NCBI RefSeq assembly: GCF_023973145.1
Contig: NZ_CP099546.1
Location: 744,001 to 808,000 of the forward strand
Source of the DNA: Natronosalvus vescus
GTDB taxonomy: Archaea > Halobacteriota > Halobacteria > Halobacteriales > Natrialbaceae
Length of the DNA: 64,000 bases
Direction: 5' to 3'
Every line of letters begins with the position of its first letter. Position 1 is the stretch's first letter. This document shows positions 1 through 64,000 of this stretch, one piece after another. Both the position numbers and the translations under genes were made by a program. Below the pieces are notes generated by a model, which saw only the letters and a program-made list of their open reading frames with translations, made no database searches and was not told where the DNA came from.

Positions 1-458
1 ATCGGCTTCGCGACGGGGACTCGTTCGTCGACGGGCCGGCCGACGGTGCGGGTCTGCTCGAGCGTCCGCTACGGCCGCTGAACACGAACGTCGAACTGGC
101 CGACGCGCTCCTCGATCTGGCGGCCATCACGGGCGACGATCGATACGAGACGATCGCTCGCGAAACCCTCGAGGCGTTCGCCGGCGCGAGCGATCGGTTC
201 AACGTCCAGGTCGCCCGGTATGCGAGCGTGACGACGCGCGTGCTTGAGGGAACGCTAGTGATCCGCGTCGGATCGCCTGCCGGCTCCGATCTCCACCGGG
301 CGGCCTGCCGGATCGCCGATCACGAGAAAGTCGTCGTCCCAGACGCTTCCGACGTCCAGGATGGCGAGGCGGTCGCCACTATGGGGGATCGATCGACCGC
401 ACCTGTGACAACGCCCGCCGAGTTGAGCGAGCAGCTTGCAACGTTGCTGTCGGCGTAA
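1..458 (+). CDS. DUF255 thioredoxin-domain protein (YyaL/SPATA20-like), C-terminal fragment
   Basis: The reading frame is open from the left edge (first full codon at 3) to a TAA at 456-458, about 151 residues, so the 5' part lies outside the window. The piece contains the alpha/alpha-toroid-like stretch LNTNVELADALLDLAAITGD and ends in a small alpha/beta tail, which fits the C-terminal end of the long DUF255 family (N-terminal thioredoxin-like domain plus a six-hairpin domain). The cellular role of this family is poorly defined. Only the tail is visible, so the thioredoxin motif cannot be checked. No other gene lies between it and the next promoter. Confidence 0.7.
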   Translation, partial: RLRDGDSFVDGPADGAGLLERPLRPLNTNVELADALLDLAAITGDDRYETIARETLEAFAGASDRFNVQVARYASVTTRVLEGTLVIRVGSPAGSDLHRAACRIADHEKVVVPDASDVQDGEAVATMGDRSTAPVTTPAELSEQLATLLSA

Positions 459-505
459 TCTGGGCGCCTCGAGGGAACTCGCCGAGCGATCAAACTACCC
501 AAGCG

Positions 506-511
506 TTTATA
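506..511 (+). promoter_or_regulatory. TATA box of the TrmB-type regulator gene
   Basis: TTTATA lies 25 bases before the ATG at 536. This spacing puts the transcription start at or within a few bases of the ATG, as in leaderless haloarchaeal mRNAs, and it argues against the upstream in-frame GTG at 515. Confidence 0.55.
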
Positions 512-535
512 CTTGTGGATTACCGTGGTAGGGAT

Positions 536-1339
536 ATGGCCACGTTACGGGATCTCGGACTCTCTGAGTACGAAGCACGGGCGTACCGGGCACTGCTCAA
601 CACCGGCCCCACAACCGCAAAAGAGTTGTCCCGCGCGAGCGACGTCCCGATGGGGCGCATTTACGACGTGCTCAACAGCATCGAACAGTACAATCTGGTG
701 CGTAGTCAGACCGCCAGCCGACCCAAAAAGTACGTCGCCGTCGAGCCCGCGACGGCGCTCGACCGGCTGCTGGACGACAAAAAACGCGAACTCGAGGAGA
801 AAGCAGATCAGTACGAGTCCATCGTCGACGACCTGGCTGCGGAACTCGACGCGGCCGAGCCGGTCGAAGAGCAGTTCTGGACGGCCGCCGTCGGCCCCGA
901 TGAGACGATCGACCTGTTGCTCGAGCGCCTCGCTGCCGCCGACCGGAACATCGTGATGGTGGCGGCCGACCCCTCGCCGCAGATCGACATCCGAACGGTC
1001 GGCGACGACGTGCTGGCGACGCTCGAGGCGGCGCTCGACCGCGGCGTGTCGGTGAACGTCCTTATGAGCCGCAGTCTGGTGAATGCACTCTCGCCGAGGG
1101 TGGGCCGGCGCTATCAGGAAGCGTTGCAGGAACGATCGGATTTCGACGTGCGGACGAACGACGACGTGACCGGCTCGTTCAACGTGATCGACGACGTCGA
1201 GGTCGTCATCCAGGTACCGAACCCGCTGGGATCGGGCGAGGCCTTCGGGATGATCGATCTGAAGGATCCGGAGTTCGCCGCGGACGTCCACGAGGAGTTT
1301 TTACCGCGGTGGGAAGCGGCGACGCCGTTGACGTTTTGA
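536..1339 (+). CDS. TrmB-family transcriptional regulator
   Basis: A 267-residue protein with an N-terminal winged helix-turn-helix (about residues 6-70, LGLSEYEARAYRALL then the recognition helix ending in RIYDVLNSIEQ), a charged helix or coiled coil (about 73-105) and a C-terminal alpha/beta domain resembling the phospholipase-D-like effector region of TrmB proteins. TrmB regulators bind sugars or other metabolites and act as repressors or activators in the cytoplasm. The start was set at the ATG at 536 because a TATA box lies 25 bases upstream; an in-frame GTG at 515 would add seven residues. No metabolic operon follows directly, so the regulon cannot be guessed from context. Confidence 0.85.
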   Translation: MATLRDLGLSEYEARAYRALLNTGPTTAKELSRASDVPMGRIYDVLNSIEQYNLVRSQTASRPKKYVAVEPATALDRLLDDKKRELEEKADQYESIVDDLAAELDAAEPVEEQFWTAAVGPDETIDLLLERLAAADRNIVMVAADPSPQIDIRTVGDDVLATLEAALDRGVSVNVLMSRSLVNALSPRVGRRYQEALQERSDFDVRTNDDVTGSFNVIDDVEVVIQVPNPLGSGEAFGMIDLKDPEFAADVHEEFLPRWEAATPLTF

Positions 1340-1498
1340 CCGTCGTGGACGGCTCGCTCCGGATTCTTCTCTCAGTATTTCCCGTCTCGCTCTGTATGCC
1401 TTTCCCGGTCTCACTCGAGTCCGCAGATCGATGTCTCTCGAGTAGTGGCGTTCTCGGCGACGCAGAAGGGCGGTCAAATGAACGCGTGGGTAAAAGCG

Positions 1499-1852
1499 CT
1501 ACTCGCCCTGTTCGGCGAGTTTCAGGTACGGGTCGATCACGTGTCGGTCGATCGCAAGCGAGACGAGTTCGGTTTCCTCGTCGTATCGAACGAGGCCGAA
1601 ATCACACAGGTACGGCAGGTGCCGGTGATGTAAATCGACGAGGATGCGCTGGTACCAGTCGAAGGACGGGGTGTCCTCTTTCAGGGCGATGTATTCGCCG
1701 AGATCGCCGATGTGGATTGCCGCCGGCTTCTGTGCGAGATACGAGAGCGTAAACTGGCGTCGTTCCTCCGCAAAGGCCCCGAACAGGTGGGTGGGGGTGA
1801 TCTCGACGGTCGCAGGTGCTGTGTTCTGCGGATGCTTGGTTTGTGGCTTCAT
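1499..1852 (-). CDS. DUF7344 domain protein (haloarchaeal winged-helix-like)
   Basis: A 117-residue protein with the pattern of the haloarchaeal DUF7344 family: an N-terminal helix with RRQFTLSYLAQ, a middle region and LHHRHLPYLCDFGLVRYDEE near the C-terminus. This layout (helix bundle, then LHHxHLPxLxxxGLVxY) is that of a winged HTH and suggests a small DNA-binding or phosphorelay-associated regulator, but no function is established for this member. It stands alone on the minus strand between two plus-strand genes. A second, divergent family member lies at 12939-13358. Confidence 0.75.
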   Translation of the reverse strand: MKPQTKHPQNTAPATVEITPTHLFGAFAEERRQFTLSYLAQKPAAIHIGDLGEYIALKEDTPSFDWYQRILVDLHHRHLPYLCDFGLVRYDEETELVSLAIDRHVIDPYLKLAEQGE

Positions 1853-1999
1853 AGTGGCTCTGTACCGTACCTACGCTCTCGCACCGACCAGTCTCGTCGC
1901 CAACTTCAGCAGAGTACGTATCGAGGTGTCGCGCGCATCCACATAACCTTTGTTGTGTGGGTCATATCTAGAAAGAAAATGGTTCAGGGACGTTACCGG

Positions 2000-2215
2000 T
2001 CATTCCTCGAGGAATTCCGGTTTGTAGGCCGATTCGTCGTCGGTCTCTATTTTTTCGATCGTCACCGTCCAGGCGGGGGCGGCAGAAACGGGAGATGTGA
2101 GCTGCCACTCGCCTTCGACAATTGTACCGCTGCCGAATGCGGTCGCGATAAGCTCCGTCAGCTCGTGTTCGAAACGCTCGATGGCGCTAGTATCGGGGGA
2201 GGGTTGTTGGGTCAT
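2000..2215 (-). CDS. Small acidic hypothetical protein
   Basis: A 71-residue acidic protein starting at ATG 2215 (MTQQPSPDTS); an upstream in-frame start at 2245 would add ten residues that look less protein-like. It has a helix (about residues 8-27, IERFEHELTELIATAFGSG) followed by predicted beta strands with WQLTSP and WTVTIEKIE, so a compact alpha-beta fold is likely. It is not recognised as a known family; HalOD1 was considered but the typical proline and acidic signature is missing. Codon use and acidity match neighbouring genes, which supports coding. Confidence 0.5.
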   Translation of the reverse strand: MTQQPSPDTSAIERFEHELTELIATAFGSGTIVEGEWQLTSPVSAAPAWTVTIEKIETDDESAYKPEFLEE

Positions 2216-2418
2216 GATACGGCGAGCACCGACCGATATGCTCACCCCGTTTCAGGTACGGCGCGGAGATAACGTTGTCTCCTCGAGAATCACCGACGGG
2301 ACTGTCCCGTTCCGGCCGGTTACACGTCTTTGACAGGCCCAGCCGTCGGTGGACACTGGATCGGAGCTCGCCGTACGGATCAACAACGCTTAGCATCCAT
2401 GCGCCTCTCGTCGTAGGT

Positions 2419-3651
2419 ATGACCAACGCCGAAACCCTCGCCGACCGCGTCCGGTCGGGGGAGTTGCGACTGCACGAACTCGAGGAACACGCCGACCACG
2501 ACACCGCCGCGGCGGCCCGTCGGCACCTGCTCGAGACCGACACCGGCGTCGATCTCGAGACGGTCGGCGACTACGCCTTCGACGCCGAAGTGGCCGACTC
2601 GGCCATCGAGAACATGATCGGCGCGGCCCAGGTACCGATGGGCGTCGTCGGCCCGGTGACCGTTAACGGCGGGGCCGCGAGCGGGCAGTATCACCTCCCC
2701 CTGGCGACGACCGAAGGAGCCCTGCTGGCCTCCGTCAACCGGGGGCTGTCGGTGATCGAATCGGCCGGCGGTGCGAGCGCCCGCGTGACGAAAAACGGGA
2801 TGACTCGAGCCCCCGTCTTCCGGGTCGACGGCGTCGTCGAAGCCGCCGAAACCGTCGAGTGGGTGGGCGAGAACCTCGAGGCCCTGCGCGAGGCCGCGGA
2901 GTCGACGACGAGCCACGGGAAGTTGCTCGACGTCGAACCGTACGTCGTCGGCGATTCGGTCTTTCTGCGGTTCGCCTACGACACGAAGGACGCGATGGGG
3001 ATGAACATGGCCACGATCGCTACCGGCGAAGCGTGTGCGGTCGTCGAGGAGCACACGCCCGCCTCGCTGGTCGCCCTCTCGGGCAACCTCTGTTCGGACA
3101 AGAAACCGGCGGCGATCAACGCCGTCGAGGGTCGGGGCCGATCGGTCACCGCCGACGTCGTCATCCCCGGCGAGGTCGTCGAAGAGCGCCTCCACACCAC
3201 CGCCGACGCCATCGCGGAGGCCAACACCCGGAAGAACCTCATAGGAAGCGCCAAGGCGGGCAGCCTGGGGTTCAACGCCCACGCGGCCAACGTCATCGGC
3301 GCGGCCTTCCTCGCGACGGGGCAGGACGAAGCCCAGGTCGTGGAGGGGGCGAACACGATCACGACGATGGACGCCCGGCCGAACGACGGGGACGAGGGGT
3401 CGGCCGACCTCTACGCCTCCGTCTCCCTCGCCTCCCTCGAGGTCGGTACCGTCGGCGGCGGCACGAAACTCCCGACCCAGTCCGAGGCGCTCGAGATTCT
3501 GGGCCTGCGCGGCGGGGGCGACCCCGCCGGCAGCAACGCCGACGCCCTCGCGGAGGTGTTCGCGGTGGGCGCGCTCGCGGGCGAACTCTCCCTGCTGGCG
3601 GCGCTGGCCTCGCGCCATCTCGCGAGTGCGCACGCGGATCTGGGCCGGTAG
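2419..3651 (+). CDS. hmgA: 3-hydroxy-3-methylglutaryl-CoA reductase (NADPH), class I
   Basis: A 410-residue enzyme, close to the usual haloarchaeal length. It reduces HMG-CoA to mevalonate with two NADPH, the committed step to the isoprenoid chains of archaeal ether lipids, carotenoids and quinones. Visible motifs are ENMIGAAQVPMGVVGP (residues 64-79), the catalytic glutamate in TTEGAL (E99), DAMGMN for nucleotide binding, the catalytic lysine in SDKKPAAIN and GTVGGGTKLPTQ. No membrane anchor is present, as expected for the soluble archaeal form. The start at 2419 (MTNAETLADRV) was chosen over a longer open frame from 2275 because homologues begin here. It stands alone, with no mevalonate genes adjacent. 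Confidence 0.97.
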   Translation: MTNAETLADRVRSGELRLHELEEHADHDTAAAARRHLLETDTGVDLETVGDYAFDAEVADSAIENMIGAAQVPMGVVGPVTVNGGAASGQYHLPLATTEGALLASVNRGLSVIESAGGASARVTKNGMTRAPVFRVDGVVEAAETVEWVGENLEALREAAESTTSHGKLLDVEPYVVGDSVFLRFAYDTKDAMGMNMATIATGEACAVVEEHTPASLVALSGNLCSDKKPAAINAVEGRGRSVTADVVIPGEVVEERLHTTADAIAEANTRKNLIGSAKAGSLGFNAHAANVIGAAFLATGQDEAQVVEGANTITTMDARPNDGDEGSADLYASVSLASLEVGTVGGGTKLPTQSEALEILGLRGGGDPAGSNADALAEVFAVGALAGELSLLAALASRHLASAHADLGR

Positions 3652-3742
3652 TTCGAGCGAATCGGTACTCGAGCACGATCCACGTCCGCCATCGCCGCGA
3701 ACGAAATACTGACGTGACAGTCACGAAAACGTACACGCAACT

Positions 3743-4018
3743 ATGCCGTCCCTTCGCTCGGTGCTGTCGTCGCTGTTGATCATCGTCGCCGGAATCGTCG
3801 TCATGGTCGTCCTCTCGACCGTCGTCTTCTTCGTGACGATTTTCGTCGTCTCGACGGGCTCGAGCCTGGCCGGTTACGACCCGAGCGCCGACTTCGTCGT
3901 CCTCTCCTCGGCACTGATCGTCGTCGCCGTCATCCTCACCGGCGGATTCACGCCACGGCTGTCGGGCTCGAGCGAGCCAGAAGAAGAGACCACGTTCGAC
4001 GACCGAACGTTTCGGTGA
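3743..4018 (+). CDS. Small two-helix membrane protein
   Basis: A 91-residue protein with two strongly hydrophobic segments, about residues 8-38 and 51-68, separated by a short polar loop (STGSSLAGYDPSAD), and an acidic C-terminal tail (EPEEETTFDD). It is probably an integral membrane protein with two passes. No family is recognised. It lies 91 bases downstream of hmgA in the same direction, but there is no evidence for a functional tie. Confidence 0.6.
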   Translation: MPSLRSVLSSLLIIVAGIVVMVVLSTVVFFVTIFVVSTGSSLAGYDPSADFVVLSSALIVVAVILTGGFTPRLSGSSEPEEETTFDDRTFR

Positions 4019-4216
4019 GCACCCGCGGGACGTGATCGTGCACTCGCTGCCGGCCGGGACGCCGCGGCGAGGACGTTCCGCGACGTAGTGTGGGTACTCG
4101 AATGGCTGAACCGAGTTCGAGTATCTGAATACCGTTGAATGTCGGTCAACACACAGGGATCCCCCGTAGACCACGACTCGAGCAGCGGACTCGAATCAGT
4201 CGAACACCCAGGAACC

Positions 4217-5620
4217 CTACTTATAGGCCTCGAACTCCTTCCCGAAGAGGAGGAAGTACGCCGTCCCGAGGAGGCCGATGACCGTGGCGATGGAGAACGC
4301 CAGGACGGGATCGCCCGTGATGAGTTCCTCGCCCGTGAACGGGTTCGAGATGCCCTCCCAGAGAACGCCGCCGAGGGCGGCGCTGGGGATGACGATCAGG
4401 TTCCGGAGCAGGTAGTACGAGCCAGTGACGCGCCCGCCAGCGCCCATCTCGGCCGGGCCGACGATCAGCGCCTTGTGCGCTGGTAGCCCCGCAAAGCGCA
4501 GGCCGGAGAACGCGAACAGCAGCGCGAGCACGCCCGCAGTGGTGAGCGCGCCGATCCCGCCCTCGGGCACCGAGATCAGCATGATCGGGAAGACGGCGTA
4601 GACGAGAAAGCCCATCGCGACGATCGGTTTAAGCCCCACGCGTTCGGCGAGTTTGGCCGCTGGAATCATCACGAGCAGCGCGACGGCCATCTCGAGGCTC
4701 AACAGCAGGCCGAAAAACGCCGGCGGCGAGAGGGAATCGCCGACGAGCGGGAGCGCGACGGGGAGGGAGAGGCCGACCGCGAGGAAGTCGGTGACGACGA
4801 GGACGAAGAAGATGTAGACCATCCCGTTCGCGAAGCGGACGAGGGTGTCCCCGACGAGCAGCGGACGGAGTTCTGCGGGCATCTCGCGAAGATCCCGTTT
4901 GATCTGGGCGACCCCCTCGAACTCCTTGCCGAAGGAGTCTTCGCTCGAGTCGTACAGCTGGTGCTGGACGAGCGTGCCGAGGACACCGAAGACGATGGCG
5001 ACGACGAGGATGAGCTGGAAGGCGAGCACGACGTCGTCGGCGGCGCCGGTGAACGGCGCGAAGATGATGGCGGCGATCAGCGGGCCGACGAGGAAGGCGG
5101 TGCGCCGGAAGCTCTCGGTGCTCGCGAAGCCGGCAGCCAGCTGTGCCGGCGGGACGGCCTGTTTGACGATGGCGTAGGTCGCCCCGAGCCCGAACGATTT
5201 CCAGGCTTGAGCGAAGACGAGGCCAACGAAGATGGCGACGATCGAGAGCTCGACCGGACCGACCGCGATTCCCGAGAGGAGCGGGGCGGCGAGCCAGATG
5301 CCGAAGCCGACCGTCGCGAGAAAGCCGAACGCGGTGAGGGCATACCGCGAGCCGATGCGATCGGAGATCGCCCCGCCCGGATACGGGTAGACGGCGCTGA
5401 TTACGTTCCCGAACGTGCCGAAGAGGCCAACGGCGATGCCGGTCGCCCCCAGCGCTACCATGTACTCGGCCATGTAGCGATTGGTCATCTGGAAACCGAG
5501 ACTGAACGCGAACATCGCCAGCGAGAGGACGATAACGTCCCGCTCGAGCGCGAAAAATTGCCGCCAGGCGTCGAACGGGTCTGCCCCGTCCGTTTCGGTG
5601 GGCGACTCCTCGAGACTCAT
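4217..5620 (-). CDS. MFS transporter
   Basis: A 467-residue protein with about twelve hydrophobic segments and the internal pseudo-repeat of the major facilitator superfamily. The loop after helix 2 carries the MFS A-type motif around GAISDRIGSRYALTAFG, and a related motif AKLAERVGLKPIVAMG occurs in the second half. The substrate cannot be told from sequence. The start was set at ATG 5620 (MSLEESPTETD), because the upstream extension of 31 residues overlaps the intergenic region and has no family resemblance. It is divergent from the deacylase gene starting at 5781, with about 160 bases between them that can hold both promoters. Confidence 0.88.
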   Translation of the reverse strand: MSLEESPTETDGADPFDAWRQFFALERDVIVLSLAMFAFSLGFQMTNRYMAEYMVALGATGIAVGLFGTFGNVISAVYPYPGGAISDRIGSRYALTAFGFLATVGFGIWLAAPLLSGIAVGPVELSIVAIFVGLVFAQAWKSFGLGATYAIVKQAVPPAQLAAGFASTESFRRTAFLVGPLIAAIIFAPFTGAADDVVLAFQLILVVAIVFGVLGTLVQHQLYDSSEDSFGKEFEGVAQIKRDLREMPAELRPLLVGDTLVRFANGMVYIFFVLVVTDFLAVGLSLPVALPLVGDSLSPPAFFGLLLSLEMAVALLVMIPAAKLAERVGLKPIVAMGFLVYAVFPIMLISVPEGGIGALTTAGVLALLFAFSGLRFAGLPAHKALIVGPAEMGAGGRVTGSYYLLRNLIVIPSAALGGVLWEGISNPFTGEELITGDPVLAFSIATVIGLLGTAYFLLFGKEFEAYK

Positions 5621-5780
5621 GAGCGCTCGTTTCCGAGTCCAGTTCCAAGGGTGTTTCCGTCCCGGCGAGGCCCACGGCGGTGGATGCTCGATCGTCGGTA
5701 GTCGATTCCCCATCGAGGGCCACGCCCTCCCTCATCGAGAGACCGAACCAGTAAAGGCGGGGGGCTTCGTCGTGAGGCAC

Positions 5781-6755
5781 ATGACGACGACGCTCGGGAC
5801 GGCGAGCGCGTCACCCGGCGAGATCGACACGGGCAGACTCGAGGTCGGCGAAACTCGAGATGGGAGCCCGTTCAGTCTCCCGGTCGCCGTGGTCAACGGC
5901 GCCGAGCCGGGACAGACGCTCTACATGCAGGCGGCGAGCGACGGCGACGAGTTGAACGGCGTCGGCGTGCTCAACCACGTCGTTCCACAACTCGATCCGG
6001 CGGCACTGTCGGGGACGATTCTCCTCGTTGGAATCGTCAACTACCACGCCTTCCAGGTCGCCGAACACCGCAATCCGATCGACGACACGAAGATGAATCG
6101 AACCTACCCCGGCAACGAGTCGGGCACCTCGAGCGAACGGATCGCCCACGAGACGTTCCAGGTCGCCCGCCGGGCGGATCTGATCCTGGATCTCCACCAG
6201 GGATCGACCAGCCGGATGATCGACGAGGTACGTATCCGCTGTGGCAAACGCCACCGGCTCCACGATGCGTGTCTCGAACTCGCCCAGGCGTTCGGCGTCG
6301 AGTGTGGACACATCCTCGACCAGAAAGGGCCGGAGGGTCAGCTCGCTCGGGCGGCACCAGGCGAGGGAATCCCGACGGTCGACCCCGAACTCGGCGGCGC
6401 AGTCGGCTGGAACGAATCGAGCATCCGGAAGGGCGTCGCTGGCGTCTTCAACGTCCTTCGTCATTACGACTTCCTCGAGGGTGACGCCGAGTTCACCAGG
6501 CAGACGCGGGCAACCGGGTTCGAGCAGTACGGAGCGCCGGCGGGCGGCCTCGTCCGATTTGGCCCCGACCTCGGCGACCGCGTCACGGCCGGTGAGACGC
6601 TCTTCACGATCACGTCCCCCTTCGGGGAGCCAAAAGCGACCGTCACGGCCGACACCGACGGAATCTTCTGGCGCACACGACGACTACCGCAGGTGGCGAC
6701 CGGCGAGTACGTCTGCTCGGTCGGCACCGATATCGACACGATTACTCATGCCTAG
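5781..6755 (+). CDS. Succinylglutamate desuccinylase/aspartoacylase-family zinc deacylase
   Basis: A 324-residue protein of the M14-like AstE/ASPA family, which removes acyl groups from N-acyl amino acids and related amides. The family zinc site is normally H-x-x-E plus a distant H. Here the motif is AASDGDELNG (D54, E57), so aspartate replaces the first histidine; DLHQGS supplies H139. The substrate-binding motif is NRTYPG (106-111). The C-terminal beta-rich domain (about 245-324) is typical. It starts at ATG 5781. Its last 8 bases overlap the next gene, so translational coupling is likely. A second family member with the normal histidine lies at 20808-21803. Confidence 0.85.
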   Translation: MTTTLGTASASPGEIDTGRLEVGETRDGSPFSLPVAVVNGAEPGQTLYMQAASDGDELNGVGVLNHVVPQLDPAALSGTILLVGIVNYHAFQVAEHRNPIDDTKMNRTYPGNESGTSSERIAHETFQVARRADLILDLHQGSTSRMIDEVRIRCGKRHRLHDACLELAQAFGVECGHILDQKGPEGQLARAAPGEGIPTVDPELGGAVGWNESSIRKGVAGVFNVLRHYDFLEGDAEFTRQTRATGFEQYGAPAGGLVRFGPDLGDRVTAGETLFTITSPFGEPKATVTADTDGIFWRTRRLPQVATGEYVCSVGTDIDTITHA

Positions 6756-7851
6756 CGACCTCTACTGCCCTGACTGTGGAACCGAGTACGCGGCCGGCCC
6801 TGACGAACCCTGGCGATGTACCTGCGGACACGCCCTCGAGTTCGTCGCCCGCCCCCATCCCGAGGGGAACCCGCTCCCGCTGTCCCGACTCGACACCTCC
6901 GAAGGGCTGTGGACGTTCTTCGAGTTCCTCCCGATCGAAAAACACGTCACGTTCCACGAAGGGTTCACCCCGCTCGTGGATGCCCCCGAGTGGGACGCCC
7001 AGTTCAAACTCGAGTACGTCTTCCCGACGGGCTCGTTCAAGGATCGCGGGGCGACGACCACCCTGTCCCGAGCCGTGGAACTCGGCGTCGAGAAGGTGAT
7101 CGAGGACTCCTCAGGCAACGCCGGTGCGTCGATCGCCGCCTACGCGGCGAAGGCCGGGATCGAGGCGGACATCTACGTGCCTGCGGACGTCAAACAGTCG
7201 AAGTTGATGGCAATCCAGCGCGTCGGTGCCAGGCCAGTCCGGGTCGAGGGAAGCCGCGAGGACGTCACCGCCGCGTGTCTCGAGGCCGTCGGGGACGGCG
7301 AGGGCTGGTATGCATCCCACGCCTGGAATCCGGCGTTTTTTGCGGGGACGATGACGTTCGCGTTCGAAATCGCTGCCCAGCGCAACTGGACGGTACCCGA
7401 CGCTGTCGTCCTCCCAATCGGCCACGGGACGCTCTTTCTGGGCGCTTACCGCGGATTCAAGCTCCTCCTCGACGCCGGTATCGTCGACCGGATGCCCCGC
7501 TTGCTCGGTGGCCAGGCCGCCGGCTACGCCCCCATCGTCGCCGCGCTCGGCGGCGAGACGACCGATGCCGACGGCGAACGAACCGACATCGCCGACGGCA
7601 TTCAGATCGCCGAACCTGCTCGTGGCACCCAGATCCTCGAGGCCATCGAGGACACCGACGGCGACGCTATCGCCCTCGGGAGCAACGTGCTCGAGACGAC
7701 GCTCGACACCCTCCACCGGCACGGATACTACGTCGAACCGACGTGTGCGGCGGCTCCGGCGGCCCTTCGACGGTATCGGGAGGCCGGCGTCATCGACGAG
7801 GACGACGACGTCGTCGTCCCGCTCACGGGGAGCGGACTGAAGACGATGTAG
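6748..7851 (+). CDS. Threonine-synthase-like PLP-dependent enzyme
   Basis: A 367-residue fold-type II PLP enzyme. The N-terminus has a small zinc-ribbon-like motif (C7, C10, C24, C26). The PLP lysine is K98 in TGSFKDRGA and the phosphate or asparagine loop is SSGNAGAS (121-128). Such proteins are usually called threonine synthase (O-phosphohomoserine to threonine), but paralogues act on other amino acids. The start ATG 6748 lies inside the end of the deacylase gene (8-base overlap), suggesting the two products act together; a role on an amino acid released by the deacylase is inference. No hom or thrB gene is nearby, so a biosynthetic role in threonine formation is not supported by context. 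Confidence 0.85.
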   Translation: MPSDLYCPDCGTEYAAGPDEPWRCTCGHALEFVARPHPEGNPLPLSRLDTSEGLWTFFEFLPIEKHVTFHEGFTPLVDAPEWDAQFKLEYVFPTGSFKDRGATTTLSRAVELGVEKVIEDSSGNAGASIAAYAAKAGIEADIYVPADVKQSKLMAIQRVGARPVRVEGSREDVTAACLEAVGDGEGWYASHAWNPAFFAGTMTFAFEIAAQRNWTVPDAVVLPIGHGTLFLGAYRGFKLLLDAGIVDRMPRLLGGQAAGYAPIVAALGGETTDADGERTDIADGIQIAEPARGTQILEAIEDTDGDAIALGSNVLETTLDTLHRHGYYVEPTCAAAPAALRRYREAGVIDEDDDVVVPLTGSGLKTM

Positions 7852-7981
7852 TGATTGAGTGGCGACCTGATCGCTCTGCTGTGTCCCTCGAGCCGAGGCA
7901 CTCGATCGTCGTGTTCTGTCTCGGTCGAACAGGTGACAACCGAGAGTAATGTTTTTACAGGCACATATATTTGTGAATCAC

Positions 7982-8410
7982 ATGGGTGGACTACCGGGAC
8001 GCAAGGCCTCAATGCTGGCCGGTCTCGTCGCCGGCGTCTTGCTCTCCGGGAGCGTCGTCGCGTTCCACGTGTATCTTGCAGGCTTCGAACACAGCGACGG
8101 ACTCGTTGGGGGAATCGCGGCTCTCTGGGTGTTTGGCGGCGTCTTTCTGTTCGGGGCGCTACCGGGGTATCTCTCGGTGCGATATCGGCTGTTCTCACCG
8201 GCTGCCCTCGCGTCGGGCGTCTACGTGCTCGTCCTCTACGAGAGCGTCCCGCACGTACTCGACCGCGAGCAATCTGCCGGTGCGGGGCTGGTGACGACCC
8301 TCTTCGATCTGTTTCTCCTGTTCTGGTTCGTGCCGCTCGCCGGCGCACTCGTCGTCGGTGCTATCGAATACGCGATTCGCTATGACGACCCGCTGTCGTC
8401 GAAGGAGTGA
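7982..8410 (+). CDS. Hypothetical integral membrane protein (about four helices)
   Basis: A 142-residue hydrophobic protein with predicted membrane segments near residues 9-31, 41-60, 65-85 and 103-130 and an acidic tail. It is not recognised as a family with known function. An in-frame ATG at 7949 would add eleven residues; 7982 is preferred because the hydrophobic core begins soon after it, but an ATATATTT stretch between the two candidates (7964-7971) leaves the choice open. Confidence 0.6.
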   Translation: MGGLPGRKASMLAGLVAGVLLSGSVVAFHVYLAGFEHSDGLVGGIAALWVFGGVFLFGALPGYLSVRYRLFSPAALASGVYVLVLYESVPHVLDREQSAGAGLVTTLFDLFLLFWFVPLAGALVVGAIEYAIRYDDPLSSKE

Positions 8411-8536
8411 CCTGTCACGTGCATTCGTTCCCTCGGTATCAGCAACACAGGTGAACGGGTGTCGTACCGTCGTCGGTATCACCTCGAGTCTCGTTTTGGC
8501 TGCCTTCTCAGGCCGTGGGAATGATCAACTAACCTC

Positions 8537-8821
8537 ATGGTCGTGGGTAGCCAGCAACCACTGATGATGAAAACGGGGAGCCACCGATGGAATCGCGAGA
8601 CCGAGTCGGCCACGATTGGTGTCGTCAAAGCCGTTGCAGCCGCCACGGACGTCCAACCGGAGGCTATCGAACCGCTCTATGGCTCCGTCGACGGCGACGC
8701 GCTGAACAGCCTGCTTGAGCGGGGCGACGACGTCTGTGTGACCTTTCCGTACGCCGGGTTCGACGTCGAGGTGAGGGCGACCACGGTACAGTTGACGGCA
8801 CCCGCCGACGACGGTGGGTAG
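8537..8821 (+). CDS. HalOD1 output-domain protein
   Basis: A 94-residue protein with the haloarchaeal HalOD1 pattern: helix VVKAVAAATDVQPEAIEPLYGSVDGDALNSLL followed by strands VTFPYAGFDVEV. This domain is found alone or as the output module of haloarchaeal signalling proteins. The start is uncertain; the tandem ATGs at 8564 and 8567 are also possible and would remove nine or ten residues. It stands alone; the partner is unknown. Confidence 0.8.
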   Translation: MVVGSQQPLMMKTGSHRWNRETESATIGVVKAVAAATDVQPEAIEPLYGSVDGDALNSLLERGDDVCVTFPYAGFDVEVRATTVQLTAPADDGG

Positions 8822-8912
8822 CGACGAGACGGAAAGGAGGACTGAGCGATGACACGAGGATGAGGACTGAGCGACGATACGATTTTGAGGGTGGCACTCG
8901 AGTGTCCACATA

Positions 8913-9128
8913 ATGACTGATTCCGAGGACGACGCACGGGTACCCGTACAGTGTGACGTGTGTGAAACCCGGACGCGAGTCCCGCTGTCGGAGCTCGCCG
9001 AATCCATCGAGCGTCACAACGAGGACGTCCACGACGGCGAGCCGATCGCCGAAGTCGACCCCGACCTCAAGGAACAACTGGCCAACCTCGTGGTCGACGA
9101 CATGGGATTGCTCGAGGAGGATGCCTGA
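8913..9128 (+). CDS. Small protein with a C2H2-like zinc-finger pattern
   Basis: A 71-residue acidic protein. CDVCET near residue 14 and HNEDVH about 20 residues later together form a CxxC...HxxxxH arrangement that could bind one zinc ion; the rest is an acidic helix (DPDLKEQLANLVVDDMG). It is not recognised beyond being haloarchaea-like. Its end overlaps the start of the next gene by 8 bases, so the two are probably translated together. Confidence 0.6.
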   Translation: MTDSEDDARVPVQCDVCETRTRVPLSELAESIERHNEDVHDGEPIAEVDPDLKEQLANLVVDDMGLLEEDA

Positions 9129-9564
9129 GGGCACCACCGACTCGAGGCTGCGGGATCCGACGACACTCGACTGGCGGTTGCTCCCCGCGGTGATCGTGGT
9201 CGGACTTCTCGTCGTCCGTAGTACCCTGAGCCTGTGGGGTGCCGAGTCATTCCCGTGGGCACTGCTCGTCGGTGCCGCCTTTGGGGCGTTTCTCGTGTTC
9301 GGTCCGTTCGCCTGGCTCGCCCGTGGGCTCCTCGAGGCGAGTGCGCGGGAAGTCGCCGTTCTCGTCGGGTTCGGACTGGCCATCCTCGCGCTTCCGTTCG
9401 CGCTGACGGCGATGCTGGTACTGGAGCTCCCGTTCTGGTTCGCCGCCGACGCGTTCGTCGTGGGGTCGATCCTCGGCGTCGCTGGCGTGTTCGCGGCCGA
9501 ACGAACTGGCCTTCCGGAGCGGATCGTCAGCGCGGCGACCGTCGTGATCGAGATGGATGATTGA
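9121..9564 (+). CDS. Hypothetical membrane protein coupled to the zinc-finger gene
   Basis: A 147-residue protein with about four hydrophobic segments (near residues 20-36, 43-62, 74-98 and 103-122) and a short amphipathic C-terminal part. It starts at ATG 9121 inside the last codons of the preceding gene (8-base overlap). The frame is open further upstream to 8953, but that stretch is a shadow of the zinc-finger gene. No family is recognised. Confidence 0.6.
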   Translation: MPEGTTDSRLRDPTTLDWRLLPAVIVVGLLVVRSTLSLWGAESFPWALLVGAAFGAFLVFGPFAWLARGLLEASAREVAVLVGFGLAILALPFALTAMLVLELPFWFAADAFVVGSILGVAGVFAAERTGLPERIVSAATVVIEMDD

Positions 9565-9711
9565 AGCGGGTGCCTGAGTCGGAAATTCATTTATTCGGTA
9601 TTTATTTGCTCGAGGCGACGGTCGTTGAGTACTCGACCCTACTACGAGAAGCATAGCGACTGACTACACTATTTGTACCAATAGCGGTGGTGTGTCACTC
9701 TTCGAGGTTCG

Positions 9712-10110
9712 TCACCGTCGCTCGAGTCCCAGCTTCGCCTCGCCATCCTCGAGTTCCTCAAGGGCGGAAATGTCTCGAACCCGACCGAAGACGTTCACGG
9801 GTGAGGCTGCACGTGGTTCGTCGGCATCGCTCGCGGGGGTAGGCCCCCAGAACAGACACAGCGCGTTGCCGGCCGGCCAGTAAGCGAGGGCACCTACCGG
9901 AACGTCAGTGCGGGCGTTCTCGGCCGACACGTCCACCGGAACCGAAACGTACAGTTCCTCACCCCAGCGGGCAGCGTCGCCCGACAGCGGGAGCGCCTCG
10001 CCGATGGCGGCGCGGGTGTTTGGGGCTTCGTCGAGCCAGTCGGCCTCGAGGCGGTGTTCGTCGACGGTGACGACGAGGGCTGCGTCATCGGAATCGCTGG
10101 ATCCGGACAT
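9712..10110 (-). CDS. Cyclophilin-like fold protein
   Basis: A 132-residue acidic protein. The order of elements (strands with [10 protein letters not shown], a helix around [49 protein letters not shown], then NVFGRV) matches the small bacterial and archaeal cyclophilin-like family typified by TM1367. Peptidyl-prolyl isomerase activity is not established for this family. The start at 10110 (MSGSSDSDD) is preferred over the longer open frame to 10269, which would run into the promoter of pyrG. It is divergent from pyrG with 135 bases between the start codons. Confidence 0.7.
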
Positions 10111-10245
10111 GGATGCGTGTGCGTCCTCGAGTCCCAAAGTTCCCTTCGACTGCAGGGGGCGCCCGTCCGCGAGGCGCCCCTGCCACTGCGTGTCGCGGCG
10201 AGCCAGTCCCGAAATCGTTTTGACCTCCTCACCCGGACAGTCGGT

Positions 10246-11922
10246 ATGCCGACGGAACCGGACACCCAATACGACTCCTCGCTCGGGAGCAAGTTTATTT
10301 TCGTCACCGGCGGGGTCATGTCAGGTCTCGGAAAGGGAATCACGGCCGCGAGCACCGGCCGGCTCTTGAAGAACGCGGGCTTCGACGTCACCGCGGTCAA
10401 GATCGACCCGTACCTCAACGTCGACGCGGGGACGATGAACCCCTACCAGCACGGGGAAGTCTACGTCCTCAAAGACGGCGGCGAGGTCGACCTCGACCTG
10501 GGGAACTACGAGCGCTTCCTCGGAATCGACATGACCTCCGATCACAACGTCACCACCGGGAAAACGTACCAGCACGTGATCGAGAAGGAACGCGCGGGCG
10601 ACTACCTGGGCAAGACCGTCCAGATCATCCCCCACATCACCGACGACATCAAGCGCCGCATCCGCGAGGCCGCCGAGGGCTCCGACGTCTGTCTCGTCGA
10701 GGTCGGCGGCACCGTCGGCGACATCGAGGGGATGCCGTACCTCGAGGCCCTGCGCCAGTTCGCCCACGAGGAACCCGAGGAGAACGTCCTGTTCGTCCAC
10801 GTCACGCTCGTTCCGTACTCGAAAAACGGCGAGCAAAAGACCAAGCCGACCCAGCACTCGGTGAAGGAGGTGCGCTCGATCGGCCTGCAACCGGACGTGA
10901 TCGTCGGGCGATCGGATAACAAACTCGACCGTGAGACCAAAGAGAAGATCGCCCTCTTCTGTGACATTCCCACCGAGGCCGTCTTCTCGAACCCAGACGT
11001 CGAGGACGTCTACCACGTTCCGCTGGTCGTCGAGGAAGAAGGACTCGACGAGTTCGTCCTCGAGCACTTCGACCTCGCCGCCGATGCGCTCCCGCCCGCA
11101 GAGCGCACCCGGGAGTGGCGTGACGTCGTCACTACCGAGAAGACCGAATCCGTCGACATCGCCCTCGTCGGGAAGTACGACCTCGAGGACGCCTACATGT
11201 CGATCCACGAGTCGCTGAAACACGCCGGCTTCGAACTCGGGGCCGACGTCAACGCCAAATGGGTGTTCGCCGACGACCTCGCCGACGGTCACGACGGAGA
11301 ACTCGAGGACGTCGACGGGATCATCGTCCCCGGCGGCTTCGGGATGCGCGGCACGGAGGGGAAGATCGAGGCGATCCGCTACGCCCGCGAGAACGACGTG
11401 CCCTTCCTGGGACTCTGTCTGGGCTTCCAGATGGCAGTCGTCGAGTACGCACGCCACGTGCTGGGCCTCGAGGGTGCTCACTCCGCGGAGATGGACGCCG
11501 AGACGGAACACCCGGTGATCGACATTCTGCCCGAGCAGTACGAAGTCGAGAACATGGGCGGGACGATGCGCCTCGGCGAGCACACGACGGTGATCGAGCC
11601 CGAGACGCTCGCCTACGACCTCTACGGAGACACGTCGTGTGCCGAACGCCACCGCCACCGATACGAGGTCAACCCCAGGTACTTCGAAGACTTCGCGGAC
11701 GAACCGCTGACGTTCTCGGGCACCGCGGGCAACCGGATGGAGATCCTCGAACTGGAGGGCCATCCGTTCTTCTTTGGCACCCAGTATCACCCCGAGTACA
11801 GTTCCCGCCCCGGCAACCCGAGTCCGCCGTTCGTTGGGCTCGTCGAGAGCGTGCTCGAGGTCGGTCGCACAGAAGAGGATGCGGACGCAACCGAAACAGA
11901 CGAAACGGAGGTTACCCACTGA
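10246..11922 (+). CDS. pyrG: CTP synthase
   Basis: A 558-residue enzyme that aminates UTP to CTP with ATP and glutamine in the cytoplasm. The N-terminal synthetase domain begins with [17 protein letters not shown]. The C-terminal class I glutamine amidotransferase domain has the nucleophile C391 in FLGLCLGFQ and the histidine and glutamate in TQYHPEY. The start at 10246 ([10 protein letters not shown]) was chosen because the synthetase domain begins about 17 residues later; the frame is open upstream without family resemblance. The TGA stop overlaps the ATG of guaAB by one base, so pyrG and guaAB form an operon of nucleotide amination enzymes. Confidence 0.97.
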
Positions 11923-12839
11923 TGGTCGACACAGACACATTCGTTCCGGAGGCCGTAGCAGAGATTGAAGACGAAATCGGTGACGCCAACGCCGTCATCG
12001 CCCTCTCGGGCGGCGTCGACTCGAGCGTCGCCGCCGCGCTGGCGTACGAGGCCATCGGCGAGCGGCTGACCCCCGTCTACGTCGACACCGGTCTGATGCG
12101 CAAGGGCGAAACCGCCCAGATCCGCGAGACGTTTTCGTTCATGGAGAGCCTGCGGGTCATCGACGCCAAAGATCGGTTCCTCGAGGCGCTGTCGGGCGTC
12201 ACCGACCCCGAAGAGAAGCGCGCGGTGATCGGCGAGCAGTTCATCCGTGAGTTCGAGCGGGAGGCCCGCGACGCCGACGCCGACTACCTCGTCCAGGGGA
12301 CGATCTACCCCGACCGCATCGAGAGCGAGGGCGGGATAAAGTCCCACCACAACGTTGGCGGCCTCCCGGACGTAGTCGACTTCGACGGCATCGTCGAACC
12401 CGTTCGCGACCTCTACAAGGACGAGGTTCGCGAGGTCGCTCGCCACCTCGGTCTCGACGAACTGGTCGCCGAGCGGATGCCGTTCCCCGGCCCCGGTCTC
12501 GCCGTGCGCGTCATCGGCGAGGTCACCGAGGAGAAACTCGAGGTCGCCCGCGACGCCTGCCACGTCGTCGAGGAGGAACTCGAGGAGTACGAGCCCTGGC
12601 AGGCACTGGCCGCCGTCATCGGGAAGGCAACGGGTGTCAAAGGTGACAACCGCGTCCACGGCTGGGTCGTCTCCGTGCGGTCGGTCGACTCTCGGGACGG
12701 CATGACTGCCCGCGCCCAGGAACTCGACTGGGAGACCCTCCAGCGGATTCAGTCGCGGATCACCGGTCAGAACGAGACCGTGGCTCGCGTCGTCTACGAC
12801 GTGACCCACAAGCCGCCGGCAACGATCGAGTACGAGTAG
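11922..12839 (+). CDS. guaAB: GMP synthase subunit B (ATP pyrophosphatase)
   Basis: A 305-residue protein that adenylylates XMP and aminates it to GMP using ammonia from a separate glutaminase subunit, the split arrangement found in archaea. The P-loop-like ATP pyrophosphatase motif is SGGVDSS (residues 29-35). The C-terminal dimerisation domain ends in KPPATIEYE, the canonical end of GMP synthases. The glutaminase subunit is not in the window. The ATG overlaps the pyrG stop codon by one base, which implies translational coupling. Confidence 0.96.
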
Positions 12840-12938
12840 CGCCGTCGCTCGCGGTTCGTTTTCGCGTTCTACGTTGCCGACGAACCACGTCCGGCGGTCA
12901 CGGATCGGTCGTTTACTCGAGCAGGCGTCGCCTGATAC

Positions 12939-13358
12939 TCACTCCTCGTCGACGTCGAGCAACGACCGGTAGCGCTCGAGTTGGTGTGTCGGCACGATCA
13001 GCCCGTCTCCTTCCTCGTACTCGATGAGCCCGTACTCCTCGAGCAGTGGGAGGTGCGTGCGGTGGAGCGAGACGTGGATTCGCTGGCGAAGCTGATGGAT
13101 CGAGGTTTCGACCGTTGGATCGTATTCGGCGTCGGCGATGTGGCCGATCACCGTCTGGACGTTCAGGGACGAGCGGGCGTTACAGAGCGTCGACAACAGC
13201 GCCCGACGCCGCGCGGAGGACAGTATTCGGGGTATCGCTGCCCGGTTGAGCGAGTCCACGGCCTGACCGAGCGACCCGGTTTCGAGCCTGGGGACGGCGT
13301 TGTCCGAGCCTGTTCGTCCGCGCTCGCTGTTCGCCAACCGACGTGCGTGGAACGTCAT
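12939..13358 (-). CDS. DUF7344 domain protein
   Basis: A 139-residue protein with the DUF7344 layout: RRRALLSTLCNA helix, a variable middle with HQLRQRIHVSLHRTHLPLLEEYGLIEYEEGDG, and a short C-terminal helix. It is a likely small winged-helix regulator. The start ATG 13358 (MTFHARRL) is preferred because a CCTTTATC promoter element lies at 13389-13396 on the same strand, about 31 bases upstream, giving a leaderless transcript. It is convergent with guaAB. Confidence 0.72.
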   Translation of the reverse strand: MTFHARRLANSERGRTGSDNAVPRLETGSLGQAVDSLNRAAIPRILSSARRRALLSTLCNARSSLNVQTVIGHIADAEYDPTVETSIHQLRQRIHVSLHRTHLPLLEEYGLIEYEEGDGLIVPTHQLERYRSLLDVDEE

Positions 13359-13733
13359 TGGATATGCGAAACACTGTCGAACACGATAGATAAAGGGGAA
13401 CGGTCGTTTCAACGGTGCCGTGTAAATTCATCGATCCCGAACGGTTTCGACGTGCGTAACGCCAGTTTACCCTGTCGATATGGCAGCCTGCGGCGGTGTG
13501 GCGTCGCTTCTAGCGTCGGTTGGGACGGCATCAATTTGGCCCGATTTAGCGCTAAACCCGGCTCGAGAGTCACGGAACTCGATACGTTTCGGGGGCTATC
13601 GGTTTCCTAAGACCGTCGTATTGATCGCCGATACGTTTGGCGATCAGGTGTGCATTGACTTGCAGTGGCTACTATTGACTCGAGTCGTCCCGCTCACGCC
13701 TGCCAGGCGGCGGCTCGAGTCGGTCCGGACAAG
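13359..13733. other. Intergenic stretch with a palindrome and a MITE-like remnant
   Basis: No gene is supported here. The stretch holds the promoter of the DUF7344 gene (13389-13396), a perfect 12-base palindrome TTTAGCGCTAAA at 13545-13556, and a partial copy of the palindromic element listed at 13621-13676. The open frames across it lack haloarchaeal amino-acid composition. Confidence 0.6.
13621..13676. repeat. Partial copy of a palindromic MITE-like element
   Basis: This segment matches the central hairpin and right arm of the full element at 19233-19317. The shared parts are a GATCGCCGATACG core with its inverted partner GGCGATCAGGTGTGCA, and TGCAGTGGCTACTAT at the same distance. The left arm is not recognisable upstream, so this copy is decayed or truncated. 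Confidence 0.65.
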
Positions 13734-14126
13734 CTACCCCGGCGCGGTACCGATGAGGAACCAGAGGTTGAAGATGGTGAAGCCGACGAGCACGGCGACG
13801 GTGTAGTAGATCACGGAGACGAGCAGTGTGAGTTTGTAGCCGAGATCGTAGACGATCATGATCGAGGTGTACGCGAGCGCGATCAGAAAGGGGGCGACGA
13901 CGAGCGGCCCCCACTGCTGGAGGAGAATCGAGGCGAGCGCGAGAATCGGGCCGACGGTGAACGCGTGTTTGAGTCGCACGGTTCCCAGCACGTATCGGGC
14001 CGCGATGTGGAGCGTGATGCCGTAAAACGCCGTTGCGAGAAGGAACGTGCCGAGATAGGCGAGGGGGCCCCCTGCCGCTGGCTCGATGCCGCCGCCGGTC
14101 ACCTGGGCGATCGAAGCGCAGTCCAT
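13734..14126 (-). CDS. Hypothetical membrane protein (about four helices)
   Basis: A 130-residue protein with predicted membrane spans near residues 20-40, 56-75, 80-95 and 98-125. Only short loops are present. It may belong to one of the small haloarchaeal membrane DUF families (DUF7473 comes to mind) but this cannot be confirmed here. It lies downstream of tbp on the same strand with a 128-base gap, so it probably has its own promoter. Confidence 0.65.
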   Translation of the reverse strand: MDCASIAQVTGGGIEPAAGGPLAYLGTFLLATAFYGITLHIAARYVLGTVRLKHAFTVGPILALASILLQQWGPLVVAPFLIALAYTSIMIVYDLGYKLTLLVSVIYYTVAVLVGFTIFNLWFLIGTAPG

Positions 14127-14254
14127 GGTGGGTGTAGGTGGGCTACCCCTTTGTGTGTGGCGAATAGCGTCGATGCCGATACCGTCGTCGACGTCGAATG
14201 CAATGGCTCAGCGTCTCGATCGACGGTGAAAAAACGGTGCCGTGACCCGGTGCC

Positions 14255-14815
14255 TTACTCGAGCAGGCCGAGATCCTCGAGTCGGGAGACGATCTTGTCG
14301 ACGGCGTGTTCGGCGTCAGCCGGCTTCTTGCCGCCGGTGATGACGAGCTTACCCGACCCGAACAGCAAGGCGACGACCTCCGGCTCGTCGAGACGGTAGA
14401 CGAGGCCGGGGAACTGCTCGGGTTCGTACTCGATGTTCTCGAGGCCGAGGCCGATCGCGATGGCGTTGAGGTTGAGGTTCCGTCCGAGGTCGGCACTGGT
14501 GACGATGTTCTGGACGACGATTTCCGGATCCTCGTTCACCTGGATCTGGAGTTCGCGCAGTTTGTCGAAGACGATGCGCAGGCTCTCGTGGACGTCGTCG
14601 GTACTTTTCGCGCCAGTGCAGACGATCTTCCCCGAGCGGAAGATCAAGGCGGCGGACTTGGGATTCTGGGTGCGGTAGACGAGACCGGGGAACTGTTCGG
14701 GGTCGTAGTCGGCCCCCTCGAGGTCCATCGCGACGCTCTGAAGGTCGAGTTCCTGTCCGATGCCGGTCGACGCCACCACGTTTTCGATGTTTATGGTGTC
14801 CTTCGGATCCGTCAT
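14255..14815 (-). CDS. tbp: TATA-box-binding protein (general transcription factor)
   Basis: A 186-residue protein made of two direct repeats of about 90 residues, each with a YDPEQFPGLVYR-type motif (YDPEQFPGLVYRTQNPK and YEPEQFPGLVYRLDEPE), the TBP saddle. It recognises the TATA box and nucleates the archaeal pre-initiation complex with TFB and RNA polymerase. It is unusually acidic, as in other halophiles. The start at 14815 (MTDPKDTINIENVV) is supported by a TATA element at 14843-14850. Haloarchaea often carry several tbp genes; this one has the length and end (DLGLLE) of the main TbpE type. Confidence 0.96.
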   Translation of the reverse strand: MTDPKDTINIENVVASTGIGQELDLQSVAMDLEGADYDPEQFPGLVYRTQNPKSAALIFRSGKIVCTGAKSTDDVHESLRIVFDKLRELQIQVNEDPEIVVQNIVTSADLGRNLNLNAIAIGLGLENIEYEPEQFPGLVYRLDEPEVVALLFGSGKLVITGGKKPADAEHAVDKIVSRLEDLGLLE

Positions 14816-14842
14816 AAGTCGCTTAAAAAGACGTATTTAAGG

Positions 14843-14850
14843 TTTATAAA
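14843..14850 (-). promoter_or_regulatory. TATA box of tbp
   Basis: TTTATAAA lies 28 bases upstream of the tbp start codon, giving a transcript with a leader of a few bases or none. An adjacent AT-rich run (TTAAATAC on the minus strand, 14833-14840) lies closer to the start. The strong symmetric box suits a highly expressed basal factor; autoregulation by TBP is possible but not shown. Confidence 0.6.
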
Positions 14851-15069
14851 GCTTGGTACTGTGCACTGAAATGTCCGCTTTTTTGGAGGTGTCAGACGGG
14901 CGGCTGACGCCCTCTGTGGGATTTTCACGGCCGGTTCGGGGGTGTGATGGCTCTCGGCTCGAGGGCAGTTTGATGGAGCACAGTCTCGAGTGGTGGGTGG
15001 TTCGATGGTGTGGGGATGTCCGCTCGAGTTCGGGGGAACAGTGACGGTGTCCTCCCGAGAAGGGGCAGT

Positions 15070-15678
15070 ATGGTCGACTGGGACGAACGATTTCGAACGG
15101 GGTCTTATCCGCAGGAACCCGACCCCTCGCCGGTTCTCCGACACTACCTTGCGGACATCCCATCGGGTCGAGCACTCGACGTCGCGACCGGCACGGGGCG
15201 CAACGCCGTCTTTCTCGCGGAGGCAGGCTACACCGTCGACGCCATCGATCAGTCGCTCGAGGGACTTCGGATCACGCGCGAGCGGGCGGCCGAACGGGGC
15301 GTCGCAAATCGGTTGAATCCCATCCAGGCCGACGTACCAACGTATACGTTTCCGACGGCAGCGTACGATCTGATCACGATCAGCTTCTACCGTGCGGTCG
15401 ACCGCCTCCCCGACGTCGTGGACGCGCTCGCCGCTGGAGGCTACCTCTTCGTCGAACACCACCTCCGCTCGACGGAGCCGACGCCCTCGGGGCCGAGCAC
15501 TGACCGATACCGGTTTGCCGCGAACGAACTGTTACACGCGTGTCTCGACCTGACGATCCTGTACTACGACGAGTCGACCGAGGAACGTCCCGAGGACGAA
15601 CGCCGGGCGAGCGCCCGCTTGCTTGCCCGACGGAGCACCGGAACCAGCCAGTCCTATCCCAGCCGCTGGGATCGGTGA
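15070..15678 (+). CDS. Class I SAM-dependent methyltransferase
   Basis: A 202-residue protein with the SAM-binding motif LDVATGTGRNAVFLAEAGYTVDAID (from about residue 37) and the conserved N-terminal WDERFRTGSYP, which resembles the TehB/thiopurine-type small-molecule methyltransferases. YDLITISFYRAVDRL forms motif IV. The substrate is unknown. The start at 15070 (MVDWDERF) fits that family; an upstream in-frame ATG at 15010 would add twenty residues of unlikely composition. It is followed 66 bases later by another SAM enzyme gene, but joint function is not implied. Confidence 0.85.
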   Translation: MVDWDERFRTGSYPQEPDPSPVLRHYLADIPSGRALDVATGTGRNAVFLAEAGYTVDAIDQSLEGLRITRERAAERGVANRLNPIQADVPTYTFPTAAYDLITISFYRAVDRLPDVVDALAAGGYLFVEHHLRSTEPTPSGPSTDRYRFAANELLHACLDLTILYYDESTEERPEDERRASARLLARRSTGTSQSYPSRWDR

Positions 15679-15774
15679 CTCGAGTCGGACACTGTCCCAA
15701 CGACCGTCGTCGGAGGCACCGTTCACACCGAAACGGTAGGCTCATTGTCCGCCCGGCACGTTCACTCGAGTGAC

Positions 15775-16884
15775 GTGTACGTACTCGAGCTCGGCGGCGA
15801 GGACGATGCGTTTGCAGCCTGCGAGAGTCGCCACGCCGCCGCCGGCGTCTCTCGAATCGCGCCGGGGCTGGCGGTCGCCGACGTCATCGCCCCCGAACGC
15901 GTTCGGGGCCTGGCGTACACCCACGCTGCCAGCCGCCTTCTCGGACGCACCGACGCCTCCCTAGAGAGCGCTCGCATTCTGCTCGAGGCAGCCTCCATCG
16001 ACCGCGAGGGATCCGTCGCGGTGCGGGCAACCGATGTCCACGGCTCGAGCGGCGTCTCCACGACGCGTGTCGAACGCGAACTCGGGAGCGTGCTGGTCGA
16101 CCGGGGGTTTTCTGTCGACCTCGAGGAGCCGGATCACGTGCTCCGGGCGGTGTTTTCGGTCGGCGAACTCGAGCCGGACGCCGTCGATGACTGGACCAGC
16201 CTGGCAAATGCAGTCGACGGCCACCAGCCTGTGGATGGCGGTGCCGGCGAAAGAGACGGCGAGCGCGTCTCGGTGTGCGCGCTGGGCTGGCTCGAGGCCG
16301 AGAGCGTCCGTGATTTCGGCTCGCGCGCCCCCACGGACAAACCGTTCTTCCAGCCGGGGAGCATGGATCCGTTGCTCGCGCGGGCGGTGGCCAACATCGC
16401 CGGCGCGCAGCAGGGACGAACGATCCTGGATCCAATGTGTGGCACCGGCGGGGTGCTCGTCGAGGCCGGTCTCGTGGGGGCGGACGTGATCGGCACCGAC
16501 GCCCAGCGGAAGATGGCCGCCGGTGCACGGACGAACCTCACGCACTTTCTCGATCGAAATGAACCGTCGCCTACGGGCGTCACTCGTGGTTCGTGGCAGG
16601 TGGCCCGCGGTGATGGCACGCAACTCCCACTCGTGGACGACGCCGTCGACGCCGTCGTCTTCGACGCCCCGTACGGCCGCCAGTCGAAGATCGAAACCCA
16701 CGGCCTCGAGGAGTTGGTCGTGGGTGCACTGGCCGAAGCCCGCCGCGTCGCCGACCGGGCGGTCGTCGTCGCCGATCGATCGTGGGCGGATCCGGCTCGG
16801 CGGGCGGGGTGGGAACTCGAGGCGGCGTTCGAACGGCGGGTACACCGGTCGCTGACGCGGTACGTGCTGGTGCTGTCGGCGTGA
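15775..16884 (+). CDS. trmG10: tRNA (guanine(10)-N2)-dimethyltransferase
   Basis: A 369-residue RNA methyltransferase that modifies G10 of tRNA. It has an N-terminal THUMP-containing RNA-binding half (about residues 1-180) and a C-terminal Rossmann domain with DPMCGTGG (219-226) and the catalytic DAPYG (297-301), the D/N-x-P-Y signature of amino-methylating enzymes. FFQPGSMDPLLARA precedes the SAM site as in the Trm11/TrmG10 group. GTG 15775 was chosen as start because MYVLELGGEDD is the conserved beginning; a TTG at 15745 would extend it by ten residues. The insert DAVDDWTSLANAVDGHQPVDGG is halophile-like acidic sequence. Confidence 0.88.
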   Translation: MYVLELGGEDDAFAACESRHAAAGVSRIAPGLAVADVIAPERVRGLAYTHAASRLLGRTDASLESARILLEAASIDREGSVAVRATDVHGSSGVSTTRVERELGSVLVDRGFSVDLEEPDHVLRAVFSVGELEPDAVDDWTSLANAVDGHQPVDGGAGERDGERVSVCALGWLEAESVRDFGSRAPTDKPFFQPGSMDPLLARAVANIAGAQQGRTILDPMCGTGGVLVEAGLVGADVIGTDAQRKMAAGARTNLTHFLDRNEPSPTGVTRGSWQVARGDGTQLPLVDDAVDAVVFDAPYGRQSKIETHGLEELVVGALAEARRVADRAVVVADRSWADPARRAGWELEAAFERRVHRSLTRYVLVLSA

Positions 16885-17050
16885 GCCGATGCGAACGATT
16901 TCGCCGTTGATTTCGCCGGCGACGGCGTTTTTTGGACGTGGGAAGGCGCGAACTGGGGGAGCGAAGTCGAGTGCTCGTCGGGAGGACTCCGTCACTATGG
17001 GAATGATCGCTGACCATTATTATCCTGGAGCGACGAATGTCACTCGCACC

Positions 17051-17272
17051 ATGAACGCCGAGACCCTGCGATCGAAACTCGAAGCGAGCGGCGAACTGCT
17101 GGTCAACGTTACTGATTTCGACCAGCCACTCGAGTTGCACCTCCACGACACCGAGATCGGCGAGGACGTCATCACCGTCGAACTGGCCGACGGCGAACTC
17201 GAGTTCAGCACCGACGAGGTCGTCGGCGCGTGGAAACACTACCACTCACTCGCGGACTACGGCCTCGAGTAG
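17051..17272 (+). CDS. Small conserved haloarchaeal hypothetical protein
   Basis: A 73-residue acidic protein with alternating predicted strands (LLVNVTDFDQPLELHLHD, VITVELADGELEFS) followed by a C-terminal helix (VVGAWKHYHSLADYGLE). It starts at ATG 17051; an ATTATTATC promoter-like element lies at about 17022-17030, so the mRNA is probably leaderless. The longer open frame from 16889 has arginine and serine-rich, non-halophilic composition and was rejected. Function unknown. Confidence 0.65.
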   Translation: MNAETLRSKLEASGELLVNVTDFDQPLELHLHDTEIGEDVITVELADGELEFSTDEVVGAWKHYHSLADYGLE

Positions 17273-17296
17273 GGAGGGCTGTCGCGGCACCGCTCG

Positions 17297-17662
17297 TTAT
17301 TTTCGAACGCGAGGAACCCACCAGCTAGCGCCGGCGACGATCAGCCCCACGACGAACGCGACACCCCAACTCGCCAGCGCGATCTCCTCCGCACCGTCTT
17401 CGATCCCCAGCCCCTGCCAGAGGACGACGGCCGTCAGCCAGTGGGTGACGCCGAAGCGCCAGACGTGGGTGTAAGTAAGCCGCTTGTCCGATCGGGCCAC
17501 CAGGCCGAGGATCGTTCCCGGCGTCAGCGCCAGCAGGCTCAGCCACCAGCTGAGAAAGAATCCGTCGTGGTAGATGCCGAACAGGGCGCCCATCGGGAGC
17601 GCGACGACGATTGCACACCCGAGGACGATGCCGACGGCCTCGAGTCGGTCTGCGGAGGACAT
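17297..17662 (-). CDS. Hypothetical membrane protein (about four helices)
   Basis: A 121-residue protein with hydrophobic segments near residues 10-30, 35-55, 65-85 and 92-112 separated by short loops (SDKRLTYTHVWRFG). The start ATG 17662 (MSSADRLEAVG) is preferred over 17686 because the extension MTPNRPSS looks like upstream DNA. It is convergent with the preceding small gene; only 24 bases separate the stop codons. No family is recognised. Confidence 0.6.
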   Translation of the reverse strand: MSSADRLEAVGIVLGCAIVVALPMGALFGIYHDGFFLSWWLSLLALTPGTILGLVARSDKRLTYTHVWRFGVTHWLTAVVLWQGLGIEDGAEEIALASWGVAFVVGLIVAGASWWVPRVRK

Positions 17663-17977
17663 GCTCGAGGGTCGGTTCGGGGTCAAAAGAGCCTCACGAT
17701 CCCAGTTTGATTACAGGCATACTCACCACTGCGGAACGAGTTCTGTGTTGGTGAATCGGGAGTAAGTGAGGCGCGTCTCCTGCGGCGTTCGCGCCCGCTC
17801 GCAATCTCGAGAGACTACCGTCAGGATCGACACTGTTCTGGCTCTGTGCCACTGAACAGCGAGCTTAAGCCGCTTTTGAGACAGGGATGGGGGATTGCCG
17901 TTGAACGGAGTAAATCACCGAAACTATCAGTTCCTCGCAAGTATCTGCTATATTCTCTCTATTGGTGTGGGGAAGGT
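17663..17977. other. Intergenic region with the CHRD gene promoter
   Basis: No gene is seen in these 315 bases. A TATA element (CTATATT, 17948-17954) lies 24 bases before the ATG at 17978 and fits a leaderless transcript. The remainder has no recognisable repeat or RNA gene. Confidence 0.55.
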
Positions 17978-19153
17978 ATGCCTGAAGAGACAGGACGTAG
18001 ATCGGCCACAGGACGCGGTATCGACGGTCGTCGCCGCGAGATAATGATTCTCGGTGCGGCCGCGGCACTCGGAACCGGACTCGGCGCAACCGCGGCGACG
18101 GCGTCTCTCGACGGCGGGAAAGACGAACACGATGAGGCGACCGGCCTCTTCCTCGCTGCGATCACTGGCGATCAGCAATCCGATCCGGTTGAGACGATCG
18201 CGACGGGCGGTGCGGTATTCAGCATGAACGAAGACGGAAGTGAACTCGAGTACGCGCTGCTGGTCAACGCCATCGACGATGCCAACCAGGCGCACATTCA
18301 CCTCGGCCAGATCGGTGAGGAGGGCCCGGTCGTGGCGTGGCTCTACCCCGGCCCCGATGCGGACGAACCCGAATTACAGGAGGGACGGTTCGACGGTATC
18401 CTCGCGACAGGGACGATCACCGAGGATCATCTCACCGGTGACCTCGAGGGACAGTTGCTCGAGGCGCTCGTCGACGAAATCGACGACGAGAACGCGTACG
18501 TCAACGTCCACACCGAGGAGTACCCTGCCGGCGAGATCAGGGGCCAAATCGTGCGGGTCGAAGACGTGGCCGCAGCGTTGCTGGACGAAGATAGAATTGG
18601 AGACGACGTCGAGAGAGACGATGCGGAGCCAGTCGAAGATGACGAGGAGCCGGATGTGGATGACGAAGCGGACGTGGATGACGACGATGAACTGGAGGAG
18701 GACGAGGAGCCGGATGTGGACGGTGAGGAGCCGGACGAGGACGTTGACGATCTGGACGAGGTATTCACATTCCTCGATTGCCACACCGTTCGCATCGTCG
18801 GAGACTTCCCCGAGGCAGTTCTCTACGGTATCGAACTCCTCGAGACCGACCAGGGAGAGGTCGTTCCTGGCGCCATGGGATCTTTCCCGATGGGCCCGGT
18901 CGACGGCGAACGAACGATCGATATCGAGCAGGAGCTGTTCGAGGGGGTCATTATCTCGGCGGCTGTTGTGTTAGACGGACCGTTCTCGGAAGGTACACCG
19001 GTTCACGAGCGGATCCACCCGGAGAGGGATCAGTGCATCGAACAGCTGTTCGAGGATGCCGGTCTCGAGCCGCCGGATCTCACCGAAGTGCCTGAGACGG
19101 ATGACGATGAGGCCGATAACGAATCTGATACGGACGAGGATACCAATACCTGA
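17978..19153 (+). CDS. Exported CHRD-domain protein with an acidic linker
   Basis: A 391-residue protein. It begins with a Tat-like signal (RRREIMILGAAAALGTGLGA, about residues 18-37), so export in folded form is likely. Residues about 45-185 match the CHRD (chordin-like) domain: EYALLVNAIDDANQAHIHLG, GPVVAWLYPG and VNVHTEEYPAGEIRGQI. The middle (about 200-265) is a very acidic aspartate/glutamate linker containing an exact 20-base duplication (18641-18660 and 18701-18720). The C-terminal part (about 266-370, LDCHTVRIVGDFPEAVLYGIEL) is unrecognised, and the protein ends in another acidic tail. The start at 17978 is supported by the TATA box at 17948. CHRD proteins are extracellular, but their role in archaea is unknown. 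Confidence 0.82.
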   Translation: MPEETGRRSATGRGIDGRRREIMILGAAAALGTGLGATAATASLDGGKDEHDEATGLFLAAITGDQQSDPVETIATGGAVFSMNEDGSELEYALLVNAIDDANQAHIHLGQIGEEGPVVAWLYPGPDADEPELQEGRFDGILATGTITEDHLTGDLEGQLLEALVDEIDDENAYVNVHTEEYPAGEIRGQIVRVEDVAAALLDEDRIGDDVERDDAEPVEDDEEPDVDDEADVDDDDELEEDEEPDVDGEEPDEDVDDLDEVFTFLDCHTVRIVGDFPEAVLYGIELLETDQGEVVPGAMGSFPMGPVDGERTIDIEQELFEGVIISAAVVLDGPFSEGTPVHERIHPERDQCIEQLFEDAGLEPPDLTEVPETDDDEADNESDTDEDTNT

Positions 19154-19646
19154 TCGAGACGGAATTCGATTGATGTTTCGGCAGCGAAGAAAGTCGCCAC
19201 GATCGAAATTGAGGCTGATACGGGCGCTGAACCTATAGTAACAACTGAAACGGTTCACACACTGATCGCCGATACGGCTGGCGATCAGGTGTGCACTACG
19301 TGCAGTGGCTACTATAGTCTTCGTTCCATACCCATCGTGCAACAATCGTTTCGTCCGAGTCGATCTCACTGAAACGCTCGCGCACGTGTTCGACGGCCAC
19401 AAACGTTCGGTAATGGTGACTGTCAATCGTGGTTCAGTGCTGCGGTTTCGGCCGGCTGCGGGCGTTGAAACAGCCGTTCGCTCGTCGGATCGGAAATCGC
19501 CCTAAACACCTTGGAACGCACGTCTTGCCGTTCAGTCCACTGCGGTAGGTACGGTCGATCGATGAACCGGTCGACGCGTGTCGATTTCGGGAGCAATCTC
19601 GCGTCGGCGACCTGTCTCGGAACCACCATCTGTCACCCCCACTACC
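19154..19646. other. Intergenic region containing a MITE-like palindrome
   Basis: No convincing gene. It contains the palindromic element at 19233-19317. A minus-strand open frame at 19423-19629 (68 codons) was examined and not accepted because it has no recognisable domain and ends in disabled sequence. The 3' part must hold the promoter of the GCS2-family gene at 19647, but no clear TATA box was found. Confidence 0.5.
19233..19317. mobile_element. 85-bp palindromic MITE-like element
   Basis: The element begins CTATAGTA and ends TACTATAG, a perfect 8-base terminal inverted repeat. The arms continue as imperfect inverted repeats (ACTG, CACAC, then CTGATCGCC paired with GGCGATCAG) around a short GATACGGCT loop. 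It contains no reading frame. TA-bordered palindromes of this size are typical of miniature inverted-repeat elements mobilised in trans by a transposase. A related partial copy lies at 13621-13676. The parent transposon is not in the window. Confidence 0.75.
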
Positions 19647-20756
19647 ATGCAACTCAGCCTCGAACTCGAATACTGGATCGTCGACGACACGGGTGCCCTC
19701 GCACCAGCCGCGCCGGTGCTCGAGCGCATCGACGACCTACACGCCGAGAGCGCCGACGCCATGCTCGAGGTCGTCACCGACCCCTGTGACACCGTGCCCG
19801 AACTCCGCGAGGAAGTCACTGCCAGACTCCGGGAGGCGATCGACGTCGCTCGAGCGGAGGGTCGCCACCTCGTCCCCCTCGGAACCCCGCTCAACGCCGA
19901 GTCGATCAGCACGAGCGATGGGCCCCGGACGGCGATTCAGCGCCAAATCCTCGGTGAGCCGTTCGACAACGCCACGCGCTGTGCCGGCACGCACCTGCAC
20001 GTCGACCAGATCGACGGGGCGGAAACCGACCAGTTGAACCTGCTGACCGCGCTAGATCCGGCGTTCGCGCTCGTCGCGAGTTCGCCGTACCACCGCGGGC
20101 ACAACGTGGCCGCTTGTGCGCGACCACACGTCTACCGGCGAACCTGTTACGGCGACTATCCTCAGCTCGGTCGGCTGTGGCCCTACGTAGAGACACTCGA
20201 GGAGTGGGACGAGCGAATCGACACCACGTTCGATCGCTTCCGCCAGGAGGCGCTGGCTCGCGGCGTCGATCCGGCGACGTTCGACGAGCACTTCGCCCCG
20301 GAGAACTCGATCTGGGCACCGATTCGACTGCGCGAAACGTACGACACGGTCGAGTGGCGCGCGCCAGACGTGGCGCTGCCTGGACAGGTACTGCAACTCG
20401 CCGAAGATGTCCGCGACATCCTGGCTCTCGCCGCGGACAGGCGTGTCGAGATCGGTGATCGTGCCGGTGTCACGGCGTCAACTGTTTCGATCCCGTCGTT
20501 CGAGCGATTACAACACTACGTGCGGATGGCCATCAACAACGGGATCGACGCGCCCCCGCTCGAGCGTTATCTGCAGACGATGGGGTTCGACCCCACCGAT
20601 TACCGCCCGATCTCGGCGGAGTTCGACACTGCCTCGGTGTCACCGGCGCGAGCGCGGTGGCTCCGACTCCGGTACGCCGACCGGCTCGAGCGGGAGGTCG
20701 AAGCGCTCGCCGGAACCCAATCGCGGGCGCGTGAGCCGGCGATCCAGCCGATCTGA
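19647..20756 (+). CDS. Glutamate-cysteine ligase family protein (GCS2 type)
   Basis: A 369-residue protein of the ATP-dependent carboxylate-amine ligase (GCS2) family, which forms gamma-glutamyl amide bonds; in haloarchaea the main GshA of this family makes the thiol gamma-glutamylcysteine. Visible features are the N-terminal ELEYWIVDDTGAL strand, DLHAESADAMLEVVTDPCDT, GTHLHVDQ in the active-site region and VASSPYHRG. This protein begins MQLSLELEYW rather than with the usual GVEEEF of GshA, so it is probably a paralogue with a different amine or carboxylate partner. The start at 19647 was chosen because the conserved strand begins there. It is convergent with the deacylase gene (51-base gap). 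Confidence 0.82.
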   Translation: MQLSLELEYWIVDDTGALAPAAPVLERIDDLHAESADAMLEVVTDPCDTVPELREEVTARLREAIDVARAEGRHLVPLGTPLNAESISTSDGPRTAIQRQILGEPFDNATRCAGTHLHVDQIDGAETDQLNLLTALDPAFALVASSPYHRGHNVAACARPHVYRRTCYGDYPQLGRLWPYVETLEEWDERIDTTFDRFRQEALARGVDPATFDEHFAPENSIWAPIRLRETYDTVEWRAPDVALPGQVLQLAEDVRDILALAADRRVEIGDRAGVTASTVSIPSFERLQHYVRMAINNGIDAPPLERYLQTMGFDPTDYRPISAEFDTASVSPARARWLRLRYADRLEREVEALAGTQSRAREPAIQPI

Positions 20757-20807
20757 GCCTCTTCGTCGTGGTTTTCACCGGATCCTAATGGGACACGGAC
20801 TCGAATC

Positions 20808-21803
20808 TCAATTGGACTCGGACAGCGGTAACGCGACGTTGGCCAGCGTGTCGCCGGCTCTGACCGTTGCTTCCTGGGTCAACACGTAGAGGACGCCGTC
20901 TCGATCGGCAGTGACCCGCTGCTTTTCTTCGAACGTTAGCGGATCGAACACGCTTCCCAGGAACGTCCCCTTCGTCACGCGCTCCCCGACGTGCAGCTCC
21001 GGGTCGGGACGGAACAGTCCCGATTCCGTTGCCCTGACGCGACCGAGGTGGTTGCGAGCCAGCGTCGGCGTTCCGTTCGGCTCGGGGTCGGCGCTGAGGA
21101 TCCCGAGTGATCGAAGCACGTTCAGCAGGCCGCGAACACCCAGTTCGACGGCGTCCTCGAGAATCTGCGTGTGGTTGGCGAGTTCGGGCGTGATACAGGG
21201 GATACCGGCCTCGTGGGCCGTCACGCGGAGCTTGCCGTCGAAGTTCCGTTTCACCCACTCTTCTTCGGCATCGTCGTGAGCTGACTCGACGAGCAAGAGG
21301 TCGGTGCCGAACGCACGCGCGAGCTCCATCGACGCCTCGTCGCCCTCGGTGACGACGACGTGGGGAAACATCTCGGGACTTCCGGTGTGTAAGTCGATGA
21401 TGGCGTCGGCCCCACTCGCGGTGTCCCACAGCCGTGCCGCCATCCGCTCGTGAATCGTGCCGTCCTCGTTCCCCGGCCAGACCCGGTTCATGTTCGGGTT
21501 GACGTCGTCGAGCGCCGCGGGGCTGGTGTAGGAAACGCGGTCGAACGTGATCGGATTCGCGACCGGGACGACGACGACCCGGCCGCGAAGCTCCGCCTCG
21601 AGCAGGTGCTCGTGGAGCCTGCGTACGGTCTCGACGCCGTTTATCTCGCGGCCGTGCTGGGCGGCCTGGACGTATAGCGTGGGGCCGGAATCGCCGCTGT
21701 CGGTGTCGGTGTCGCCCTCGTAGGTGTGCAAAACGGTTCGGAGCGCCACCCCGGATGGAAGCGTCGCCAGGGTGACGGACGTGGCGTCGTGGCGAGTGGT
21801 CAC
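20808..21803 (-). CDS. Succinylglutamate desuccinylase/aspartoacylase-family zinc deacylase
   Basis: A 331-residue member of the AstE/ASPA family with the canonical zinc site: AAQHGREING gives H50 and E53, and DLHTGS gives H139. NRVWPG (106-111) is the substrate-binding motif. The C-terminal domain (from about 255, LHVGERVTKGTFLG) resembles a lipoyl/biotinyl-like beta barrel found in many deacylase relatives. The reaction is hydrolysis of an N-acyl amino acid or similar amide. The start is GTG 21803; the frame runs on upstream without family resemblance. It is divergent from the C45 hydrolase gene at 21960 with 156 bases between. Confidence 0.87.
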   Translation of the reverse strand: MTTRHDATSVTLATLPSGVALRTVLHTYEGDTDTDSGDSGPTLYVQAAQHGREINGVETVRRLHEHLLEAELRGRVVVVPVANPITFDRVSYTSPAALDDVNPNMNRVWPGNEDGTIHERMAARLWDTASGADAIIDLHTGSPEMFPHVVVTEGDEASMELARAFGTDLLLVESAHDDAEEEWVKRNFDGKLRVTAHEAGIPCITPELANHTQILEDAVELGVRGLLNVLRSLGILSADPEPNGTPTLARNHLGRVRATESGLFRPDPELHVGERVTKGTFLGSVFDPLTFEEKQRVTADRDGVLYVLTQEATVRAGDTLANVALPLSESN

Positions 21804-21959
21804 GGCTAGACACAGGCGACATCCGGTATTCAATGTCCGGGGGTACCACCGTCGCTGTTTGGGGAGGAACCGTTCAGAATCACCCTCGACAGCGCGTCGA
21901 TCGACACACCAGTCCCTTACAAGCCCACGATACAACCCCTTCCAGCCGAACGTTCGTGC

Positions 21960-23159
21960 ATGGACGATACAGCCGTCGACTCGAGCACCCACATCGAGGA
22001 GATCGCCGGCGTCGAGGACTTCGCCGACCAGGCTCGACGCCGCGCCGAGACCGAACGCGAGGCCGTCGAGTGGGCGATCGACGAACTCGAGCGGGTGATC
22101 GCCGAACAGGGCGTCGACCTCGAGCCGATGCTCGAGTACGCCCACCGAAGTCGGGAAAGTCTGCCCGACCGTCACAGACGGGCGTACGAGACGATGGCCG
22201 AGGTGTTCGACGTCGACCGCGACGTCTACGACGTGTACGCCCTCGCCTACGCGGAACTCTGTGAGGAGTTGGCCGAGGGTACTGGTCGCTCCGAGAAGAA
22301 CCCGATGGGGTGTACGAACGCGCTCGTCCATCCGTCGACGGTCGCCTCGAGCCAGGCGGTCGACACATACTCCACTACCGGGCCGCTCGTCCTCAAGAAC
22401 CGGGACATCGCAGGACGGGGCACACGCCCGAAGTCGATCATCGAGCAACCCCCGATCGACGACTACTACGGCTTTCTGGCGGTCGATACGTGTGGCACGA
22501 TTTCGATCTTCAACGGGGTGAACGACCAGGGACTGGTCGCGGCCAACACCTACATCGATTGCGAGCGAGAGGATGTCGATCCGGAAGCCAACTTGCGAAA
22601 CGGCACGGTCATCCGAACTCTCCTCGAGGAGTGTGCCTCCGTCGACGAGGCACGCGCACAGCTCGAGTCCTACCCGACGCGTCGGCTGAGCGGCCAGACG
22701 CTGTTTCTGGCGGATGCGACCGACGCCGCCTTGCTCGAGGTCGATCCCGTGACCGAGCGAATTACTGCCGACGACGATCCCGTCGTGACCCGCACGAACC
22801 ACTTCGTGCACTCACCGTCGACCCAGTCCGAGAGTTCGACCGAGCGGCGCACGCGCGCACTCGAATTGCTCGAGTCGATGGATCGATTCGACCGCGACGA
22901 ACTGTGGTCGCTCGCCCGGGATCACGCGAACGGCCCCGGCGACAGGTCGATCTGTCGCCATCCGGAACCCGAAACGGACGAGCCCCATGCATTTGGGCAG
23001 CTGACGACGGCGAGTACGGCGATCTTCGAGGGCGGCTCACCTGTGGTCGAGGTCGGGATGGGGAACCCGTGTACGGCCGAGCGGACACGGTGTGTGTTCG
23101 GGGAGGCGATTCCAGCCGATCTCCGAACGGGGCAGCGGTGGCTCGAGCGGCTTCACTGA
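21960..23159 (+). CDS. C45-family autoproteolytic acyltransferase/hydrolase
   Basis: A 399-residue Ntn-hydrolase of the acyl-CoA:6-aminopenicillanic acid acyltransferase (C45) type. Such enzymes self-cleave before a cysteine that then becomes the N-terminal nucleophile; here the candidate is C118 in NPMGCTNALV, preceded by a 117-residue helical propiece. Further family features are VLKNRDIAG, FNGVNDQGLVAANTY and VVTRTNHFVH. Members make or break amide bonds of small molecules or peptides; the substrate is unknown. It is divergent from an aspartoacylase-type deacylase, which suggests a shared amide substrate, but this is inference. Confidence 0.85.
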   Translation: MDDTAVDSSTHIEEIAGVEDFADQARRRAETEREAVEWAIDELERVIAEQGVDLEPMLEYAHRSRESLPDRHRRAYETMAEVFDVDRDVYDVYALAYAELCEELAEGTGRSEKNPMGCTNALVHPSTVASSQAVDTYSTTGPLVLKNRDIAGRGTRPKSIIEQPPIDDYYGFLAVDTCGTISIFNGVNDQGLVAANTYIDCEREDVDPEANLRNGTVIRTLLEECASVDEARAQLESYPTRRLSGQTLFLADATDAALLEVDPVTERITADDDPVVTRTNHFVHSPSTQSESSTERRTRALELLESMDRFDRDELWSLARDHANGPGDRSICRHPEPETDEPHAFGQLTTASTAIFEGGSPVVEVGMGNPCTAERTRCVFGEAIPADLRTGQRWLERLH

Positions 23160-23351
23160 TGCTCGAGGAGATCATCTTCGATCGCTGGTGATCCACACGA
23201 GGGTGGCCTCGAGAAGATCAAATCGGCATTTGTCACTGCTCGAGATACTGCCTGCTCGAGACTTTATGGCTACTCCCCATCCTCTACCTGTTTATCCAGA
23301 GAACTCCCTCCAGTTGAACGGTAGAAAATGAGGATTCCTTCCTGCTTCTTC

Positions 23352-26300
23352 TCAGTCGTCAGTTGCAACCGACTGTCGGATCCGTGAGAGTGTCGATTCT
23401 CCGTGTTTTTCGGTGTGCGTCTGTGTGACCTGACTTGAGACCGATTCGGTTTCTTCGTCCTCGATGATCGATGCGGTGATCAGGCTCTGTACAACCTGTT
23501 CGGCTGCACGATCGGCCGCCTCCGAAACGAGATCAGCGTGTTCGGACGGCCCCGTTGTGACCATCGCGTCGGCACGCATCGAGAGCGCTTCGAGCACCTC
23601 GTCGAGATCATCGTCGAGATCAAGCGTTCTGAACTCCTCGAGTGCGAAGGCAGTGACTCGCTCGAGCGCGTCCGATTCATCTCCCGGCACGTCGAGAACA
23701 TCTTGGAGTGTCTGTTCAAGCTCAGTCGCCGTCGCTGTCGCCTGACCTGGGGAGTCGTGAATCTGGGGATCGAGTCCGAGGCCCGCATAGAGTTCTGTCA
23801 TCGTTGGGTCGTATGCGGTGAGCCCGGCATCCACCCAGTGGTCTTCGGTCGAATTCACCATGTAGCCGGTGAAGGCAGTCTTCTGCCCTTCGCCGATCTG
23901 GTTTCCAGGCGAGTGTAGCGAGTCGTCGACGGACTCGATGAGATCCATATCGAATACGTCCTGTTCATCGCCGTAGGTCGGTGCGGCGACGAAGTTCCAC
24001 CCTTCTCGAAGGTGTGATTTCCCGGGTTCGGCATCACGATGGCCGGGTGGCGTGCCGTCTGGGCCGACCGGTGGATCGTCTGCTCGCTGGAAGTGCATCT
24101 CGGCGCGCACGCCTTCGGCTGGCGTTACCTTGAACGCATAGAGCGTGTCGGCGTACTGTAACTCACCATCGCCGGTAACGGACTGCCACGAACCGGAGTT
24201 GTGGTTCCACAGTTCGATCTCGCCGGCGAACTCGCCGTATCCATCGACCCCGAGGACGTCGTAGATCGTTAGATCTGTCGGGCCGGGGAAGCCGATAGCG
24301 TACGACCCACCTGGATCGAGGTAGAGATCGGTCGCGATCTCCGTTGGTTCGATACTGTCGACGTCCAGTGTCCCGGGCTCGGTCGCTGTGTCGACGGCAT
24401 CGAGTTCCTCCGGGGGAACCGTCAGATACGGATCGTACGCGATGTCGCCGTCGGCGATGGTCTCGTCGTAGTCACGCTCACCGAGGTAGTTCTCACGACA
24501 GTCGAACGGCCCCTCGGGAGCGTTCCATCCGTCGGAAGGCTCACCGCGGAACGGCAAGTCAGTTTGTGAGAGGTCGTTGTACCGAGCCAGGATACCATCG
24601 GCATCGAGCCCGAAGGATCCTGGCCCAAGGTCGAGGCCAGTGTCTGCCTCGATGTCGTTTAGCGTGAGCGTAGCCGTGTCGCCAAACTGGCGGAACCCGA
24701 TGGCGGCGTTTTCGATGCTATTGCCTTCAATGAGCGCCATCGCCGGCTCGAGTCCAAATCCGAACTCTGCGACGCGAATCCCGGTGTGGGCGTCGACGAT
24801 CTGGTTAGCTTCGATTTCGACATCGACTCCGTCGACGTAGATGCCGTTGTTCCGATCGTCGGAGAAGGGTGCCTCATTGGGGCCGATGATCGTGTTGTTG
24901 GCGATGTGGCAGTCTGCTCCCCCATCGAATGGGCCAAAGAGAGCCACACCCGCGCGGTCGCTGTCTTCGTGCTCGAGGTAACACCCCTCGACGGTAACGC
25001 GAGTCGCACCACTGACGATGACGCCGCCCTGGAACGAATAATCGGGGCTGTCCGTCACCGTGATGTTCCGGATGGTCGCCCCATCGACGGTGCCAGTGAA
25101 GCCGGAGTCGGTGCCGACGCCGATGACCGTCTCGAACGCGGTTACGTCCTCGACGGTGACGTCTGTCGTTTCGCGGAGTTGGACGCCGAACGTCCCGGAC
25201 GCCGTGACGTTCCTGATGGTCACGTTGTGGGTGCCATCACCGGCGAGTACCCCGGTTCCGATGGCGTTTTTCTCGTCGACCTCGCCATCGACGACGTTCG
25301 CTTCGACGTTCTCGAGCGTGACGTCGTCGGCACCGACGTGAATAATGCGTGGGCCTGGCAGATCGCGTTCGTGGATGATCGATGGGGTTGCGCCGTCGAC
25401 GCCACGAAGCGTGATCCCGGGTGTCTCAATGTACAGTCCCGTCTGGAACCCACGATCTGGGGCATCGCACTCGTACACACCGTCGGCGACTTCGACGGTA
25501 TCGCCCTCACGGACGAAGTCGACTGCCGCTTGCAGGTCATCGATCTGTTCGGGGACGCGTAGCGGCGACTCGTAGACCGTCGTCGGTCGGAACGTCGCTC
25601 CGGTCTCGATTTCCTGTCCGCGCTCACCGAGGGTCACGAATCGGGTAGTGAGTGCGAACTCGCCGATCCGGTCTGCGGTTTGTACGGTGATACCGACCGT
25701 TCCATCGTACTCGTCGTATGAGACCGGTTTATCGAACGCGACGTCTTCTCCATCGATCGAGAGTGTGAGGTCATCCTCGCTAAGGAACTGTAATCCGGTG
25801 ACACCCACTTCCAGTTCGACGAGTGCGTCGACGTCCACCTCGAGGGTGACTGACTCGCCAGGGGCGACTCGTTCGTCTGTCGGGGACACGACGTCGATCG
25901 GCGGCGTCGTCGCGGCATGGGTCACCAGGTTCCCGAGCAACGTTTTCCCTGCCGGCGTGATCGCATCCCGATCAACGAACATTCCAAGCCCGAGCGAGGA
26001 GGCGTGGACGACCCGCGAGAGGTCGTCTATTGCGAGGCCACTACCGGTCTCGGTGAACCCAACCGAAGTCGTCGCAACCCTTGAGCCAGCGATGTCACCG
26101 CGATACCCTTCGAAGTGGGTGTGGAACCCGCTGAAGTAGAGGCCCATCCCGGCCGAAACCACGTCGGGTTCGCTGATCGTGACGCTCTCACCCTCGCCTG
26201 CGACCTCCAATGCAGGGTGATCGGCCGTTATCTCGTAGTCGATCGGATACGCGACCGGCATCGCCGATTCGACAGCCACATCGAACGTGTCTCGCGGGTC

Positions 26301-28508
26301 GCCCGTCACCGTCGAGACCTGTGAGACTGCATCACTCGCGTCGCCGAATTGATCCAGGTAGACCGCCCCGATATCGGGGGCAGACGCCACGTCGACGAAC
26401 TCCTCGATGAGGGCTGTCTCGTCGCCCAGGTTCTGGACGACGTACCCCTCGTGATCTCGAGCGATAGCTGCGTCAAGTGCCTCGTCCGGTTCGAGGTGGT
26501 CGAACTGGTATCGTGGATGCATCTCCTCGGCGAGAATCACCTCGATATCGGCCGCATACCCGCTTCCAGTATCGACGATACCGATTGGAACCGGCTCGTC
26601 GTACACGAACGTCAGCCCCGTCGACACGGTGATGGTGTCGCCAATCCCCTCGAACGTGTGCTCGAGTTCGAGGTTACCGACGCCATCGGATTCGGTTCCA
26701 ACGGTGATCGTCACCGCATCGGAGCGCGTTTCGTCGAAGGTGACGGGCTCGCCGAAGGCTGCTGGCTCGCCGTCGACCTCGAGCCAGGCGTCACCTGCGT
26801 AGTCACCGACCTGGTTGACGGTGACGGCGTCAACGTGGGCAACGTTCGCAGTCACATCGAAGGACTCCCCCGCCTCGAGGCCGTCAGGTTGCCCATCGAT
26901 GATCGCAATTGCGAGGCTATCTCCGAGCGTGAAATCGACCGTCGTGAAGCCGTCATCGACGTCGACGGTCACGGTATCGGGTGTGTAGCCAAAGGCATCC
27001 GCTGTCAGCTCATACGTTCCAGCAACCGTCCGAACCTGGAATTCCCCGTGAGAATCCGTCTCCACTGGGAAGCCATCCAGGGTGACGGTGGCATCCGCGA
27101 TGGGGGAGCCGTCCGAATCAGTGACCGTCCCGATGACACCGCTGTTTGCTGCGACGCGCCCGACGGCGGCGAACGCATCGACGATGCCACGTCCGTATCG
27201 CGAATCGGGGTCGTCGGATTCGCCGTCGGGTTTCCAGGCCGTCGCGGCGAGGGCTCGTTTCACCTGCTCAGTGGTGGCCTCTTCGATAGCGGCGGCTCTG
27301 ATGAGACCGACAACACCGGCCACGTGTGGGGAGGCCATCGACGTCCCGGAGATTGCGTGATACGGGCCATCCGAATGGTCGACTGGAAACGCGCTGGTGA
27401 CGTCCACACCCGGTGCGGAGACGTTCGGGACGACGTAGGTCTCGGGCCACTCCTCGGGGGCCAGCGATCCCCAGGCGCTTTCGGTCGAGATCGTTTCACC
27501 ACTCGAGAAGTCAGCGATTTCTTCGTCCTCGTTTGAAGCGCCGATGGCGAACGAGTCGTAGACGTTGGCCGGTGATCCCGACGTGTTCGGGCCGCTGTTG
27601 CCCGATGACGACACGACGACCGTGTCCGCCTGGTCTGCGTTTCGAACCGGCTCGATCATCTCACCGACGTAGCCGGTGACGCCGAGACTCATGTTGATCG
27701 CGTCGGCGTCTTCTTCGACTGCCCACTCCATCCCGCCGATGATCTGGGCGAACGTCCCGCCCCCATCTGGGAGGACGAGTGCGCCTAACAACGTCGCCCC
27801 GGGGGCAACGCCGATCGCTGTGCCGGAGTCATCGCCACCGACCACGGTTCCGCTCACGTGGGTACCGTGATAGTGAGAATCGTAGGGGTCGGCTTCGACC
27901 TCCTCGCCATCGCTATCGAACTCGGCGAAGTGATCGGGATCGAGGTCGATATCCGGGTGGTCGGGATCGACGCCGGTGTCAAGAACCGCGATCCGGGCTC
28001 CCTCGCCGCGCGAGTCGTACGCATCCCATGCTTCGGGCGCGTCGATCTGGTCGAGACCGTAGGTAACGTCGGTCGTGTCGGTGCTTGTTGGCCCACTCTC
28101 TGGATCAGGAATCTCGTAGTGGAAGTTCGGGTGGACATCCGAGACGCCGTCCTGTGCAGTGAGCTGGTCGAGACTGACGGCGTTCGTATCAACCTCGAGG
28201 AGGAGGGCGTTCGCGAGCCAAAACTGTTTTTTCACCGTGAGGCCCGCGGTCTCATCGACGTACTCGACGATCGGCTCCTGGCTCTGGTGGGCCGTTGCTT
28301 TGAGTTCGTCAACGACGGAGTCTGCGGACGTGAGCAAGGGCACGTCGACGGCATTGGCACGGACGATAACCTCCGTTGTCGCATCGGCGCTCACGCTCGA
28401 GGTCGATAACAGCGAGAACATGCCGGCGCCGGCCGTTCCCTGGAGGATGCGTCGTCTCGATACGAGCGTTGCGGCCTCGTTTCTGGGGTCGCAATCTGGG
28501 GCCGTCAT
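23352..28508 (-). CDS. Giant Tat-exported subtilisin-like protease with beta-helix domain
   Basis: A 1718-residue secreted protein. A Tat signal (R18-R19 in SRRRILQ, hydrophobic to about residue 40) is followed by an inhibitor-like propeptide (about 45-130) and an S8 catalytic domain (about 145-450) with D177 in AVLDTGVD, H214 in HGTHVSG, oxyanion N304 and S390 in GTSMASPH, so it should be active. Next come a carboxypeptidase-regulatory-like beta sandwich (about 457-530), Ig-like and GATase-like segments, a right-handed parallel beta-helix of NosD type (about 985-1290), further beta domains and a helical C-terminus. Halolysins are usually near 400-550 residues, so this one is three times larger. 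It probably acts at or outside the cell surface. Confidence 0.92.
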   Translation of the reverse strand: MTAPDCDPRNEAATLVSRRRILQGTAGAGMFSLLSTSSVSADATTEVIVRANAVDVPLLTSADSVVDELKATAHQSQEPIVEYVDETAGLTVKKQFWLANALLLEVDTNAVSLDQLTAQDGVSDVHPNFHYEIPDPESGPTSTDTTDVTYGLDQIDAPEAWDAYDSRGEGARIAVLDTGVDPDHPDIDLDPDHFAEFDSDGEEVEADPYDSHYHGTHVSGTVVGGDDSGTAIGVAPGATLLGALVLPDGGGTFAQIIGGMEWAVEEDADAINMSLGVTGYVGEMIEPVRNADQADTVVVSSSGNSGPNTSGSPANVYDSFAIGASNEDEEIADFSSGETISTESAWGSLAPEEWPETYVVPNVSAPGVDVTSAFPVDHSDGPYHAISGTSMASPHVAGVVGLIRAAAIEEATTEQVKRALAATAWKPDGESDDPDSRYGRGIVDAFAAVGRVAANSGVIGTVTDSDGSPIADATVTLDGFPVETDSHGEFQVRTVAGTYELTADAFGYTPDTVTVDVDDGFTTVDFTLGDSLAIAIIDGQPDGLEAGESFDVTANVAHVDAVTVNQVGDYAGDAWLEVDGEPAAFGEPVTFDETRSDAVTITVGTESDGVGNLELEHTFEGIGDTITVSTGLTFVYDEPVPIGIVDTGSGYAADIEVILAEEMHPRYQFDHLEPDEALDAAIARDHEGYVVQNLGDETALIEEFVDVASAPDIGAVYLDQFGDASDAVSQVSTVTGDPRDTFDVAVESAMPVAYPIDYEITADHPALEVAGEGESVTISEPDVVSAGMGLYFSGFHTHFEGYRGDIAGSRVATTSVGFTETGSGLAIDDLSRVVHASSLGLGMFVDRDAITPAGKTLLGNLVTHAATTPPIDVVSPTDERVAPGESVTLEVDVDALVELEVGVTGLQFLSEDDLTLSIDGEDVAFDKPVSYDEYDGTVGITVQTADRIGEFALTTRFVTLGERGQEIETGATFRPTTVYESPLRVPEQIDDLQAAVDFVREGDTVEVADGVYECDAPDRGFQTGLYIETPGITLRGVDGATPSIIHERDLPGPRIIHVGADDVTLENVEANVVDGEVDEKNAIGTGVLAGDGTHNVTIRNVTASGTFGVQLRETTDVTVEDVTAFETVIGVGTDSGFTGTVDGATIRNITVTDSPDYSFQGGVIVSGATRVTVEGCYLEHEDSDRAGVALFGPFDGGADCHIANNTIIGPNEAPFSDDRNNGIYVDGVDVEIEANQIVDAHTGIRVAEFGFGLEPAMALIEGNSIENAAIGFRQFGDTATLTLNDIEADTGLDLGPGSFGLDADGILARYNDLSQTDLPFRGEPSDGWNAPEGPFDCRENYLGERDYDETIADGDIAYDPYLTVPPEELDAVDTATEPGTLDVDSIEPTEIATDLYLDPGGSYAIGFPGPTDLTIYDVLGVDGYGEFAGEIELWNHNSGSWQSVTGDGELQYADTLYAFKVTPAEGVRAEMHFQRADDPPVGPDGTPPGHRDAEPGKSHLREGWNFVAAPTYGDEQDVFDMDLIESVDDSLHSPGNQIGEGQKTAFTGYMVNSTEDHWVDAGLTAYDPTMTELYAGLGLDPQIHDSPGQATATATELEQTLQDVLDVPGDESDALERVTAFALEEFRTLDLDDDLDEVLEALSMRADAMVTTGPSEHADLVSEAADRAAEQVVQSLITASIIEDEETESVSSQVTQTHTEKHGESTLSRIRQSVATDD

Positions 28509-28833
28509 TTTCTATCGACTGGTTCGAGAACCATAGGGTACCAGCGAGACTCAGAAATGATAAAAATACACACTGTCTGCAATTTCTGAACGCAAGCAAA
28601 AATAATATGTGCTCTGGTGATGTATTTAGGAGGTTAGTTGTGGATAAAGTGGTAGAAATACAACACTTTCGGGCCGGACACGGGTTGTGGTATCGGTACG
28701 CCCGGTAGACCGGGGCTTGGATAGTGGTTCTGTAGGATGCGTCGGTTGTCGAGTCAGTGACGGTTCGATCCGGTGCGTTCCCGATATCCGACCGCTATGC
28801 TCGTTGGTCACCGACTTCTACCGCCCTCCCTCA
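28509..28833. other. Intergenic region upstream of the giant protease
   Basis: No gene is recognised in these 325 bases. The half next to the protease start (28550-28680) is AT-rich (for example AAAAATAATATGTG) and is the likely promoter region. The part near 28700-28760 is GC-rich with no clear structure. Confidence 0.5.
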
Positions 28834-30033
28834 CTAGATATTGTCCAGTGGCGCTCCATTTCCCTCGGGGTGTTCCTCGAAGCGCTCGAGCGCGAAGTAC
28901 TCGAGATCGACCAGGTCGGTGTCGCCCTCGAGGACGAGGTCGGCCGTGATCTTGCCGACGGCGGGACCGTGCTTGAAGCCGTGTCCGGAGAAGCCACAGC
29001 AGAGGTAACAGCCCGCCGGGCCGGCCTGGTCGATGACGAAGTCGTGATCCGGCGTCACCGAATAGATCCCACAGTACTGCCCTTTGATGCCGGCATCCCG
29101 CAGGTCGGGGACGTGCTCGCCGAGTTCGTCGACGAGCTCGAGGATGGTCTCCTCGTCGGGTGTGTTGTCGTAGTCGTCGGGATCCGCCTGGTCGGTGTAC
29201 CGATGCGTGGCGACCAGAATGCCGTCACCGAAATCGGAGCGGATATACCACTCACCACCGGGAAAACTCGTCGTCGGCGTCGGGGAGGGATAGGCGTCGG
29301 TGTAATAGGCCGGCGGATCGAGCAACACGACCTGCTCGCGAACGGTCTCGATCGGCACCTCGATCCCCACGGTTTCGGCGAGTTTCGGCGTCCACGGGCC
29401 GGCGGCGACGATTACCGTCTCACAATCGATCGTGCCCTGGTCGGTTTCCACGCCAGTGATCTGGCCGTCGTCGGCCTCGAGCGACTGGACTTCGACGCCG
29501 GTGATAATCCGAGCGCCGTTCTCGCGGGCTCCGCGAGCGAACCCGAGGGCGGCGTCGGTGCCATCGGAGAAAGCCGCCGCGTCGTCGCTCACCGCGAGGT
29601 CGTATCGGTCGGCCACCTCGAACATCGGATACTGCGACGCGATGTCCCCACCGGTGTACTCAGAGACCGGGATCTCCCGGTCGTGAAGGGCCTCGTAGCC
29701 GGCTCGAGCGTACGCGCCGCTGTCGCCTGCGGCGTCGGCAAACCGAACAAGCGGCGCGTTCTGGTAGGAGAGACCGGCGTCGAGTTCCTCGGAAAAGCGC
29801 TCGTAGAACTGGTGGCTCCACCAGGCCATCTCGGTGTAGATGGTCTCCTCGCCGTAGTGATGGCGAAGGATGGCCGAGGAGTCGCCGGTCGACCCCGAGG
29901 CGAGCTGGGACTTCTCGAGGAGCGTGACCGAGCGATCGGTCATCGTCGTGAGGAAGTAGGCGATACTGGTACCCATGACGCCCCCGCCGATGACGAGGAT
30001 GTCCGAGCGTGCAGGAATGGCGTCGTTTGACAT
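28834..30033 (-). CDS. FAD-dependent amino-acid/sarcosine oxidase-like oxidoreductase (DAO family)
   Basis: A 399-residue flavoprotein of the DAO/glycine-sarcosine oxidase family. The dinucleotide-binding motif is VIGGGVMGTSIAYFL near the N-terminus (about residues 14-28), and the conserved C-terminal block is CYLCCGFSGHGFKHGPAVGKITADLVL. Such enzymes oxidise secondary or D-amino acids, sarcosine or dimethylglycine. The start at 30033 (MSNDAIPARSD) fits the family; it is a single gene with no glycine-cleavage or THF-binding partner nearby, so the substrate is open. Confidence 0.9.
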   Translation of the reverse strand: MSNDAIPARSDILVIGGGVMGTSIAYFLTTMTDRSVTLLEKSQLASGSTGDSSAILRHHYGEETIYTEMAWWSHQFYERFSEELDAGLSYQNAPLVRFADAAGDSGAYARAGYEALHDREIPVSEYTGGDIASQYPMFEVADRYDLAVSDDAAAFSDGTDAALGFARGARENGARIITGVEVQSLEADDGQITGVETDQGTIDCETVIVAAGPWTPKLAETVGIEVPIETVREQVVLLDPPAYYTDAYPSPTPTTSFPGGEWYIRSDFGDGILVATHRYTDQADPDDYDNTPDEETILELVDELGEHVPDLRDAGIKGQYCGIYSVTPDHDFVIDQAGPAGCYLCCGFSGHGFKHGPAVGKITADLVLEGDTDLVDLEYFALERFEEHPEGNGAPLDNI

Positions 30034-30155
30034 GGTTTGGTGTCACTCGTGTCTCGAGCGATCTCGTCTCGTGCTTCGGTGGTACGACCTGATATGGTTT
30101 CCCCCAGTTTCCCAAACGGACTAAGAGAAAACCCTGGGATTTGCCTCGAGGCGAT

Positions 30156-30665
30156 TCACAGTTCGTTCGAGGCTTCCACATCGGTGAGATACCGTCGACT
30201 AACCCAGAGAACAACGGCAATGGTACCGGCGACCAGGGCGGGCCACTGGTCGCTACTCAGGTAGAGGCCACCCGAGGGCGGACGGTAGCTCGAGAGGGGC
30301 CAGAAGACGGCGTAGGTTTCACCCGTCGCGGTCAGGAGGGCGATGTCGAGGACGTGGTGGGTGGCAACTCCGATCGCCAGCAAAACGATAGCCCGTTTTC
30401 GGTACTCGGGAGCGAGCAAAAGCGAAATGAGGAGGGTCACGAGGACGGTACCGACGAGGGTGTGCAGCGGCGACCACGAGAACGGAACGCCGAGGTGGTG
30501 GGCGACGAGTCGGTCAGGGACGAACAACTCGATTTTCACGAAATCGGGGGCTAGCGCGCCGAGCATCACCAGGGTCACGTGTTCTCCCCGCAACCACTCG
30601 TACCGAAAGCTGAGGCTGACGCCGACGATGTATCCCACTAGCACGTGGGTGAGGACGTCGGCCAT
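30156..30665 (-). CDS. YdjM-like membrane-bound metal-dependent hydrolase family protein
   Basis: A 169-residue integral membrane protein with the histidine and aspartate pattern of the YdjM/DUF457 group: THVLVGY at the N-terminus, LAPDFVK, SPLHTLVG, GVATHHVLDIAL and WPLSSYRP. Four or five membrane segments are predicted. Catalytic function is unproven for this group. Its ATG overlaps the stop codon of the upstream OB-fold gene by one base (TAATG), so the two are co-translated. Confidence 0.8.
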   Translation of the reverse strand: MADVLTHVLVGYIVGVSLSFRYEWLRGEHVTLVMLGALAPDFVKIELFVPDRLVAHHLGVPFSWSPLHTLVGTVLVTLLISLLLAPEYRKRAIVLLAIGVATHHVLDIALLTATGETYAVFWPLSSYRPPSGGLYLSSDQWPALVAGTIAVVLWVSRRYLTDVEASNEL

Positions 30666-31276
30666 TAGCGGCCACCTCGTTTTATGTTCGGGGTGGGCTG
30701 GGTGTTCCGGTCGACTTCGTTTTCCCCGTCGAGTTGAGATCGCGCTTTTGCATCTTCGTTGCCTCGAGATCCTGCTTTTGAGCGAGGGACGAACGCGAGC
30801 GCCTTCCGGTCGAACCGCCAGCCGTTGAGAAACCGGCCAGCGACCAAGAGCCCGCCGAGGATGGAGACGAGAAACATGTACCCCCGGTCGTCCGGATTCT
30901 GGGTTAACCCGTGTTCGACGACGAGTGCCTCTTCGTCTGTGAGCGTCCCGAAGACGGTGACATGATCGCCGGTCTCGAGTGCCCCATCGACGTTTTGCAC
31001 CTGGTCGTTCGCATCGACGAGCAGGAATCGGCCGTAGCCGCTGGCGCGTGTCGCGATCACGACTGGATCGGTATCGACGATCTGACCGCCGAGAACGACC
31101 TGCTCACCGACGTAGGTCTCTGGTGTCGGTGTAACCTCGACGTCGGTGGGGTACTGATGCTCGAGCGGATCGTCGGTGGTCGTCCCGGCCCAGACCATCA
31201 TGCCGGCCAACAGGCAACACAGGAGTATTCCGGCGAACAGGCGTCCACGCTGCCCAAACAGTTCGCTCGCAGCCAT
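30665..31276 (-). CDS. Membrane-anchored OB-fold-like protein
   Basis: A 203-residue protein with an N-terminal hydrophobic helix (about residues 13-31), an extracytoplasmic beta-rich segment (about 45-135, YVGEQVVLGGQIVDTDP, FLLVDANDQVQNVDGALETGDHVTVFGTL) resembling an OB fold, a second membrane helix (about 145-162) and a basic and acidic cytoplasmic tail. It is the first gene of a two-gene unit with the YdjM-like protein, which shares one base with it. No specific family name can be given. Confidence 0.65.
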   Translation of the reverse strand: MAASELFGQRGRLFAGILLCCLLAGMMVWAGTTTDDPLEHQYPTDVEVTPTPETYVGEQVVLGGQIVDTDPVVIATRASGYGRFLLVDANDQVQNVDGALETGDHVTVFGTLTDEEALVVEHGLTQNPDDRGYMFLVSILGGLLVAGRFLNGWRFDRKALAFVPRSKAGSRGNEDAKARSQLDGENEVDRNTQPTPNIKRGGR

Positions 31277-32043
31277 CTCTCGGAGGCTGGACGTGGCGGG
31301 GTAAAGTGTTTCTGTATCGGCGGTTGTTCGCGGAGACTCGTTCGTTCTCGAGTCCTGCTACGCTACTCTCTATTGATCGACTCGTGGGACATGACGTACT
31401 AACCTGCATCTTCGCCATCAACGAAACTTCCACGATTCAGTTCTGAGAGTTCATAATTGGAAATACCTCTCGTCCGTTCACGAGAGGATGTCTGGTGAAA
31501 GTTAAGGGAGTCACATGCCGTTGATAATCAGTGTGAACACCCGCAAAGAGGATGTTGTGTGTATCTCATCGAGTCAACTAGAAACGAGGGCACCCCCTCG
31601 AGTGTGGTCGGATGTAATCGCGTATATCTTGGAACTCAGAGATGAGTGAGTCGTCTGCCTCGAGGTAGTCGGGCTCGCAGGATGAACAGTGAGATGTTCG
31701 AGAACTGCTTTCACGTAATTCGCTACTCGTTCGAAGGGGACACTGTGGTCCAACGTCGCCAGTGACGGGCCGTAGAGAGAACGAAAGCAAACACGAAGAC
31801 GAGAGCACACCATCACCCGCGTTGAGTCCGAAGAGGACAAACATATCAAACGCTAGTGTGCTGACATTCCCTAGGCGATGCACTGTTGGCATCTGATTCT
31901 TTAGTGGCGCGATGACGGCCTTTCATCCGCATCTCACGTTATTCACATAGATAGGAACTCGATTTGTATTGTGATGATCTGCACTCGATATTCGAATCCG
32001 ACTTTTCTCGAGTCTTCTTTAAATAGGCTGAAAATTCGAAACC

Positions 32044-32066
32044 GATAGACCGTAACCGATTATGAA
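32044..32066 (+). repeat. Direct repeat unit 1 (GATAGAC...GATTATGAA)
   Basis: 23 bases matching 32224-32246 at 21 of 23 positions. Shorter related copies follow at 32397-32416 (GATAGTAAGCCGACTATGAA) and about 32477-32490 (CTGACTATGAACGA). Spacing is 180, about 173 and about 70 bases, so this is not a regular array. Confidence 0.55.
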
Positions 32067-32223
32067 AATTTTAGCCGGGGTCGATTCAATCTAGGTCGGC
32101 GCTCGAGGCGAAAACGCATATCCGGGTTACAAGACGTGAGGCGGTTGAATTCTGAACCCACGATTTCACCTATTCGGAAATCACCTCCAGTGCCGATAGG
32201 TGCTCCCATCATACCCCCAAAGC

Positions 32224-32246
32224 GATAGACGGAAACCGATTATGAA
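32224..32246 (+). repeat. Direct repeat unit 2 (GATAGAC...GATTATGAA)
   Basis: Second copy of the 23-base unit at 32044-32066, with two mismatches. The sequence after it (AAGAGTAGATCGCC) also resembles the sequence after the third copy (AGTAGAGCAGATCGTC), which points to a decayed tandem duplication longer than the 23-base core. Confidence 0.5.
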
Positions 32247-32696
32247 CGTTCAAGGAAGAGTAGATCGCCCATCCATTGGTCAGAGTGAGAAGGGAAAATC
32301 GTCTCAGATTGGAGAATTGCCTGCTCTCGAGAGTCGTCTTTCTTTGACTCATCTGGTCACTTTTTGAAGTTCCACTAATCTACAAGGGTATTTGCGGATA
32401 GTAAGCCGACTATGAATGACAGACAATACACTAGAAGTAGAGCAGATCGTCTCTTCTCACTCTACGATCCTCCTAACTGACTATGAACGACCAAGCACAG
32501 GTGATGATTCAGGAAGCGGCCGAGGTGGGTAAACGAAGTCAAAAGTGTGTACGACGAAATCGCTGGAGATGAGACCGCTGTTCGTGTATCGAGAATGGAT
32601 TGTCTCTCACGGAGTGGTGAACAGGGGGTGACATGCGCGAGCCGACGTGACACGAGACATGGCTACGGTCGAATGCGAGAGTCGACGCCGTCCAGT

Positions 32697-33857
32697 TCAA
32701 AACAACGCGTTCAGTTCTCCGCCGGTATCGAGCAGCGAGTCGAACTGTTCGTCGCTCTGTAGTTCTACCTCTGCAGTCGTCTCCTGGGCCTCGATGGCAA
32801 TCTCCTGCAGTTGATCGATCCGATCGACGGTCGTGACGCCCGAGAGGAGGACAATCGCGCCGGCCTCCTGGGCTCCGGAGATCGGATAATCGCCACCGCG
32901 GATCTCCATGCTCCCGGTTTCTTCCTCGAGCCACGTTCGCCCGCGCTCGATCCCCTTTCGGCTCAGGGCCTCGGATGGCCCCGTGGCCACGACGAGTCCG
33001 CGGTCGGCACTCGAGACGTCACAGGGGAGGGTAAGACGCCCGAGCGTGGCTTTGCGGACGAGGCTCGTTAGCCGATTCGTCGAGGCGAGTTCGGTACTCG
33101 CTTCGTTGCCGGTCACGCGGGAGAGTAGCCCACCCCCGGAGACGTCGACCGGTTCGGTCGCGTACCCCACGGTGGCGACCCCGTCCGAGAGCGTGTTGAT
33201 GATCTCGGAGGCGTCGACGACGCTCTCGGCGACCTGATCGCCCGCGCTGACTTCGCCGGCGGCGAACAGCCGTCCGAACCGTTCTGCGAGTTCCCGGTTG
33301 GTTCGATCGAAACCGCCGCCGACGGATTCGCCGGTCTGTCGCCAGGCGTCGTTGTCGAAGACGAGCAGTGAGTCGACCTCACGCGTGAACGTCCGGAACG
33401 ATCGGGCGGCGTTGAGCGTGTAGATGCCGCCTTCGTCCTGTCCGGGTAGCACGCCGAGCCCGTAAACGGGTTCGGTGTAGATGCGTTTGAGGTGTTTCGC
33501 CAGTACGGGAGCGCCGCCAGAGCCGGTGCCACCGCCCAGACCCGCGACGATCAGGAACGCGTCGAGGTCGTGGACGGGCACGCGGTCGACCGCGTTCTGG
33601 ATCTCGTCGAGATCCATCTCCGTGATCTGGGCACCCAGGTCGTTGTCGGCGCCCACGCCGTGCCCCTTCACGCGTGACTGGCCGATGAGGACGCGATCCT
33701 CCTCGGCGACGTGCTCGAGGCCATGTAGATCGGCCGTCGCGGAGTTGACGGCGATGGCAGCTTCGACGAAGCTCCGGTCGATTGTTTCCTCGAACGCGCA
33801 GAAGGCGTCGACGATCTTTCCACCAGCCTGTCCGAACCCGATGAGTGCGAGTTTCAT
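32697..33857 (-). CDS. cetZ: CetZ tubulin-like GTPase
   Basis: A 386-residue protein of the archaeal CetZ branch of the FtsZ/tubulin superfamily, which controls cell shape rather than division. The N-terminus MKLALIGFGQAGGKIVDAF, the RVLIGQSRVKGHGVGADN block and the tubulin signature GLGGGTGSGGAP (residues 106-117) are all present. The C-terminal domain ends without the FtsZ-type interaction peptide. The start was set at ATG 33857 because the family begins at MKLA; the longer frame from 33899 adds an unlike leader. It is divergent from the Gfo/Idh gene. Confidence 0.95.
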   Translation of the reverse strand: MKLALIGFGQAGGKIVDAFCAFEETIDRSFVEAAIAVNSATADLHGLEHVAEEDRVLIGQSRVKGHGVGADNDLGAQITEMDLDEIQNAVDRVPVHDLDAFLIVAGLGGGTGSGGAPVLAKHLKRIYTEPVYGLGVLPGQDEGGIYTLNAARSFRTFTREVDSLLVFDNDAWRQTGESVGGGFDRTNRELAERFGRLFAAGEVSAGDQVAESVVDASEIINTLSDGVATVGYATEPVDVSGGGLLSRVTGNEASTELASTNRLTSLVRKATLGRLTLPCDVSSADRGLVVATGPSEALSRKGIERGRTWLEEETGSMEIRGGDYPISGAQEAGAIVLLSGVTTVDRIDQLQEIAIEAQETTAEVELQSDEQFDSLLDTGGELNALF

Positions 33858-34105
33858 GGTGATTACCGTTCGTGACTCCGCAGTAGTCCCGCCGTACACG
33901 CCGTCGCTCGACCGATACGAATCGTCTGTCTCGAGTGGGAACTCGAGCGGAAGCCGTCCGAGTCGACCCCTACCAGACCTATTGTTATGGCTGAATTACT
34001 CGAAGTAACGACTGTCTACCCAACGTGAACGTCACTGAGTCTCGACCCATCTACCTGTGTGAACGACCCACATAGCTTAGGTCAACGAAATAGAACGTGC
34101 GTGCG

Positions 34106-35344
34106 ATGACTGACACACTCGGAATCGGCTTCATCGGCGCTGGCTTCATTACGAAGACGTTCCACGCGGAGACCCTGCGAAGCATCAGAAATGCTCACGC
34201 AGCGGGCGTGATGAACCCGACCGAACGCAAAGCGCAGGCGGTCGCCGACGACTTGCGTTCGGCGGGATGTGGCGATCCGAACGTCTACGGCGACGTTCGC
34301 GACCTCGTGCAGGATCCCGACGTCGACGCCGTCTGGGTGACGAGCCCGAACTATACACGCGTCCCAACGGTCGAGGCGATCACCGAGGAAGTCACCCAGG
34401 GTGGTGCCGACCTCGAGGGAATCGCCATCGAGAAGCCCCTCGCACGCACCCTCGAGGAGGCCCGACGGGTCGTCGACCTCATCGAGCAGACGTCGCTGAA
34501 TCATGCCTACCTCGAGAATCAGGTGTACATGCCGGGGGTCGAACGCATGAAGGAACTGCTGTGGGCCGGCGCTGGCGACAGACCCTACCTCGCGCGGTCT
34601 GCCGAGGAACACAGCGGCCCCCACTCGAGCTGGTTCTGGGACGGTGAGAAACAGGGCGGCGGCGTGTTGAGCGACATGATGTGTCACTCCCACAAGGTGA
34701 ACCATCACCTGCTTGCCGATCCTGACGACCCCGACGGGTTGACGCCGATCGCCGTCTCCGGGGACATTTCGACGCTGAAGTGGGGGCGGGACGCCTACGC
34801 CGACGAACTGGCCGAGGAGTACGACGTCGATTACCGCACCAGTCCGGCCGAGGACTACGCCCGCGCCTCCGTGTTCTACGAGACGGCTGACGGCGACCTC
34901 GTCGTCGGCGAGGCGACAAACTCCTGGTGTTTCGTCGGCGAGGGGCTGCGGATCACCGTCGAACTGCTCGGCCCGGAGTACTCGGGTAGCCTCAACACGC
35001 TCGAGTCCGGGACGAACGTGTTCTTCTCGAGCGACGCCGGCGACGAGACGGGCTACGTCGTCGAGAAACAGGAGGCGGGCGAGGGCAGCCTAACGGTCGT
35101 CCCCGACGAGGCGACGACCTACGGTTACGTCGCCCAGAATCGCCACGTCGTCGACGCCTTCCGCCGCGGCGAGGACGCCCGCGAGGATCTGTACGACGGC
35201 CTCGAGGTCGTTAAACTGTGTATGGCCTCTTACAGGGCAGCCGAGGAGGGGCAACGGATCGATCTCGAGACGACCGATCTCGAGTCGTACGTCCCCGAAC
35301 CCGCACGTGGCGAGTTCGACGTTGGGATCGAGGGCCTCGAGTAG
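34106..35344 (+). CDS. Gfo/Idh/MocA-family NAD(P)-dependent oxidoreductase
   Basis: A 412-residue dehydrogenase with an N-terminal Rossmann motif (GIGFIGAGFITKTFH), the conserved IEKPLAR (EKP motif with the catalytic lysine) and a C-terminal alpha/beta domain containing GGGVLSDMMCHSHKVNHHLL. Family members oxidise sugars, inositols and related polyols. The start at 34106 (MTDTLGIGF) leaves a TATA-like CACATAGCT about 30 bases upstream; a GTG at 34097 would add three residues. It is convergent with a BMP-type importer operon, so a role in breakdown of the imported compound is plausible but unproven. Confidence 0.88.
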   Translation: MTDTLGIGFIGAGFITKTFHAETLRSIRNAHAAGVMNPTERKAQAVADDLRSAGCGDPNVYGDVRDLVQDPDVDAVWVTSPNYTRVPTVEAITEEVTQGGADLEGIAIEKPLARTLEEARRVVDLIEQTSLNHAYLENQVYMPGVERMKELLWAGAGDRPYLARSAEEHSGPHSSWFWDGEKQGGGVLSDMMCHSHKVNHHLLADPDDPDGLTPIAVSGDISTLKWGRDAYADELAEEYDVDYRTSPAEDYARASVFYETADGDLVVGEATNSWCFVGEGLRITVELLGPEYSGSLNTLESGTNVFFSSDAGDETGYVVEKQEAGEGSLTVVPDEATTYGYVAQNRHVVDAFRRGEDAREDLYDGLEVVKLCMASYRAAEEGQRIDLETTDLESYVPEPARGEFDVGIEGLE

Positions 35345-35446
35345 TGATTTTCGTCCTCCGTCGCCACCACTGCACCCCATCGAGGTTCGGTGGCTCGAGT
35401 GGGCTGGTTGTCGAACGAGTGAGTGAAAACGGAATCGCTCTCCTGT

Positions 35447-36538
35447 CTACTCCTCTTTCTCGTAGGGTTCGCCCACCGACGAGGGCATGCGGGTCTTCCC
35501 CCAGAGGGTGAGGACGACGATCACGCCGACGTAGGGAGCGAGTCCCATGAGTCGGGCCGAGATCGCCCGTCCCATGATGGTGATGTCGGCTGTCTGGAAC
35601 TGGATCTGCAGCATGTCCAGGCCGGCGAAGAGGAGCGCGGCGAGGGCAGCCCCGATCGGGTTGTAGTTACCGAAGAGGTAGGCGACGATGGCGATCCAGC
35701 CCCGGCCGTCGACCATCGTATCGCCAGTTCCGATGAAGTCCCCCGCGTGAGCGAGGAGGACGGCGCCGCCCAGGCCGGCCATCGCCCCGGAGAAGATCAC
35801 CGTCGCGTACCGCACGCGATTGACGTCGATACCGGCGGTATCGAGCGCCTTTGGATTGTCGCCCGCAGCCTGGATCCAGTAGCCGTAGCGGGTGCGGTAG
35901 AGGAAGACCCAGGCGGCGATCACCATGATCAGCGTGAGCACGACCAGCGGCGATTGGCTGAAGACGATGGAACCGACGTAGGGGATCTCCACGAGGTACG
36001 GAATCGAGTAGTGGTTAATGCTCGCCAGCCCGGGGCTGCGAACCGTGTCCCACAGTAGCGACGCTGCAAACGGCGCGAACCCAAGTCCCATGAACCAGAT
36101 GGCCAGGCCGGCGACGATCTGATCGGCCTTGTACCGGATCAGGAGTACCGCGTAGAGAACGGTCAGAACGAGCGTGAACGCAACCGCGATGGCGATCGCG
36201 AGCCAGATGTGAGGCTGGCTCGGTGACGTTCCACCCATGCCGTACATCGTCGCGGCCGCCGTGATCGCCCCGAAGATCATGAACCCCTCGAGCCCGATGT
36301 TGAACACGCCGCTTTTCTCGGCGTAGAGGCCGCCGATGGCCGCGAGCGCGATCGGTGCGGCGCCGACCAGCGTACGGTTGATGAATCCGACGGTGAAAAT
36401 GCGCCTGAGCGTGACCCAGATGTCATCGAGCGAGACGCCGAAGAAGACGACGCTCACGCCCACGAGCGCGGCCAGCACGAGCACGACGAGCCCGCTTATT
36501 CGAACGCCCCGACTGGACGTGTAGTCGGCGACGCTCAT
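35447..36538 (-). CDS. ABC transporter permease (BMP/nucleoside type), second permease
   Basis: A 363-residue inner-membrane subunit of the BPD_transp_2 type (Rbs/branched-chain/nucleoside family) with about nine to ten membrane segments. Family blocks include AAIGGLYAEKSGVFNIGLEGFMIFGA and YWIQAAGDNPKALDTAGIDVNRVR near the ATPase contact loop. It is the last gene of an operon in the order substrate-binding protein, ATPase, permease, permease, and overlaps the preceding permease by 4 bases. The pair resembles NupP/NupQ-type nucleoside importers. Confidence 0.9.
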   Translation of the reverse strand: MSVADYTSSRGVRISGLVVLVLAALVGVSVVFFGVSLDDIWVTLRRIFTVGFINRTLVGAAPIALAAIGGLYAEKSGVFNIGLEGFMIFGAITAAATMYGMGGTSPSQPHIWLAIAIAVAFTLVLTVLYAVLLIRYKADQIVAGLAIWFMGLGFAPFAASLLWDTVRSPGLASINHYSIPYLVEIPYVGSIVFSQSPLVVLTLIMVIAAWVFLYRTRYGYWIQAAGDNPKALDTAGIDVNRVRYATVIFSGAMAGLGGAVLLAHAGDFIGTGDTMVDGRGWIAIVAYLFGNYNPIGAALAALLFAGLDMLQIQFQTADITIMGRAISARLMGLAPYVGVIVVLTLWGKTRMPSSVGEPYEKEE

Positions 36539-37665
36539 CGGTCGTCACCTCCGAGGCCCGTTCGCTTGGCGATCATCCTGAACAGCTCGGGTGCGGCGAC
36601 GAACAGGACGACGAGCCCGACGATGCCGTCGATCAACTGGACGGGAACGCCGCTGTTGATCTGGACGTACGAACTCGAGGAGTCGAGCGCGCCGAAGAGC
36701 AAGGCGGCCGGAACGACGCCGAGTGGGTTGTTCGCCGCGAGCAGGCTGACGGCGATGGCGTCGAAGCCGTAGTTGCCGATGCCGCTCGGGTCGATGAAGT
36801 AGCCCTGCACCATGATCGCGAAGACGGCGCCGACGAGGCCGGCGACCATCCCCGAGACGGTCATCGTCGTCACGATCATGCGCTTCGAGGCGACCCCGGA
36901 GAACGTGGCCGCCGGCTCCTGGTGGCCGCTGGTCACCATGTCGTAGCCGAAGCTCGTTCGCGTCATGACGACGCTGATGACGACGACGACCGCGAGCGCG
37001 AGCAGGAGGCCGACGATCGAGAAGTTGGGGTTTTCGAACACCAGTTGCGGAAATCCAACGTTGTCAGGCAGATACGCGGTTCGCACCGACCGGGCGTCGT
37101 CGGGACGTAGCGGGCCGTCGACGGCCCAACCGACCAGCCCGATGGCGATGAAGTTCAACATAATGGTCGTGATGATCTCATTGGCCCCGTAGTAGGCCTT
37201 CAGCGCTCCGGGTAACGCCCCGTACAGCCCTCCTGTGACCGCAGCGACGACCAGCCCGAGGACGATCAACACGACGCCGCCGAAAGCGCCGGTCGGTAGA
37301 AACGGTGCGACCCAGATGATCGCCAGCACGCAGGAAATTCCGCCGATGATCAACTGCCCCTGGGCGCCGATATTGAACACGCCAGCCCGAAAGGCAACCG
37401 CGACGGCAACGCCGGCGAGGATGAACAACGTCGTGTATTGGAGCGTTCTCGAGAACGCCCGTTCGCTGCCGAATGCGCCGACGACCATGTCGCGGGCGAA
37501 TTGCAGCGGGTCGTGACCGACGGCGGCCACGATCACGAGGCCGATGAGGATCGCCAGTGTGGTCGAACCGATGGCGATGCCGATTCGCTCGTAGACCGAC
37601 GCGGTGAGCATGCGGTCGGCGGCGCGGTCGAGGCCGCGACGAAGTCGGCCCGGATCGTCGCTCAT
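36535..37665 (-). CDS. ABC transporter permease (BMP/nucleoside type), first permease
   Basis: A 376-residue permease with about nine to ten hydrophobic segments. FRAGVFNIGAQGQLIIGGISCV is the conserved block shared by this family, and GYDMVTSGHQEPAATFSGV resembles the ATPase-coupling loop. It overlaps the ATPase gene upstream and the second permease downstream by 4 bases each, so the three are translationally coupled and form one membrane complex. Confidence 0.9.
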   Translation of the reverse strand: MSDDPGRLRRGLDRAADRMLTASVYERIGIAIGSTTLAILIGLVIVAAVGHDPLQFARDMVVGAFGSERAFSRTLQYTTLFILAGVAVAVAFRAGVFNIGAQGQLIIGGISCVLAIIWVAPFLPTGAFGGVVLIVLGLVVAAVTGGLYGALPGALKAYYGANEIITTIMLNFIAIGLVGWAVDGPLRPDDARSVRTAYLPDNVGFPQLVFENPNFSIVGLLLALAVVVVISVVMTRTSFGYDMVTSGHQEPAATFSGVASKRMIVTTMTVSGMVAGLVGAVFAIMVQGYFIDPSGIGNYGFDAIAVSLLAANNPLGVVPAALLFGALDSSSSYVQINSGVPVQLIDGIVGLVVLFVAAPELFRMIAKRTGLGGDDR

Positions 37666-39284
37666 GACTGCACCTCGCCGTCGGTTCCGACGGTTTCGTC
37701 TGTCTCGACCGACTCGCCGTTTTTCCCTTCGAGCGACTGCGATTCGTCCTCGCCCTCGAGTCGCTTCCCCGCCATCAACAGACCGAGTTCCTCCTCGGTG
37801 ACCGCGTCCGGATCGACGATCTGGATGAACTCACCTTCATACATGACGGCGATACGGTCGGCGAGTTTCTGGATCTCGTCCAGCTTCGAGGAGACGACGA
37901 CGATGCCGAGTCCCGCATCGCGAAGCTCGATCAGCCGGTTGTGGATGAACTCGATCGAGCCGATGTCGACCCCGCGGGTCGGATGTGCGGCGACCATCAC
38001 GATCGGATCGTGCCCGATCTCGCGGCCGACGATGAACTTCTGCTGGTTGCCCCCCGAGAGCGAGGCCGCTCTCGTGTCCGGATTCGGTGGCTGGACGTCG
38101 AACTCCTCGATGATCTCCTCCGCGTGATCCGAAACGGCGCCCCAGTCGAGCCAGCCGTTGACGGCGTAGGGCTCGACCGTCTGGTTCCCCAGTAAGGTAT
38201 TTTTGACCAGGTCGTAGTTCTGTACCAGTCCCTCGGTCTGGCGGTCGCCCGGAATGTAGCCGATACCGAGTTCGATTCGATGGCGTCGACTCGTGTCCGT
38301 GATGTCGGTTCCCTCGAACCGGATCGTTCCCGATTCGACGGGCCGAAGCCCGGTGAGGGCCTCGGCGAGTTCGGCCTGGCCGTTGCCCTGGACGCCGGCG
38401 ATGCCGAGTATCTCGCTCTCGCAAACCGTGAGGTCGACGCCGCTGACCTGCTCGAGGCCCCGATCACCAATCACCGAAATCTCCTCGGCGGTGAGTACGG
38501 GGTCGCCCACGGGTGTGTCCCGGGTCGCCCGGTCGAACAGCACTTCCCGCCCGACCATCATCCGCGCCAGTTCCTGTTCGCTGGTATCGGCGGCGTCGAC
38601 CGTTCCGACCGCCTTGCCGTCCCGAAGCACGGTGATCAGGTCGGCGATCTGTAACACTTCGTCGAGTTTGTGCGAGATGAATATTAGCGACCGGCCTGCC
38701 TCCCGAAGGTCTTCCATCAGGGCCATCAGTCCGTCGACCTCCTGTGGCGTGAGGACGGCCGTCGGCTCGTCGAGGATGAGCGTCTCGGCCCCCCGGTAGA
38801 GGCTCTTGACGATCTCGACGCGCTGGCGGGTGCCGAGATCGAGTTCTTCGACGGGGGTGTCGAGGTGCTGGTCGACGTTGAAGCCGTAGCGCGCACAGAT
38901 CTCCTCGATGTCGGTTCGTGCCGCCGACTCGTCGACCAGCCCGTTCTCGGTCGGCTCGTGCCCCAGAATAACGTTCTGGAGAACCGTCATCGGCTCGATC
39001 AGCTGGAAGTGCTGGTGGATCATGCCGATCCCCTGTTCCATCGCGTCGTGGGGCGATTCGAACGTCTGAGGTTGGCCGTCGACGTAGATCGTGCCCGAAT
39101 CCTGGTCGTACAACCCGTACAGCACGCTCATGAGCGTCGTCTTGCCAGACCCGTTCTCGCCAAGCAGCGCGTGGATCGCCCCCTCCTCGAGGGTGAAATC
39201 GATGTCGTCGTTTGCGACGACGTCACCGAAGGTCTTGGTGATCCCCTCGAGTCTGACGTTCGCCGGTTCGTCACTTACAGCCAT
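37662..39284 (-). CDS. ABC transporter ATP-binding protein with two nucleotide-binding domains
   Basis: A 540-residue protein with two ABC domains, as in RbsA/NupO-type importers. Domain 1 has Walker A GENGSGKTT (residues 42-50) and LILDEPTAVLTPQEV. Domain 2 has a degenerate P-loop GVQGNGQAEL, usual in this family, and the signature SLSGGNQQK. It powers import through the two permeases. The start at 39284 (MAVSDEPANVRLEG) is preferred over the open frame to 39323. The acidic C-terminal tail is a halophile feature. Confidence 0.93.
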   Translation of the reverse strand: MAVSDEPANVRLEGITKTFGDVVANDDIDFTLEEGAIHALLGENGSGKTTLMSVLYGLYDQDSGTIYVDGQPQTFESPHDAMEQGIGMIHQHFQLIEPMTVLQNVILGHEPTENGLVDESAARTDIEEICARYGFNVDQHLDTPVEELDLGTRQRVEIVKSLYRGAETLILDEPTAVLTPQEVDGLMALMEDLREAGRSLIFISHKLDEVLQIADLITVLRDGKAVGTVDAADTSEQELARMMVGREVLFDRATRDTPVGDPVLTAEEISVIGDRGLEQVSGVDLTVCESEILGIAGVQGNGQAELAEALTGLRPVESGTIRFEGTDITDTSRRHRIELGIGYIPGDRQTEGLVQNYDLVKNTLLGNQTVEPYAVNGWLDWGAVSDHAEEIIEEFDVQPPNPDTRAASLSGGNQQKFIVGREIGHDPIVMVAAHPTRGVDIGSIEFIHNRLIELRDAGLGIVVVSSKLDEIQKLADRIAVMYEGEFIQIVDPDAVTEEELGLLMAGKRLEGEDESQSLEGKNGESVETDETVGTDGEVQS

Positions 39285-39338
39285 GGTACTCCAGTCGATG
39301 TATGCATGCGGGCCAAAGGTCAAAAGGTGTGCGGCTCG

Positions 39339-40523
39339 TTAGCAGCCGGTCGGTCCGCAGCTGAGCTCTATCTCATCGTCGAGGAACGCCTGTCTCGCGG
39401 CTTCGATGTTCTCTTCGAGGGAGTCGGGAAGTTCACCTTCGAACTCCTGACCGACGACGAAGTCGATCCCCTCGTTCTCGATGCTGAGGTTCTGTTCGCC
39501 CGAGACGCTTCCCCAGTCGTCTTCGTACACCGCTTCGGCGACCATGTACGTGGCCTCGTTGAGGGCTTTGATCGCCGAGCCGAGAATGACGTCTGCGTAC
39601 TGGTCGTCGGTGACCGACTGGTCGCTGTCGACGCCGAGGGCGAAGCGATCGTTGTCCTGTGCGGCAGAGAACGCCCCTGCGCCCGCTGCGGCCGCGGCGT
39701 GCCAGACGATGTCGGCACCGTCGTCGAACTGCGAACTGGCGACCTCGTTCAGCGCTTCGGAGTCGGAGAAGCTGCCACCGTAGCCGGTGAGCACCTCGAT
39801 GCTGTCGTCGACCCACTCGACGCCTTCGATGTAGGACTGCTCGAAGGCGTTGATCAGGTCGATGTCCTCGCCGCCGGCAAAGCCGACGATGGACTCGTCC
39901 GGATCGGTGGAACTATCGTCGTGTTCAATCTCCTCGTGGGTCAACGTTCCGGCAGCGACGCCCGCGAGGAACGACATCTCGTTGTTCATCTCGATCCAGC
40001 CCGAGACGTTCTCCGCACCCTCGACGTGGTCGTTGATGAGCATCCAGTACTGATCCGGGTACTGCTCGGAGTTCTCCGCCAGCCCCTCCCAGTGCTGGTA
40101 GCCGACCATCACGATGAGATCGTAGGAACCATCCGCAGCGAGGTCTTCCTGCCTGGCCGCGAAGTTGGCGGTCTCGGTCTCTTCGACCTGTGTAACCTCG
40201 AACCCGAAGTCGTCAGCTGCCTCCTCGAGCCCCTCGAGGGCGTTGTCGTTGAACGCGTTGTCGCCGAAGCCGGCGTCGCTCGAGATGATGGCGACCTGGT
40301 TGTCGGCGTCGGCGTCGCCATTGCCGTTACCGTTCCCGTTGCCATTGCCGTTGCCGTTGCCATTACCGTTACCGTTTCCGTCGTCGTCACCGTTCCCGAG
40401 ACACCCAGCGATCGCAATGCCACCGAGGGCTGCACTCGAGCCAAGTATCGATCGGCGAGAGATGCGCGATTTAGAGGACTCTACCGGTTCCTTCTCACCA
40501 TCATTGCCATTGGGTAGCACCAT
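39339..40523 (-). CDS. BMP-family substrate-binding lipoprotein
   Basis: A 394-residue lipoprotein of the BMP/Med/PnrA family, which bind purine or other nucleosides and sometimes sugars outside the membrane. The N-terminus has a Tat motif (R23-R24 in SRRSILG) and a lipobox IAGC with the lipidated cysteine at 41. Residues about 49-68 are a perfect (Asn-Gly)n linker encoded by six-base repeats. The ligand-binding domain begins at VAIISSDAGFGDNAFND and includes VGYQHWEG. It is the first gene of the importer operon, 54 bases before the ATPase gene. It ends in CGPTGC, an unusual cysteine-containing tail. Confidence 0.92.
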   Translation of the reverse strand: MVLPNGNDGEKEPVESSKSRISRRSILGSSAALGGIAIAGCLGNGDDDGNGNGNGNGNGNGNGNGNGNGDADADNQVAIISSDAGFGDNAFNDNALEGLEEAADDFGFEVTQVEETETANFAARQEDLAADGSYDLIVMVGYQHWEGLAENSEQYPDQYWMLINDHVEGAENVSGWIEMNNEMSFLAGVAAGTLTHEEIEHDDSSTDPDESIVGFAGGEDIDLINAFEQSYIEGVEWVDDSIEVLTGYGGSFSDSEALNEVASSQFDDGADIVWHAAAAAGAGAFSAAQDNDRFALGVDSDQSVTDDQYADVILGSAIKALNEATYMVAEAVYEDDWGSVSGEQNLSIENEGIDFVVGQEFEGELPDSLEENIEAARQAFLDDEIELSCGPTGC

Positions 40524-40827
40524 ACGTGGAATGTTACTACACAGATATTAAATCTTTTCGACAAACATTTCGACCGACGTTTTGGCTGTATTATCTGAGA
40601 TAAGTAACAATGTGTGTATGTGTTAGTGGGCTAATTATAGTTCGTAGGTAGCTTCGGGGAAGTACACGTATGTCCAGCCATCAATTCGACAGCCTGGAAT
40701 CCCACTCGGGAGCGAAACCGATCGGTGCGAAAGTCGGTCAAGATCCCTGGCGAGTCTCACACCGATCTCCAGTCGGCGCAGTGGCAGGGACACGATCGTG
40801 GTAGTGTCTGCGCCGATTCGACGGGCG
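40524..40827. promoter_or_regulatory. Promoter region of the BMP importer operon
   Basis: 304 bases without a gene. On the minus strand TTTAATATC (40544-40552) sits about 25 bases before the ATG at 40523, giving a leaderless mRNA. A near-perfect 13-base palindrome TTATCTGAGATAA at 40591-40603 lies about 40 bases upstream of that box and is a candidate activator or repressor site. The segment 40640-40827 has no recognisable feature. Confidence 0.5.
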
Positions 40828-41796
40828 TCAATCGGTGATCTCGGTCGTCGGCTGACCAACAGATCCAGCGAGGCGTTTACGATACACGCCGAGTGCCCCA
40901 TACAGTCCGATCTCGGTTCCGAGCGGAGTGATCTCGAGTTCCGGCCGGTCGACGAAGCAGTACCGCTCGAGGTAACGATCGATTCCCTCGAGCAGCCAGT
41001 CGGCATTGTTGAGCGCGACGCCGCCGCCCACTGTCACGCGACCCGGGTTAAACGAGTTACACAGCGTGCCGATGCCAGCGGCGTTGTACCGGGCGATCCG
41101 ATCCAGACAGTCGGTCGCGAAGCGATCCCCATCCGATGCGGCGTCGAAAACGTCCTGAGCGGTGAGTTCGCGTTCGATCTCCGAGAGGACGCTCCCATCG
41201 CCGTCTCCGTTCTCGAGGCGGTGAGCGACGTACTGTGGGATCCCTCGACCCGAACAGTACGCCTCCCAGGCGCCGGTGACCGCAGCGCTTTCGAGGGGGC
41301 CCTCCGGTTCGATCGGGAGGAGACCGAACTCGCCGGCCTGGCCGTGTTCGCCGCGAACGAGGCGACCGTCTTCGACGACACCGCCGCCGATTCCCGTGCC
41401 GAAGGTTACGTGGAGCAACGAGCGGACGTCACTCCGTTGCCCGAAGTACCACTCACCGAGTGCGGAGGCACTACAGTCATTTTCGACGACCGTCTCGAGG
41501 CCGAACCGACGTTCGATCGGGGTGGACAGATCCAGGTGCTCGATGAGTGCACCGTCCGGCGTATCGAACGCACTGATACACCCTGACTCGGGATCGACCA
41601 ATCCCGGTGCAGAGATCGCGACAGCATCCAGGGACTCCGATTCCAGCCGCGTCTCGAGTGTGTCGATCAGTTGCGTCTCGAGCGCGTGGGGTCGCGTCGG
41701 TTCCGTCGAGACTGCGGTCACAAAATCGCCCTCCGGCGTTCCGACCGTGTAGTGGAAGTTCGTGCTTCCGACGCCGAAGAGCGCAACGCGAGTCAT
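40828..41796 (-). CDS. ROK-family protein (sugar-kinase-like)
   Basis: A 322-residue protein of the ROK family (sugar kinases and repressors). The ATP and sugar-binding blocks are VTFGTGIGGGVVEDGRLVRGEHGQAGEFG and GRVTVGGGVALNN. No N-terminal helix-turn-helix is present, so a kinase is more likely than a repressor. The zinc motif CxCGxxGCxE found in most ROK kinases is missing: the region reads EPEGPLESAAVTGAWEAYCSG. The start at 41796 (MTRVALFGVGS) is the usual family beginning. It lies upstream of the importer operon on the same strand, which suggests phosphorylation of an imported sugar or nucleoside-derived pentose. Confidence 0.85.
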   Translation of the reverse strand: MTRVALFGVGSTNFHYTVGTPEGDFVTAVSTEPTRPHALETQLIDTLETRLESESLDAVAISAPGLVDPESGCISAFDTPDGALIEHLDLSTPIERRFGLETVVENDCSASALGEWYFGQRSDVRSLLHVTFGTGIGGGVVEDGRLVRGEHGQAGEFGLLPIEPEGPLESAAVTGAWEAYCSGRGIPQYVAHRLENGDGDGSVLSEIERELTAQDVFDAASDGDRFATDCLDRIARYNAAGIGTLCNSFNPGRVTVGGGVALNNADWLLEGIDRYLERYCFVDRPELEITPLGTEIGLYGALGVYRKRLAGSVGQPTTEITD

Positions 41797-41920
41797 ACGA
41801 CGGACGACAGCACAGAGCGGGAAATGTGTTCGGTTTGCTCGTACGTTTTACGAACCGAGTTTCCAGTTCGCTGGCCGCTCGGCGTGGGGTCTCGAGTTGT
41901 GATCGCTCGAAACCAGTCGC

Positions 41921-43255
41921 TTACGCATCCATCGCCGAGTCCGATACCTCGAGGGCGACGTCGATCGCGTCGATCGCGGCGTCGACGTCTTCCCGGGTGA
42001 TCGTCAGCGGCGGGGAGATGATCAGCGTGTTGATCATGTTCGCCACGTAGGTGCCGTTCTCGAGGGCGGTCGCCGCCACCTCGTCGACGATGGTCGACCC
42101 CTTCGAGAGCTTGTCCGCTCGCGTGCCGAAGGGCTCGCGCCCGTCGCTCCGCTTCGTGAGTTCGATGCCGTGGAACAGGCCGATACCCCGCGTGTCACCC
42201 ACGCTCGGGTGACTGTCGGCCAGGTCGTCGATCCGACCCTCGAGGTACTCGCTCATCTCGCTCGAACGCTCGATGAGGTTCTCCTTTTGGTAGGTTTCGA
42301 CGGCGGCGAGCCCGGCGGCGCAGGCGACGGGATGACCTGCGTAGGTGTGGCCGTGAGTCAGCATGTTGTCCTCAAAGTGGTCGGCAATCTCGTCGGTCAC
42401 AGTAGTCGCCGCGAGCGGCGCATATGCCCCCGAGAGTCCCTTGGCCATCGTCATGATGTCGGGGGTGACGTCGTAGACATCGCTGCCAAACCACTCGCCG
42501 GTGCGGCCGAACCCGGTCATGACCTCGTCACAGATGAGCAGTGCGCCGTGGTCGTGGGCGATCTCCTTGAGCCGGGGGAGGTACTCCGGCGGCGGGACGA
42601 GGATCCCGTTAGAGCCGACGATCGGTTCGACCAGGACGGCCGCAACCGTGTCGCCCTCGAGCATCAGCATCTCGTCGATGTACTCGAGGCTCTCCATGGG
42701 ATCGAGCGTCGAGCCGTAGGCGTAGGGGTCGGGCGCTTTGATCATTCCGGGGATACCGGGTTCGGCGGCGAGGCGTCTCGGATCGCCAGTGACGCTGATC
42801 GAGCCAGCCGTCGCGCCGTGATAGGAGCGGTAGCGCGAGATGATCTTGTCCTTCCCCGTGTAGAATTTGGCAATTTTGAGGGCGGCTTCGACGGCTTCGG
42901 TGCCGCTGGTCGAGAAGAACGTCTTCGAGAGATTGCCTGGGGTGACGTCGGCGAGTTTTTCGCCGAGTTTGGCTCGCGCCTCGGTGGCAAACCCGGGCGC
43001 AAAATACGCTCCGTTCTGGGCTTGTTCGGCGATGGCGTCGGCGACGGCATCGGCCGAGTGGCCGAGGTTCGAACACATGAGCTGTGCGGAGAAATCGATG
43101 TACTCGGTGCCATCGGCGTCGGTGAACGTCACCCCGTCGCTCTCGACGATCTGTGTCGGTGCGACCTCGCTCTGGTAGGCCCACGTGCCGAAGACGTACT
43201 CCTTATCGAGCGCCTCGATTTCGTTGAGATCTGCCGCATAGTCGCCTGTTGCCAT
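41921..43255 (-). CDS. Class III aminotransferase (omega-amino acid:pyruvate/beta-alanine type)
   Basis: A 444-residue PLP enzyme of the class III aminotransferases, with the PLP lysine K272 in MAKGLSGAYAP, the aspartate of CDEVMTGFGRTG and the substrate region SYHGATAGS. Family members move amino groups from omega-amino acids such as beta-alanine, GABA, taurine or putrescine to pyruvate or 2-oxoglutarate. It is divergent from a CoA-acylating semialdehyde dehydrogenase, which is the next step for beta-alanine (malonate semialdehyde to acetyl-CoA) or beta-aminoisobutyrate. The exact substrate is inferred from this pairing only. Confidence 0.88.
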   Translation of the reverse strand: MATGDYAADLNEIEALDKEYVFGTWAYQSEVAPTQIVESDGVTFTDADGTEYIDFSAQLMCSNLGHSADAVADAIAEQAQNGAYFAPGFATEARAKLGEKLADVTPGNLSKTFFSTSGTEAVEAALKIAKFYTGKDKIISRYRSYHGATAGSISVTGDPRRLAAEPGIPGMIKAPDPYAYGSTLDPMESLEYIDEMLMLEGDTVAAVLVEPIVGSNGILVPPPEYLPRLKEIAHDHGALLICDEVMTGFGRTGEWFGSDVYDVTPDIMTMAKGLSGAYAPLAATTVTDEIADHFEDNMLTHGHTYAGHPVACAAGLAAVETYQKENLIERSSEMSEYLEGRIDDLADSHPSVGDTRGIGLFHGIELTKRSDGREPFGTRADKLSKGSTIVDEVAATALENGTYVANMINTLIISPPLTITREDVDAAIDAIDVALEVSDSAMDA

Positions 43256-43430
43256 CTGTCTACCCCACGTTGACTCTCCATTGATTAATATTTATCCCTG
43301 CTCAAAATCGACTGGACAGTGTCCTATCTAAGCTTGTTATTCTAGACTAATTACTTCTCACCACTGTTCGAGAGAATATTGTTCAGCATCTCCAGAACCC
43401 TTATAGGGGTGCACGAACAGTCATAGATAA
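43256..43430. promoter_or_regulatory. Divergent promoter region: aminotransferase and semialdehyde dehydrogenase
   Basis: Two back-to-back promoters fit here. On the plus strand TTATA at 43401-43405 is 26 bases before the mmsA ATG. On the minus strand a TAAATATTAA box at about 43286-43295 is about 30 bases before the aminotransferase ATG at 43255. Shared control, for example by the Lrp-type regulator encoded at 44985-45503, is likely but unproven. Confidence 0.6.
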
Positions 43431-44903
43431 ATGTCACACGATAGCTCAGCCTCAGGTGGCGATGTGCGAAACTACGTCGACGGCGACTGGGTCGCCCCGA
43501 CGGCCGACGACGGCCAGGACGTCGTCAACCCCGCTACCGGGGAGACCCTCGGCTACGTCGGATACAGCTCCGAAGACGACGTGGATGCAGCCGTCCAGGC
43601 TGGCGCCGACGCGTTCGAACAGTGGCGACGGACGCCGGTCGAAGCGCGCATCCAGCCGCTGTTCGAACTCAAACCGCTGCTCGAGGAACACCAGCAGGAA
43701 CTCGCCGAGATTCTCGTTCGAGAGCACGGCAAGACGATTGGCGAGGCCCGCGGCGAACTCCGTCGAGGAATCGAGAACGTCGAGGTCGCCTGCGGTATCC
43801 CGACGCTGATGCAGGGGGGCCACGTCCAGAACGCTGCCCCGTCGATCGACGAGACGGCCGTCAGAGAGCCCCTGGGCGTGTTCGCCGCGATCACACCGTT
43901 CAACTTCCCCGGCATGATCCCGCTGTGGTTCCTCCCCTATGCGGTGGCGACCGGCAACAGCTTCATCTTGAAACCGAGCGAGCGTGATCCACTCGTCGCC
44001 GAGCGGATGTTCGAACTCATCGACGAGGCCGGCTTCCCCGACGGTGTCGTTCAACTGGTCAACGGCAGCGTCGACACCGTCACCGCCCTCATCGAACACG
44101 ACGGCATCGAAGGAATCTCCTTCGTCGGCAGCACGCCCGTTGCCAAACACGTCTACGAACAGAGCGCCGCCAACGGCAAGCGCGTCCAGGCACAGGGCGG
44201 GGCGAAAAACCACGTCATCGTCTCCGAGACCGCCGACCTCGAGTTCGCTGCCGAAAAGACCGTCAGCTCGGCGCTAGCCTGCTCGGGTGAGCGGTGTCTC
44301 GCAAACGACGTCGTGCTCGTCGAGGAGTCGGTGTACGAGTCGTTCGTCGACCTCGTCGCCGCGGAAGCCGACCGCCAGGTCGTCGGCAACGGCCTCGAGG
44401 AAGACACGACCGTCGGCCCGCTCATCACGCCGGAACACGAACAGCGGGTTCGCGAGTACGTCGAGACGGGTCTCGAGGAGGGGGCCGAACTGGTCGTCGA
44501 CGGGCGGGACGTCGACGTCGACGAGGCTGGGAACTTCCTCGGCCCGTGTGTCTTCCGGGACGTCACCCCCGAGATGGTCATCTCTCGAGAGGAGATCTTC
44601 GGCCCGGTGCTCGGACTGATGCCCGTCGAGAACGTCGCCGAGGGGATCGAGGTCATGAACCGCAGCGACTTCGGCAACGCCGCCAGCCTCTTTACGGGAA
44701 GCGGCGCGGAGGCCCGGCAGTTCCGCCACGAGGCCGAGGCCGGAAACCTCGCGGTCAACGCAGGCACCGCCGCGCCGATGGCGTTCTTCCACTTTGGCGG
44801 TCAGAAGGACTCGTTCTTCGGCGACCTCCACGCGCAGGCCGAGGACGTCGTCCGATTCTACACCGACGAGACGGTCTACATCGAGCGCTGGCCCGAGGAG
44901 TAA
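43431..44903 (+). CDS. mmsA: CoA-acylating (methyl)malonate-semialdehyde dehydrogenase
   Basis: A 490-residue aldehyde dehydrogenase that converts malonate or methylmalonate semialdehyde to acetyl-CoA or propionyl-CoA with NAD+ and CoA. The catalytic cysteine is C289 in SGERCLA; TPFNFP holds the oxyanion asparagine N159. The usual general-base glutamate is replaced in GGAKNHVIV (N260), the hallmark of the CoA-acylating MMSDH subgroup. It serves valine, beta-alanine or inositol breakdown; the adjacent omega-aminotransferase favours beta-alanine. A TATA box at 43401 gives a near-leaderless transcript. Confidence 0.93.
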   Translation: MSHDSSASGGDVRNYVDGDWVAPTADDGQDVVNPATGETLGYVGYSSEDDVDAAVQAGADAFEQWRRTPVEARIQPLFELKPLLEEHQQELAEILVREHGKTIGEARGELRRGIENVEVACGIPTLMQGGHVQNAAPSIDETAVREPLGVFAAITPFNFPGMIPLWFLPYAVATGNSFILKPSERDPLVAERMFELIDEAGFPDGVVQLVNGSVDTVTALIEHDGIEGISFVGSTPVAKHVYEQSAANGKRVQAQGGAKNHVIVSETADLEFAAEKTVSSALACSGERCLANDVVLVEESVYESFVDLVAAEADRQVVGNGLEEDTTVGPLITPEHEQRVREYVETGLEEGAELVVDGRDVDVDEAGNFLGPCVFRDVTPEMVISREEIFGPVLGLMPVENVAEGIEVMNRSDFGNAASLFTGSGAEARQFRHEAEAGNLAVNAGTAAPMAFFHFGGQKDSFFGDLHAQAEDVVRFYTDETVYIERWPEE

Positions 44904-44984
44904 CGGGCTCGAAGTGGATATACTCTCGAGATCGCTGTAGACTCCCCCCAGACCGCTCGAGAAATTAGAATCGAGTCCAGTCGC

Positions 44985-45503
44985 TCACTCCTCTTTTTGC
45001 ACGATTCCCTTCATGTCGTCCGACATCACCGACACGACGCTCGGGGAGCTTTTGATCTCGTCCATGACGAACCGCGAAGAGGTCTCTTTGACGCCGTCGA
45101 TGCCGACGATTTCGTCGAGCACCTCGTTCATCTGCTCGCGATCCTGGACGCGCATGATGGTGACGAAATCGACGTCCCCCATCGTGTAGTAGACCTGTTC
45201 GATGCCGTCGATCCCGGCGAGATCCGTGCCGATGTCCTCGGAGTAGCCCTGCTCGTGTGTCACCGCCACCTCGGTGATCGCCACCATGTCGAGGCCGAAC
45301 GGCACCGGGTCGAGGTCGGCGGTGACGCCCTTGATCACCCCGCGCTTTTTGAGCTTCTCGAGGCGGTAGTGGATCGCCGATTTCGACAACCCAAGCTCTT
45401 CGGAGAGGACGTTGAGGTTGACGTCGAAGTCGTTCTCTATGTACTCGAGCAGGTCGATATCGGTCTGATCGAAGGTCTCGGCTCGAGAGCGAGTTTTTGA
45501 CAT
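44985..45503 (-). CDS. Lrp/AsnC-family transcriptional regulator
   Basis: A 172-residue regulator with an N-terminal winged HTH (about residues 11-60, LGLSKSAIHYRLEKLKKRGVIKG) and a C-terminal RAM ligand-binding domain (VAVTHEQGYSEDIGTDLAGIDGIEQVYYTMGDVDFV). These proteins sense amino acids or related metabolites and form octamers. The start ATG 45503 (MSKTRSRAETF) is set by family length; the upstream open frame lacks resemblance. It is convergent with mmsA, with 81 bases between, and is the best local candidate regulator for the aminotransferase-mmsA pair. Confidence 0.92.
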   Translation of the reverse strand: MSKTRSRAETFDQTDIDLLEYIENDFDVNLNVLSEELGLSKSAIHYRLEKLKKRGVIKGVTADLDPVPFGLDMVAITEVAVTHEQGYSEDIGTDLAGIDGIEQVYYTMGDVDFVTIMRVQDREQMNEVLDEIVGIDGVKETSSRFVMDEIKSSPSVVSVMSDDMKGIVQKEE

Positions 45504-45678
45504 ACGCTCAGTTGAGCACGGTGAAACATAAAAGAGGTGTGTTATTTCCGCAATCGTCGGGTCGCCGTCGAGGACACTGGCTATTTTCGGGCGTGGTACC
45601 GAACCGCGGATAGTGAACAAAACCGACCACATGGGTCGGGGTTCTCGCCCTGCACCGCCTATAGAGGAATTCTTGACG

Positions 45679-46449
45679 TCACTCGAGTTCCCGTTCGACG
45701 ACCAGCCCGTGCTCGTGTGCCTTTCGAGCGACGCCGACCGTCAGCGCGTGGTAGGCACCGCCGAGGTCGGCGTCGATCTGAACGTCGTCCAGGCCGCCGA
45801 TCACGACAACGTCCGAGAGGACGTCGGCGGCCGAGTGAGTGACTGCAACCGCCGCGTCGGGAGCCAGGTACGGCGTCGTCGACGTCGTGATGGCCTCGGT
45901 CACGGCCGGGTCGGCGCCGTCGGCGGGCACCTCGGCCGTGAAGCGCTGACCCTCGTAGCGTAGATCGAGTTCGACACCAGCACCGACGTCTCGGGGCGAA
46001 ACGGTGATCTTCCCGTCGTTCGTCTCGAACGAAATCGTCTCACCCACGGTCGTCCGGCGTTCGGTACCAGAACGTTCGGTACCGACGTCGGCCACCGCCC
46101 TGGCGAGTGCCGGGTTCGGCAGTCCCGCTGGATGGCTGACGACGGCGTCGGGGCCGCGCTCGCTCGAATAACAGATCCGGTGTTCGGGCCTCGTGAAGTC
46201 CCACTCGCTGGTGATCCCGACGACGTTCGCGGCCGTGACGCCACCCAGTCGAAGCGGCCCGAGAACGTGTTCGACGACGAAGGCGCGGTTTCTCGAGACG
46301 CCCTCGAGCGATTCGACCAGATCGACGCGAACGTCGGCCTTGCGGACGTGCTCGAGGGTCGCCGGAATCCCGTTGATCCGGATGCCCGGCTCGTCGCTCG
46401 GTTCGACGCGGACGTACTCGCCTTCGGCGGGTTCGGTGACGGTTCTCAT
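45679..46449 (-). CDS. LpxC-like zinc deacetylase family protein (function unknown)
   Basis: A 256-residue protein with the residue pattern of the bacterial deacetylase LpxC. AFVVEHVLGPLRLGGV gives E60 and H61 (E78 and H79 in E. coli LpxC). THSAADVLSDVVVIGG gives H205, D209 and D213 (H238, D242, D246). YHALTVGVARKA gives H234 (H265). Spacings (144 and 29 residues) are close to LpxC (159 and 27). Between them GVELDLRYEGQRFTAEV matches the start of the second LpxC domain. It lacks an insert present in LpxC. Archaea have no lipid A, so another N-acyl or N-acetyl substrate must be acted on. It is the last gene of the SDR-M20-M20-like operon and overlaps the preceding gene by 4 bases. The family call is by eye. 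Confidence 0.55.
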   Translation of the reverse strand: MRTVTEPAEGEYVRVEPSDEPGIRINGIPATLEHVRKADVRVDLVESLEGVSRNRAFVVEHVLGPLRLGGVTAANVVGITSEWDFTRPEHRICYSSERGPDAVVSHPAGLPNPALARAVADVGTERSGTERRTTVGETISFETNDGKITVSPRDVGAGVELDLRYEGQRFTAEVPADGADPAVTEAITTSTTPYLAPDAAVAVTHSAADVLSDVVVIGGLDDVQIDADLGGAYHALTVGVARKAHEHGLVVERELE

Positions 46450-47381
46450 CGGGATCCCTCGATCCCTTTCGCTCCCATTTCCAGCGTCTCGATCGTTCGC
46501 TCGAGCAGCCGACGACACGTCTCGACGTCCTCGGCGTCGAACGACTGGCCCGCAGCGCCGGTTCCGAGGGCGAGTTTGTTCGGGCTGGGAACCGCCGTGA
46601 ACGGCGCGGTCGGTGGGAGCCACGCGTACTCGTCGTCCCCTACGATCGAGACGTGGGCGGCCTCGGCCGCTTCTCGAACCGCTGGGTCGGGAACCGCCCG
46701 TTGGACGCCGCTCAGGCGCTCGAGACGAACATTCGTGACGCCCGAACAGTCCTCGAAACGGGCCTCGACAGCGTCGGCCGTCGTCGCTGGCGTCGTCCGG
46801 ACGTCGAACGCGACGACCATCGTCTCATCGGCGACCTGCATCGACTCGAGCGCGAACGTCGTCATTCCCGTTGTGAACACCCCCAGGTCGTCGTCGTCGA
46901 CCGGGTAATACTCGTGGTCAGGCTGGGCTGCCTCGAGCACCGACCCCACTCGCTCGTGATCGTCGGCCACGCGATTCCCTGCCGAGCGCTCTAGGGTGAC
47001 GGTTACCGTCGCCCGGCCGCGAGACACCGTCCCCAGGCGGCCGCCCAGGGGCTCGAGGACGAGCCACGGCCCCTCGGCGGTGAGATCAAATTCTGCCTCC
47101 GGGTAGTGCAACCGGGCGTCGGAGTCGGCGGTCACCGTCGCGGCGGCTGCGAGCAGCCCGGCCCGTGCGCCATCAGTGCCGACGTAGGCGTCTCGTTCCG
47201 GGCCGCCGTCTTCTGGCTCGATCGTTGCCCGGTCGACGGCCGAGAGCAGGTCGTCGCCCTCGAGTGAGTGAGCCAAGACGTTCACCCCATCGCCGTCGAC
47301 ACCGGCGAGCGCCCGCTCGCGAACGGTCTCGAGCGACGGAAGCTGTCCGTCTTCCAATTCGCCGGAGCCACCCTCAACCAT
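46446..47381 (-). CDS. Degenerate M20-peptidase-like protein (probable pseudoenzyme)
   Basis: A 311-residue protein whose second half follows the M20 (ArgE/DapE) peptidase fold: RGRATVTVTLERS opens the dimerisation domain, MVVAFDVRTTPATTADAVEARF is its last strand and helix, and LALGTGAAGQSFDAEDVETCRRLL occupies the place of the final metal-binding segment. The HxD zinc motif is absent, and the last zinc histidine is replaced in GQSFDAEDV. Only GTDGARAGLLAAAATV resembles the bridging-aspartate region. It is therefore probably inactive as a peptidase and may serve as a partner. It overlaps the true M20 gene by 8 bases and the LpxC-like gene by 4. Confidence 0.6.
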   Translation of the reverse strand: MVEGGSGELEDGQLPSLETVRERALAGVDGDGVNVLAHSLEGDDLLSAVDRATIEPEDGGPERDAYVGTDGARAGLLAAAATVTADSDARLHYPEAEFDLTAEGPWLVLEPLGGRLGTVSRGRATVTVTLERSAGNRVADDHERVGSVLEAAQPDHEYYPVDDDDLGVFTTGMTTFALESMQVADETMVVAFDVRTTPATTADAVEARFEDCSGVTNVRLERLSGVQRAVPDPAVREAAEAAHVSIVGDDEYAWLPPTAPFTAVPSPNKLALGTGAAGQSFDAEDVETCRRLLERTIETLEMGAKGIEGSR

Positions 47382-48639
47382 CTAGCTCCCCCATCAAATC
47401 GGCCGTGGCCGCGGCCATCACCTTCGCCGCGGTGACGACCTCCTCCGTTGGCACGTACTCGTCTTCGACGTGGGCCTGCTCGAGCAACCCCGGCCCGTAG
47501 ACGATACACTCCTCGATGCCGGCGTCGTTGACGACGAAGCGCTGGTCGTCCGACCCCGGCGAGACGACGTACTCGGGTTTCCCGTGGTGAGGTTCGATCT
47601 CGCGGGCGAACGACTGGGCGACCGTACAGTCCCGGGAGACGATGGCGGGTTCGGCGAACATGATCTCCTCGTACTCGACACGGGTACCGGTCGCGGCCTC
47701 GGTCTCGGCCATCAGCGTTTGAATCTCCTCGCGAGCGCTCTCGACGCTCTCTTCGGGTACCAGCACGCGGTAGAACGTCGAGGTACACCGGTCGGGGACG
47801 ACGTTCTCGGAGTAGCCCGCGTCGATCATCGTCGCCGAGATGTCGGCTCGGGCGGACTCCGACGGGACGACGGGTTCGTCGGTCGTCCGCTCGTGGAGAC
47901 GGTCGCGGTAGGCGTCGATCCGGGTGAGGAAGTCGTTCATCGCCATCACGGCGTTGTGCCCGTCGTGGGCCATGCAGCCGTGGGCCTTCTCGCCGTGTGT
48001 GCGAACTCGGAACTTCAACACGCCGCGGTGGCCGAGACAGATGCGCGAGGAGTCGAAACACTCGGTGTAGACGCAGTAGTCGGTGTTCTCCGCGGAGAGG
48101 TGCCCCTCCCGCACCAGTTCACCCAGGCCGGTGAACCCGCCGGTCTCCTCGTCGACGGTCATGCTCTGGGTGATCGTTCCTCGGATTGGTACGTCGAGTT
48201 CCCGGAGGGCGTCGATCGCGAGCACGCTCGCGGCGATGCCCGATTTCATATCGCTCGAGCCGCGGGCGTAGAGCTTTCCGTCCTCGAGACGGGGCTCGTA
48301 GGGGTCGGTCGCCCAGTCCTCGCCCGCCGGCACCACGTCGAAGTGGCCGGTGAAGTGAATGTCAGGTCCCTCCCGTCCCTCGTCCAGGTGGGCGAGGACG
48401 TTCACTCGCTCGTGATCGGTTCGATCCGGGTAGTACTCGGCGACGACGGACTCGGGGACGGTGAGCAGGTCGACGTCGTAGGTGCGCGCCTCGAGCTGGT
48501 CGCGGAGGAATTCTGCGCCCTCGCGGTAGTTCATGCCCGGCGGATTTTCGGTCTCAATGCGCAGGAACTCCTCGAGGAATGCGAGGCCCTCCTCGTACTT
48601 TCGGTCGACGGCGTCGGTGATCGCGTCGCGTGTCGTCAT
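47374..48639 (-). CDS. M20-family metallopeptidase/deacylase (ArgE/DapE type)
   Basis: A 421-residue enzyme with an intact M20 metal site: FTGHFDVVP (first zinc histidine and aspartate), ARGSSDMKSG (bridging aspartate), VDEETGGFTG (catalytic glutamate pair), a later YTECFD acid and a C-terminal histidine in GLLEQAHVEDE. The dimerisation domain begins at LGHRGVLKFRVRTHGEKAHG. Such enzymes cleave N-acyl or succinyl groups from amino acids or act as dipeptidases in the cytoplasm. It lies 12 bases after the SDR gene and overlaps the M20-like gene by 8 bases, so it is part of the four-gene operon. Confidence 0.9.
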   Translation of the reverse strand: MTTRDAITDAVDRKYEEGLAFLEEFLRIETENPPGMNYREGAEFLRDQLEARTYDVDLLTVPESVVAEYYPDRTDHERVNVLAHLDEGREGPDIHFTGHFDVVPAGEDWATDPYEPRLEDGKLYARGSSDMKSGIAASVLAIDALRELDVPIRGTITQSMTVDEETGGFTGLGELVREGHLSAENTDYCVYTECFDSSRICLGHRGVLKFRVRTHGEKAHGCMAHDGHNAVMAMNDFLTRIDAYRDRLHERTTDEPVVPSESARADISATMIDAGYSENVVPDRCTSTFYRVLVPEESVESAREEIQTLMAETEAATGTRVEYEEIMFAEPAIVSRDCTVAQSFAREIEPHHGKPEYVVSPGSDDQRFVVNDAGIEECIVYGPGLLEQAHVEDEYVPTEEVVTAAKVMAAATADLMGELDG

Positions 48640-48651
48640 CTCGTGGCCACC

Positions 48652-49401
48652 TCAGATGTCACGTCCACCGTCGACCTCGAGCGCCGTCCCCGTTATCATT
48701 GCGGCATCCTCGCTGGCGAGGAAGACGGCCGCGGCGGCGACGTCCGTCGGTTCACACAGCCGCCCCAGCGGGATGGTGTCGTGCATCGACTCGACGCTGA
48801 GGTCGCCGGCGGCGAAGTCCTGTAACATGGGCGTGTCCGTCGCGACCGGGCAGATGGCGTTGACTCGGATGCCGTCGTCGGCCAGTTCGTAGGCGAGTTG
48901 TTTCGTCAGTCCGACCATGCCCGCCTTCGAGGCGACGTACGCCGAGAGGCCGGTTCGTGGCCGTATCGCCGCCGTCGAGGCCGTGTTGAGAATCACGCCG
49001 GCGTCGGACTCGCGCAGGTGTGGCACCGCGTACTTCGTTCCGAGGAAGGCGCTTTTGAGGTTGACGTCCTGGATCGCGTCCCACGTCTCTTCGTCGACGT
49101 CTTCGACGGGCGTCGACTCCTGTGGAATGCCGGCGTTGTTGTGCAACACGTCCAGGCCGCCGAACTCGGTGACGGCTCGGTCGATCATCCCCTCGACCGC
49201 CTCCGGGTCGGAGACGTCGGCGACGTGGGTCACGGCATCCCCGCCGTCGGCGCCGATGGCGTCGGCGGTCGATTCCGCGGCGGTTTCCTCGAGGTCGACG
49301 ACCAGGACGCTCGCCCCCACGTCGGCGAACCGCCGAGCGGTCGCCTCACCCATGCCCGAGCCAGCGCCGGTCACGATCACGCGTTGGTCACTATCATGCA
49401 T
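48652..49401 (-). CDS. Short-chain dehydrogenase/reductase (SDR)
   Basis: A 249-residue classical SDR. The NAD(P) motif is TGAGSGMG (11-18), NNAG follows at 88-91, and the catalytic residues are S142, Y155 and K159 (YVASK). D36 in VVDLEE suggests NAD preference. Family substrates include sugars, 3-oxoacyl compounds and alcohols. It is the first gene of the operon with the M20 enzyme, the M20-like protein and the LpxC-like protein, so a hydroxyl or keto compound carrying an N-acyl group is a reasonable shared substrate, by inference only. Confidence 0.92.
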   Translation of the reverse strand: MHDSDQRVIVTGAGSGMGEATARRFADVGASVLVVDLEETAAESTADAIGADGGDAVTHVADVSDPEAVEGMIDRAVTEFGGLDVLHNNAGIPQESTPVEDVDEETWDAIQDVNLKSAFLGTKYAVPHLRESDAGVILNTASTAAIRPRTGLSAYVASKAGMVGLTKQLAYELADDGIRVNAICPVATDTPMLQDFAAGDLSVESMHDTIPLGRLCEPTDVAAAAVFLASEDAAMITGTALEVDGGRDI

Positions 49402-49830
49402 ACTCGAGGATCGATTTGAACAGTCATCAAGTTTTGGGAGGATGCGGCGTTGCTCGAGAAGGCGTGCATTGATTGTGGGGTGTCGAAGAACATATTCCAG
49501 TTTTACTGGGTTGTGGGAGAACTATGTTCGGGTAGAGGGCTGTGGAACGCCAGCGTAGATCATCGGATCGCGGCAGATTGAAGTCGCCTCTCGGAATCGA
49601 GACTCGGGAGAGCACCGCTCGATCGCTCGATTTGTCGTAGTGACCAGCACCCTAAGCCCGTCGACGGGGACACCGGAGGTGACTCAACGACCGAGGGAGG
49701 CCACCTGGTTTGCAGAGGCCAGTACGATTGCACTGCGTGGGCACCTTGCACCGTTCGCACGAAACACAGCGGCTGGAATATTGTCGTCGGCTAGCTATCT
49801 TACTCGTGACCACGTGCTATCGACGATGCC
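49402..49830. other. Intergenic region between divergent operons
   Basis: 429 bases with no accepted gene. Open frames in it (for example plus strand 49640-49834) have no recognisable domain. It should hold the promoters of the SDR operon (minus) and the flavoprotein gene (plus); no unambiguous TATA box was found for either. No repeat or RNA was seen. Confidence 0.5.
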
Positions 49831-51270
49831 ATGAGCCAGACGACTATCACAACGCAGGACGGAGAAACGACGTCACTCTCAGCAGAGACACTCGAGTCGT
49901 TCGACCACCGCGTGCGCGGGTCGATACTCTTTCCGGCGGACACCGGCTTCGAGGAGGCGACGCGCCTCTGGAACGGGATGATCGAGAAAACGCCCGCCCT
50001 GGTCGTCCAGCCAACCGGGACGGCCGACGTCGTCGCGGCAGTCGAGTTCGCCCGCGACCACGACCTCTCGATATCGGTGAAAGGTGGCGGCCACAACATC
50101 GCCGGAACCGCCCTCGTCGACGGCGGCCTGACCATCGATCTGTGCCGTCTACGCGGGGTCGTCGTCGATCCAGACTCCCGGACGGCGACGGCCCAGGGCG
50201 GCTGTCTCGTCGGCGACGTCGACCGTGAAACGCAACTGCACGGTCTCGCCACCCCGCTCGGCTTCGTCTCCGAGACCGGGCTGGCCGGCCTGACCCTCGG
50301 TGGCGGCTTCGGCTACCTGACCCGCCGATTCGGCTGGGCGGTCGACAACCTGCTCGAGGTCGAAATCGTCACCGCCGACGGGGAGGTTCGGCGCGCCAGT
50401 CGCGAGACGAACGCGGATCTCTTCTGGGCCGTTCGCGGCGCTGGCCACAACTTCGGCGTCGTCACGTCGTTTACGTTCCAGTTACACGCCGTCGGGCCGA
50501 CCGTCTACGGCGGGCTAATTGCGTGGCCGTTCGACTCGGCCGAGGACGTCCTCGAGACGTATCGCGCACTCACGGATGAAGCGCCGCGGACGCTCACCGC
50601 GTTTCTGATTCTTCGTCGTGCGCCCCCAGCACCGTTCGTTCCCGAGGAGTGGCACGGCAAACGGATCTGTGCGATGGCCGTGTGCTACAGCGGCGACCTC
50701 GAGACCGTGGAGGAGGTACTGTCACCGATTCGGGGGCTGGGAGAGCCGGTCGTCGACCTCCTCCAGGAACAGCCGTACACGCAGCTCCAGTCGTACCTCG
50801 ACGCGACCCAGCCGAAAGGCCACAACTACTACTGGAAGACCGAGTTCGCGTCCGAACTGGGTGACGAGTTCCTGTCGACGATGCGGGAGCTGGCTGCGGA
50901 GTGCCCAATCCCGGGCGCACAGTTGCTATTCGCACACGTTGGTGGGGCGCTCAACGAACGCGAGGAAGGCGACGGCGCCGTCGGCAACCGCGACGCTCGC
51001 TTCGTGTACGGGGCGGCGGGGATGTGGGAGCCAGACGACCCACAATCGGCGGCCCATCAGCAGTGGATTCGGGAGGCGTGGGAGCAGTTCCAGCCGTTTT
51101 CGACCGGCGGGAACTACGTCAACTTCCAGACCGCGGACGACGACGAGAAGCGGTTGCGAGCGACGTACGAGGCGAACTTTGATCGCCTCGTCTCGGCCAA
51201 AACGGCGTACGACCCGGACAACGTCTTCCGGTCGAATCGGAACGTTCGTCCAGCCGACCCGACTCGGTGA
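49831..51270 (+). CDS. BBE-type FAD-binding oxidoreductase
   Basis: A 479-residue flavoprotein of the berberine-bridge-enzyme/vanillyl-alcohol-oxidase family, using a PCMH-type FAD domain (LVVQPTGTADVVAAVEFARDH, then SVKGGGHNIAGTAL). H88 in GGGHN is the covalent FAD histidine. The cysteine that forms the second covalent bond in many family members is missing in FVSETGLAGLTLGGGFG, so FAD is probably attached once. The C-terminal BBE segment NYVNFQTADDDE...YDPDNVFRSNRN is present. Members oxidise sugars and other alcohols. It is divergent from the SDR operon. Confidence 0.9.
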   Translation: MSQTTITTQDGETTSLSAETLESFDHRVRGSILFPADTGFEEATRLWNGMIEKTPALVVQPTGTADVVAAVEFARDHDLSISVKGGGHNIAGTALVDGGLTIDLCRLRGVVVDPDSRTATAQGGCLVGDVDRETQLHGLATPLGFVSETGLAGLTLGGGFGYLTRRFGWAVDNLLEVEIVTADGEVRRASRETNADLFWAVRGAGHNFGVVTSFTFQLHAVGPTVYGGLIAWPFDSAEDVLETYRALTDEAPRTLTAFLILRRAPPAPFVPEEWHGKRICAMAVCYSGDLETVEEVLSPIRGLGEPVVDLLQEQPYTQLQSYLDATQPKGHNYYWKTEFASELGDEFLSTMRELAAECPIPGAQLLFAHVGGALNEREEGDGAVGNRDARFVYGAAGMWEPDDPQSAAHQQWIREAWEQFQPFSTGGNYVNFQTADDDEKRLRATYEANFDRLVSAKTAYDPDNVFRSNRNVRPADPTR

Positions 51271-51367
51271 CTCTCTTCGCCCAAGTGACTCACACGGACG
51301 GCGGCAGAAAATATATCACTGCGTCTAAGGTTTTGAAAGGTAGGACGGATCGTTCAGGTGCGTAACG

Positions 51368-52113
51368 ATGACTGATAACGAACGGGAGACGACCCCAACC
51401 GCTGCGGGCTACATCTATTGGCAGAACGGCGAGACAGCGTGCAAACGAGTCCGTGGGGCGAGAGCGACTACCAGCGCCACTACGTGTGGCCGGGCGTTCG
51501 GTCGATGCTCCCCGACCTCACTGGCAAACGGATTCTCGACGCCGGCTGCGGGATCGGCGAGTACACGAATCGTCTCCTCGAACGCGGTGGTGATGTCGTT
51601 GGCGTCGATCACAGCGCTCGAGCGATCGGGGTCGCGACCGACCGCTTCGGGGATCGGGCCACGTTTCACCACGCCGATCTCACCGAACCCCTCGCGTTCG
51701 CGGCCGACGACGAGTTCGACCTCGTGGTTTCGATCCTCGTTCTGGGACACATCGAACGCTGGCGACCGGTGTTCGAGGAGTTCCGCCGAATCCTCGCTGG
51801 CGACGGGGCGCTGCTGTTCGCAGTGATACACCCCATGCGACGGTACCGACGCCACCGTGACGAGTTCGATAGCTACTACGACGTCGATTCGCACACGCTC
51901 GAGTGGGGCGACACGGGGGCCACCGTCGAACAGTACCACCGGCCGATCGGTGAGGTCATCCACTCGCTCACGGAGAGCGGCTTTCGACTGGAGGCGTTTC
52001 GTGAGATCACCCCACAGGAGGGCTACAGGGAAGCGAATCAAGACCGGTACGAGACGGCCATGCACGAACCGGATACCCTCTGTGTACGGGCTCGTCCGGA
52101 TAGCGGTGACTGA
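51368..52113 (+). CDS. Class I SAM-dependent methyltransferase with an apparent N-terminal frameshift
   Basis: The main frame (TTG 51418 to 52113, 231 residues) has the SAM motif ILDAGCGIGEYTNRLLERGGDVVGVD and the family block SPWGESDYQRHYVWPGVRSML. The natural start of this family (GYxxW shortly before VQxSPWG) is found in another frame: ATG 51368 reads MTDNERETTPTAAGYIYW and then leaves the frame. Adding one G to the TGGCAGAA at 51419-51426 would join the two as ...GYIYWAERRDSVQTSPWG. So either a one-base deletion or sequencing error disrupts the gene, or translation starts at the weak TTG. Substrate unknown. It stands alone downstream of the flavoprotein. Confidence 0.75.
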
Positions 52114-52232
52114 TCGTATTTCCGGCCTACTGTGTGGGGGTGCCTCTCGTATCGGTGCCCTCGAGTTGATATGTTCAGCTACGCGCGTTCACACGCCTCA
52201 GCGCGTCATAGCATCGCGAAAAGAAACCCGGT

Positions 52233-52826
52233 TCACGCACCACGGGGTTCAGCCGCGGGCGGGGTGACGTCCTCCTCGAGGTGGCGTCCGCCGTAGGCAA
52301 CGCCCACCATCGAGAGGCCCGTGAAGAGCAGGCTCGCGCCGACTACGAAGCCGACGAACCAGGCAGCAGTCACGGGGAAGCCGGCAAAGAGGAAGACTGC
52401 CAGGACGAGCGAGAGGACGCCGCTGGCTGCGATCCAGCCACGGCCCGATCCGCTGCCCATGCGAAGGCTCGTGCCCAGTTCCGCCAGGCCGTCGACGATC
52501 AGGTAGCCGATGGCCAGCAGCGTGATGGTCATGAGGCCGATGATCGGGTTCACCAGGAGGAGGATCCCGGCCGCGATCGAAACCGCGGCGAGGACGACCT
52601 GCCAGCTCGTTCCCGTCCATCCTCTCGCGGTGTAGGCGTGTGCGCCGTGGACGACGCCGCCCAATACCAGCATGGCGCCGATGACGTAGGTGATCGCGAT
52701 TCCCGTGGCGACGGGAAGGATCATTGCGAGTAGGCCGAGTATCGCGACGACCGCACCCGCTAGCGCAAGTGTTCTCCATCCCTCTTCCAGGGAGTAGGCT
52801 CCGGTTTCAGTTGTAACTGTGCTCAT
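52233..52826 (-). CDS. HdeD-family membrane protein
   Basis: A 197-residue protein with six hydrophobic segments arranged as three pairs (GWRTLALAGAVVAILGLLAMILP, then ITYVIGAMLVLGGVVHGAH, and so on), the HdeD/DUF308 pattern. Bacterial HdeD is linked to acid resistance; the haloarchaeal role is unknown. The start ATG 52826 is supported by an ATCTATACA box at about 52859-52867 on the minus strand, about 35 bases upstream; an in-frame GTG at 52835 adds three residues. It is convergent with the methyltransferase gene. Confidence 0.85.
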   Translation of the reverse strand: MSTVTTETGAYSLEEGWRTLALAGAVVAILGLLAMILPVATGIAITYVIGAMLVLGGVVHGAHAYTARGWTGTSWQVVLAAVSIAAGILLLVNPIIGLMTITLLAIGYLIVDGLAELGTSLRMGSGSGRGWIAASGVLSLVLAVFLFAGFPVTAAWFVGFVVGASLLFTGLSMVGVAYGGRHLEEDVTPPAAEPRGA

Positions 52827-53119
52827 GGTATTCACCGGTAGAATGAACGTCGTGTGAGTGTATAGATCTTTTTGACGATTTGACAGTTCATCAGGGGAAC
52901 GGACTGGTTGATTCGGCTGAGCGACGACGCCGAGGCGTTGATATTCGGATCAGACCATCGGTACGCTGCTCGAGTTGCTGTAGTCGGCACGACGTGTGTC
53001 GTGATGGTTTGATTAGTAGGGCGGGTGTCGTGACTCGAGCGTGAATTGCTATGCGTCAGCCATACCGCTTCGAAACAACTGCCACCCCACAGCGTTGGCG
53101 TGCTCGCTGTTTCGTCGAG

Positions 53120-54142
53120 TTAGTCAGCCCAGTGGTGACAGGCCACCGATCCGATTCCCGTGTCTTCGAGGTCAGGATCCTCGACCTCACACTGCCGTTG
53201 ATCCCCCTCAGCCAACTCGGGCTTCAACTGGCATCGTGGATGGAAGTTACAGCCAGTGGGCGGATCGGCCGGATCCGGCGGCGTGCCCTCGAGGTGAATC
53301 CGGTCGTCCGACCGGCCACCAGTGCCGACGGTCGGCACGCTCGAGAGCAGCGACTGCGTGTAGGGGTGTTTGGGATCCTCGAACAGCGTCTCGACGTCGG
53401 TCAGTTCGACGATTCGGCCGAGATACATGACGGCCACACGGTCGGCGATATGCCGGACGACGCTCATGTCGTGGCTCACGAACAGGAACGTGAGGTCGTA
53501 CGTCGTCTGTAACTCCTCGAGCAGCGAGAGGATCTGTGCCTGTACGGAGACGTCGAGTGCACTCACCGGCTCGTCTGCGACGACGATGGATGGATTCAAC
53601 GCGAGGGCTCGAGCGATCCCGACGCGTTGACACTGCCCGCCGGAGAGCTCGTGGGAGAATCGGTTGAAGTGGTCGTTCGGATCGAGCCCGACGACGTTGA
53701 GTAGCTCGCGAACACGCTCGTTCGGGTTCTCGACGCCACCGTGAATGCTCATCGGCTCCTTGATAATTCGTCCGACGGTCATTCGGTCGTTGAGGCTGGC
53801 AGAGGGATCCTGGAAAATCATCTGGAGATCCCGCCGAATCCGTCGAAGCTCCGATCTGTCGAGGCTAGCGAGATCCTTGCCATCGTAGCGAACCGTGCCG
53901 GCTGTCGGTTCGTGTAACTGGAGAAGCGTTTCAGCCAGCGTGGATTTCCCGCAGCCAGATTCGCCGACGATCGCTAAGGTTTCCCCCGGATAGAGGTCGA
54001 AACTCACGCCGTCGACGGCTTTGACGTCACCGACGTGGCGATTGAGGATCCCGCTGGTAATCGGATAATACTTCTTCAGATTTTCGACACTCAAGAGTGG
54101 CTCGGTCGTCACACGCTCCTCGGTCGGTGACGGTATGGTCAT
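53120..54142 (-). CDS. dppF: Peptide ABC transporter ATP-binding protein (DppF/OppF type)
   Basis: A 340-residue ATPase with Walker A GESGCGKS (60-67), the signature LSGGQCQR, Walker B IVVADEP and the oligopeptide-transporter C-terminal region with clustered cysteines (TGCNFHPRC). The N-terminal VENLKKYYPITSGILNRHVGDVKAVDGV is typical of OppF/DppF. It overlaps the DppD gene by 4 bases. Both ATPase genes face away from the substrate-binding protein and permease genes, which lie on the other side of a 326-base region. Confidence 0.92.
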   Translation of the reverse strand: MTIPSPTEERVTTEPLLSVENLKKYYPITSGILNRHVGDVKAVDGVSFDLYPGETLAIVGESGCGKSTLAETLLQLHEPTAGTVRYDGKDLASLDRSELRRIRRDLQMIFQDPSASLNDRMTVGRIIKEPMSIHGGVENPNERVRELLNVVGLDPNDHFNRFSHELSGGQCQRVGIARALALNPSIVVADEPVSALDVSVQAQILSLLEELQTTYDLTFLFVSHDMSVVRHIADRVAVMYLGRIVELTDVETLFEDPKHPYTQSLLSSVPTVGTGGRSDDRIHLEGTPPDPADPPTGCNFHPRCQLKPELAEGDQRQCEVEDPDLEDTGIGSVACHHWAD

Positions 54143-55116
54143 CGGTGATACTCCTCCGTGTGGATGTAACAGGCGCTCATTCGTTGGGGGCCGAATTCGA
54201 CGTCGGGTGGGCGCTCCTCTTTACAGAGCGGTTTAGCGTCTGGACACCGGGGGTGGAACCGACAGCCGGATGGCGGGTTGGCGAGGTTCGGTGGCATTCC
54301 GTCTATCGGATCCAGTTCACCTGGATTGTCGATTCTGGGGACGCTGTTCAGGAACGTTCGCGTATAGGGATGTTTTGGGTCGGCAATGATCTCCTCGAGC
54401 GACCCTTTCTCGGCAATCCGACCGGCGTACATCACGATCACGTCGTCACACACCTCCGAGACGACGCCGAGGTCGTGCGTGATCATCAACAGCGCCATCT
54501 CTCGAGTCTCCTGCAATCGTTCGAAGAGATCGATCACCTGGGCCTGAATCGTCACGTCCAGTCCGGTCGTCGGTTCGTCCGCGATCAGCAAGTCCGGCTC
54601 ACACGCCAGCGCCTGGGCGACGAGTGCACGCTGGGCCATCCCTCCGGAGTACTCGTGTGGATAGCGGTTGACGGCTTCCTCCGCGTTCGGTATCCCGACC
54701 TCCTCGAGCAGGCTGATCGCCCGCTCGTGTGCCTCCTGTTTACTAACATCCTCGTGGGCACGAATCCCTTCCGCGATCTGGTAGCCGACCGTGTACGCAG
54801 GATCGAGCGCGGAGCGTGGCTCTTGGAACACCATCGCGATTTCGTTGCCGCGAATAGCGCGAAGTTCGTCGGTGCTCATCTCGAGTACGTCGCGCCCTTT
54901 CCAGCGGACGGTGCCCGATTTGATCTCGCCGGGCGATTCGATGAGGCGGACGATCGAACGAACAGACACCGATTTCCCACTGCCACTCTCTCCGACGATA
55001 CCGACGGCATTGCTGGGGGAGACCGTATAAGAAATGTCATCCACTGCAGACACTTCCCCTTCGCTCGTCCGAAAGGTGGTTGTAAGATTTTCAACCTCCA
55101 ATAACGGGTCTGCCAT
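54139..55116 (-). CDS. dppD: Peptide ABC transporter ATP-binding protein (DppD/OppD type)
   Basis: A 325-residue ATPase with Walker A GESGSGKS (43-50), signature YSGGMAQR, Walker B LLIADEP and the C-terminal cysteine region [15 protein letters not shown]. It pairs with DppF to drive di- or oligopeptide import. The start ATG 55116 ([11 protein letters not shown]) is the family start; the upstream open frame to 55227 contains cysteine- and histidine-rich leader sequence without resemblance. It is divergent from the substrate-binding protein gene at 55443. Confidence 0.92.
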
Positions 55117-55442
55117 TTGTGTACATCTGTGTGAGTGAGGACAAAGGCTTTTCCCTGGCCGGTTCGATTTATTCTCGTCTGAAGGAGACATACAAACGCA
55201 GGATGCGTCTGTCGTCCACATCTGCACACGTATTTCGGTGGTGGTCTCGGTATCGAAATTTCGTTTAATGATTTACGATACCTGGTCAATATCATTCAAT
55301 GCTAATTGGGGGCACGGACGCCACAACTTTCGGTAGAGAGGCGCCATCGGCACACTCTTCTCACTGTTTGTGTTTGTACTAATGTCTCCAAAACTGATCT
55401 AAACCAGCAGCTATAGGTGGATAGAACAGTATCCTAATAATC
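55117..55442. promoter_or_regulatory. Divergent control region of the split peptide transporter
   Basis: 326 bases without a gene. On the plus strand CTATAGG (55411-55417) lies about 26 bases before the ATG at 55443, consistent with a leaderless transcript. No clear TATA box was identified for the minus-strand ATPase genes. Because both halves of one transporter start here, shared regulation through this segment is expected. Confidence 0.5.
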
Positions 55443-57077
55443 ATGGACAATATGGAAGATCCTGGTGAGAATGTGGGTGAAAGAAGAAAATTCCTCAAGC
55501 TGGCCGGTGTCGTCGGTGCCAGTGCGCTCGCGGGGTGTATGGGTGGTGATGACGATGAAGACGACGGTAACGGGACACCCGACCTCGGCGACGACAACGG
55601 CAACGGAGACGATGAACCTGACGAAGTAACCGAGGGTGGAACGCTTCGAGTCGGCTACGAAGCCGACCTGACGGGACTGGATCCGCACAACATTTCGAGC
55701 GTCGTCTCGTGGAACGCGATATACAACATCTGTGAGACACTGATCACGTTCGACGACGGTGAAGCGGTCGGTCGACTCGCCGATGACTACGACGTCGACG
55801 GAACGACGTATACGTTCCACCTGAAAGAGGGCGTTCAGTTCCACGACGGCTACGGCGAGATGACCGCCGACGACGTGGTCTACTCGTTCGAACGTATGAT
55901 GGACGAGGAAGCCTCGACGAGTCCAGATCTGCTCGCGACCGTCGAGGACGTGCGTGCCGTCGACGAATACGAGGTCGAAGTCGAACTCCAGGAGACGTTC
56001 GGCCCGTTCTTACAGTATCTCGCCCGTGTCCACTGGGTCATCGTGCCAGAAGACGCCGTCGAGGAGCAGGGTGGGAACATCGACGACTTCCAGGAGCCGG
56101 TCGGCACCGGACCGTTCGCGTTCGAAGAGTACACCCCGGACAACAGCCTCGTGATGTCGGCGTTCGACGATTATCACGTCGAGGACGCCCCTCACGTCGA
56201 CGAGGTCGAACTAATCATTACCCCGGATCCGGACTCGCGCGTACTGGCACTACAAAACGACGACCTCGACTTCGCTCGTGAGATTCCGGGTCGACACGCC
56301 GAATCCCTCCAGAACGATGACGATACGAAAGTCGCCCTGAGCGAAGCAACCGGGTGGGCAATGATCCACATCAACTGCAGTGAACCACCGTGGGATGATC
56401 CCGCCGTCCGACGCGCCGCTGCCCACGTCATCGACCGCGATGCGGTTATCGACGCCGCACTCTTCGGCTTCGGGTCGGCCGGTGTTCAGCCGTTCCCGGA
56501 AGGAAACGTCTGGAACTACGACCTCGATAACGAACGCTGGCAGGATCTCGAGGAAGCCCAGCGCATCCTCGAGGAGGCCGGAAACCCGCTCGAGGGCGAA
56601 ACGCTCGAGATCAAAGTCACCAGCGAGTACTCCATTCAGGAAGCGATGGGCGAAATCATCCAGGCTAACTTCGCCGAAATCGGTGTCGACGTCGAACTCA
56701 ACAACCAGGAGTGGGGTACTCATCTCAACGACTTCGTCGAATCGAACTTCGGTGCGCTGTCGTTCTCGGTTCCCTACAAGGTCGACCCCGACCGCCACTA
56801 CTACGGGTTCCTCGTCGAAGACGGGTACAACAAGTACAACGACGAACAACCCGACGCCGACCGCGTCCGTGAGCTCCTCGAGCTTGGTCGCGACGAACTC
56901 GACGAGGACGAACGTCTCGATATATACGCCGAACTCGAGGGACTCGTCCAGGAACACGTTCCGTGGGTATCGGTCGCTCACACCGACGACATCAATGGCC
57001 TCCGTGCGAACGTTTATGGATTCGAGGAGTGGACGCTTCCGTACGACCGCTACTGGACGATGTGGGTCGACGAGTAG
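55443..57077 (+). CDS. Peptide ABC transporter substrate-binding lipoprotein (SBP_bac_5)
   Basis: A 544-residue extracytoplasmic lipoprotein. The Tat motif is R14-R15 (ERRKFLKLAG) and the lipobox cysteine is C32 in ALAGCMGG, followed by an acidic linker (DDDEDDGNG). The SBP family 5 core begins at GTLRVGYEADLTGLDPHN and has HLKEGVQFHDGYGEMTADDVVYSFERM and FAFEEYTPDN. It delivers peptides to the DppBC permeases. The start at 55443 is supported by the TATA element at 55411; a second ATG at 55452 is possible. Confidence 0.93.
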   Translation: MDNMEDPGENVGERRKFLKLAGVVGASALAGCMGGDDDEDDGNGTPDLGDDNGNGDDEPDEVTEGGTLRVGYEADLTGLDPHNISSVVSWNAIYNICETLITFDDGEAVGRLADDYDVDGTTYTFHLKEGVQFHDGYGEMTADDVVYSFERMMDEEASTSPDLLATVEDVRAVDEYEVEVELQETFGPFLQYLARVHWVIVPEDAVEEQGGNIDDFQEPVGTGPFAFEEYTPDNSLVMSAFDDYHVEDAPHVDEVELIITPDPDSRVLALQNDDLDFAREIPGRHAESLQNDDDTKVALSEATGWAMIHINCSEPPWDDPAVRRAAAHVIDRDAVIDAALFGFGSAGVQPFPEGNVWNYDLDNERWQDLEEAQRILEEAGNPLEGETLEIKVTSEYSIQEAMGEIIQANFAEIGVDVELNNQEWGTHLNDFVESNFGALSFSVPYKVDPDRHYYGFLVEDGYNKYNDEQPDADRVRELLELGRDELDEDERLDIYAELEGLVQEHVPWVSVAHTDDINGLRANVYGFEEWTLPYDRYWTMWVDE

Positions 57078-57148
57078 TCGATCCGTCGCCATCTCACGAG
57101 ATAGCATCACCTCACAACGCTTCACCCCCATATGACGCCAACTAACGT

Positions 57149-58099
57149 ATGACGCAGGTGCACGAGTACGCAATTAAACGAATTTTGTCGGCGATTCCGG
57201 TTCTCTTCATCGTCTCGTTCACGATAGTCGCACTCATTCGGATGGTTCCCGGGGATCCAGCCGTCATTATGCTCGGAACCGACGCCGATCCCGAACAACT
57301 CGCGGCGCTACGCGAGTCGATGGGGCTGAACCAGCCGTTGTATATTCAGTACATCGACTATATGTCCGGCGTCGTTCGTGGTGACTTCGGCTACTCCTAC
57401 ATGGGAGGGCAGTCAGTAACCGATGCAATTCTCCAGCGCCTTCCGATTACGATCTCGGTCGCAATCGGCGGATTCATCGTTTCCCTGGCCATTGCGATCC
57501 CGGCCGGAACGATTAGCGCTGTCAAACAGGATACCTCGAGCGACTACGCCGCACTCACATTCGGGCTGCTCGGCGTCTCCATTCCGAACTTTTGGCTCGG
57601 GATTATGTTGTTGATGGTGTTCGCCGTCTGGTTCGGCTGGTTTCCGGTTACCGGATACGTCTCACCACTCGACGATCCGATCGAGGGGATCCGCTATCTC
57701 GTCCTCCCGAGTATCACGCTCGGCACCGCAATGGCCGCGATCGTGACGCGGATGCTTCGATCGGAAATGCTCGAAGAAATCCGCATGGAGTACCCGGATT
57801 CGCTCCGAATGAAGGGCGTCAGCGAGATGACCGTCCTTCGTCACGTGATGAAGAACGCCTTCATCCCCGTGATTACGGTAATCGGGATGCAGGTCGGATA
57901 CCTCCTGGGTGGCACGATCGTCATCGAGGAAGTGTTCAGCATCCCCGGGATGGGGCGGCTATTGCTCGATGCGATATACAGCCGAGACTACATGATGTTA
58001 CAGGGTGTCGTACTGGTCTACACTGCCATGTTCATCGCGGTCAACGCGATCGTGGACATCACGTACTTCTACCTGAATCCAAAGCTGCAAGATCGGTAA
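57149..58099 (+). CDS. dppB: Peptide ABC transporter permease (DppB type)
   Basis: A 316-residue permease with six hydrophobic segments. DppB-type features include the N-terminal RILSAIPVLFIVSFTIVALIRMVPGDPA, the periplasmic region with ALRESMGLNQPLYIQYIDYM and the ATPase-contact EAA loop LRMKGVSEMTVLRHVMKNA. It pairs with the DppC permease, whose gene starts after a single spacer base. It lies 71 bases downstream of the substrate-binding protein gene. Confidence 0.94.
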   Translation: MTQVHEYAIKRILSAIPVLFIVSFTIVALIRMVPGDPAVIMLGTDADPEQLAALRESMGLNQPLYIQYIDYMSGVVRGDFGYSYMGGQSVTDAILQRLPITISVAIGGFIVSLAIAIPAGTISAVKQDTSSDYAALTFGLLGVSIPNFWLGIMLLMVFAVWFGWFPVTGYVSPLDDPIEGIRYLVLPSITLGTAMAAIVTRMLRSEMLEEIRMEYPDSLRMKGVSEMTVLRHVMKNAFIPVITVIGMQVGYLLGGTIVIEEVFSIPGMGRLLLDAIYSRDYMMLQGVVLVYTAMFIAVNAIVDITYFYLNPKLQDR

Positions 58100-58100
58100 T

Positions 58101-59000
58101 ATGAGCACGAAACTTCCATCACTGAGCGACTCCAGCGGCACCGAATCAGTACTGCGTCGCCGTACGAAGTTGTTCTGGCGTCGATTCCTGGCGAGCAAAC
58201 TGGCAGTCGTCGGTGCCGCGATTCTCTCGACGTTCGTGCTGGTCGGCGTGTTCGGCCCGTATCTCGCTCCCCACGACCCCGCGGCAATGAACCCGACACA
58301 CGCACTCGCGGAGCCGTCGCTGACGCATCCGTTCGGCACTGATCACTACGGACGCGATCTGTTCTCCCGTGTTCTCGCCGGCGCGCGGATCGCACTCATC
58401 GTTGCCCTTGGCGTCCCGGTTATCTCCATGACCATTGGCGTTCCCGTCGGTCTCGTCTCCGGCTACTTCGGCGGTCACGTCGACAACGTCCTGATGCGAC
58501 TGATGGATTCGTTGTTCGCGTTTCCGGCCGTCCTGCTCGGGTTGACACTCGTCGCCGTCTTCGGGACGGGACTGACAAACATCATCATCGCCATCGGTAT
58601 CGTGTTCATCCCACAGTTTGCCCGTATTACGCGCGGAAGCGCCGTCTCCGCCTCGAAAGAAGAACACGTGAAAGCGGCCAGGGCACTCGGTGGTTCCAAC
58701 GTCCGAATCATCGCGCTTCACATCTTCCCGTTCTGTATCTCTGCGATCATGGTTCAGGCGACGATCACGGCCGCCGCTGCGATCCTGGTGGAGGCGTCGC
58801 TCTCGTTCCTGGGTGTCGGGATGCAGCCACCGGATCCCTCCTGGGGATCGATGCTGCAGGTTGCCAAAGGATATCTCGGCCACGCATGGTGGTTCGGGTT
58901 CTTCCCCGGCGTGGCGATCATCTTCGCGGTAATGGGGTTCAACCTGCTCGGCGACGGCCTTCGGGACGTCCTCGATCCGCGGATGGATCCGGATCGGTAA
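58101..59000 (+). CDS. dppC: Peptide ABC transporter permease (DppC type)
   Basis: A 299-residue permease with an N-terminal cytoplasmic helix (RRTKLFWRRFLASKLAVVGAAIL), the DppC/OppC motif HPFGTDHYGRDLFSRVLAGARIAL and the EAA loop KAARALGGSNVRIIALHIFP. It completes the membrane part of the peptide importer. It is separated from dppB by one base, so the two are translationally coupled. It is convergent with the NUDIX gene. Confidence 0.94.
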   Translation: MSTKLPSLSDSSGTESVLRRRTKLFWRRFLASKLAVVGAAILSTFVLVGVFGPYLAPHDPAAMNPTHALAEPSLTHPFGTDHYGRDLFSRVLAGARIALIVALGVPVISMTIGVPVGLVSGYFGGHVDNVLMRLMDSLFAFPAVLLGLTLVAVFGTGLTNIIIAIGIVFIPQFARITRGSAVSASKEEHVKAARALGGSNVRIIALHIFPFCISAIMVQATITAAAAILVEASLSFLGVGMQPPDPSWGSMLQVAKGYLGHAWWFGFFPGVAIIFAVMGFNLLGDGLRDVLDPRMDPDR

Positions 59001-59055
59001 ACAGCGAGCAATCCCGGACTCTTTCGTTAAGCTGCCCAGATACTCGAGACTCGAG

Positions 59056-59580
59056 TCACTCCTCGAGAACGTTCAGTACCGAGCCGACGATCTGCCCCGT
59101 TGCCCCCCAGATCGTCGCGTCGTCGTATTCGAATTTCGGCTGGTCGGAGCCGTCGTACTGTTCCTGAAGCACCGCGAGCGGGACGAAGACGAGTTCCTCG
59201 ACCTCGGTCTCGCAGGGGTCGAACGTTGCATTCGGGTCGACGTGGCCGACGAATGGGACGATCCGGTACCCCGTTTCGGTCGCGACGTCATCGACGCGAC
59301 CGAGCAGGTCGACGTTCGTGATCGAGACGCCGGTCTCCTCGGTGAATTCGCGTAATGCCGTTTCCCGCGGAAAGTCGTCGCCCGGATTCGACCGTCCGCC
59401 GGGAAGCCCAATCTCACCGGCGTGTTCGTCCCGGTACGCGGTTCGTCGGATAAAGACGATCTCGGCCCCGGTCGAATCCGATTCGCGAATCGGGACGACG
59501 ACCGCACTATCCTGTAACGTCGGATCGGACAACTCGGTCGGGACAACTCCGGTGAGTCGGTTGGCGACCTCTCGTTTCAC
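59056..59580 (-). CDS. NUDIX hydrolase (CoA-pyrophosphatase-like)
   Basis: A 174-residue hydrolase with a Nudix box at about residues 60-84, GGRSNPGDDFPRETALREFTEETG. The REFTEETG catalytic helix is intact. The form GGRxxPGDD...TALRE is characteristic of CoA diphosphatases such as NudL, so cleavage of CoA or acyl-CoA to 4'-phosphopantetheine is the likely reaction. Its start codon overlaps the stop codon of the HAD gene by 4 bases, so the two form one unit with the HAD protein first. Confidence 0.88.
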   Translation of the reverse strand: MKREVANRLTGVVPTELSDPTLQDSAVVVPIRESDSTGAEIVFIRRTAYRDEHAGEIGLPGGRSNPGDDFPRETALREFTEETGVSITNVDLLGRVDDVATETGYRIVPFVGHVDPNATFDPCETEVEELVFVPLAVLQEQYDGSDQPKFEYDDATIWGATGQIVGSVLNVLEE

Positions 59581-60425
59581 AGATCGACTCCCCCATCCAC
59601 GATGGCCGAACGGTTTATTCGAAGCGCGTCTGGTACCGCTGCCAGTGAATCGACCGTCACGTCGGCCAACGGCTGCAAGCGTTCGCTCGTCCGTGCATCT
59701 CCGTCGTCGATGAACACGGCGAAATCGGCCACCTCGAACGCGAACCGGTCGTTCACGAAGTCGCCGACCATGACGACCGGTCGATCCTCACCCAGCGACT
59801 CGACCGTCCTGCGCTTGTCGACCGCTGACTGGTACGGGTGGACGTTTTCCGCTGGAATACCGACGACGTCTGCGACCGACTGGAGAATGTTCGTCGAGTC
59901 TCCGGAGACGATGTGCGGATCGTACCCGTTTTCGGACGCCCAGGCGACGACCTCCGGCGACACCTGAAGCGGCGTTGCCGTGTAGCCGACGACACGAACG
60001 ACCGTCCTCTCGCCCACGTCGGCGACGAGCTGTGCACCGGCCGGTGGCGTGTTGGTCTTCAGGTGGGACGTCTCGCGATCCATCGTCCGTTCGACTGCCA
60101 GCTCGACCTGGTCGGCGACGACTCTGGCAGGAAGGTCTCGTTCCTCGAACAACAGCTCTCGAGCCCGGTCGACCGTCATCTCGCAGTTCGACAGCGCCAG
60201 GCGAATCGGGACGTCCGCGGCGTCGAGCACGCTTCCCAGGGGATCGGTGGACTGGAAGGGCTCGAGATCGTCGCAAACGAGATTCACGAGGGCGAACTCG
60301 CCCTGGTTGCTCGGCGTGGCAGGAACCGACTCGAGCCAGTCGTATCCCGGTACAACCGTCTTTCGGACGACGGTCGTTTCACTGAGCGTGCCGGAGTTGT
60401 CGAAGGCGACGACCGGTGTTGTCAT
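59577..60425 (-). CDS. HAD-family hydrolase resembling a soluble P-type-ATPase phosphorylation domain
   Basis: A 282-residue soluble HAD protein. The nucleophile motif is FDNSGTL (D9), closer to the P-type ATPase DKTGT than to the DxDxT of phosphatases; VSGDS, DKRRTVESLG (lysine motif) and VVMVGDFVNDRFA (DxxND) complete the four HAD motifs. No membrane segments are present. A cap-like segment fills residues about 25-150. Soluble P-type-like HADs are seen in archaea, but substrates are unknown. It is co-translated with a NUDIX hydrolase (4-base overlap), suggesting a nucleotide-sugar, CoA or phosphate-ester substrate, by inference. Confidence 0.75.
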   Translation of the reverse strand: MTTPVVAFDNSGTLSETTVVRKTVVPGYDWLESVPATPSNQGEFALVNLVCDDLEPFQSTDPLGSVLDAADVPIRLALSNCEMTVDRARELLFEERDLPARVVADQVELAVERTMDRETSHLKTNTPPAGAQLVADVGERTVVRVVGYTATPLQVSPEVVAWASENGYDPHIVSGDSTNILQSVADVVGIPAENVHPYQSAVDKRRTVESLGEDRPVVMVGDFVNDRFAFEVADFAVFIDDGDARTSERLQPLADVTVDSLAAVPDALRINRSAIVDGGVDL

Positions 60426-61051
60426 CGTCCATCACTCCGTTTGACGGCACCGTTGAGACTGCAACTGGCGTCGATCATACCGTGTCTGGATACTGGTGTG
60501 TGACCGTCCGTGTGCCTCGCGAGTCCGCATCGAGGCTAATCGCCACGGTTTCTGGCAGATTCATGCCCCTCAATAACGTGCCAGATCCCATCAACCTTTG
60601 GAAAATAGCTGCAAATTCCGATATATTTCCTAACCTACGGTGTTGGTTATGAATCCTGTTCTCGGAATCCGCACAGAGTAGAATTATCACCAACGAAACC
60701 TTCCTCAAATGTACGAATTCACTGCCCGGTTCAGCGATGAATCGCCTCGAGTGGTCTCTCCATCGACTTCGGCAACTGTCTTCGGCTCTGCCGGAATGGA
60801 TCGAGGCTGGCTGTGCGCGCTAGCCCGCATCAAGCCCCTCGAGCACCCGGACGTGAACCGTGACGAGCTGGTTTTCGTCTCCTCCCGAGTGTGGGCGATG
60901 GGCCACCTCGACCGAACGTTCGTCTGTGGAGGGACGGGGCCTCATCTTCGATCGCGAATCGCCTTCGACGACCGTGTGCCCGTCGGCTACCCCCGTGATA
61001 CGGGTTGCTGCTTGCTCAGCCTTTTTGTGCCCGTTTCGCCTTGTGTCGGCA
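60426..61051. other. Intergenic region, no gene recognised
   Basis: 626 bases. A plus-strand open frame at 60709-61080 overlaps the next gene and lacks haloarchaeal composition, and other frames are interrupted or unlike coding sequence. The segment at 60600-60720 is AT-rich and may hold a promoter for the HAD-NUDIX unit or a remnant. No repeat, tRNA or terminator was identified. Confidence 0.5.
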
Positions 61052-61798
61052 ATGCACGTCACGTTCCTCGGAACGGGTAGCGCGATGCCGGTTGCGGATC
61101 GCCATCAGACCGGGATCCTGCTCGAGACGAACGACCAGGTGCTGCTCGTCGATTGCGGTGCGGGAATACTCCACCGGCTCGCCGCGACCGACGTCGGTTA
61201 CGAAGGCGTCGGAACCGTCCTGTTGACCCACCACCACCTCGACCACGTCAACGACCTCCTGGCGCTGTTGAAAGCACGGTGGCTGGCCGGAGAGGACGAG
61301 TTCGAGGTGATCGGGCCGGCCGGAACGGAGGCACTCGTCCACGATCTGCTCTCGATCCACGACTATCTCCAGGATCGGATCGACCTCACCATCAGGGAGG
61401 TCGGTTCCCACGAGTTCTCCATCGGTGCGATCGACGTGGACGCGTACCCGACTCGACACTCGATGGACTGTCTGGCCTACCGGTTCTCCACCGAGGACGC
61501 CGCTGGCGATTTCACGTTCAGCGGCGACTCCGAAGCATTCGCCGACCTGGCTGCCTTCGCGGACGGCTCGAGCGTTCTCGTGCACGACTGTTCGTTCCCA
61601 GACCAGACGGCGACCCCGAATCACGCGTCGCCCGCCGAGTTGGGGGAAGCATTGACGGGCACCGACATCGGCTGCGTCTACCTCACCCACCTCTATCCCC
61701 ACGTGGACGGCCATCGCGAGTCGATGCTCGAGTCGATCGGTCGCCAGTACGATGGCGAGGTACGATTCGCCGCAGACGGTCTCTCGCTCGAGATCTGA
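61052..61798 (+). CDS. MBL-fold (metallo-beta-lactamase) hydrolase, RNase Z-like
   Basis: A 248-residue protein with the metal motif HHHLDH (residues 60-65) after FLGTGSAMPVADRHQTG, plus later ligands in FTFSGDSEAF and YLTHLYPHVDGH. The start and the order of metal motifs resemble the tRNase Z/ElaC and PqqB-like branch, but it lacks the flexible arm of true RNase Z, so a phosphodiesterase or other hydrolase is as likely. The start at 61052 (MHVTFLGTG) is the family beginning; the longer open frame from 60860 was rejected. Confidence 0.87.
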   Translation: MHVTFLGTGSAMPVADRHQTGILLETNDQVLLVDCGAGILHRLAATDVGYEGVGTVLLTHHHLDHVNDLLALLKARWLAGEDEFEVIGPAGTEALVHDLLSIHDYLQDRIDLTIREVGSHEFSIGAIDVDAYPTRHSMDCLAYRFSTEDAAGDFTFSGDSEAFADLAAFADGSSVLVHDCSFPDQTATPNHASPAELGEALTGTDIGCVYLTHLYPHVDGHRESMLESIGRQYDGEVRFAADGLSLEI

Positions 61799-61835
61799 CC
61801 AGGCTTCCGTTGTGGAGGGGCGATCCAAAATTTCG

Positions 61836-62813
61836 TTATAGTTCTTGCAAAATTGCGTCCGTCACCGCACGTGTCGAGGCTGACCCACCCATATCCGGTG
61901 TGTGCGGCCCCGACGCAAGCACCCCTGTAACGGCTACTCGAACGTCTGTTGCCGCCTCCGCGTAGCCGAGATTCTCGAGCAACATCGCCGCCGAGAGGAT
62001 CGTCGCAGCCGGATTGGCGACGCCCTTTCCAGCGATATCGGGGGCGCTGCCGTGTACCGGTTCGAACAACCCGCCGCCGGGGCCGAGGTTGGCCGAGGGC
62101 AACACGCCCAGCCCGCCGACGAGTCCCGCGGCGAGATCCGAGAGCACGTCGCCGGCGAGATTCGGCATGACCGCGAGTTCGAACGTCTCGGGGGTGAGAC
62201 AGACGTGCGTCGCGAAGGCGTCCATGAGTACCTCTTCGGTCGGAACATCGTTCTCCTTGGCGACCGCGAGTACGGCGTCTCTGAACCGCCCGTCGGTCTC
62301 GCGCATCACGTTCGCCTTGTGAACGACGTGCAGCGTCTCCACGTCGTGGGTTCTCGCGTACTCGCAGGCGAACTCGGCCAGCCGCGTCGCTGCCGACGTA
62401 CTCGAGACGCGCGTCAGCGTCGAGAGGTCGTCACTTAGGCGTGTCTCGTGGCCAGCATAGACGCCTTCCGTGTTCTCACGCAGGATGACCAGATCCAGGT
62501 CGGGACACAGCACGTCGGTTCCGGCGACCGCTCGAGCGGGCCGGACGTTGACGAAGGAGTCGATGGCGTTTCGCAGGGGGATGACGACGTCGGCCGCCGT
62601 CTCGCCGACGGCACCCAGGAGGGTTGCATCAGCCCCCAGTACGGCCGTCCGCGTCTCCGCGGGGAGGGCCGTCCCCGTCCGCTCGCGAACGGCATCACCC
62701 GCATCGACCTCGACGAACTCGAGATTGCCGACGGCCTCGAGCACGTCGACGGCCGCGGGGACGACCTCCTGGCCGACACCGTCGCCTGGGATGACGGCGA
62801 TGCGGTCTGTCAT
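61836..62813 (-). CDS. leuB: Isopropylmalate/isocitrate dehydrogenase family protein (LeuB-like)
   Basis: A 325-residue beta-decarboxylating dehydrogenase. It has [14 protein letters not shown], the substrate-recognition stretch [12 protein letters not shown], the lysine in VVHKANVM, the metal aspartates in [11 protein letters not shown] and [14 protein letters not shown]. The family includes 3-isopropylmalate, isocitrate, homoisocitrate, D-malate and tartrate dehydrogenases. The length and overall form match haloarchaeal LeuB, but no leuA, leuC or leuD is adjacent; instead an aldehyde dehydrogenase gene lies 43 bases upstream on the same strand. A catabolic D-malate or tartrate-like role is therefore also possible. 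Confidence 0.8.
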
Positions 62814-62856
62814 CCGAGAACCTCCCGTGGCGGTTCGATCGTTGCGATCCCGATCA

Positions 62857-64000
62857 TCAGGCACCCGGGAGGTTCCCGCCGCCGTCACCGATGTTGATGG
62901 CGACGTTTTTCGACTGCACGTAGGACTCGAGCGCTTCCAGCCCCTTCTCCCGGCCGATTCCGCTCCGTTTGTAGCCGCCGAAGGGGGTCTGCTGAGTGTC
63001 GACGAACCAGTCGTTGACGTAGACGTTCCCGGCCTCGAGGCGACGTGCCAGGCGGCCCGCCCGGGAGACGTCGCTCGTGAATATCCCGGAGACGAGGCCG
63101 TAGTCGACGTCGTTCGCGATCTCGAGTGCCTCGGCTTCGGTGCTGAAGGGTATCACACAGAGCACGGGGCCGAAGATCTCCTCCTGGGCGATCCGCATCT
63201 CCGAGGAAACGTCGGTGAACACCGTCGGCGGAACGAAGTAGCCGCGGCGATCCGGCGGGGTGCCGCCGGTGGCGAGGGTCGCCCCCTCTGATTGCCCGAC
63301 GTCGATATAGCTCGTCACCTTCTCGTACTGCTCGGCGGAGGCGAGTGGCCCCATGTCGGCGTCTTCATCGCCGGGGGCGAGTTCGTAGTCGTCCGCGAGG
63401 GAGACGATCCGCTCGACGAACTCGTCGTAGACGGACTCGTGGATCAGGGCCCGGTCGGCGGCCGAACACACCTGTCCCGCGTTCGTGAAGATGGCCGTCG
63501 CGACCGTCTCAGCGGTTGCCTCGAGGTCGGCGTCCGGGAAGACGAGTGCCGGGTTCTTCCCACCGAGTTCGAGCGTGACGGGCGTGATCGTCTCGGCGGC
63601 CGTCCGCATGATGGTCTGGCCGGTCGGCACGCTGCCGGTGAAGGTGATCGTGTCGATCCCCTCGTGGGACGTGACGGCGGCCCCGGTCTCGCCACCGCCG
63701 GGGACGACGTTGATCAGGCCGTCCGGGACGTCCGTCTCCGCACACAGTTCCGCGAGGCGAAGGGAACTCAGCGGGGTCTGGGGGGCCGGTTTGAGGACGA
63801 CCGCGTTCCCGCCGACCAGCGCGGGTGCGGTGCCGCGGGCGAACAGGTTCCCGGGGAAGTTCCACGGCGTGATCTGGGCGCTCACCCCGTAGGGCTCTCG
63901 GATGGTGAAGTCGAGTTTATCGGGGCCGAGCGGGATGCTCCGTCCCTCGAGTTTGTCCGTAAACCCCGCGTAGTACTCGAAGTACCGGGCGGCGCTCTCG
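62857..64000 (-). CDS. NAD(P)-dependent aldehyde dehydrogenase (N-terminus outside the window)
   Basis: The frame is open to the right edge, so the N-terminal part is missing; about 380 residues are visible. The oxyanion asparagine lies in QITPWNFP, the general-base glutamate in TLELGGKNP and the catalytic cysteine in NAGQVCSA, so it is a classical non-acylating ALDH. The C-terminal part has EEIFGPVL and the tetramerisation end [21 protein letters not shown]. The substrate is unknown. It is probably co-transcribed with the downstream LeuB-like gene (43-base gap). Confidence 0.92.

Follow-up and report, generated by a model that had tools for sequence, protein, structure and literature searches.

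A remote LpxC homologue paired with a degenerate M20-like protein in haloarchaea: a candidate two-subunit amidase

Introduction

LpxC is a bacterial zinc enzyme that acts on a nucleotide sugar in the building of the outer membrane. It ranks as a major target for antibiotics, and its known role lies essentially in lipid A synthesis; T191 we take to be its oxyanion threonine. The zinc ligands of Escherichia coli LpxC are H79, H238 and D242; E78 serves as the base and H265, which D246 tunes, as the acid (PMC6286764, PMC10254716). K239 takes part in pyrophosphate binding, contacting the UDP pyrophosphate and the sugar, and the acyl tunnel is an insertion in the C-terminal domain that includes M195, I198, F212 and V217 (PMC6286764, PMC10254716). 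A haloarchaeal LpxC-like protein described here shares with LpxC (PF03331, EC 3.5.1.108) the order and near-identical spacing of V-E-H, HxxxDxxxD and a final histidine. It differs in falling below the Pfam cut-off, in having neither a counterpart of K239 nor the acyl tunnel, in carrying an EWxFxRPEHR block in place of the DGS region of LpxC, and in being archaeal and encoded in a catabolic-looking cluster.

Three other described or related systems bear on this cluster. Of the M20 metallohydrolases (ArgE/DapE, PF01546), it encodes one ordinary intact member, M20a, and a second protein, degM20, which matches a broad alignment of the family at the profile level but has no metal ligands, scores below threshold and occurs only beside the LpxC-like gene. 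Pseudomonas sp. AAC has a demonstrated beta-alanine route through an omega-transaminase and a malonate-semialdehyde dehydrogenase (PMC4907197). The haloarchaeal clusters resemble that operon in placing a class III aminotransferase near an MmsA-type dehydrogenase, but add amidases, a short-chain dehydrogenase (SDR), a second aldehyde dehydrogenase, an Lrp regulator and an importer. Finally, variant haloarchaeal clusters (L110-L120) combine an orthologous M20a (67-73% identity) with an SSF symporter and an intact second M20 hydrolase, M20b, but have no degM20/LpxC-like pair; many also carry the SDR, the second aldehyde dehydrogenase (ALDH2), the class III aminotransferase (AT3), MmsA and Lrp. 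A literature search of open-licence papers found no description of archaeal LpxC relatives.

Results and discussion

Organization of the locus

The window, a stretch of 64,000 nucleotides from Natronosalvus vescus, contains four co-directional open reading frames, separated from the SDR gene onwards by a 12-base gap, an 8-base overlap and a 4-base overlap, as the first-pass annotation had described. The features are as follows.

45679..46449, minus strand: P0001, LpxC-like protein of 256 aa and putative catalytic subunit of a zinc amidase (LpxC profile match and invariant residues)
46446..47381, minus strand: degM20 P0002, 311 aa, degenerate M20-like protein, putative pseudoenzyme partner (match to the broad M20 alignment)
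46446..46449, minus strand: ATGA stop/start overlap of 4 bases between degM20 and the LpxC-like gene (same overlap type in 11 of 12 copies)
47374..48639, minus strand: M20a P0003, 421 aa, intact M20 hydrolase of the ArgE/DapE group (PF01546, PF07687 and TIGR01910 over cut-off)
48652..49401, minus strand: SDR P0004, 249 aa (PF13561 and PF00106 over cut-off)
44985..45632, minus strand: Lrp/AsnC-type regulator (PF01037 over cut-off; linked in sister species and other families)
43431..44903, plus strand: MmsA-type CoA-acylating (methyl)malonate-semialdehyde dehydrogenase (TIGR01722, 497.7 bits against a cut-off of 448.5; linked across genomes)
41921..43255, minus strand: AT3, class III aminotransferase whose substrate is probably an omega-amino acid (PF00202 over cut-off; linked across genomes)
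62857..64000, minus strand: ALDH2, second aldehyde dehydrogenase, betaine-aldehyde dehydrogenase-like, truncated by the window end
53120..59000, strand unassigned: genes of an Opp-type ABC importer (cluster membership uncertain)

Between the window and its sister species, third codon positions were the most diverged in the LpxC-like and degM20 genes (0.46 and 0.55; first and second positions, 0.20-0.33), indicating that both are real genes. The SDR matched Pfam and contained all of the Rossmann GxxxGxG, NAG and YxxxK motifs. The Lrp-type regulator gene is co-directional and begins 46 bases past the LpxC-like gene, and its homologues suggest a true start nearer 45506. The closest solved relative of AT3 is a taurine:2-oxoglutarate aminotransferase. 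In two sister species (G112 and G115), the four genes lie with Lrp, MmsA, AT3, ALDH2 and an Opp-type importer within about 15 kb. Over 486 residues, ALDH2 of the window shares 81% identity with its linked counterpart in G115 (L108); in relatives the gene adjoins the SDR, unlike its far-end position in the window. The Opp-type importer of the window was only about 46-50% identical to that of the sister-species cluster. A BMP/PnrA-type lipoprotein and a ROK-family kinase are encoded on the same strand at 39339-41796; we rejected both as cluster members, as they are unlinked in the sister species, although G235 has a ROK kinase near the cluster. The four-gene pathway proposed at first is too small: the four genes are there, but a class III aminotransferase, MmsA, Lrp, a second aldehyde dehydrogenase and an importer belong to the larger set.

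Relationship of the LpxC-like protein to LpxC

Searched alone, P0001 had no match in Pfam or NCBIfam, and a single-sequence AlphaFold2 model of it was unusable (mean pLDDT 35). Profile comparison with hhalign was carried out against a bacterial LpxC reference alignment of 11 proteins encoded by E. coli or on plasmids. The match had a probability of 88.7% (E 2.6e-6, score 48.6) with eight members of the LpxC-like family and 85.8% (E 5.4e-6, score 46.7) with twelve. The best of 100 column shuffles scored 21.3 for the eight-member and 29.2 for the twelve-member alignment, a reversed alignment scored 13, and unrelated profiles (M20, SDR, ALDH2, Lrp, aminotransferase and MmsA) scored 12-22 against the family. 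Leaving out one member at a time changed the match little (E 1e-6 to 8e-6). With only seven canonical LpxC sequences as reference, the probability dropped to 33%; the relationship thus depends in good part on the more divergent LpxC paralogues.

Four of the eight members matched Pfam LpxC (PF03331) below the gathering cut-off of 27 bits, the best at 18.8 bits (E 0.0012); PF03331 was the only family matched by several members, through three different collinear segments. Among PDB profiles, the family matched LpxC alone (E about 0.8). A search for PF03331 in the genome of the window itself gave no match. These results, in which the profile match (86-89%, E 3-5e-6) stood over all controls, bear out the LpxC kinship proposed in the first-pass annotation, and on profile comparison the LpxC-like protein is shown to be a remote LpxC homologue.

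Plasmids of Paraburkholderia dioscoreae and Caballeronia insecticola also carry LpxC paralogues (L126:6974-7888 and L127:6965-7891), whose neighbors are a type I polyketide synthase and a class I/II aminotransferase. It therefore seems that bacteria, too, have LpxC relatives with roles other than lipid A synthesis.

Active site of the LpxC-like protein

The V-E-H motif (E60 and H61), H205-xxx-D209-xxx-D213 and H234 were present as first annotated. An unprompted profile alignment placed E60, H61, H205, D209 and D213 on LpxC E78, H79, H238, D242 and D246, and H234 within two residues of H265. T192 would correspond to LpxC T191, lying just before a missing insertion. E60, H61, T192, H205, D209, D213 and H234 were invariant in all 12 homologues (46-69% identity), including the five residues (E60, H61, H205, D209 and H234) whose conservation had been predicted. 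Because the motifs are invariant in 12 of 12 and in register with LpxC, they are not due to chance. Of the third motif, annotated as H-A-L, only the histidine is conserved; the homologues read HAL, HAE, HEL, HDD or HTL.

Two parts of LpxC are missing. The position of K239 holds S, A or W. T192 and H205 are 13 residues apart, compared with 47 between T191 and H238 in E. coli LpxC, and the insertion is unmatched in the alignment; the acyl tunnel has therefore been deleted. Since both the UDP-binding lysine and the acyl-tunnel insertion are missing, the protein is not the LpxC of lipid A synthesis, in agreement with the initial assessment. The family has a conserved block of its own, xWxFxRPEHR...VVxHxxGLxNP, which is probably substrate-specific. 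Judged from its residues, the LpxC-like protein should work as LpxC does, with zinc binding and catalysis predicted for it, yet it is not LpxC.

A degenerate M20-like protein and an intact M20 hydrolase

We compared degM20 with M20 alignments of different breadth. It matched a broad M20 alignment with a probability of 86.8-89.8% (E 2-4e-6, score 52.4; best shuffle 18.7) and had no match to narrow M20 alignments. A Pfam search with seven degM20 members found no match, all falling below every curated threshold. degM20 has no HxD motif, the glutamate of its EP motif is unconserved and the C-terminal histidine is gone. By profile comparison, degM20 appears to be a remote M20 homologue; it is without metal ligands. 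Profile comparison gave no support for a small LysK-like M20 group as its specific parent, and there was likewise none for M20b. M20a matched PF01546 at 104.5 bits (Pfam cut-off 24.6) and contains H99, D101, D130, E164, E165, E193 and H390, that is, the five metal ligands and the catalytic glutamate. The division into an active and an inactive M20 protein, made in the first reading of the DNA, thus stood.

Between the window and the sister-species loci L005 and L006, M20a and the SDR were about 86-87% identical, the LpxC-like protein about 69% and degM20 about 53%. At a second locus of G247 (L032:9494-11211), degM20 has a twin-arginine-like N-terminus, as if exported.

Distribution of the pair and linkage of the genes

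Genome searches yielded 12 copies of the LpxC-like family in 11 haloarchaeal genomes: seven in a sample of 391 genomes of the class, and four genomes from searches of two families. A sample of 295 genomes from the phylum gave no believable member beyond that of the window, two short extra matches being false. Peptide-pattern scans of genome contigs (with a single protein and with a three-sequence alignment), viral contigs and plasmids detected no relatives. What looked like distant homologues in G049 and G563 proved to be agmatinases with a chance EWDF...CYY-like stretch, and those in G157, G169, G211, G312, G412 and G747 short segments of long reading frames; all were rejected. The agmatinases at L004 and L123 contain a short EEWDF...CYY-like stretch through which they falsely matched the family at E about 1e-4.

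degM20 and the LpxC-like gene were adjacent in all 12 copies, and degM20 was found only there; in G405 it is cut by a contig end. The junction is a 4-base (A/G)TGA overlap in 11 copies and TGATG in the twelfth. Ten of the 12 copies are linked to M20a (in G405 the link apparently spans the contig break), and the SDR was absent near the pair in G689, G690 and G741. Neither M20a nor the SDR was found near the pair in G702 or at the second locus of G247, a stand-alone pair (L032:9494-11211). As the two genes are always adjacent, overlap and twice occur without the other two, the pair constitutes a functional unit. The operon-like layout of the proposed four-gene unit is real, but the conserved unit is smaller: degM20 and the LpxC-like gene are the core, M20a is the usual companion, and the rest, including an optional SDR, is variable pathway context.

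Exchange of the pair with a second M20 hydrolase

Eighteen of the genomes sampled from the class have an M20a orthologue. Seven of them carry the pair, 11 have the intact M20b in the cluster, and none has both there. If the genomes were independent, the chance of such a clean 7/11 split would be 1 in 31,824 (1/C(18,7)), which overstates its rarity because the genomes are related. The M20b clusters usually contain an SSF symporter, and several contain an amidase of the hydantoinase/carbamoylase family. The M20a tree, which is partly unresolved, interleaves pair-type and M20b-type clusters, which argues for repeated exchange. On the best reading of this pattern, the pair would have displaced the ordinary second M20 hydrolase of related clusters. 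G247 has a relative of M20b elsewhere in its genome (58% identity).

Proposed function and alternatives

We propose, with a probability of roughly 0.55, that the LpxC-like protein and degM20 each contribute a subunit to a single zinc-dependent amidase, which would act with M20a in amide catabolism and replace M20b. In the LpxC-like subunit, zinc would be held by H61, H205 and D209, E60 would activate water, T192 would steady the oxyanion, and H234, tuned by D213, would protonate the leaving amine. degM20 would be an M20-fold pseudoenzyme retained for substrate binding or assembly, its ratio to the LpxC-like subunit fixed through coupled translation. The pair and the intact M20a would strip amide bonds off an imported small molecule, the pair substituting for M20b; where the cluster is fuller, an alcohol would be oxidised by the SDR and ALDH2, and AT3 and MmsA would convert the freed beta-alanine-like amino acid to an acyl-CoA. 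Both the formation of a degM20/LpxC-like complex and the pathway are inferred.

The LpxC-like protein might instead be an active zinc deacetylase on an unrelated substrate, such as a cell-surface N-acetyl sugar or a nucleotide sugar, with its catabolic neighbours incidental. The substrate of LpxC itself is a nucleotide sugar, G702 and the second G247 locus have the pair on its own, and the twin-arginine-like N-terminus of the degM20 copy in L032 hints at extracellular work. We consider this unlikely, however, given the unconserved UDP-binding lysine, the deleted acyl tunnel, the linkage of M20a in 10 of 12 copies and the exclusion of M20b from clusters with the pair. That same linkage of an intact M20a, and the loss of M20 ligands from degM20, would also suit an arrangement in which M20a is the sole hydrolase and a non-catalytic LpxC-like protein and degM20 are its accessory or regulatory subunits. 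Invariance of seven catalytic-type residues in 12 of 12 homologues (46-69% identity) is unexpected for a non-catalytic subunit, and G702 and G247 have a pair without M20a nearby, which makes this arrangement improbable.

It is more doubtful still that the resemblance to LpxC is convergent or a chance pattern in a protein of another fold: the profile score lies far over those of 200 shuffles and of all unrelated families, the three separate Pfam LpxC segments are collinear in different members, and the catalytic positions fall in register. The lack of a significant single-sequence database match for P0001, its unusable structure model (mean pLDDT 35) and the weaker match to canonical LpxC alone are the points in favor of chance. 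For the two-subunit amidase, a broader claim can be made tentatively, at somewhat less than even odds: the pair may represent an undescribed archaeal amidase type, in which a catalytic subunit of the LpxC fold, drawn away from lipid A chemistry, has an obligate partner of pseudo-M20 type, and for which an ordinary M20 hydrolase can substitute in a pathway of amide degradation. If so, the LpxC fold would be a more general zinc amidase scaffold, the family would provide an outgroup for LpxC evolution, and the pair would be an example of a pseudoenzyme-supported amidase.

Pathway context

The aminotransferase, MmsA, Lrp, the second aldehyde dehydrogenase and the importer suggest a catabolic route with a beta-alanine-like amino acid at its end. 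Some variant clusters encode a carbamoylase-type amidase that has N-carbamoyl-beta-alanine amidohydrolase and beta-alanine synthase among its relatives, a kinship that fits such an endpoint. The amidases would release the beta-alanine-like amino acid from an imported amide, and the SDR and ALDH2 would oxidise the alcohol part. Removal of an acyl or acetyl group from an amine, with oxidation or reduction of the product, had been suggested at first; we infer acyl-group removal plus oxidation, and acetyl as the leaving group was unsupported. The pathway is a guess, because the SDR, the aminotransferase and the dehydrogenases are unlinked in some genomes. One may speculate that the substrate is pantothenate/panthenol or an N-acyl-aminopropanol, for which the SDR, ALDH2, amidase, AT3 and MmsA would act in a plausible order. 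Ectoine degradation (doe), suggested by the combination of Lrp, aminotransferase and dehydrogenase, was rejected: the cluster has no doeA/doeB-like gene, and MmsA does not fit.

Two variant clusters have further neighbors. In that of G094 (L120:2221-5975), an ABC importer apparently of the spermidine/putrescine type, as typed by eye, lies beside the aminotransferase and Lrp and is a possible hint to the substrate. In L110 (7985-9829), an aldehyde ferredoxin oxidoreductase (PF01314, PF02730) is encoded directly downstream of M20a.

Follow-up and report, generated by a model that had tools for sequence, protein, structure and literature searches.

In LpxC, the deacetylase of lipid A synthesis, H79, H238 and D242 bind zinc, E78 serves as the base and H265 as the acid (PMC6286764). 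D246 tunes H265, T191 contacts bound phosphate, K239 contacts the pyrophosphate of UDP and the 6-hydroxyl of the glucosamine, and the product binds the domain II insertion together with the domain I insertion (PMC6286764). The fold is called unique, with no match to other known architecture, in a review (PMC6281622), and the papers surveyed give the LpxC fold one function, lipid A synthesis. In the open-access literature, we found nothing on an archaeal LpxC relative.

We analyzed a stretch of 64,000 nt from Natronosalvus vescus (NZ_CP099546.1, assembly GCF_023973145.1, positions 744,001-808,000 of the forward strand), which is referred to as the window throughout. The host is a haloarchaeon and makes no lipopolysaccharide. 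One gene in the window encodes a protein, here called LpxCl, that carries the catalytic residues of LpxC. Our preferred reading is that LpxCl is probably a cytoplasmic LpxC-fold zinc amidohydrolase that does not serve lipid A and that, with its neighbor M20b, replaces the hydrolase M20_2 in a catabolic operon.

A haloarchaeal family with the catalytic residues of LpxC

The LpxCl gene runs on the minus strand from an ATG at 46449 to a stop codon at 45681-45679. The gene and its putative catalytic positions are:

45679-46449, minus strand: LpxCl, candidate LpxC-fold zinc hydrolase, 256 amino acids plus stop
46267-46272, minus strand: codons of E60 (putative general base) and H61 (putative zinc ligand), paired by hhalign with E. 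coli LpxC E78/H79, invariant in 10/10 members
45874-45876, minus strand: codon of T192, paired by hhalign with E. coli T191, invariant
45811-45837, minus strand: HxxxDxxxD motif with H205 and D209 (putative zinc ligands) and D213 (predicted to orient the acid histidine), E. coli H238/D242/D246
45748-45750, minus strand: codon of H234 (putative general acid), E. coli H265

A class-wide search of 391 genomes produced matches in 11, of which 7 genomes with 8 loci were retained and four were discarded as chance (E 1.3e-4 to 4.4e-4). Two of the discarded matches, in G199 and G136, were judged by eye and are presumably of the ureohydrolase/agmatinase type, and the other two, in G006 and G176, crossed stop codons. 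Scanning one genome per species with two near-exact peptide patterns, which distant bacterial relatives could escape, recovered 7 loci, including two added species, Halorussus halobius and Salinigranum salinum. A further search led to the rejection of all five matches outside the own genome (by eye, we take three to be ureohydrolases and two to be molybdopterin-pathway proteins), and a partial match in G646 (E 5.3e-4) was also set aside. No relatives were found in plasmids and viral contigs.

LpxCl is a real, conserved haloarchaeal family of 10 distinct proteins, the other nine of which are 44-69% identical to the window protein. E60, H61, H205, D209, D213 and H234 are invariant in all ten, and a check of the homologues for loss of the histidines and aspartates found every one of these six residues kept. 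T192 is a seventh invariant catalytic residue (10/10). The spacing of the motifs also resembles that of LpxC: H61 and H205 lie 144 residues apart and H205 and H234 29 apart, compared to 159 and 27 in E. coli, distances given in a first-pass annotation of the window and confirmed here against NC_000913 LpxC. One member, from an uncultured Halobacteria MAG (L018, 10001-10852), has an in-frame, repeat-rich insert of DDTRxD-like units directly before the conserved RAFVVEH motif.

LpxCl and M20b occupy the place of an M20 hydrolase in a catabolic cluster

LpxCl belongs to a tight minus-strand operon in the order SDR, M20a, M20b, LpxCl; neither this catabolic operon nor the M20-fold neighbor had been recognized in the first-pass annotation. 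M20a starts 12 bases after the SDR gene, the M20b gene overlaps the end of M20a, and the M20b stop overlaps the LpxCl ATG by 4 bases. The neighboring genes of the window are:

48652-49401, minus strand: SDR dehydrogenase, first gene of the operon
47374-48639, minus strand: M20a, ArgE/DapE-type M20 hydrolase with its metal ligands kept
46446-47381, minus strand: M20b, 311 amino acids, predicted to have an M20-family fold but lacking the M20 metal ligands
44985-45632, minus strand: Lrp/AsnC-type regulator, conserved in the cluster
43431-44903, plus strand: MMSDH-type aldehyde dehydrogenase, TIGR01722 over cut-off, conserved in the cluster
41921-43255, minus strand: class III aminotransferase (AT3), conserved in the cluster
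53120-59000: dipeptide-type ABC transporter, two ATPases on the minus strand, binding protein and two permeases on the plus strand
62857-64000, minus strand: ALDH2, BADH-type aldehyde dehydrogenase, running past the window end
61836-62813, minus strand: LeuB-type dehydrogenase (second copy), immediately after ALDH2

The other genes of the cluster, which encode an SDR, an Lrp regulator, dehydrogenases of the MMSDH and BADH types and a class III aminotransferase, suggest amide catabolism in which the amine part would be transaminated and the other part would bear an alcohol. The LpxCl operon probably breaks down an amide. Counterparts of the ABC transporter, ~30-50% identical, occur in other LpxCl clusters. 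The second LeuB gene, which starts 43 bases after ALDH2, was not seen in those clusters; the other LeuB copy of the genome (66% identical) lies elsewhere in an apparent leu/ilv cluster, with neighbors that we take, by eye, to be leuC, leuD and ilvC. LeuB had a single match in 13 of 14 other genomes and three in G311. Adjoining the aminotransferase gene, the window also holds a PnrA/Bmp-type ABC transporter, probably for nucleosides, and a ROK-family protein (35447-41796); the PnrA/Bmp-type genes were not seen in other LpxCl clusters.

At E <= 1e-100, M20a was detected in 17 of 382 genomes, of which 6 carry LpxCl and 11 lack it. We compared the gene content of 20-kb stretches around the 11 M20a loci without LpxCl with that of nine LpxCl loci (the window, L015, L017, L019-L023 and L028), leaving out the G376 contig, which starts at LpxCl. 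M20_2, an M20 hydrolase of the ArgE/DapE group, was found together with an SSS sodium symporter in all 11 M20a loci without LpxCl and in none of the nine LpxCl loci, and M20b with LpxCl showed the opposite distribution (9/9 versus 0/11). Genome-wide, no M20_2 orthologue at >=70% identity was detected in any of the seven LpxCl genomes (7/7), where the best M20_2 matches fall at the place of M20a with 34-36% identity. Exceptions are G161, with a 59% relative elsewhere, and G345, with none at threshold. By comparison, M20_2 of L068 shares 71-83% identity with the M20_2 proteins of sister clusters. Both cluster versions are spread across several families, and the loci are neither all independent nor one clade.

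Since the transporter is part of the swap, the versions may handle different substrates instead of replacing each other. LpxCl would then be active without being the replacement of M20_2: the ABC/LpxCl and symporter/M20_2 versions would import and open different amides, and both would feed the same later enzymes. This possibility draws on the change of transporter with hydrolase, the SSS symporter accompanying M20_2 in every one of its loci and dipeptide-type ABC genes occurring in six of the nine LpxCl loci and beside M20a in G376; such ABC genes were also present in L069, of the M20_2 set. However, M20a, SDR, ALDH2, AT3 and ALDH are ~60-88% identical between the versions, which suggests the same intermediates. 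We consider different amides possible but unlikely, and continue to favor replacement of M20_2 by LpxCl and M20b.

M20b, a partner of predicted M20 fold

M20b adjoins LpxCl, upstream, in every locus where that place was sequenced. An initial assignment by eye of M20b as an M20 relative by sequence was supported by neither hhalign nor Pfam: the alignment of M20b with M20a/M20_2 was not significant, and none of nine M20b sequences gave an M20 Pfam match in a run in which M20a matched. Fold prediction does support the relationship. The AlphaFold2 model of M20b (mean pLDDT 72) returned in Foldseek, among the matches listed, only M20-type or beta-alanine synthase/carbamoylase-type hydrolases (best E 1.9e-10), some of which we presume to belong to these families. 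Structural alignment gave Z 15.2 over 280 residues with an rmsd of 8.8, which in the model probably stems from domain orientation, and comparison with the DapE catalytic domain gave Z 12.5 over 169 residues with an rmsd of 3.2.

The M20 metal ligands (HxD, D, EE, E/D and the C-terminal H) are absent from the nine M20b sequences, in which H156, E221 and H243 are the only invariant acidic or histidine columns, whereas the M20 motifs do not vary among the M20a and M20_2 sequences. M20b is best read as a protein of predicted M20 fold without an M20 metal site. Compared to M20 hydrolases of the ArgE/DapE group, the LpxCl-M20b pair shares the genomic place of M20_2 and, in M20b, the predicted fold. 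It differs in that LpxCl is of another predicted fold and M20b has no HxD, DEE or C-terminal histidine ligands. A diverged second copy of the pair in Halorussus litoreus (L021, 9021-10738) has neither M20a nor another cluster gene within 20 kb, and its M20b starts with a twin-arginine-like leader that we did not see in other M20b.

With a neighbor that resembles a dead enzyme, the operon has dead partners, and LpxCl, inseparable from M20b, might itself have borrowed the fold for a regulatory or inactive role as a subunit, binding M20a or M20b for instance. A dead subunit should lose some of its catalytic residues, whereas the seven in LpxCl are invariant down to 44-47% identity, and we regard inactivity as improbable compared to our preferred reading of LpxCl as an active amidohydrolase.

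Relationship of LpxCl to LpxC

For profile comparisons, LpxCl sequences were aligned in two sets of eight, A1 and A2, which together cover the 10 distinct proteins. The reference alignment, A3, comprised 12 bacterial sequences, E. coli LpxC (NC_000913) and eleven further LpxC or LpxC-type proteins whose sources were ten plasmid records and a viral contig. Catalytic residues are invariant in A3 except for T191, which is S in one of the 12 sequences. Comparison of A2 with A3 by hhalign gave a probability of 93.8 and, unprompted, paired E60/H61, T192, H205, D209, D213 and H234 with E78/H79, T191, H238, D242, D246 and H265, reproducing the correspondence of six of these residues that the first-pass annotation had drawn by eye. 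Replacing A2 with A1 lowered the probability to 85.3 and left the residue pairs unchanged.

The hhalign score in a rerun was 54.8. Column shuffles (100) averaged 14.6 and never exceeded 21.9, reversing the LpxC alignment gave 20.7, and two unrelated alignments scored 14.4-14.6. Domain II alone scored 36.9 (best of 100 shuffles, 20.7), and domain I alone scored 33.0 (best of 100 shuffles, 27.2), covering only 27 residues around the EH motif. When the A2 profile was searched against PDB sequences, the top matches were eight Aquifex LpxC entries (E 0.025-0.029), with EH paired with EH. The Pfam family PF03331 weakly matched 6 of 8 LpxCl members (best E 0.0012); at its curated family score, there was no match for the window protein or in its own genome.

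An AlphaFold2 model of LpxCl, built from eight sequences, had a mean pLDDT of 59, with values of 64-92 in blocks of ten for residues 131-256 and mostly below 50 for residues 1-128. All 50 Foldseek matches listed were LpxC entries (best E 1.2e-5). In VIA-align, the first 43 matches were LpxC (Z 13.5 to 8.9), followed by a chain of a ribosomal complex (Z 7.5). The best match of domain II reached Z 13.5 over 124 residues with an rmsd of 2.9, and most untrimmed matches aligned 160-173 residues across both domains with an rmsd of 3.5-4.4. As modeled, the second domain of LpxCl is an LpxC fold. Because domain I was modeled poorly, the placement of E60/H61 in it rests on the alignment, which also underlies the proposed convergence of these residues on a single site; the predicted structure bears on that expectation for domain II.

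LpxCl and LpxC have in common the predicted domain II fold, the zinc ligands and general base, T191, the D246/H265 pair, and the order and spacing of motifs. They differ most clearly in the domain II insertion, which in LpxC contributes to the site for substrate and acyl chain and is absent from LpxCl, where 13 residues separate T192 from H205 compared to 47 between T191 and H238 in E. coli. The first-pass annotation had recognized a shortening and placed it between the two domains. A stretch is indeed lost, but within domain II; the inter-domain stretch is longer in LpxCl, with ~70 residues from H61 to the first domain II strand compared to ~48 in E. coli. Domain I carries ~23 extra residues at its end, with a conserved stretch EWDFxRPEHRxxY...HPAGLPNP, and the N-terminal part before EH is shorter (59 versus 77 residues).

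Motifs of the LpxC substrate site are also missing. The position of K239 is occupied by S, A or W in the LpxCl sequences (8/8), in contrast to K in 11 and R in one of the 12 bacterial sequences. None of eight LpxCl members has GxGLHxG, and DGS is absent from its LpxC place in the ExPxxDGS motif, with one of the eight carrying a DGS near the C-terminus. All 12 bacterial sequences have G17, H19, G21, E100, P102 and DGS. LpxC sits in the lipid A pathway, whereas LpxCl lies in a catabolic operon of a host in which no lipid A pathway was found: searches of the genome for LpxB and LpxK found neither, and LpxA gave 10 partial matches, all far under the cut-off. Since GxGLHxG, DGS and K239 are absent and LpxB and LpxK were not found, lipid A deacetylation, the function of LpxC itself, is very unlikely for LpxCl. 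The earlier suggestion of a different acyl-chain pocket is not supported, given the same absences and the loss of the domain II insertion, and a pocket for a long acyl chain is not expected in LpxCl. By inference, LpxC inhibitors that thread the acyl passage would not be expected to bind it well.

LpxC homologues do exist outside lipid A operons. Like LpxCl, the Paraburkholderia homologue WP_165190183.1, of a polyketide synthase cluster, is such a case; it retains both GxGLHxG and DGS and shares 30% identity with E. coli LpxC across 93% of its length, and LpxCl is far more distant. On plasmid pII of Paraburkholderia dioscoreae (L036, 4974-5888), an LpxC homologue immediately follows the gene of a type I polyketide synthase and is itself followed by aminotransferase and GNAT genes. 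LpxCl could accordingly be imagined as a true LpxC, one whose deacetylation of an acylated sugar nucleotide would feed an archaeal glycolipid or a glycan of the cell surface, given that every catalytic residue is kept and that homologues such as the Paraburkholderia protein occur outside lipid A operons. Set against this are the missing domain II insertion, K239, GxGLHxG and DGS at its place, the genome without LpxB or LpxK, and conserved neighbors that, where of known family, are catabolic or transport genes, which together make a true LpxC very improbable. Chance or convergence in an unrelated protein, suggested by the failure of the single window sequence to match anything significantly in Pfam, NCBIfam or the PDB sequences, can be dismissed as negligible because the profile score lies far above all shuffles, each domain beats its own shuffles, and the fold search gives LpxC first with no close alternative. 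Profiles, fold search and conservation instead support LpxCl as a new and divergent LpxC-fold branch that has retained the catalytic site, in agreement with the new subfamily proposed at first pass.

Discussion

The conservation of residues, the coupling of LpxCl to M20b and the swap with M20_2 were observed in the genomes, and the domain II fold is predicted. From here we infer zinc binding, catalysis, a complex with M20b and the substrate class. In our preferred reading, an LpxC-fold amidohydrolase in a catabolic operon, H61, H205 and D209 would hold zinc, E60 would activate water, and T192 would assist the oxyanion. H234, tuned by D213, would protonate the leaving amine, as in LpxC. With the acyl-chain insertion and the nucleotide-binding lysine lost, LpxCl would act on a smaller, soluble amide. 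Produced together with M20b, it would stand in, as a pair, for the active M20_2.

More tentatively, and with a probability we rate as low, M20b and LpxCl may form one enzyme, a dead M20 scaffold with an LpxC-fold catalytic subunit, and the cluster may degrade pantothenate. The M20b scaffold would keep the substrate-binding part and LpxCl would supply the zinc chemistry, amounting to an exchange of the catalytic subunit. Cutting the amide of pantothenate would release beta-alanine for AT3 and the MMSDH-type enzyme, and pantoate for SDR, ALDH2 and the extra LeuB paralogue. By general biochemistry, pantothenate fits the enzymes of the cluster. The idea is weaker for other genomes because the extra LeuB occurs only in the window cluster. 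The SSS symporters of the sister clusters matched PutP better than PanF, neither over cut-off, so that pantothenate is neither proven nor excluded, and a search of the open-access literature on pantothenate breakdown found no gene for comparison. Pantothenate is therefore a lead and not a result.

An archaeal family with an intact active site from which the lipid part has been removed shows the bare catalytic core of LpxC. It suggests that LpxC chemistry is usable outside envelope synthesis, and, as a lipid-free model, LpxCl may help in studying the mechanism. The exchange with an active M20 hydrolase also allows a direct complementation test of the role proposed for LpxCl and M20b.
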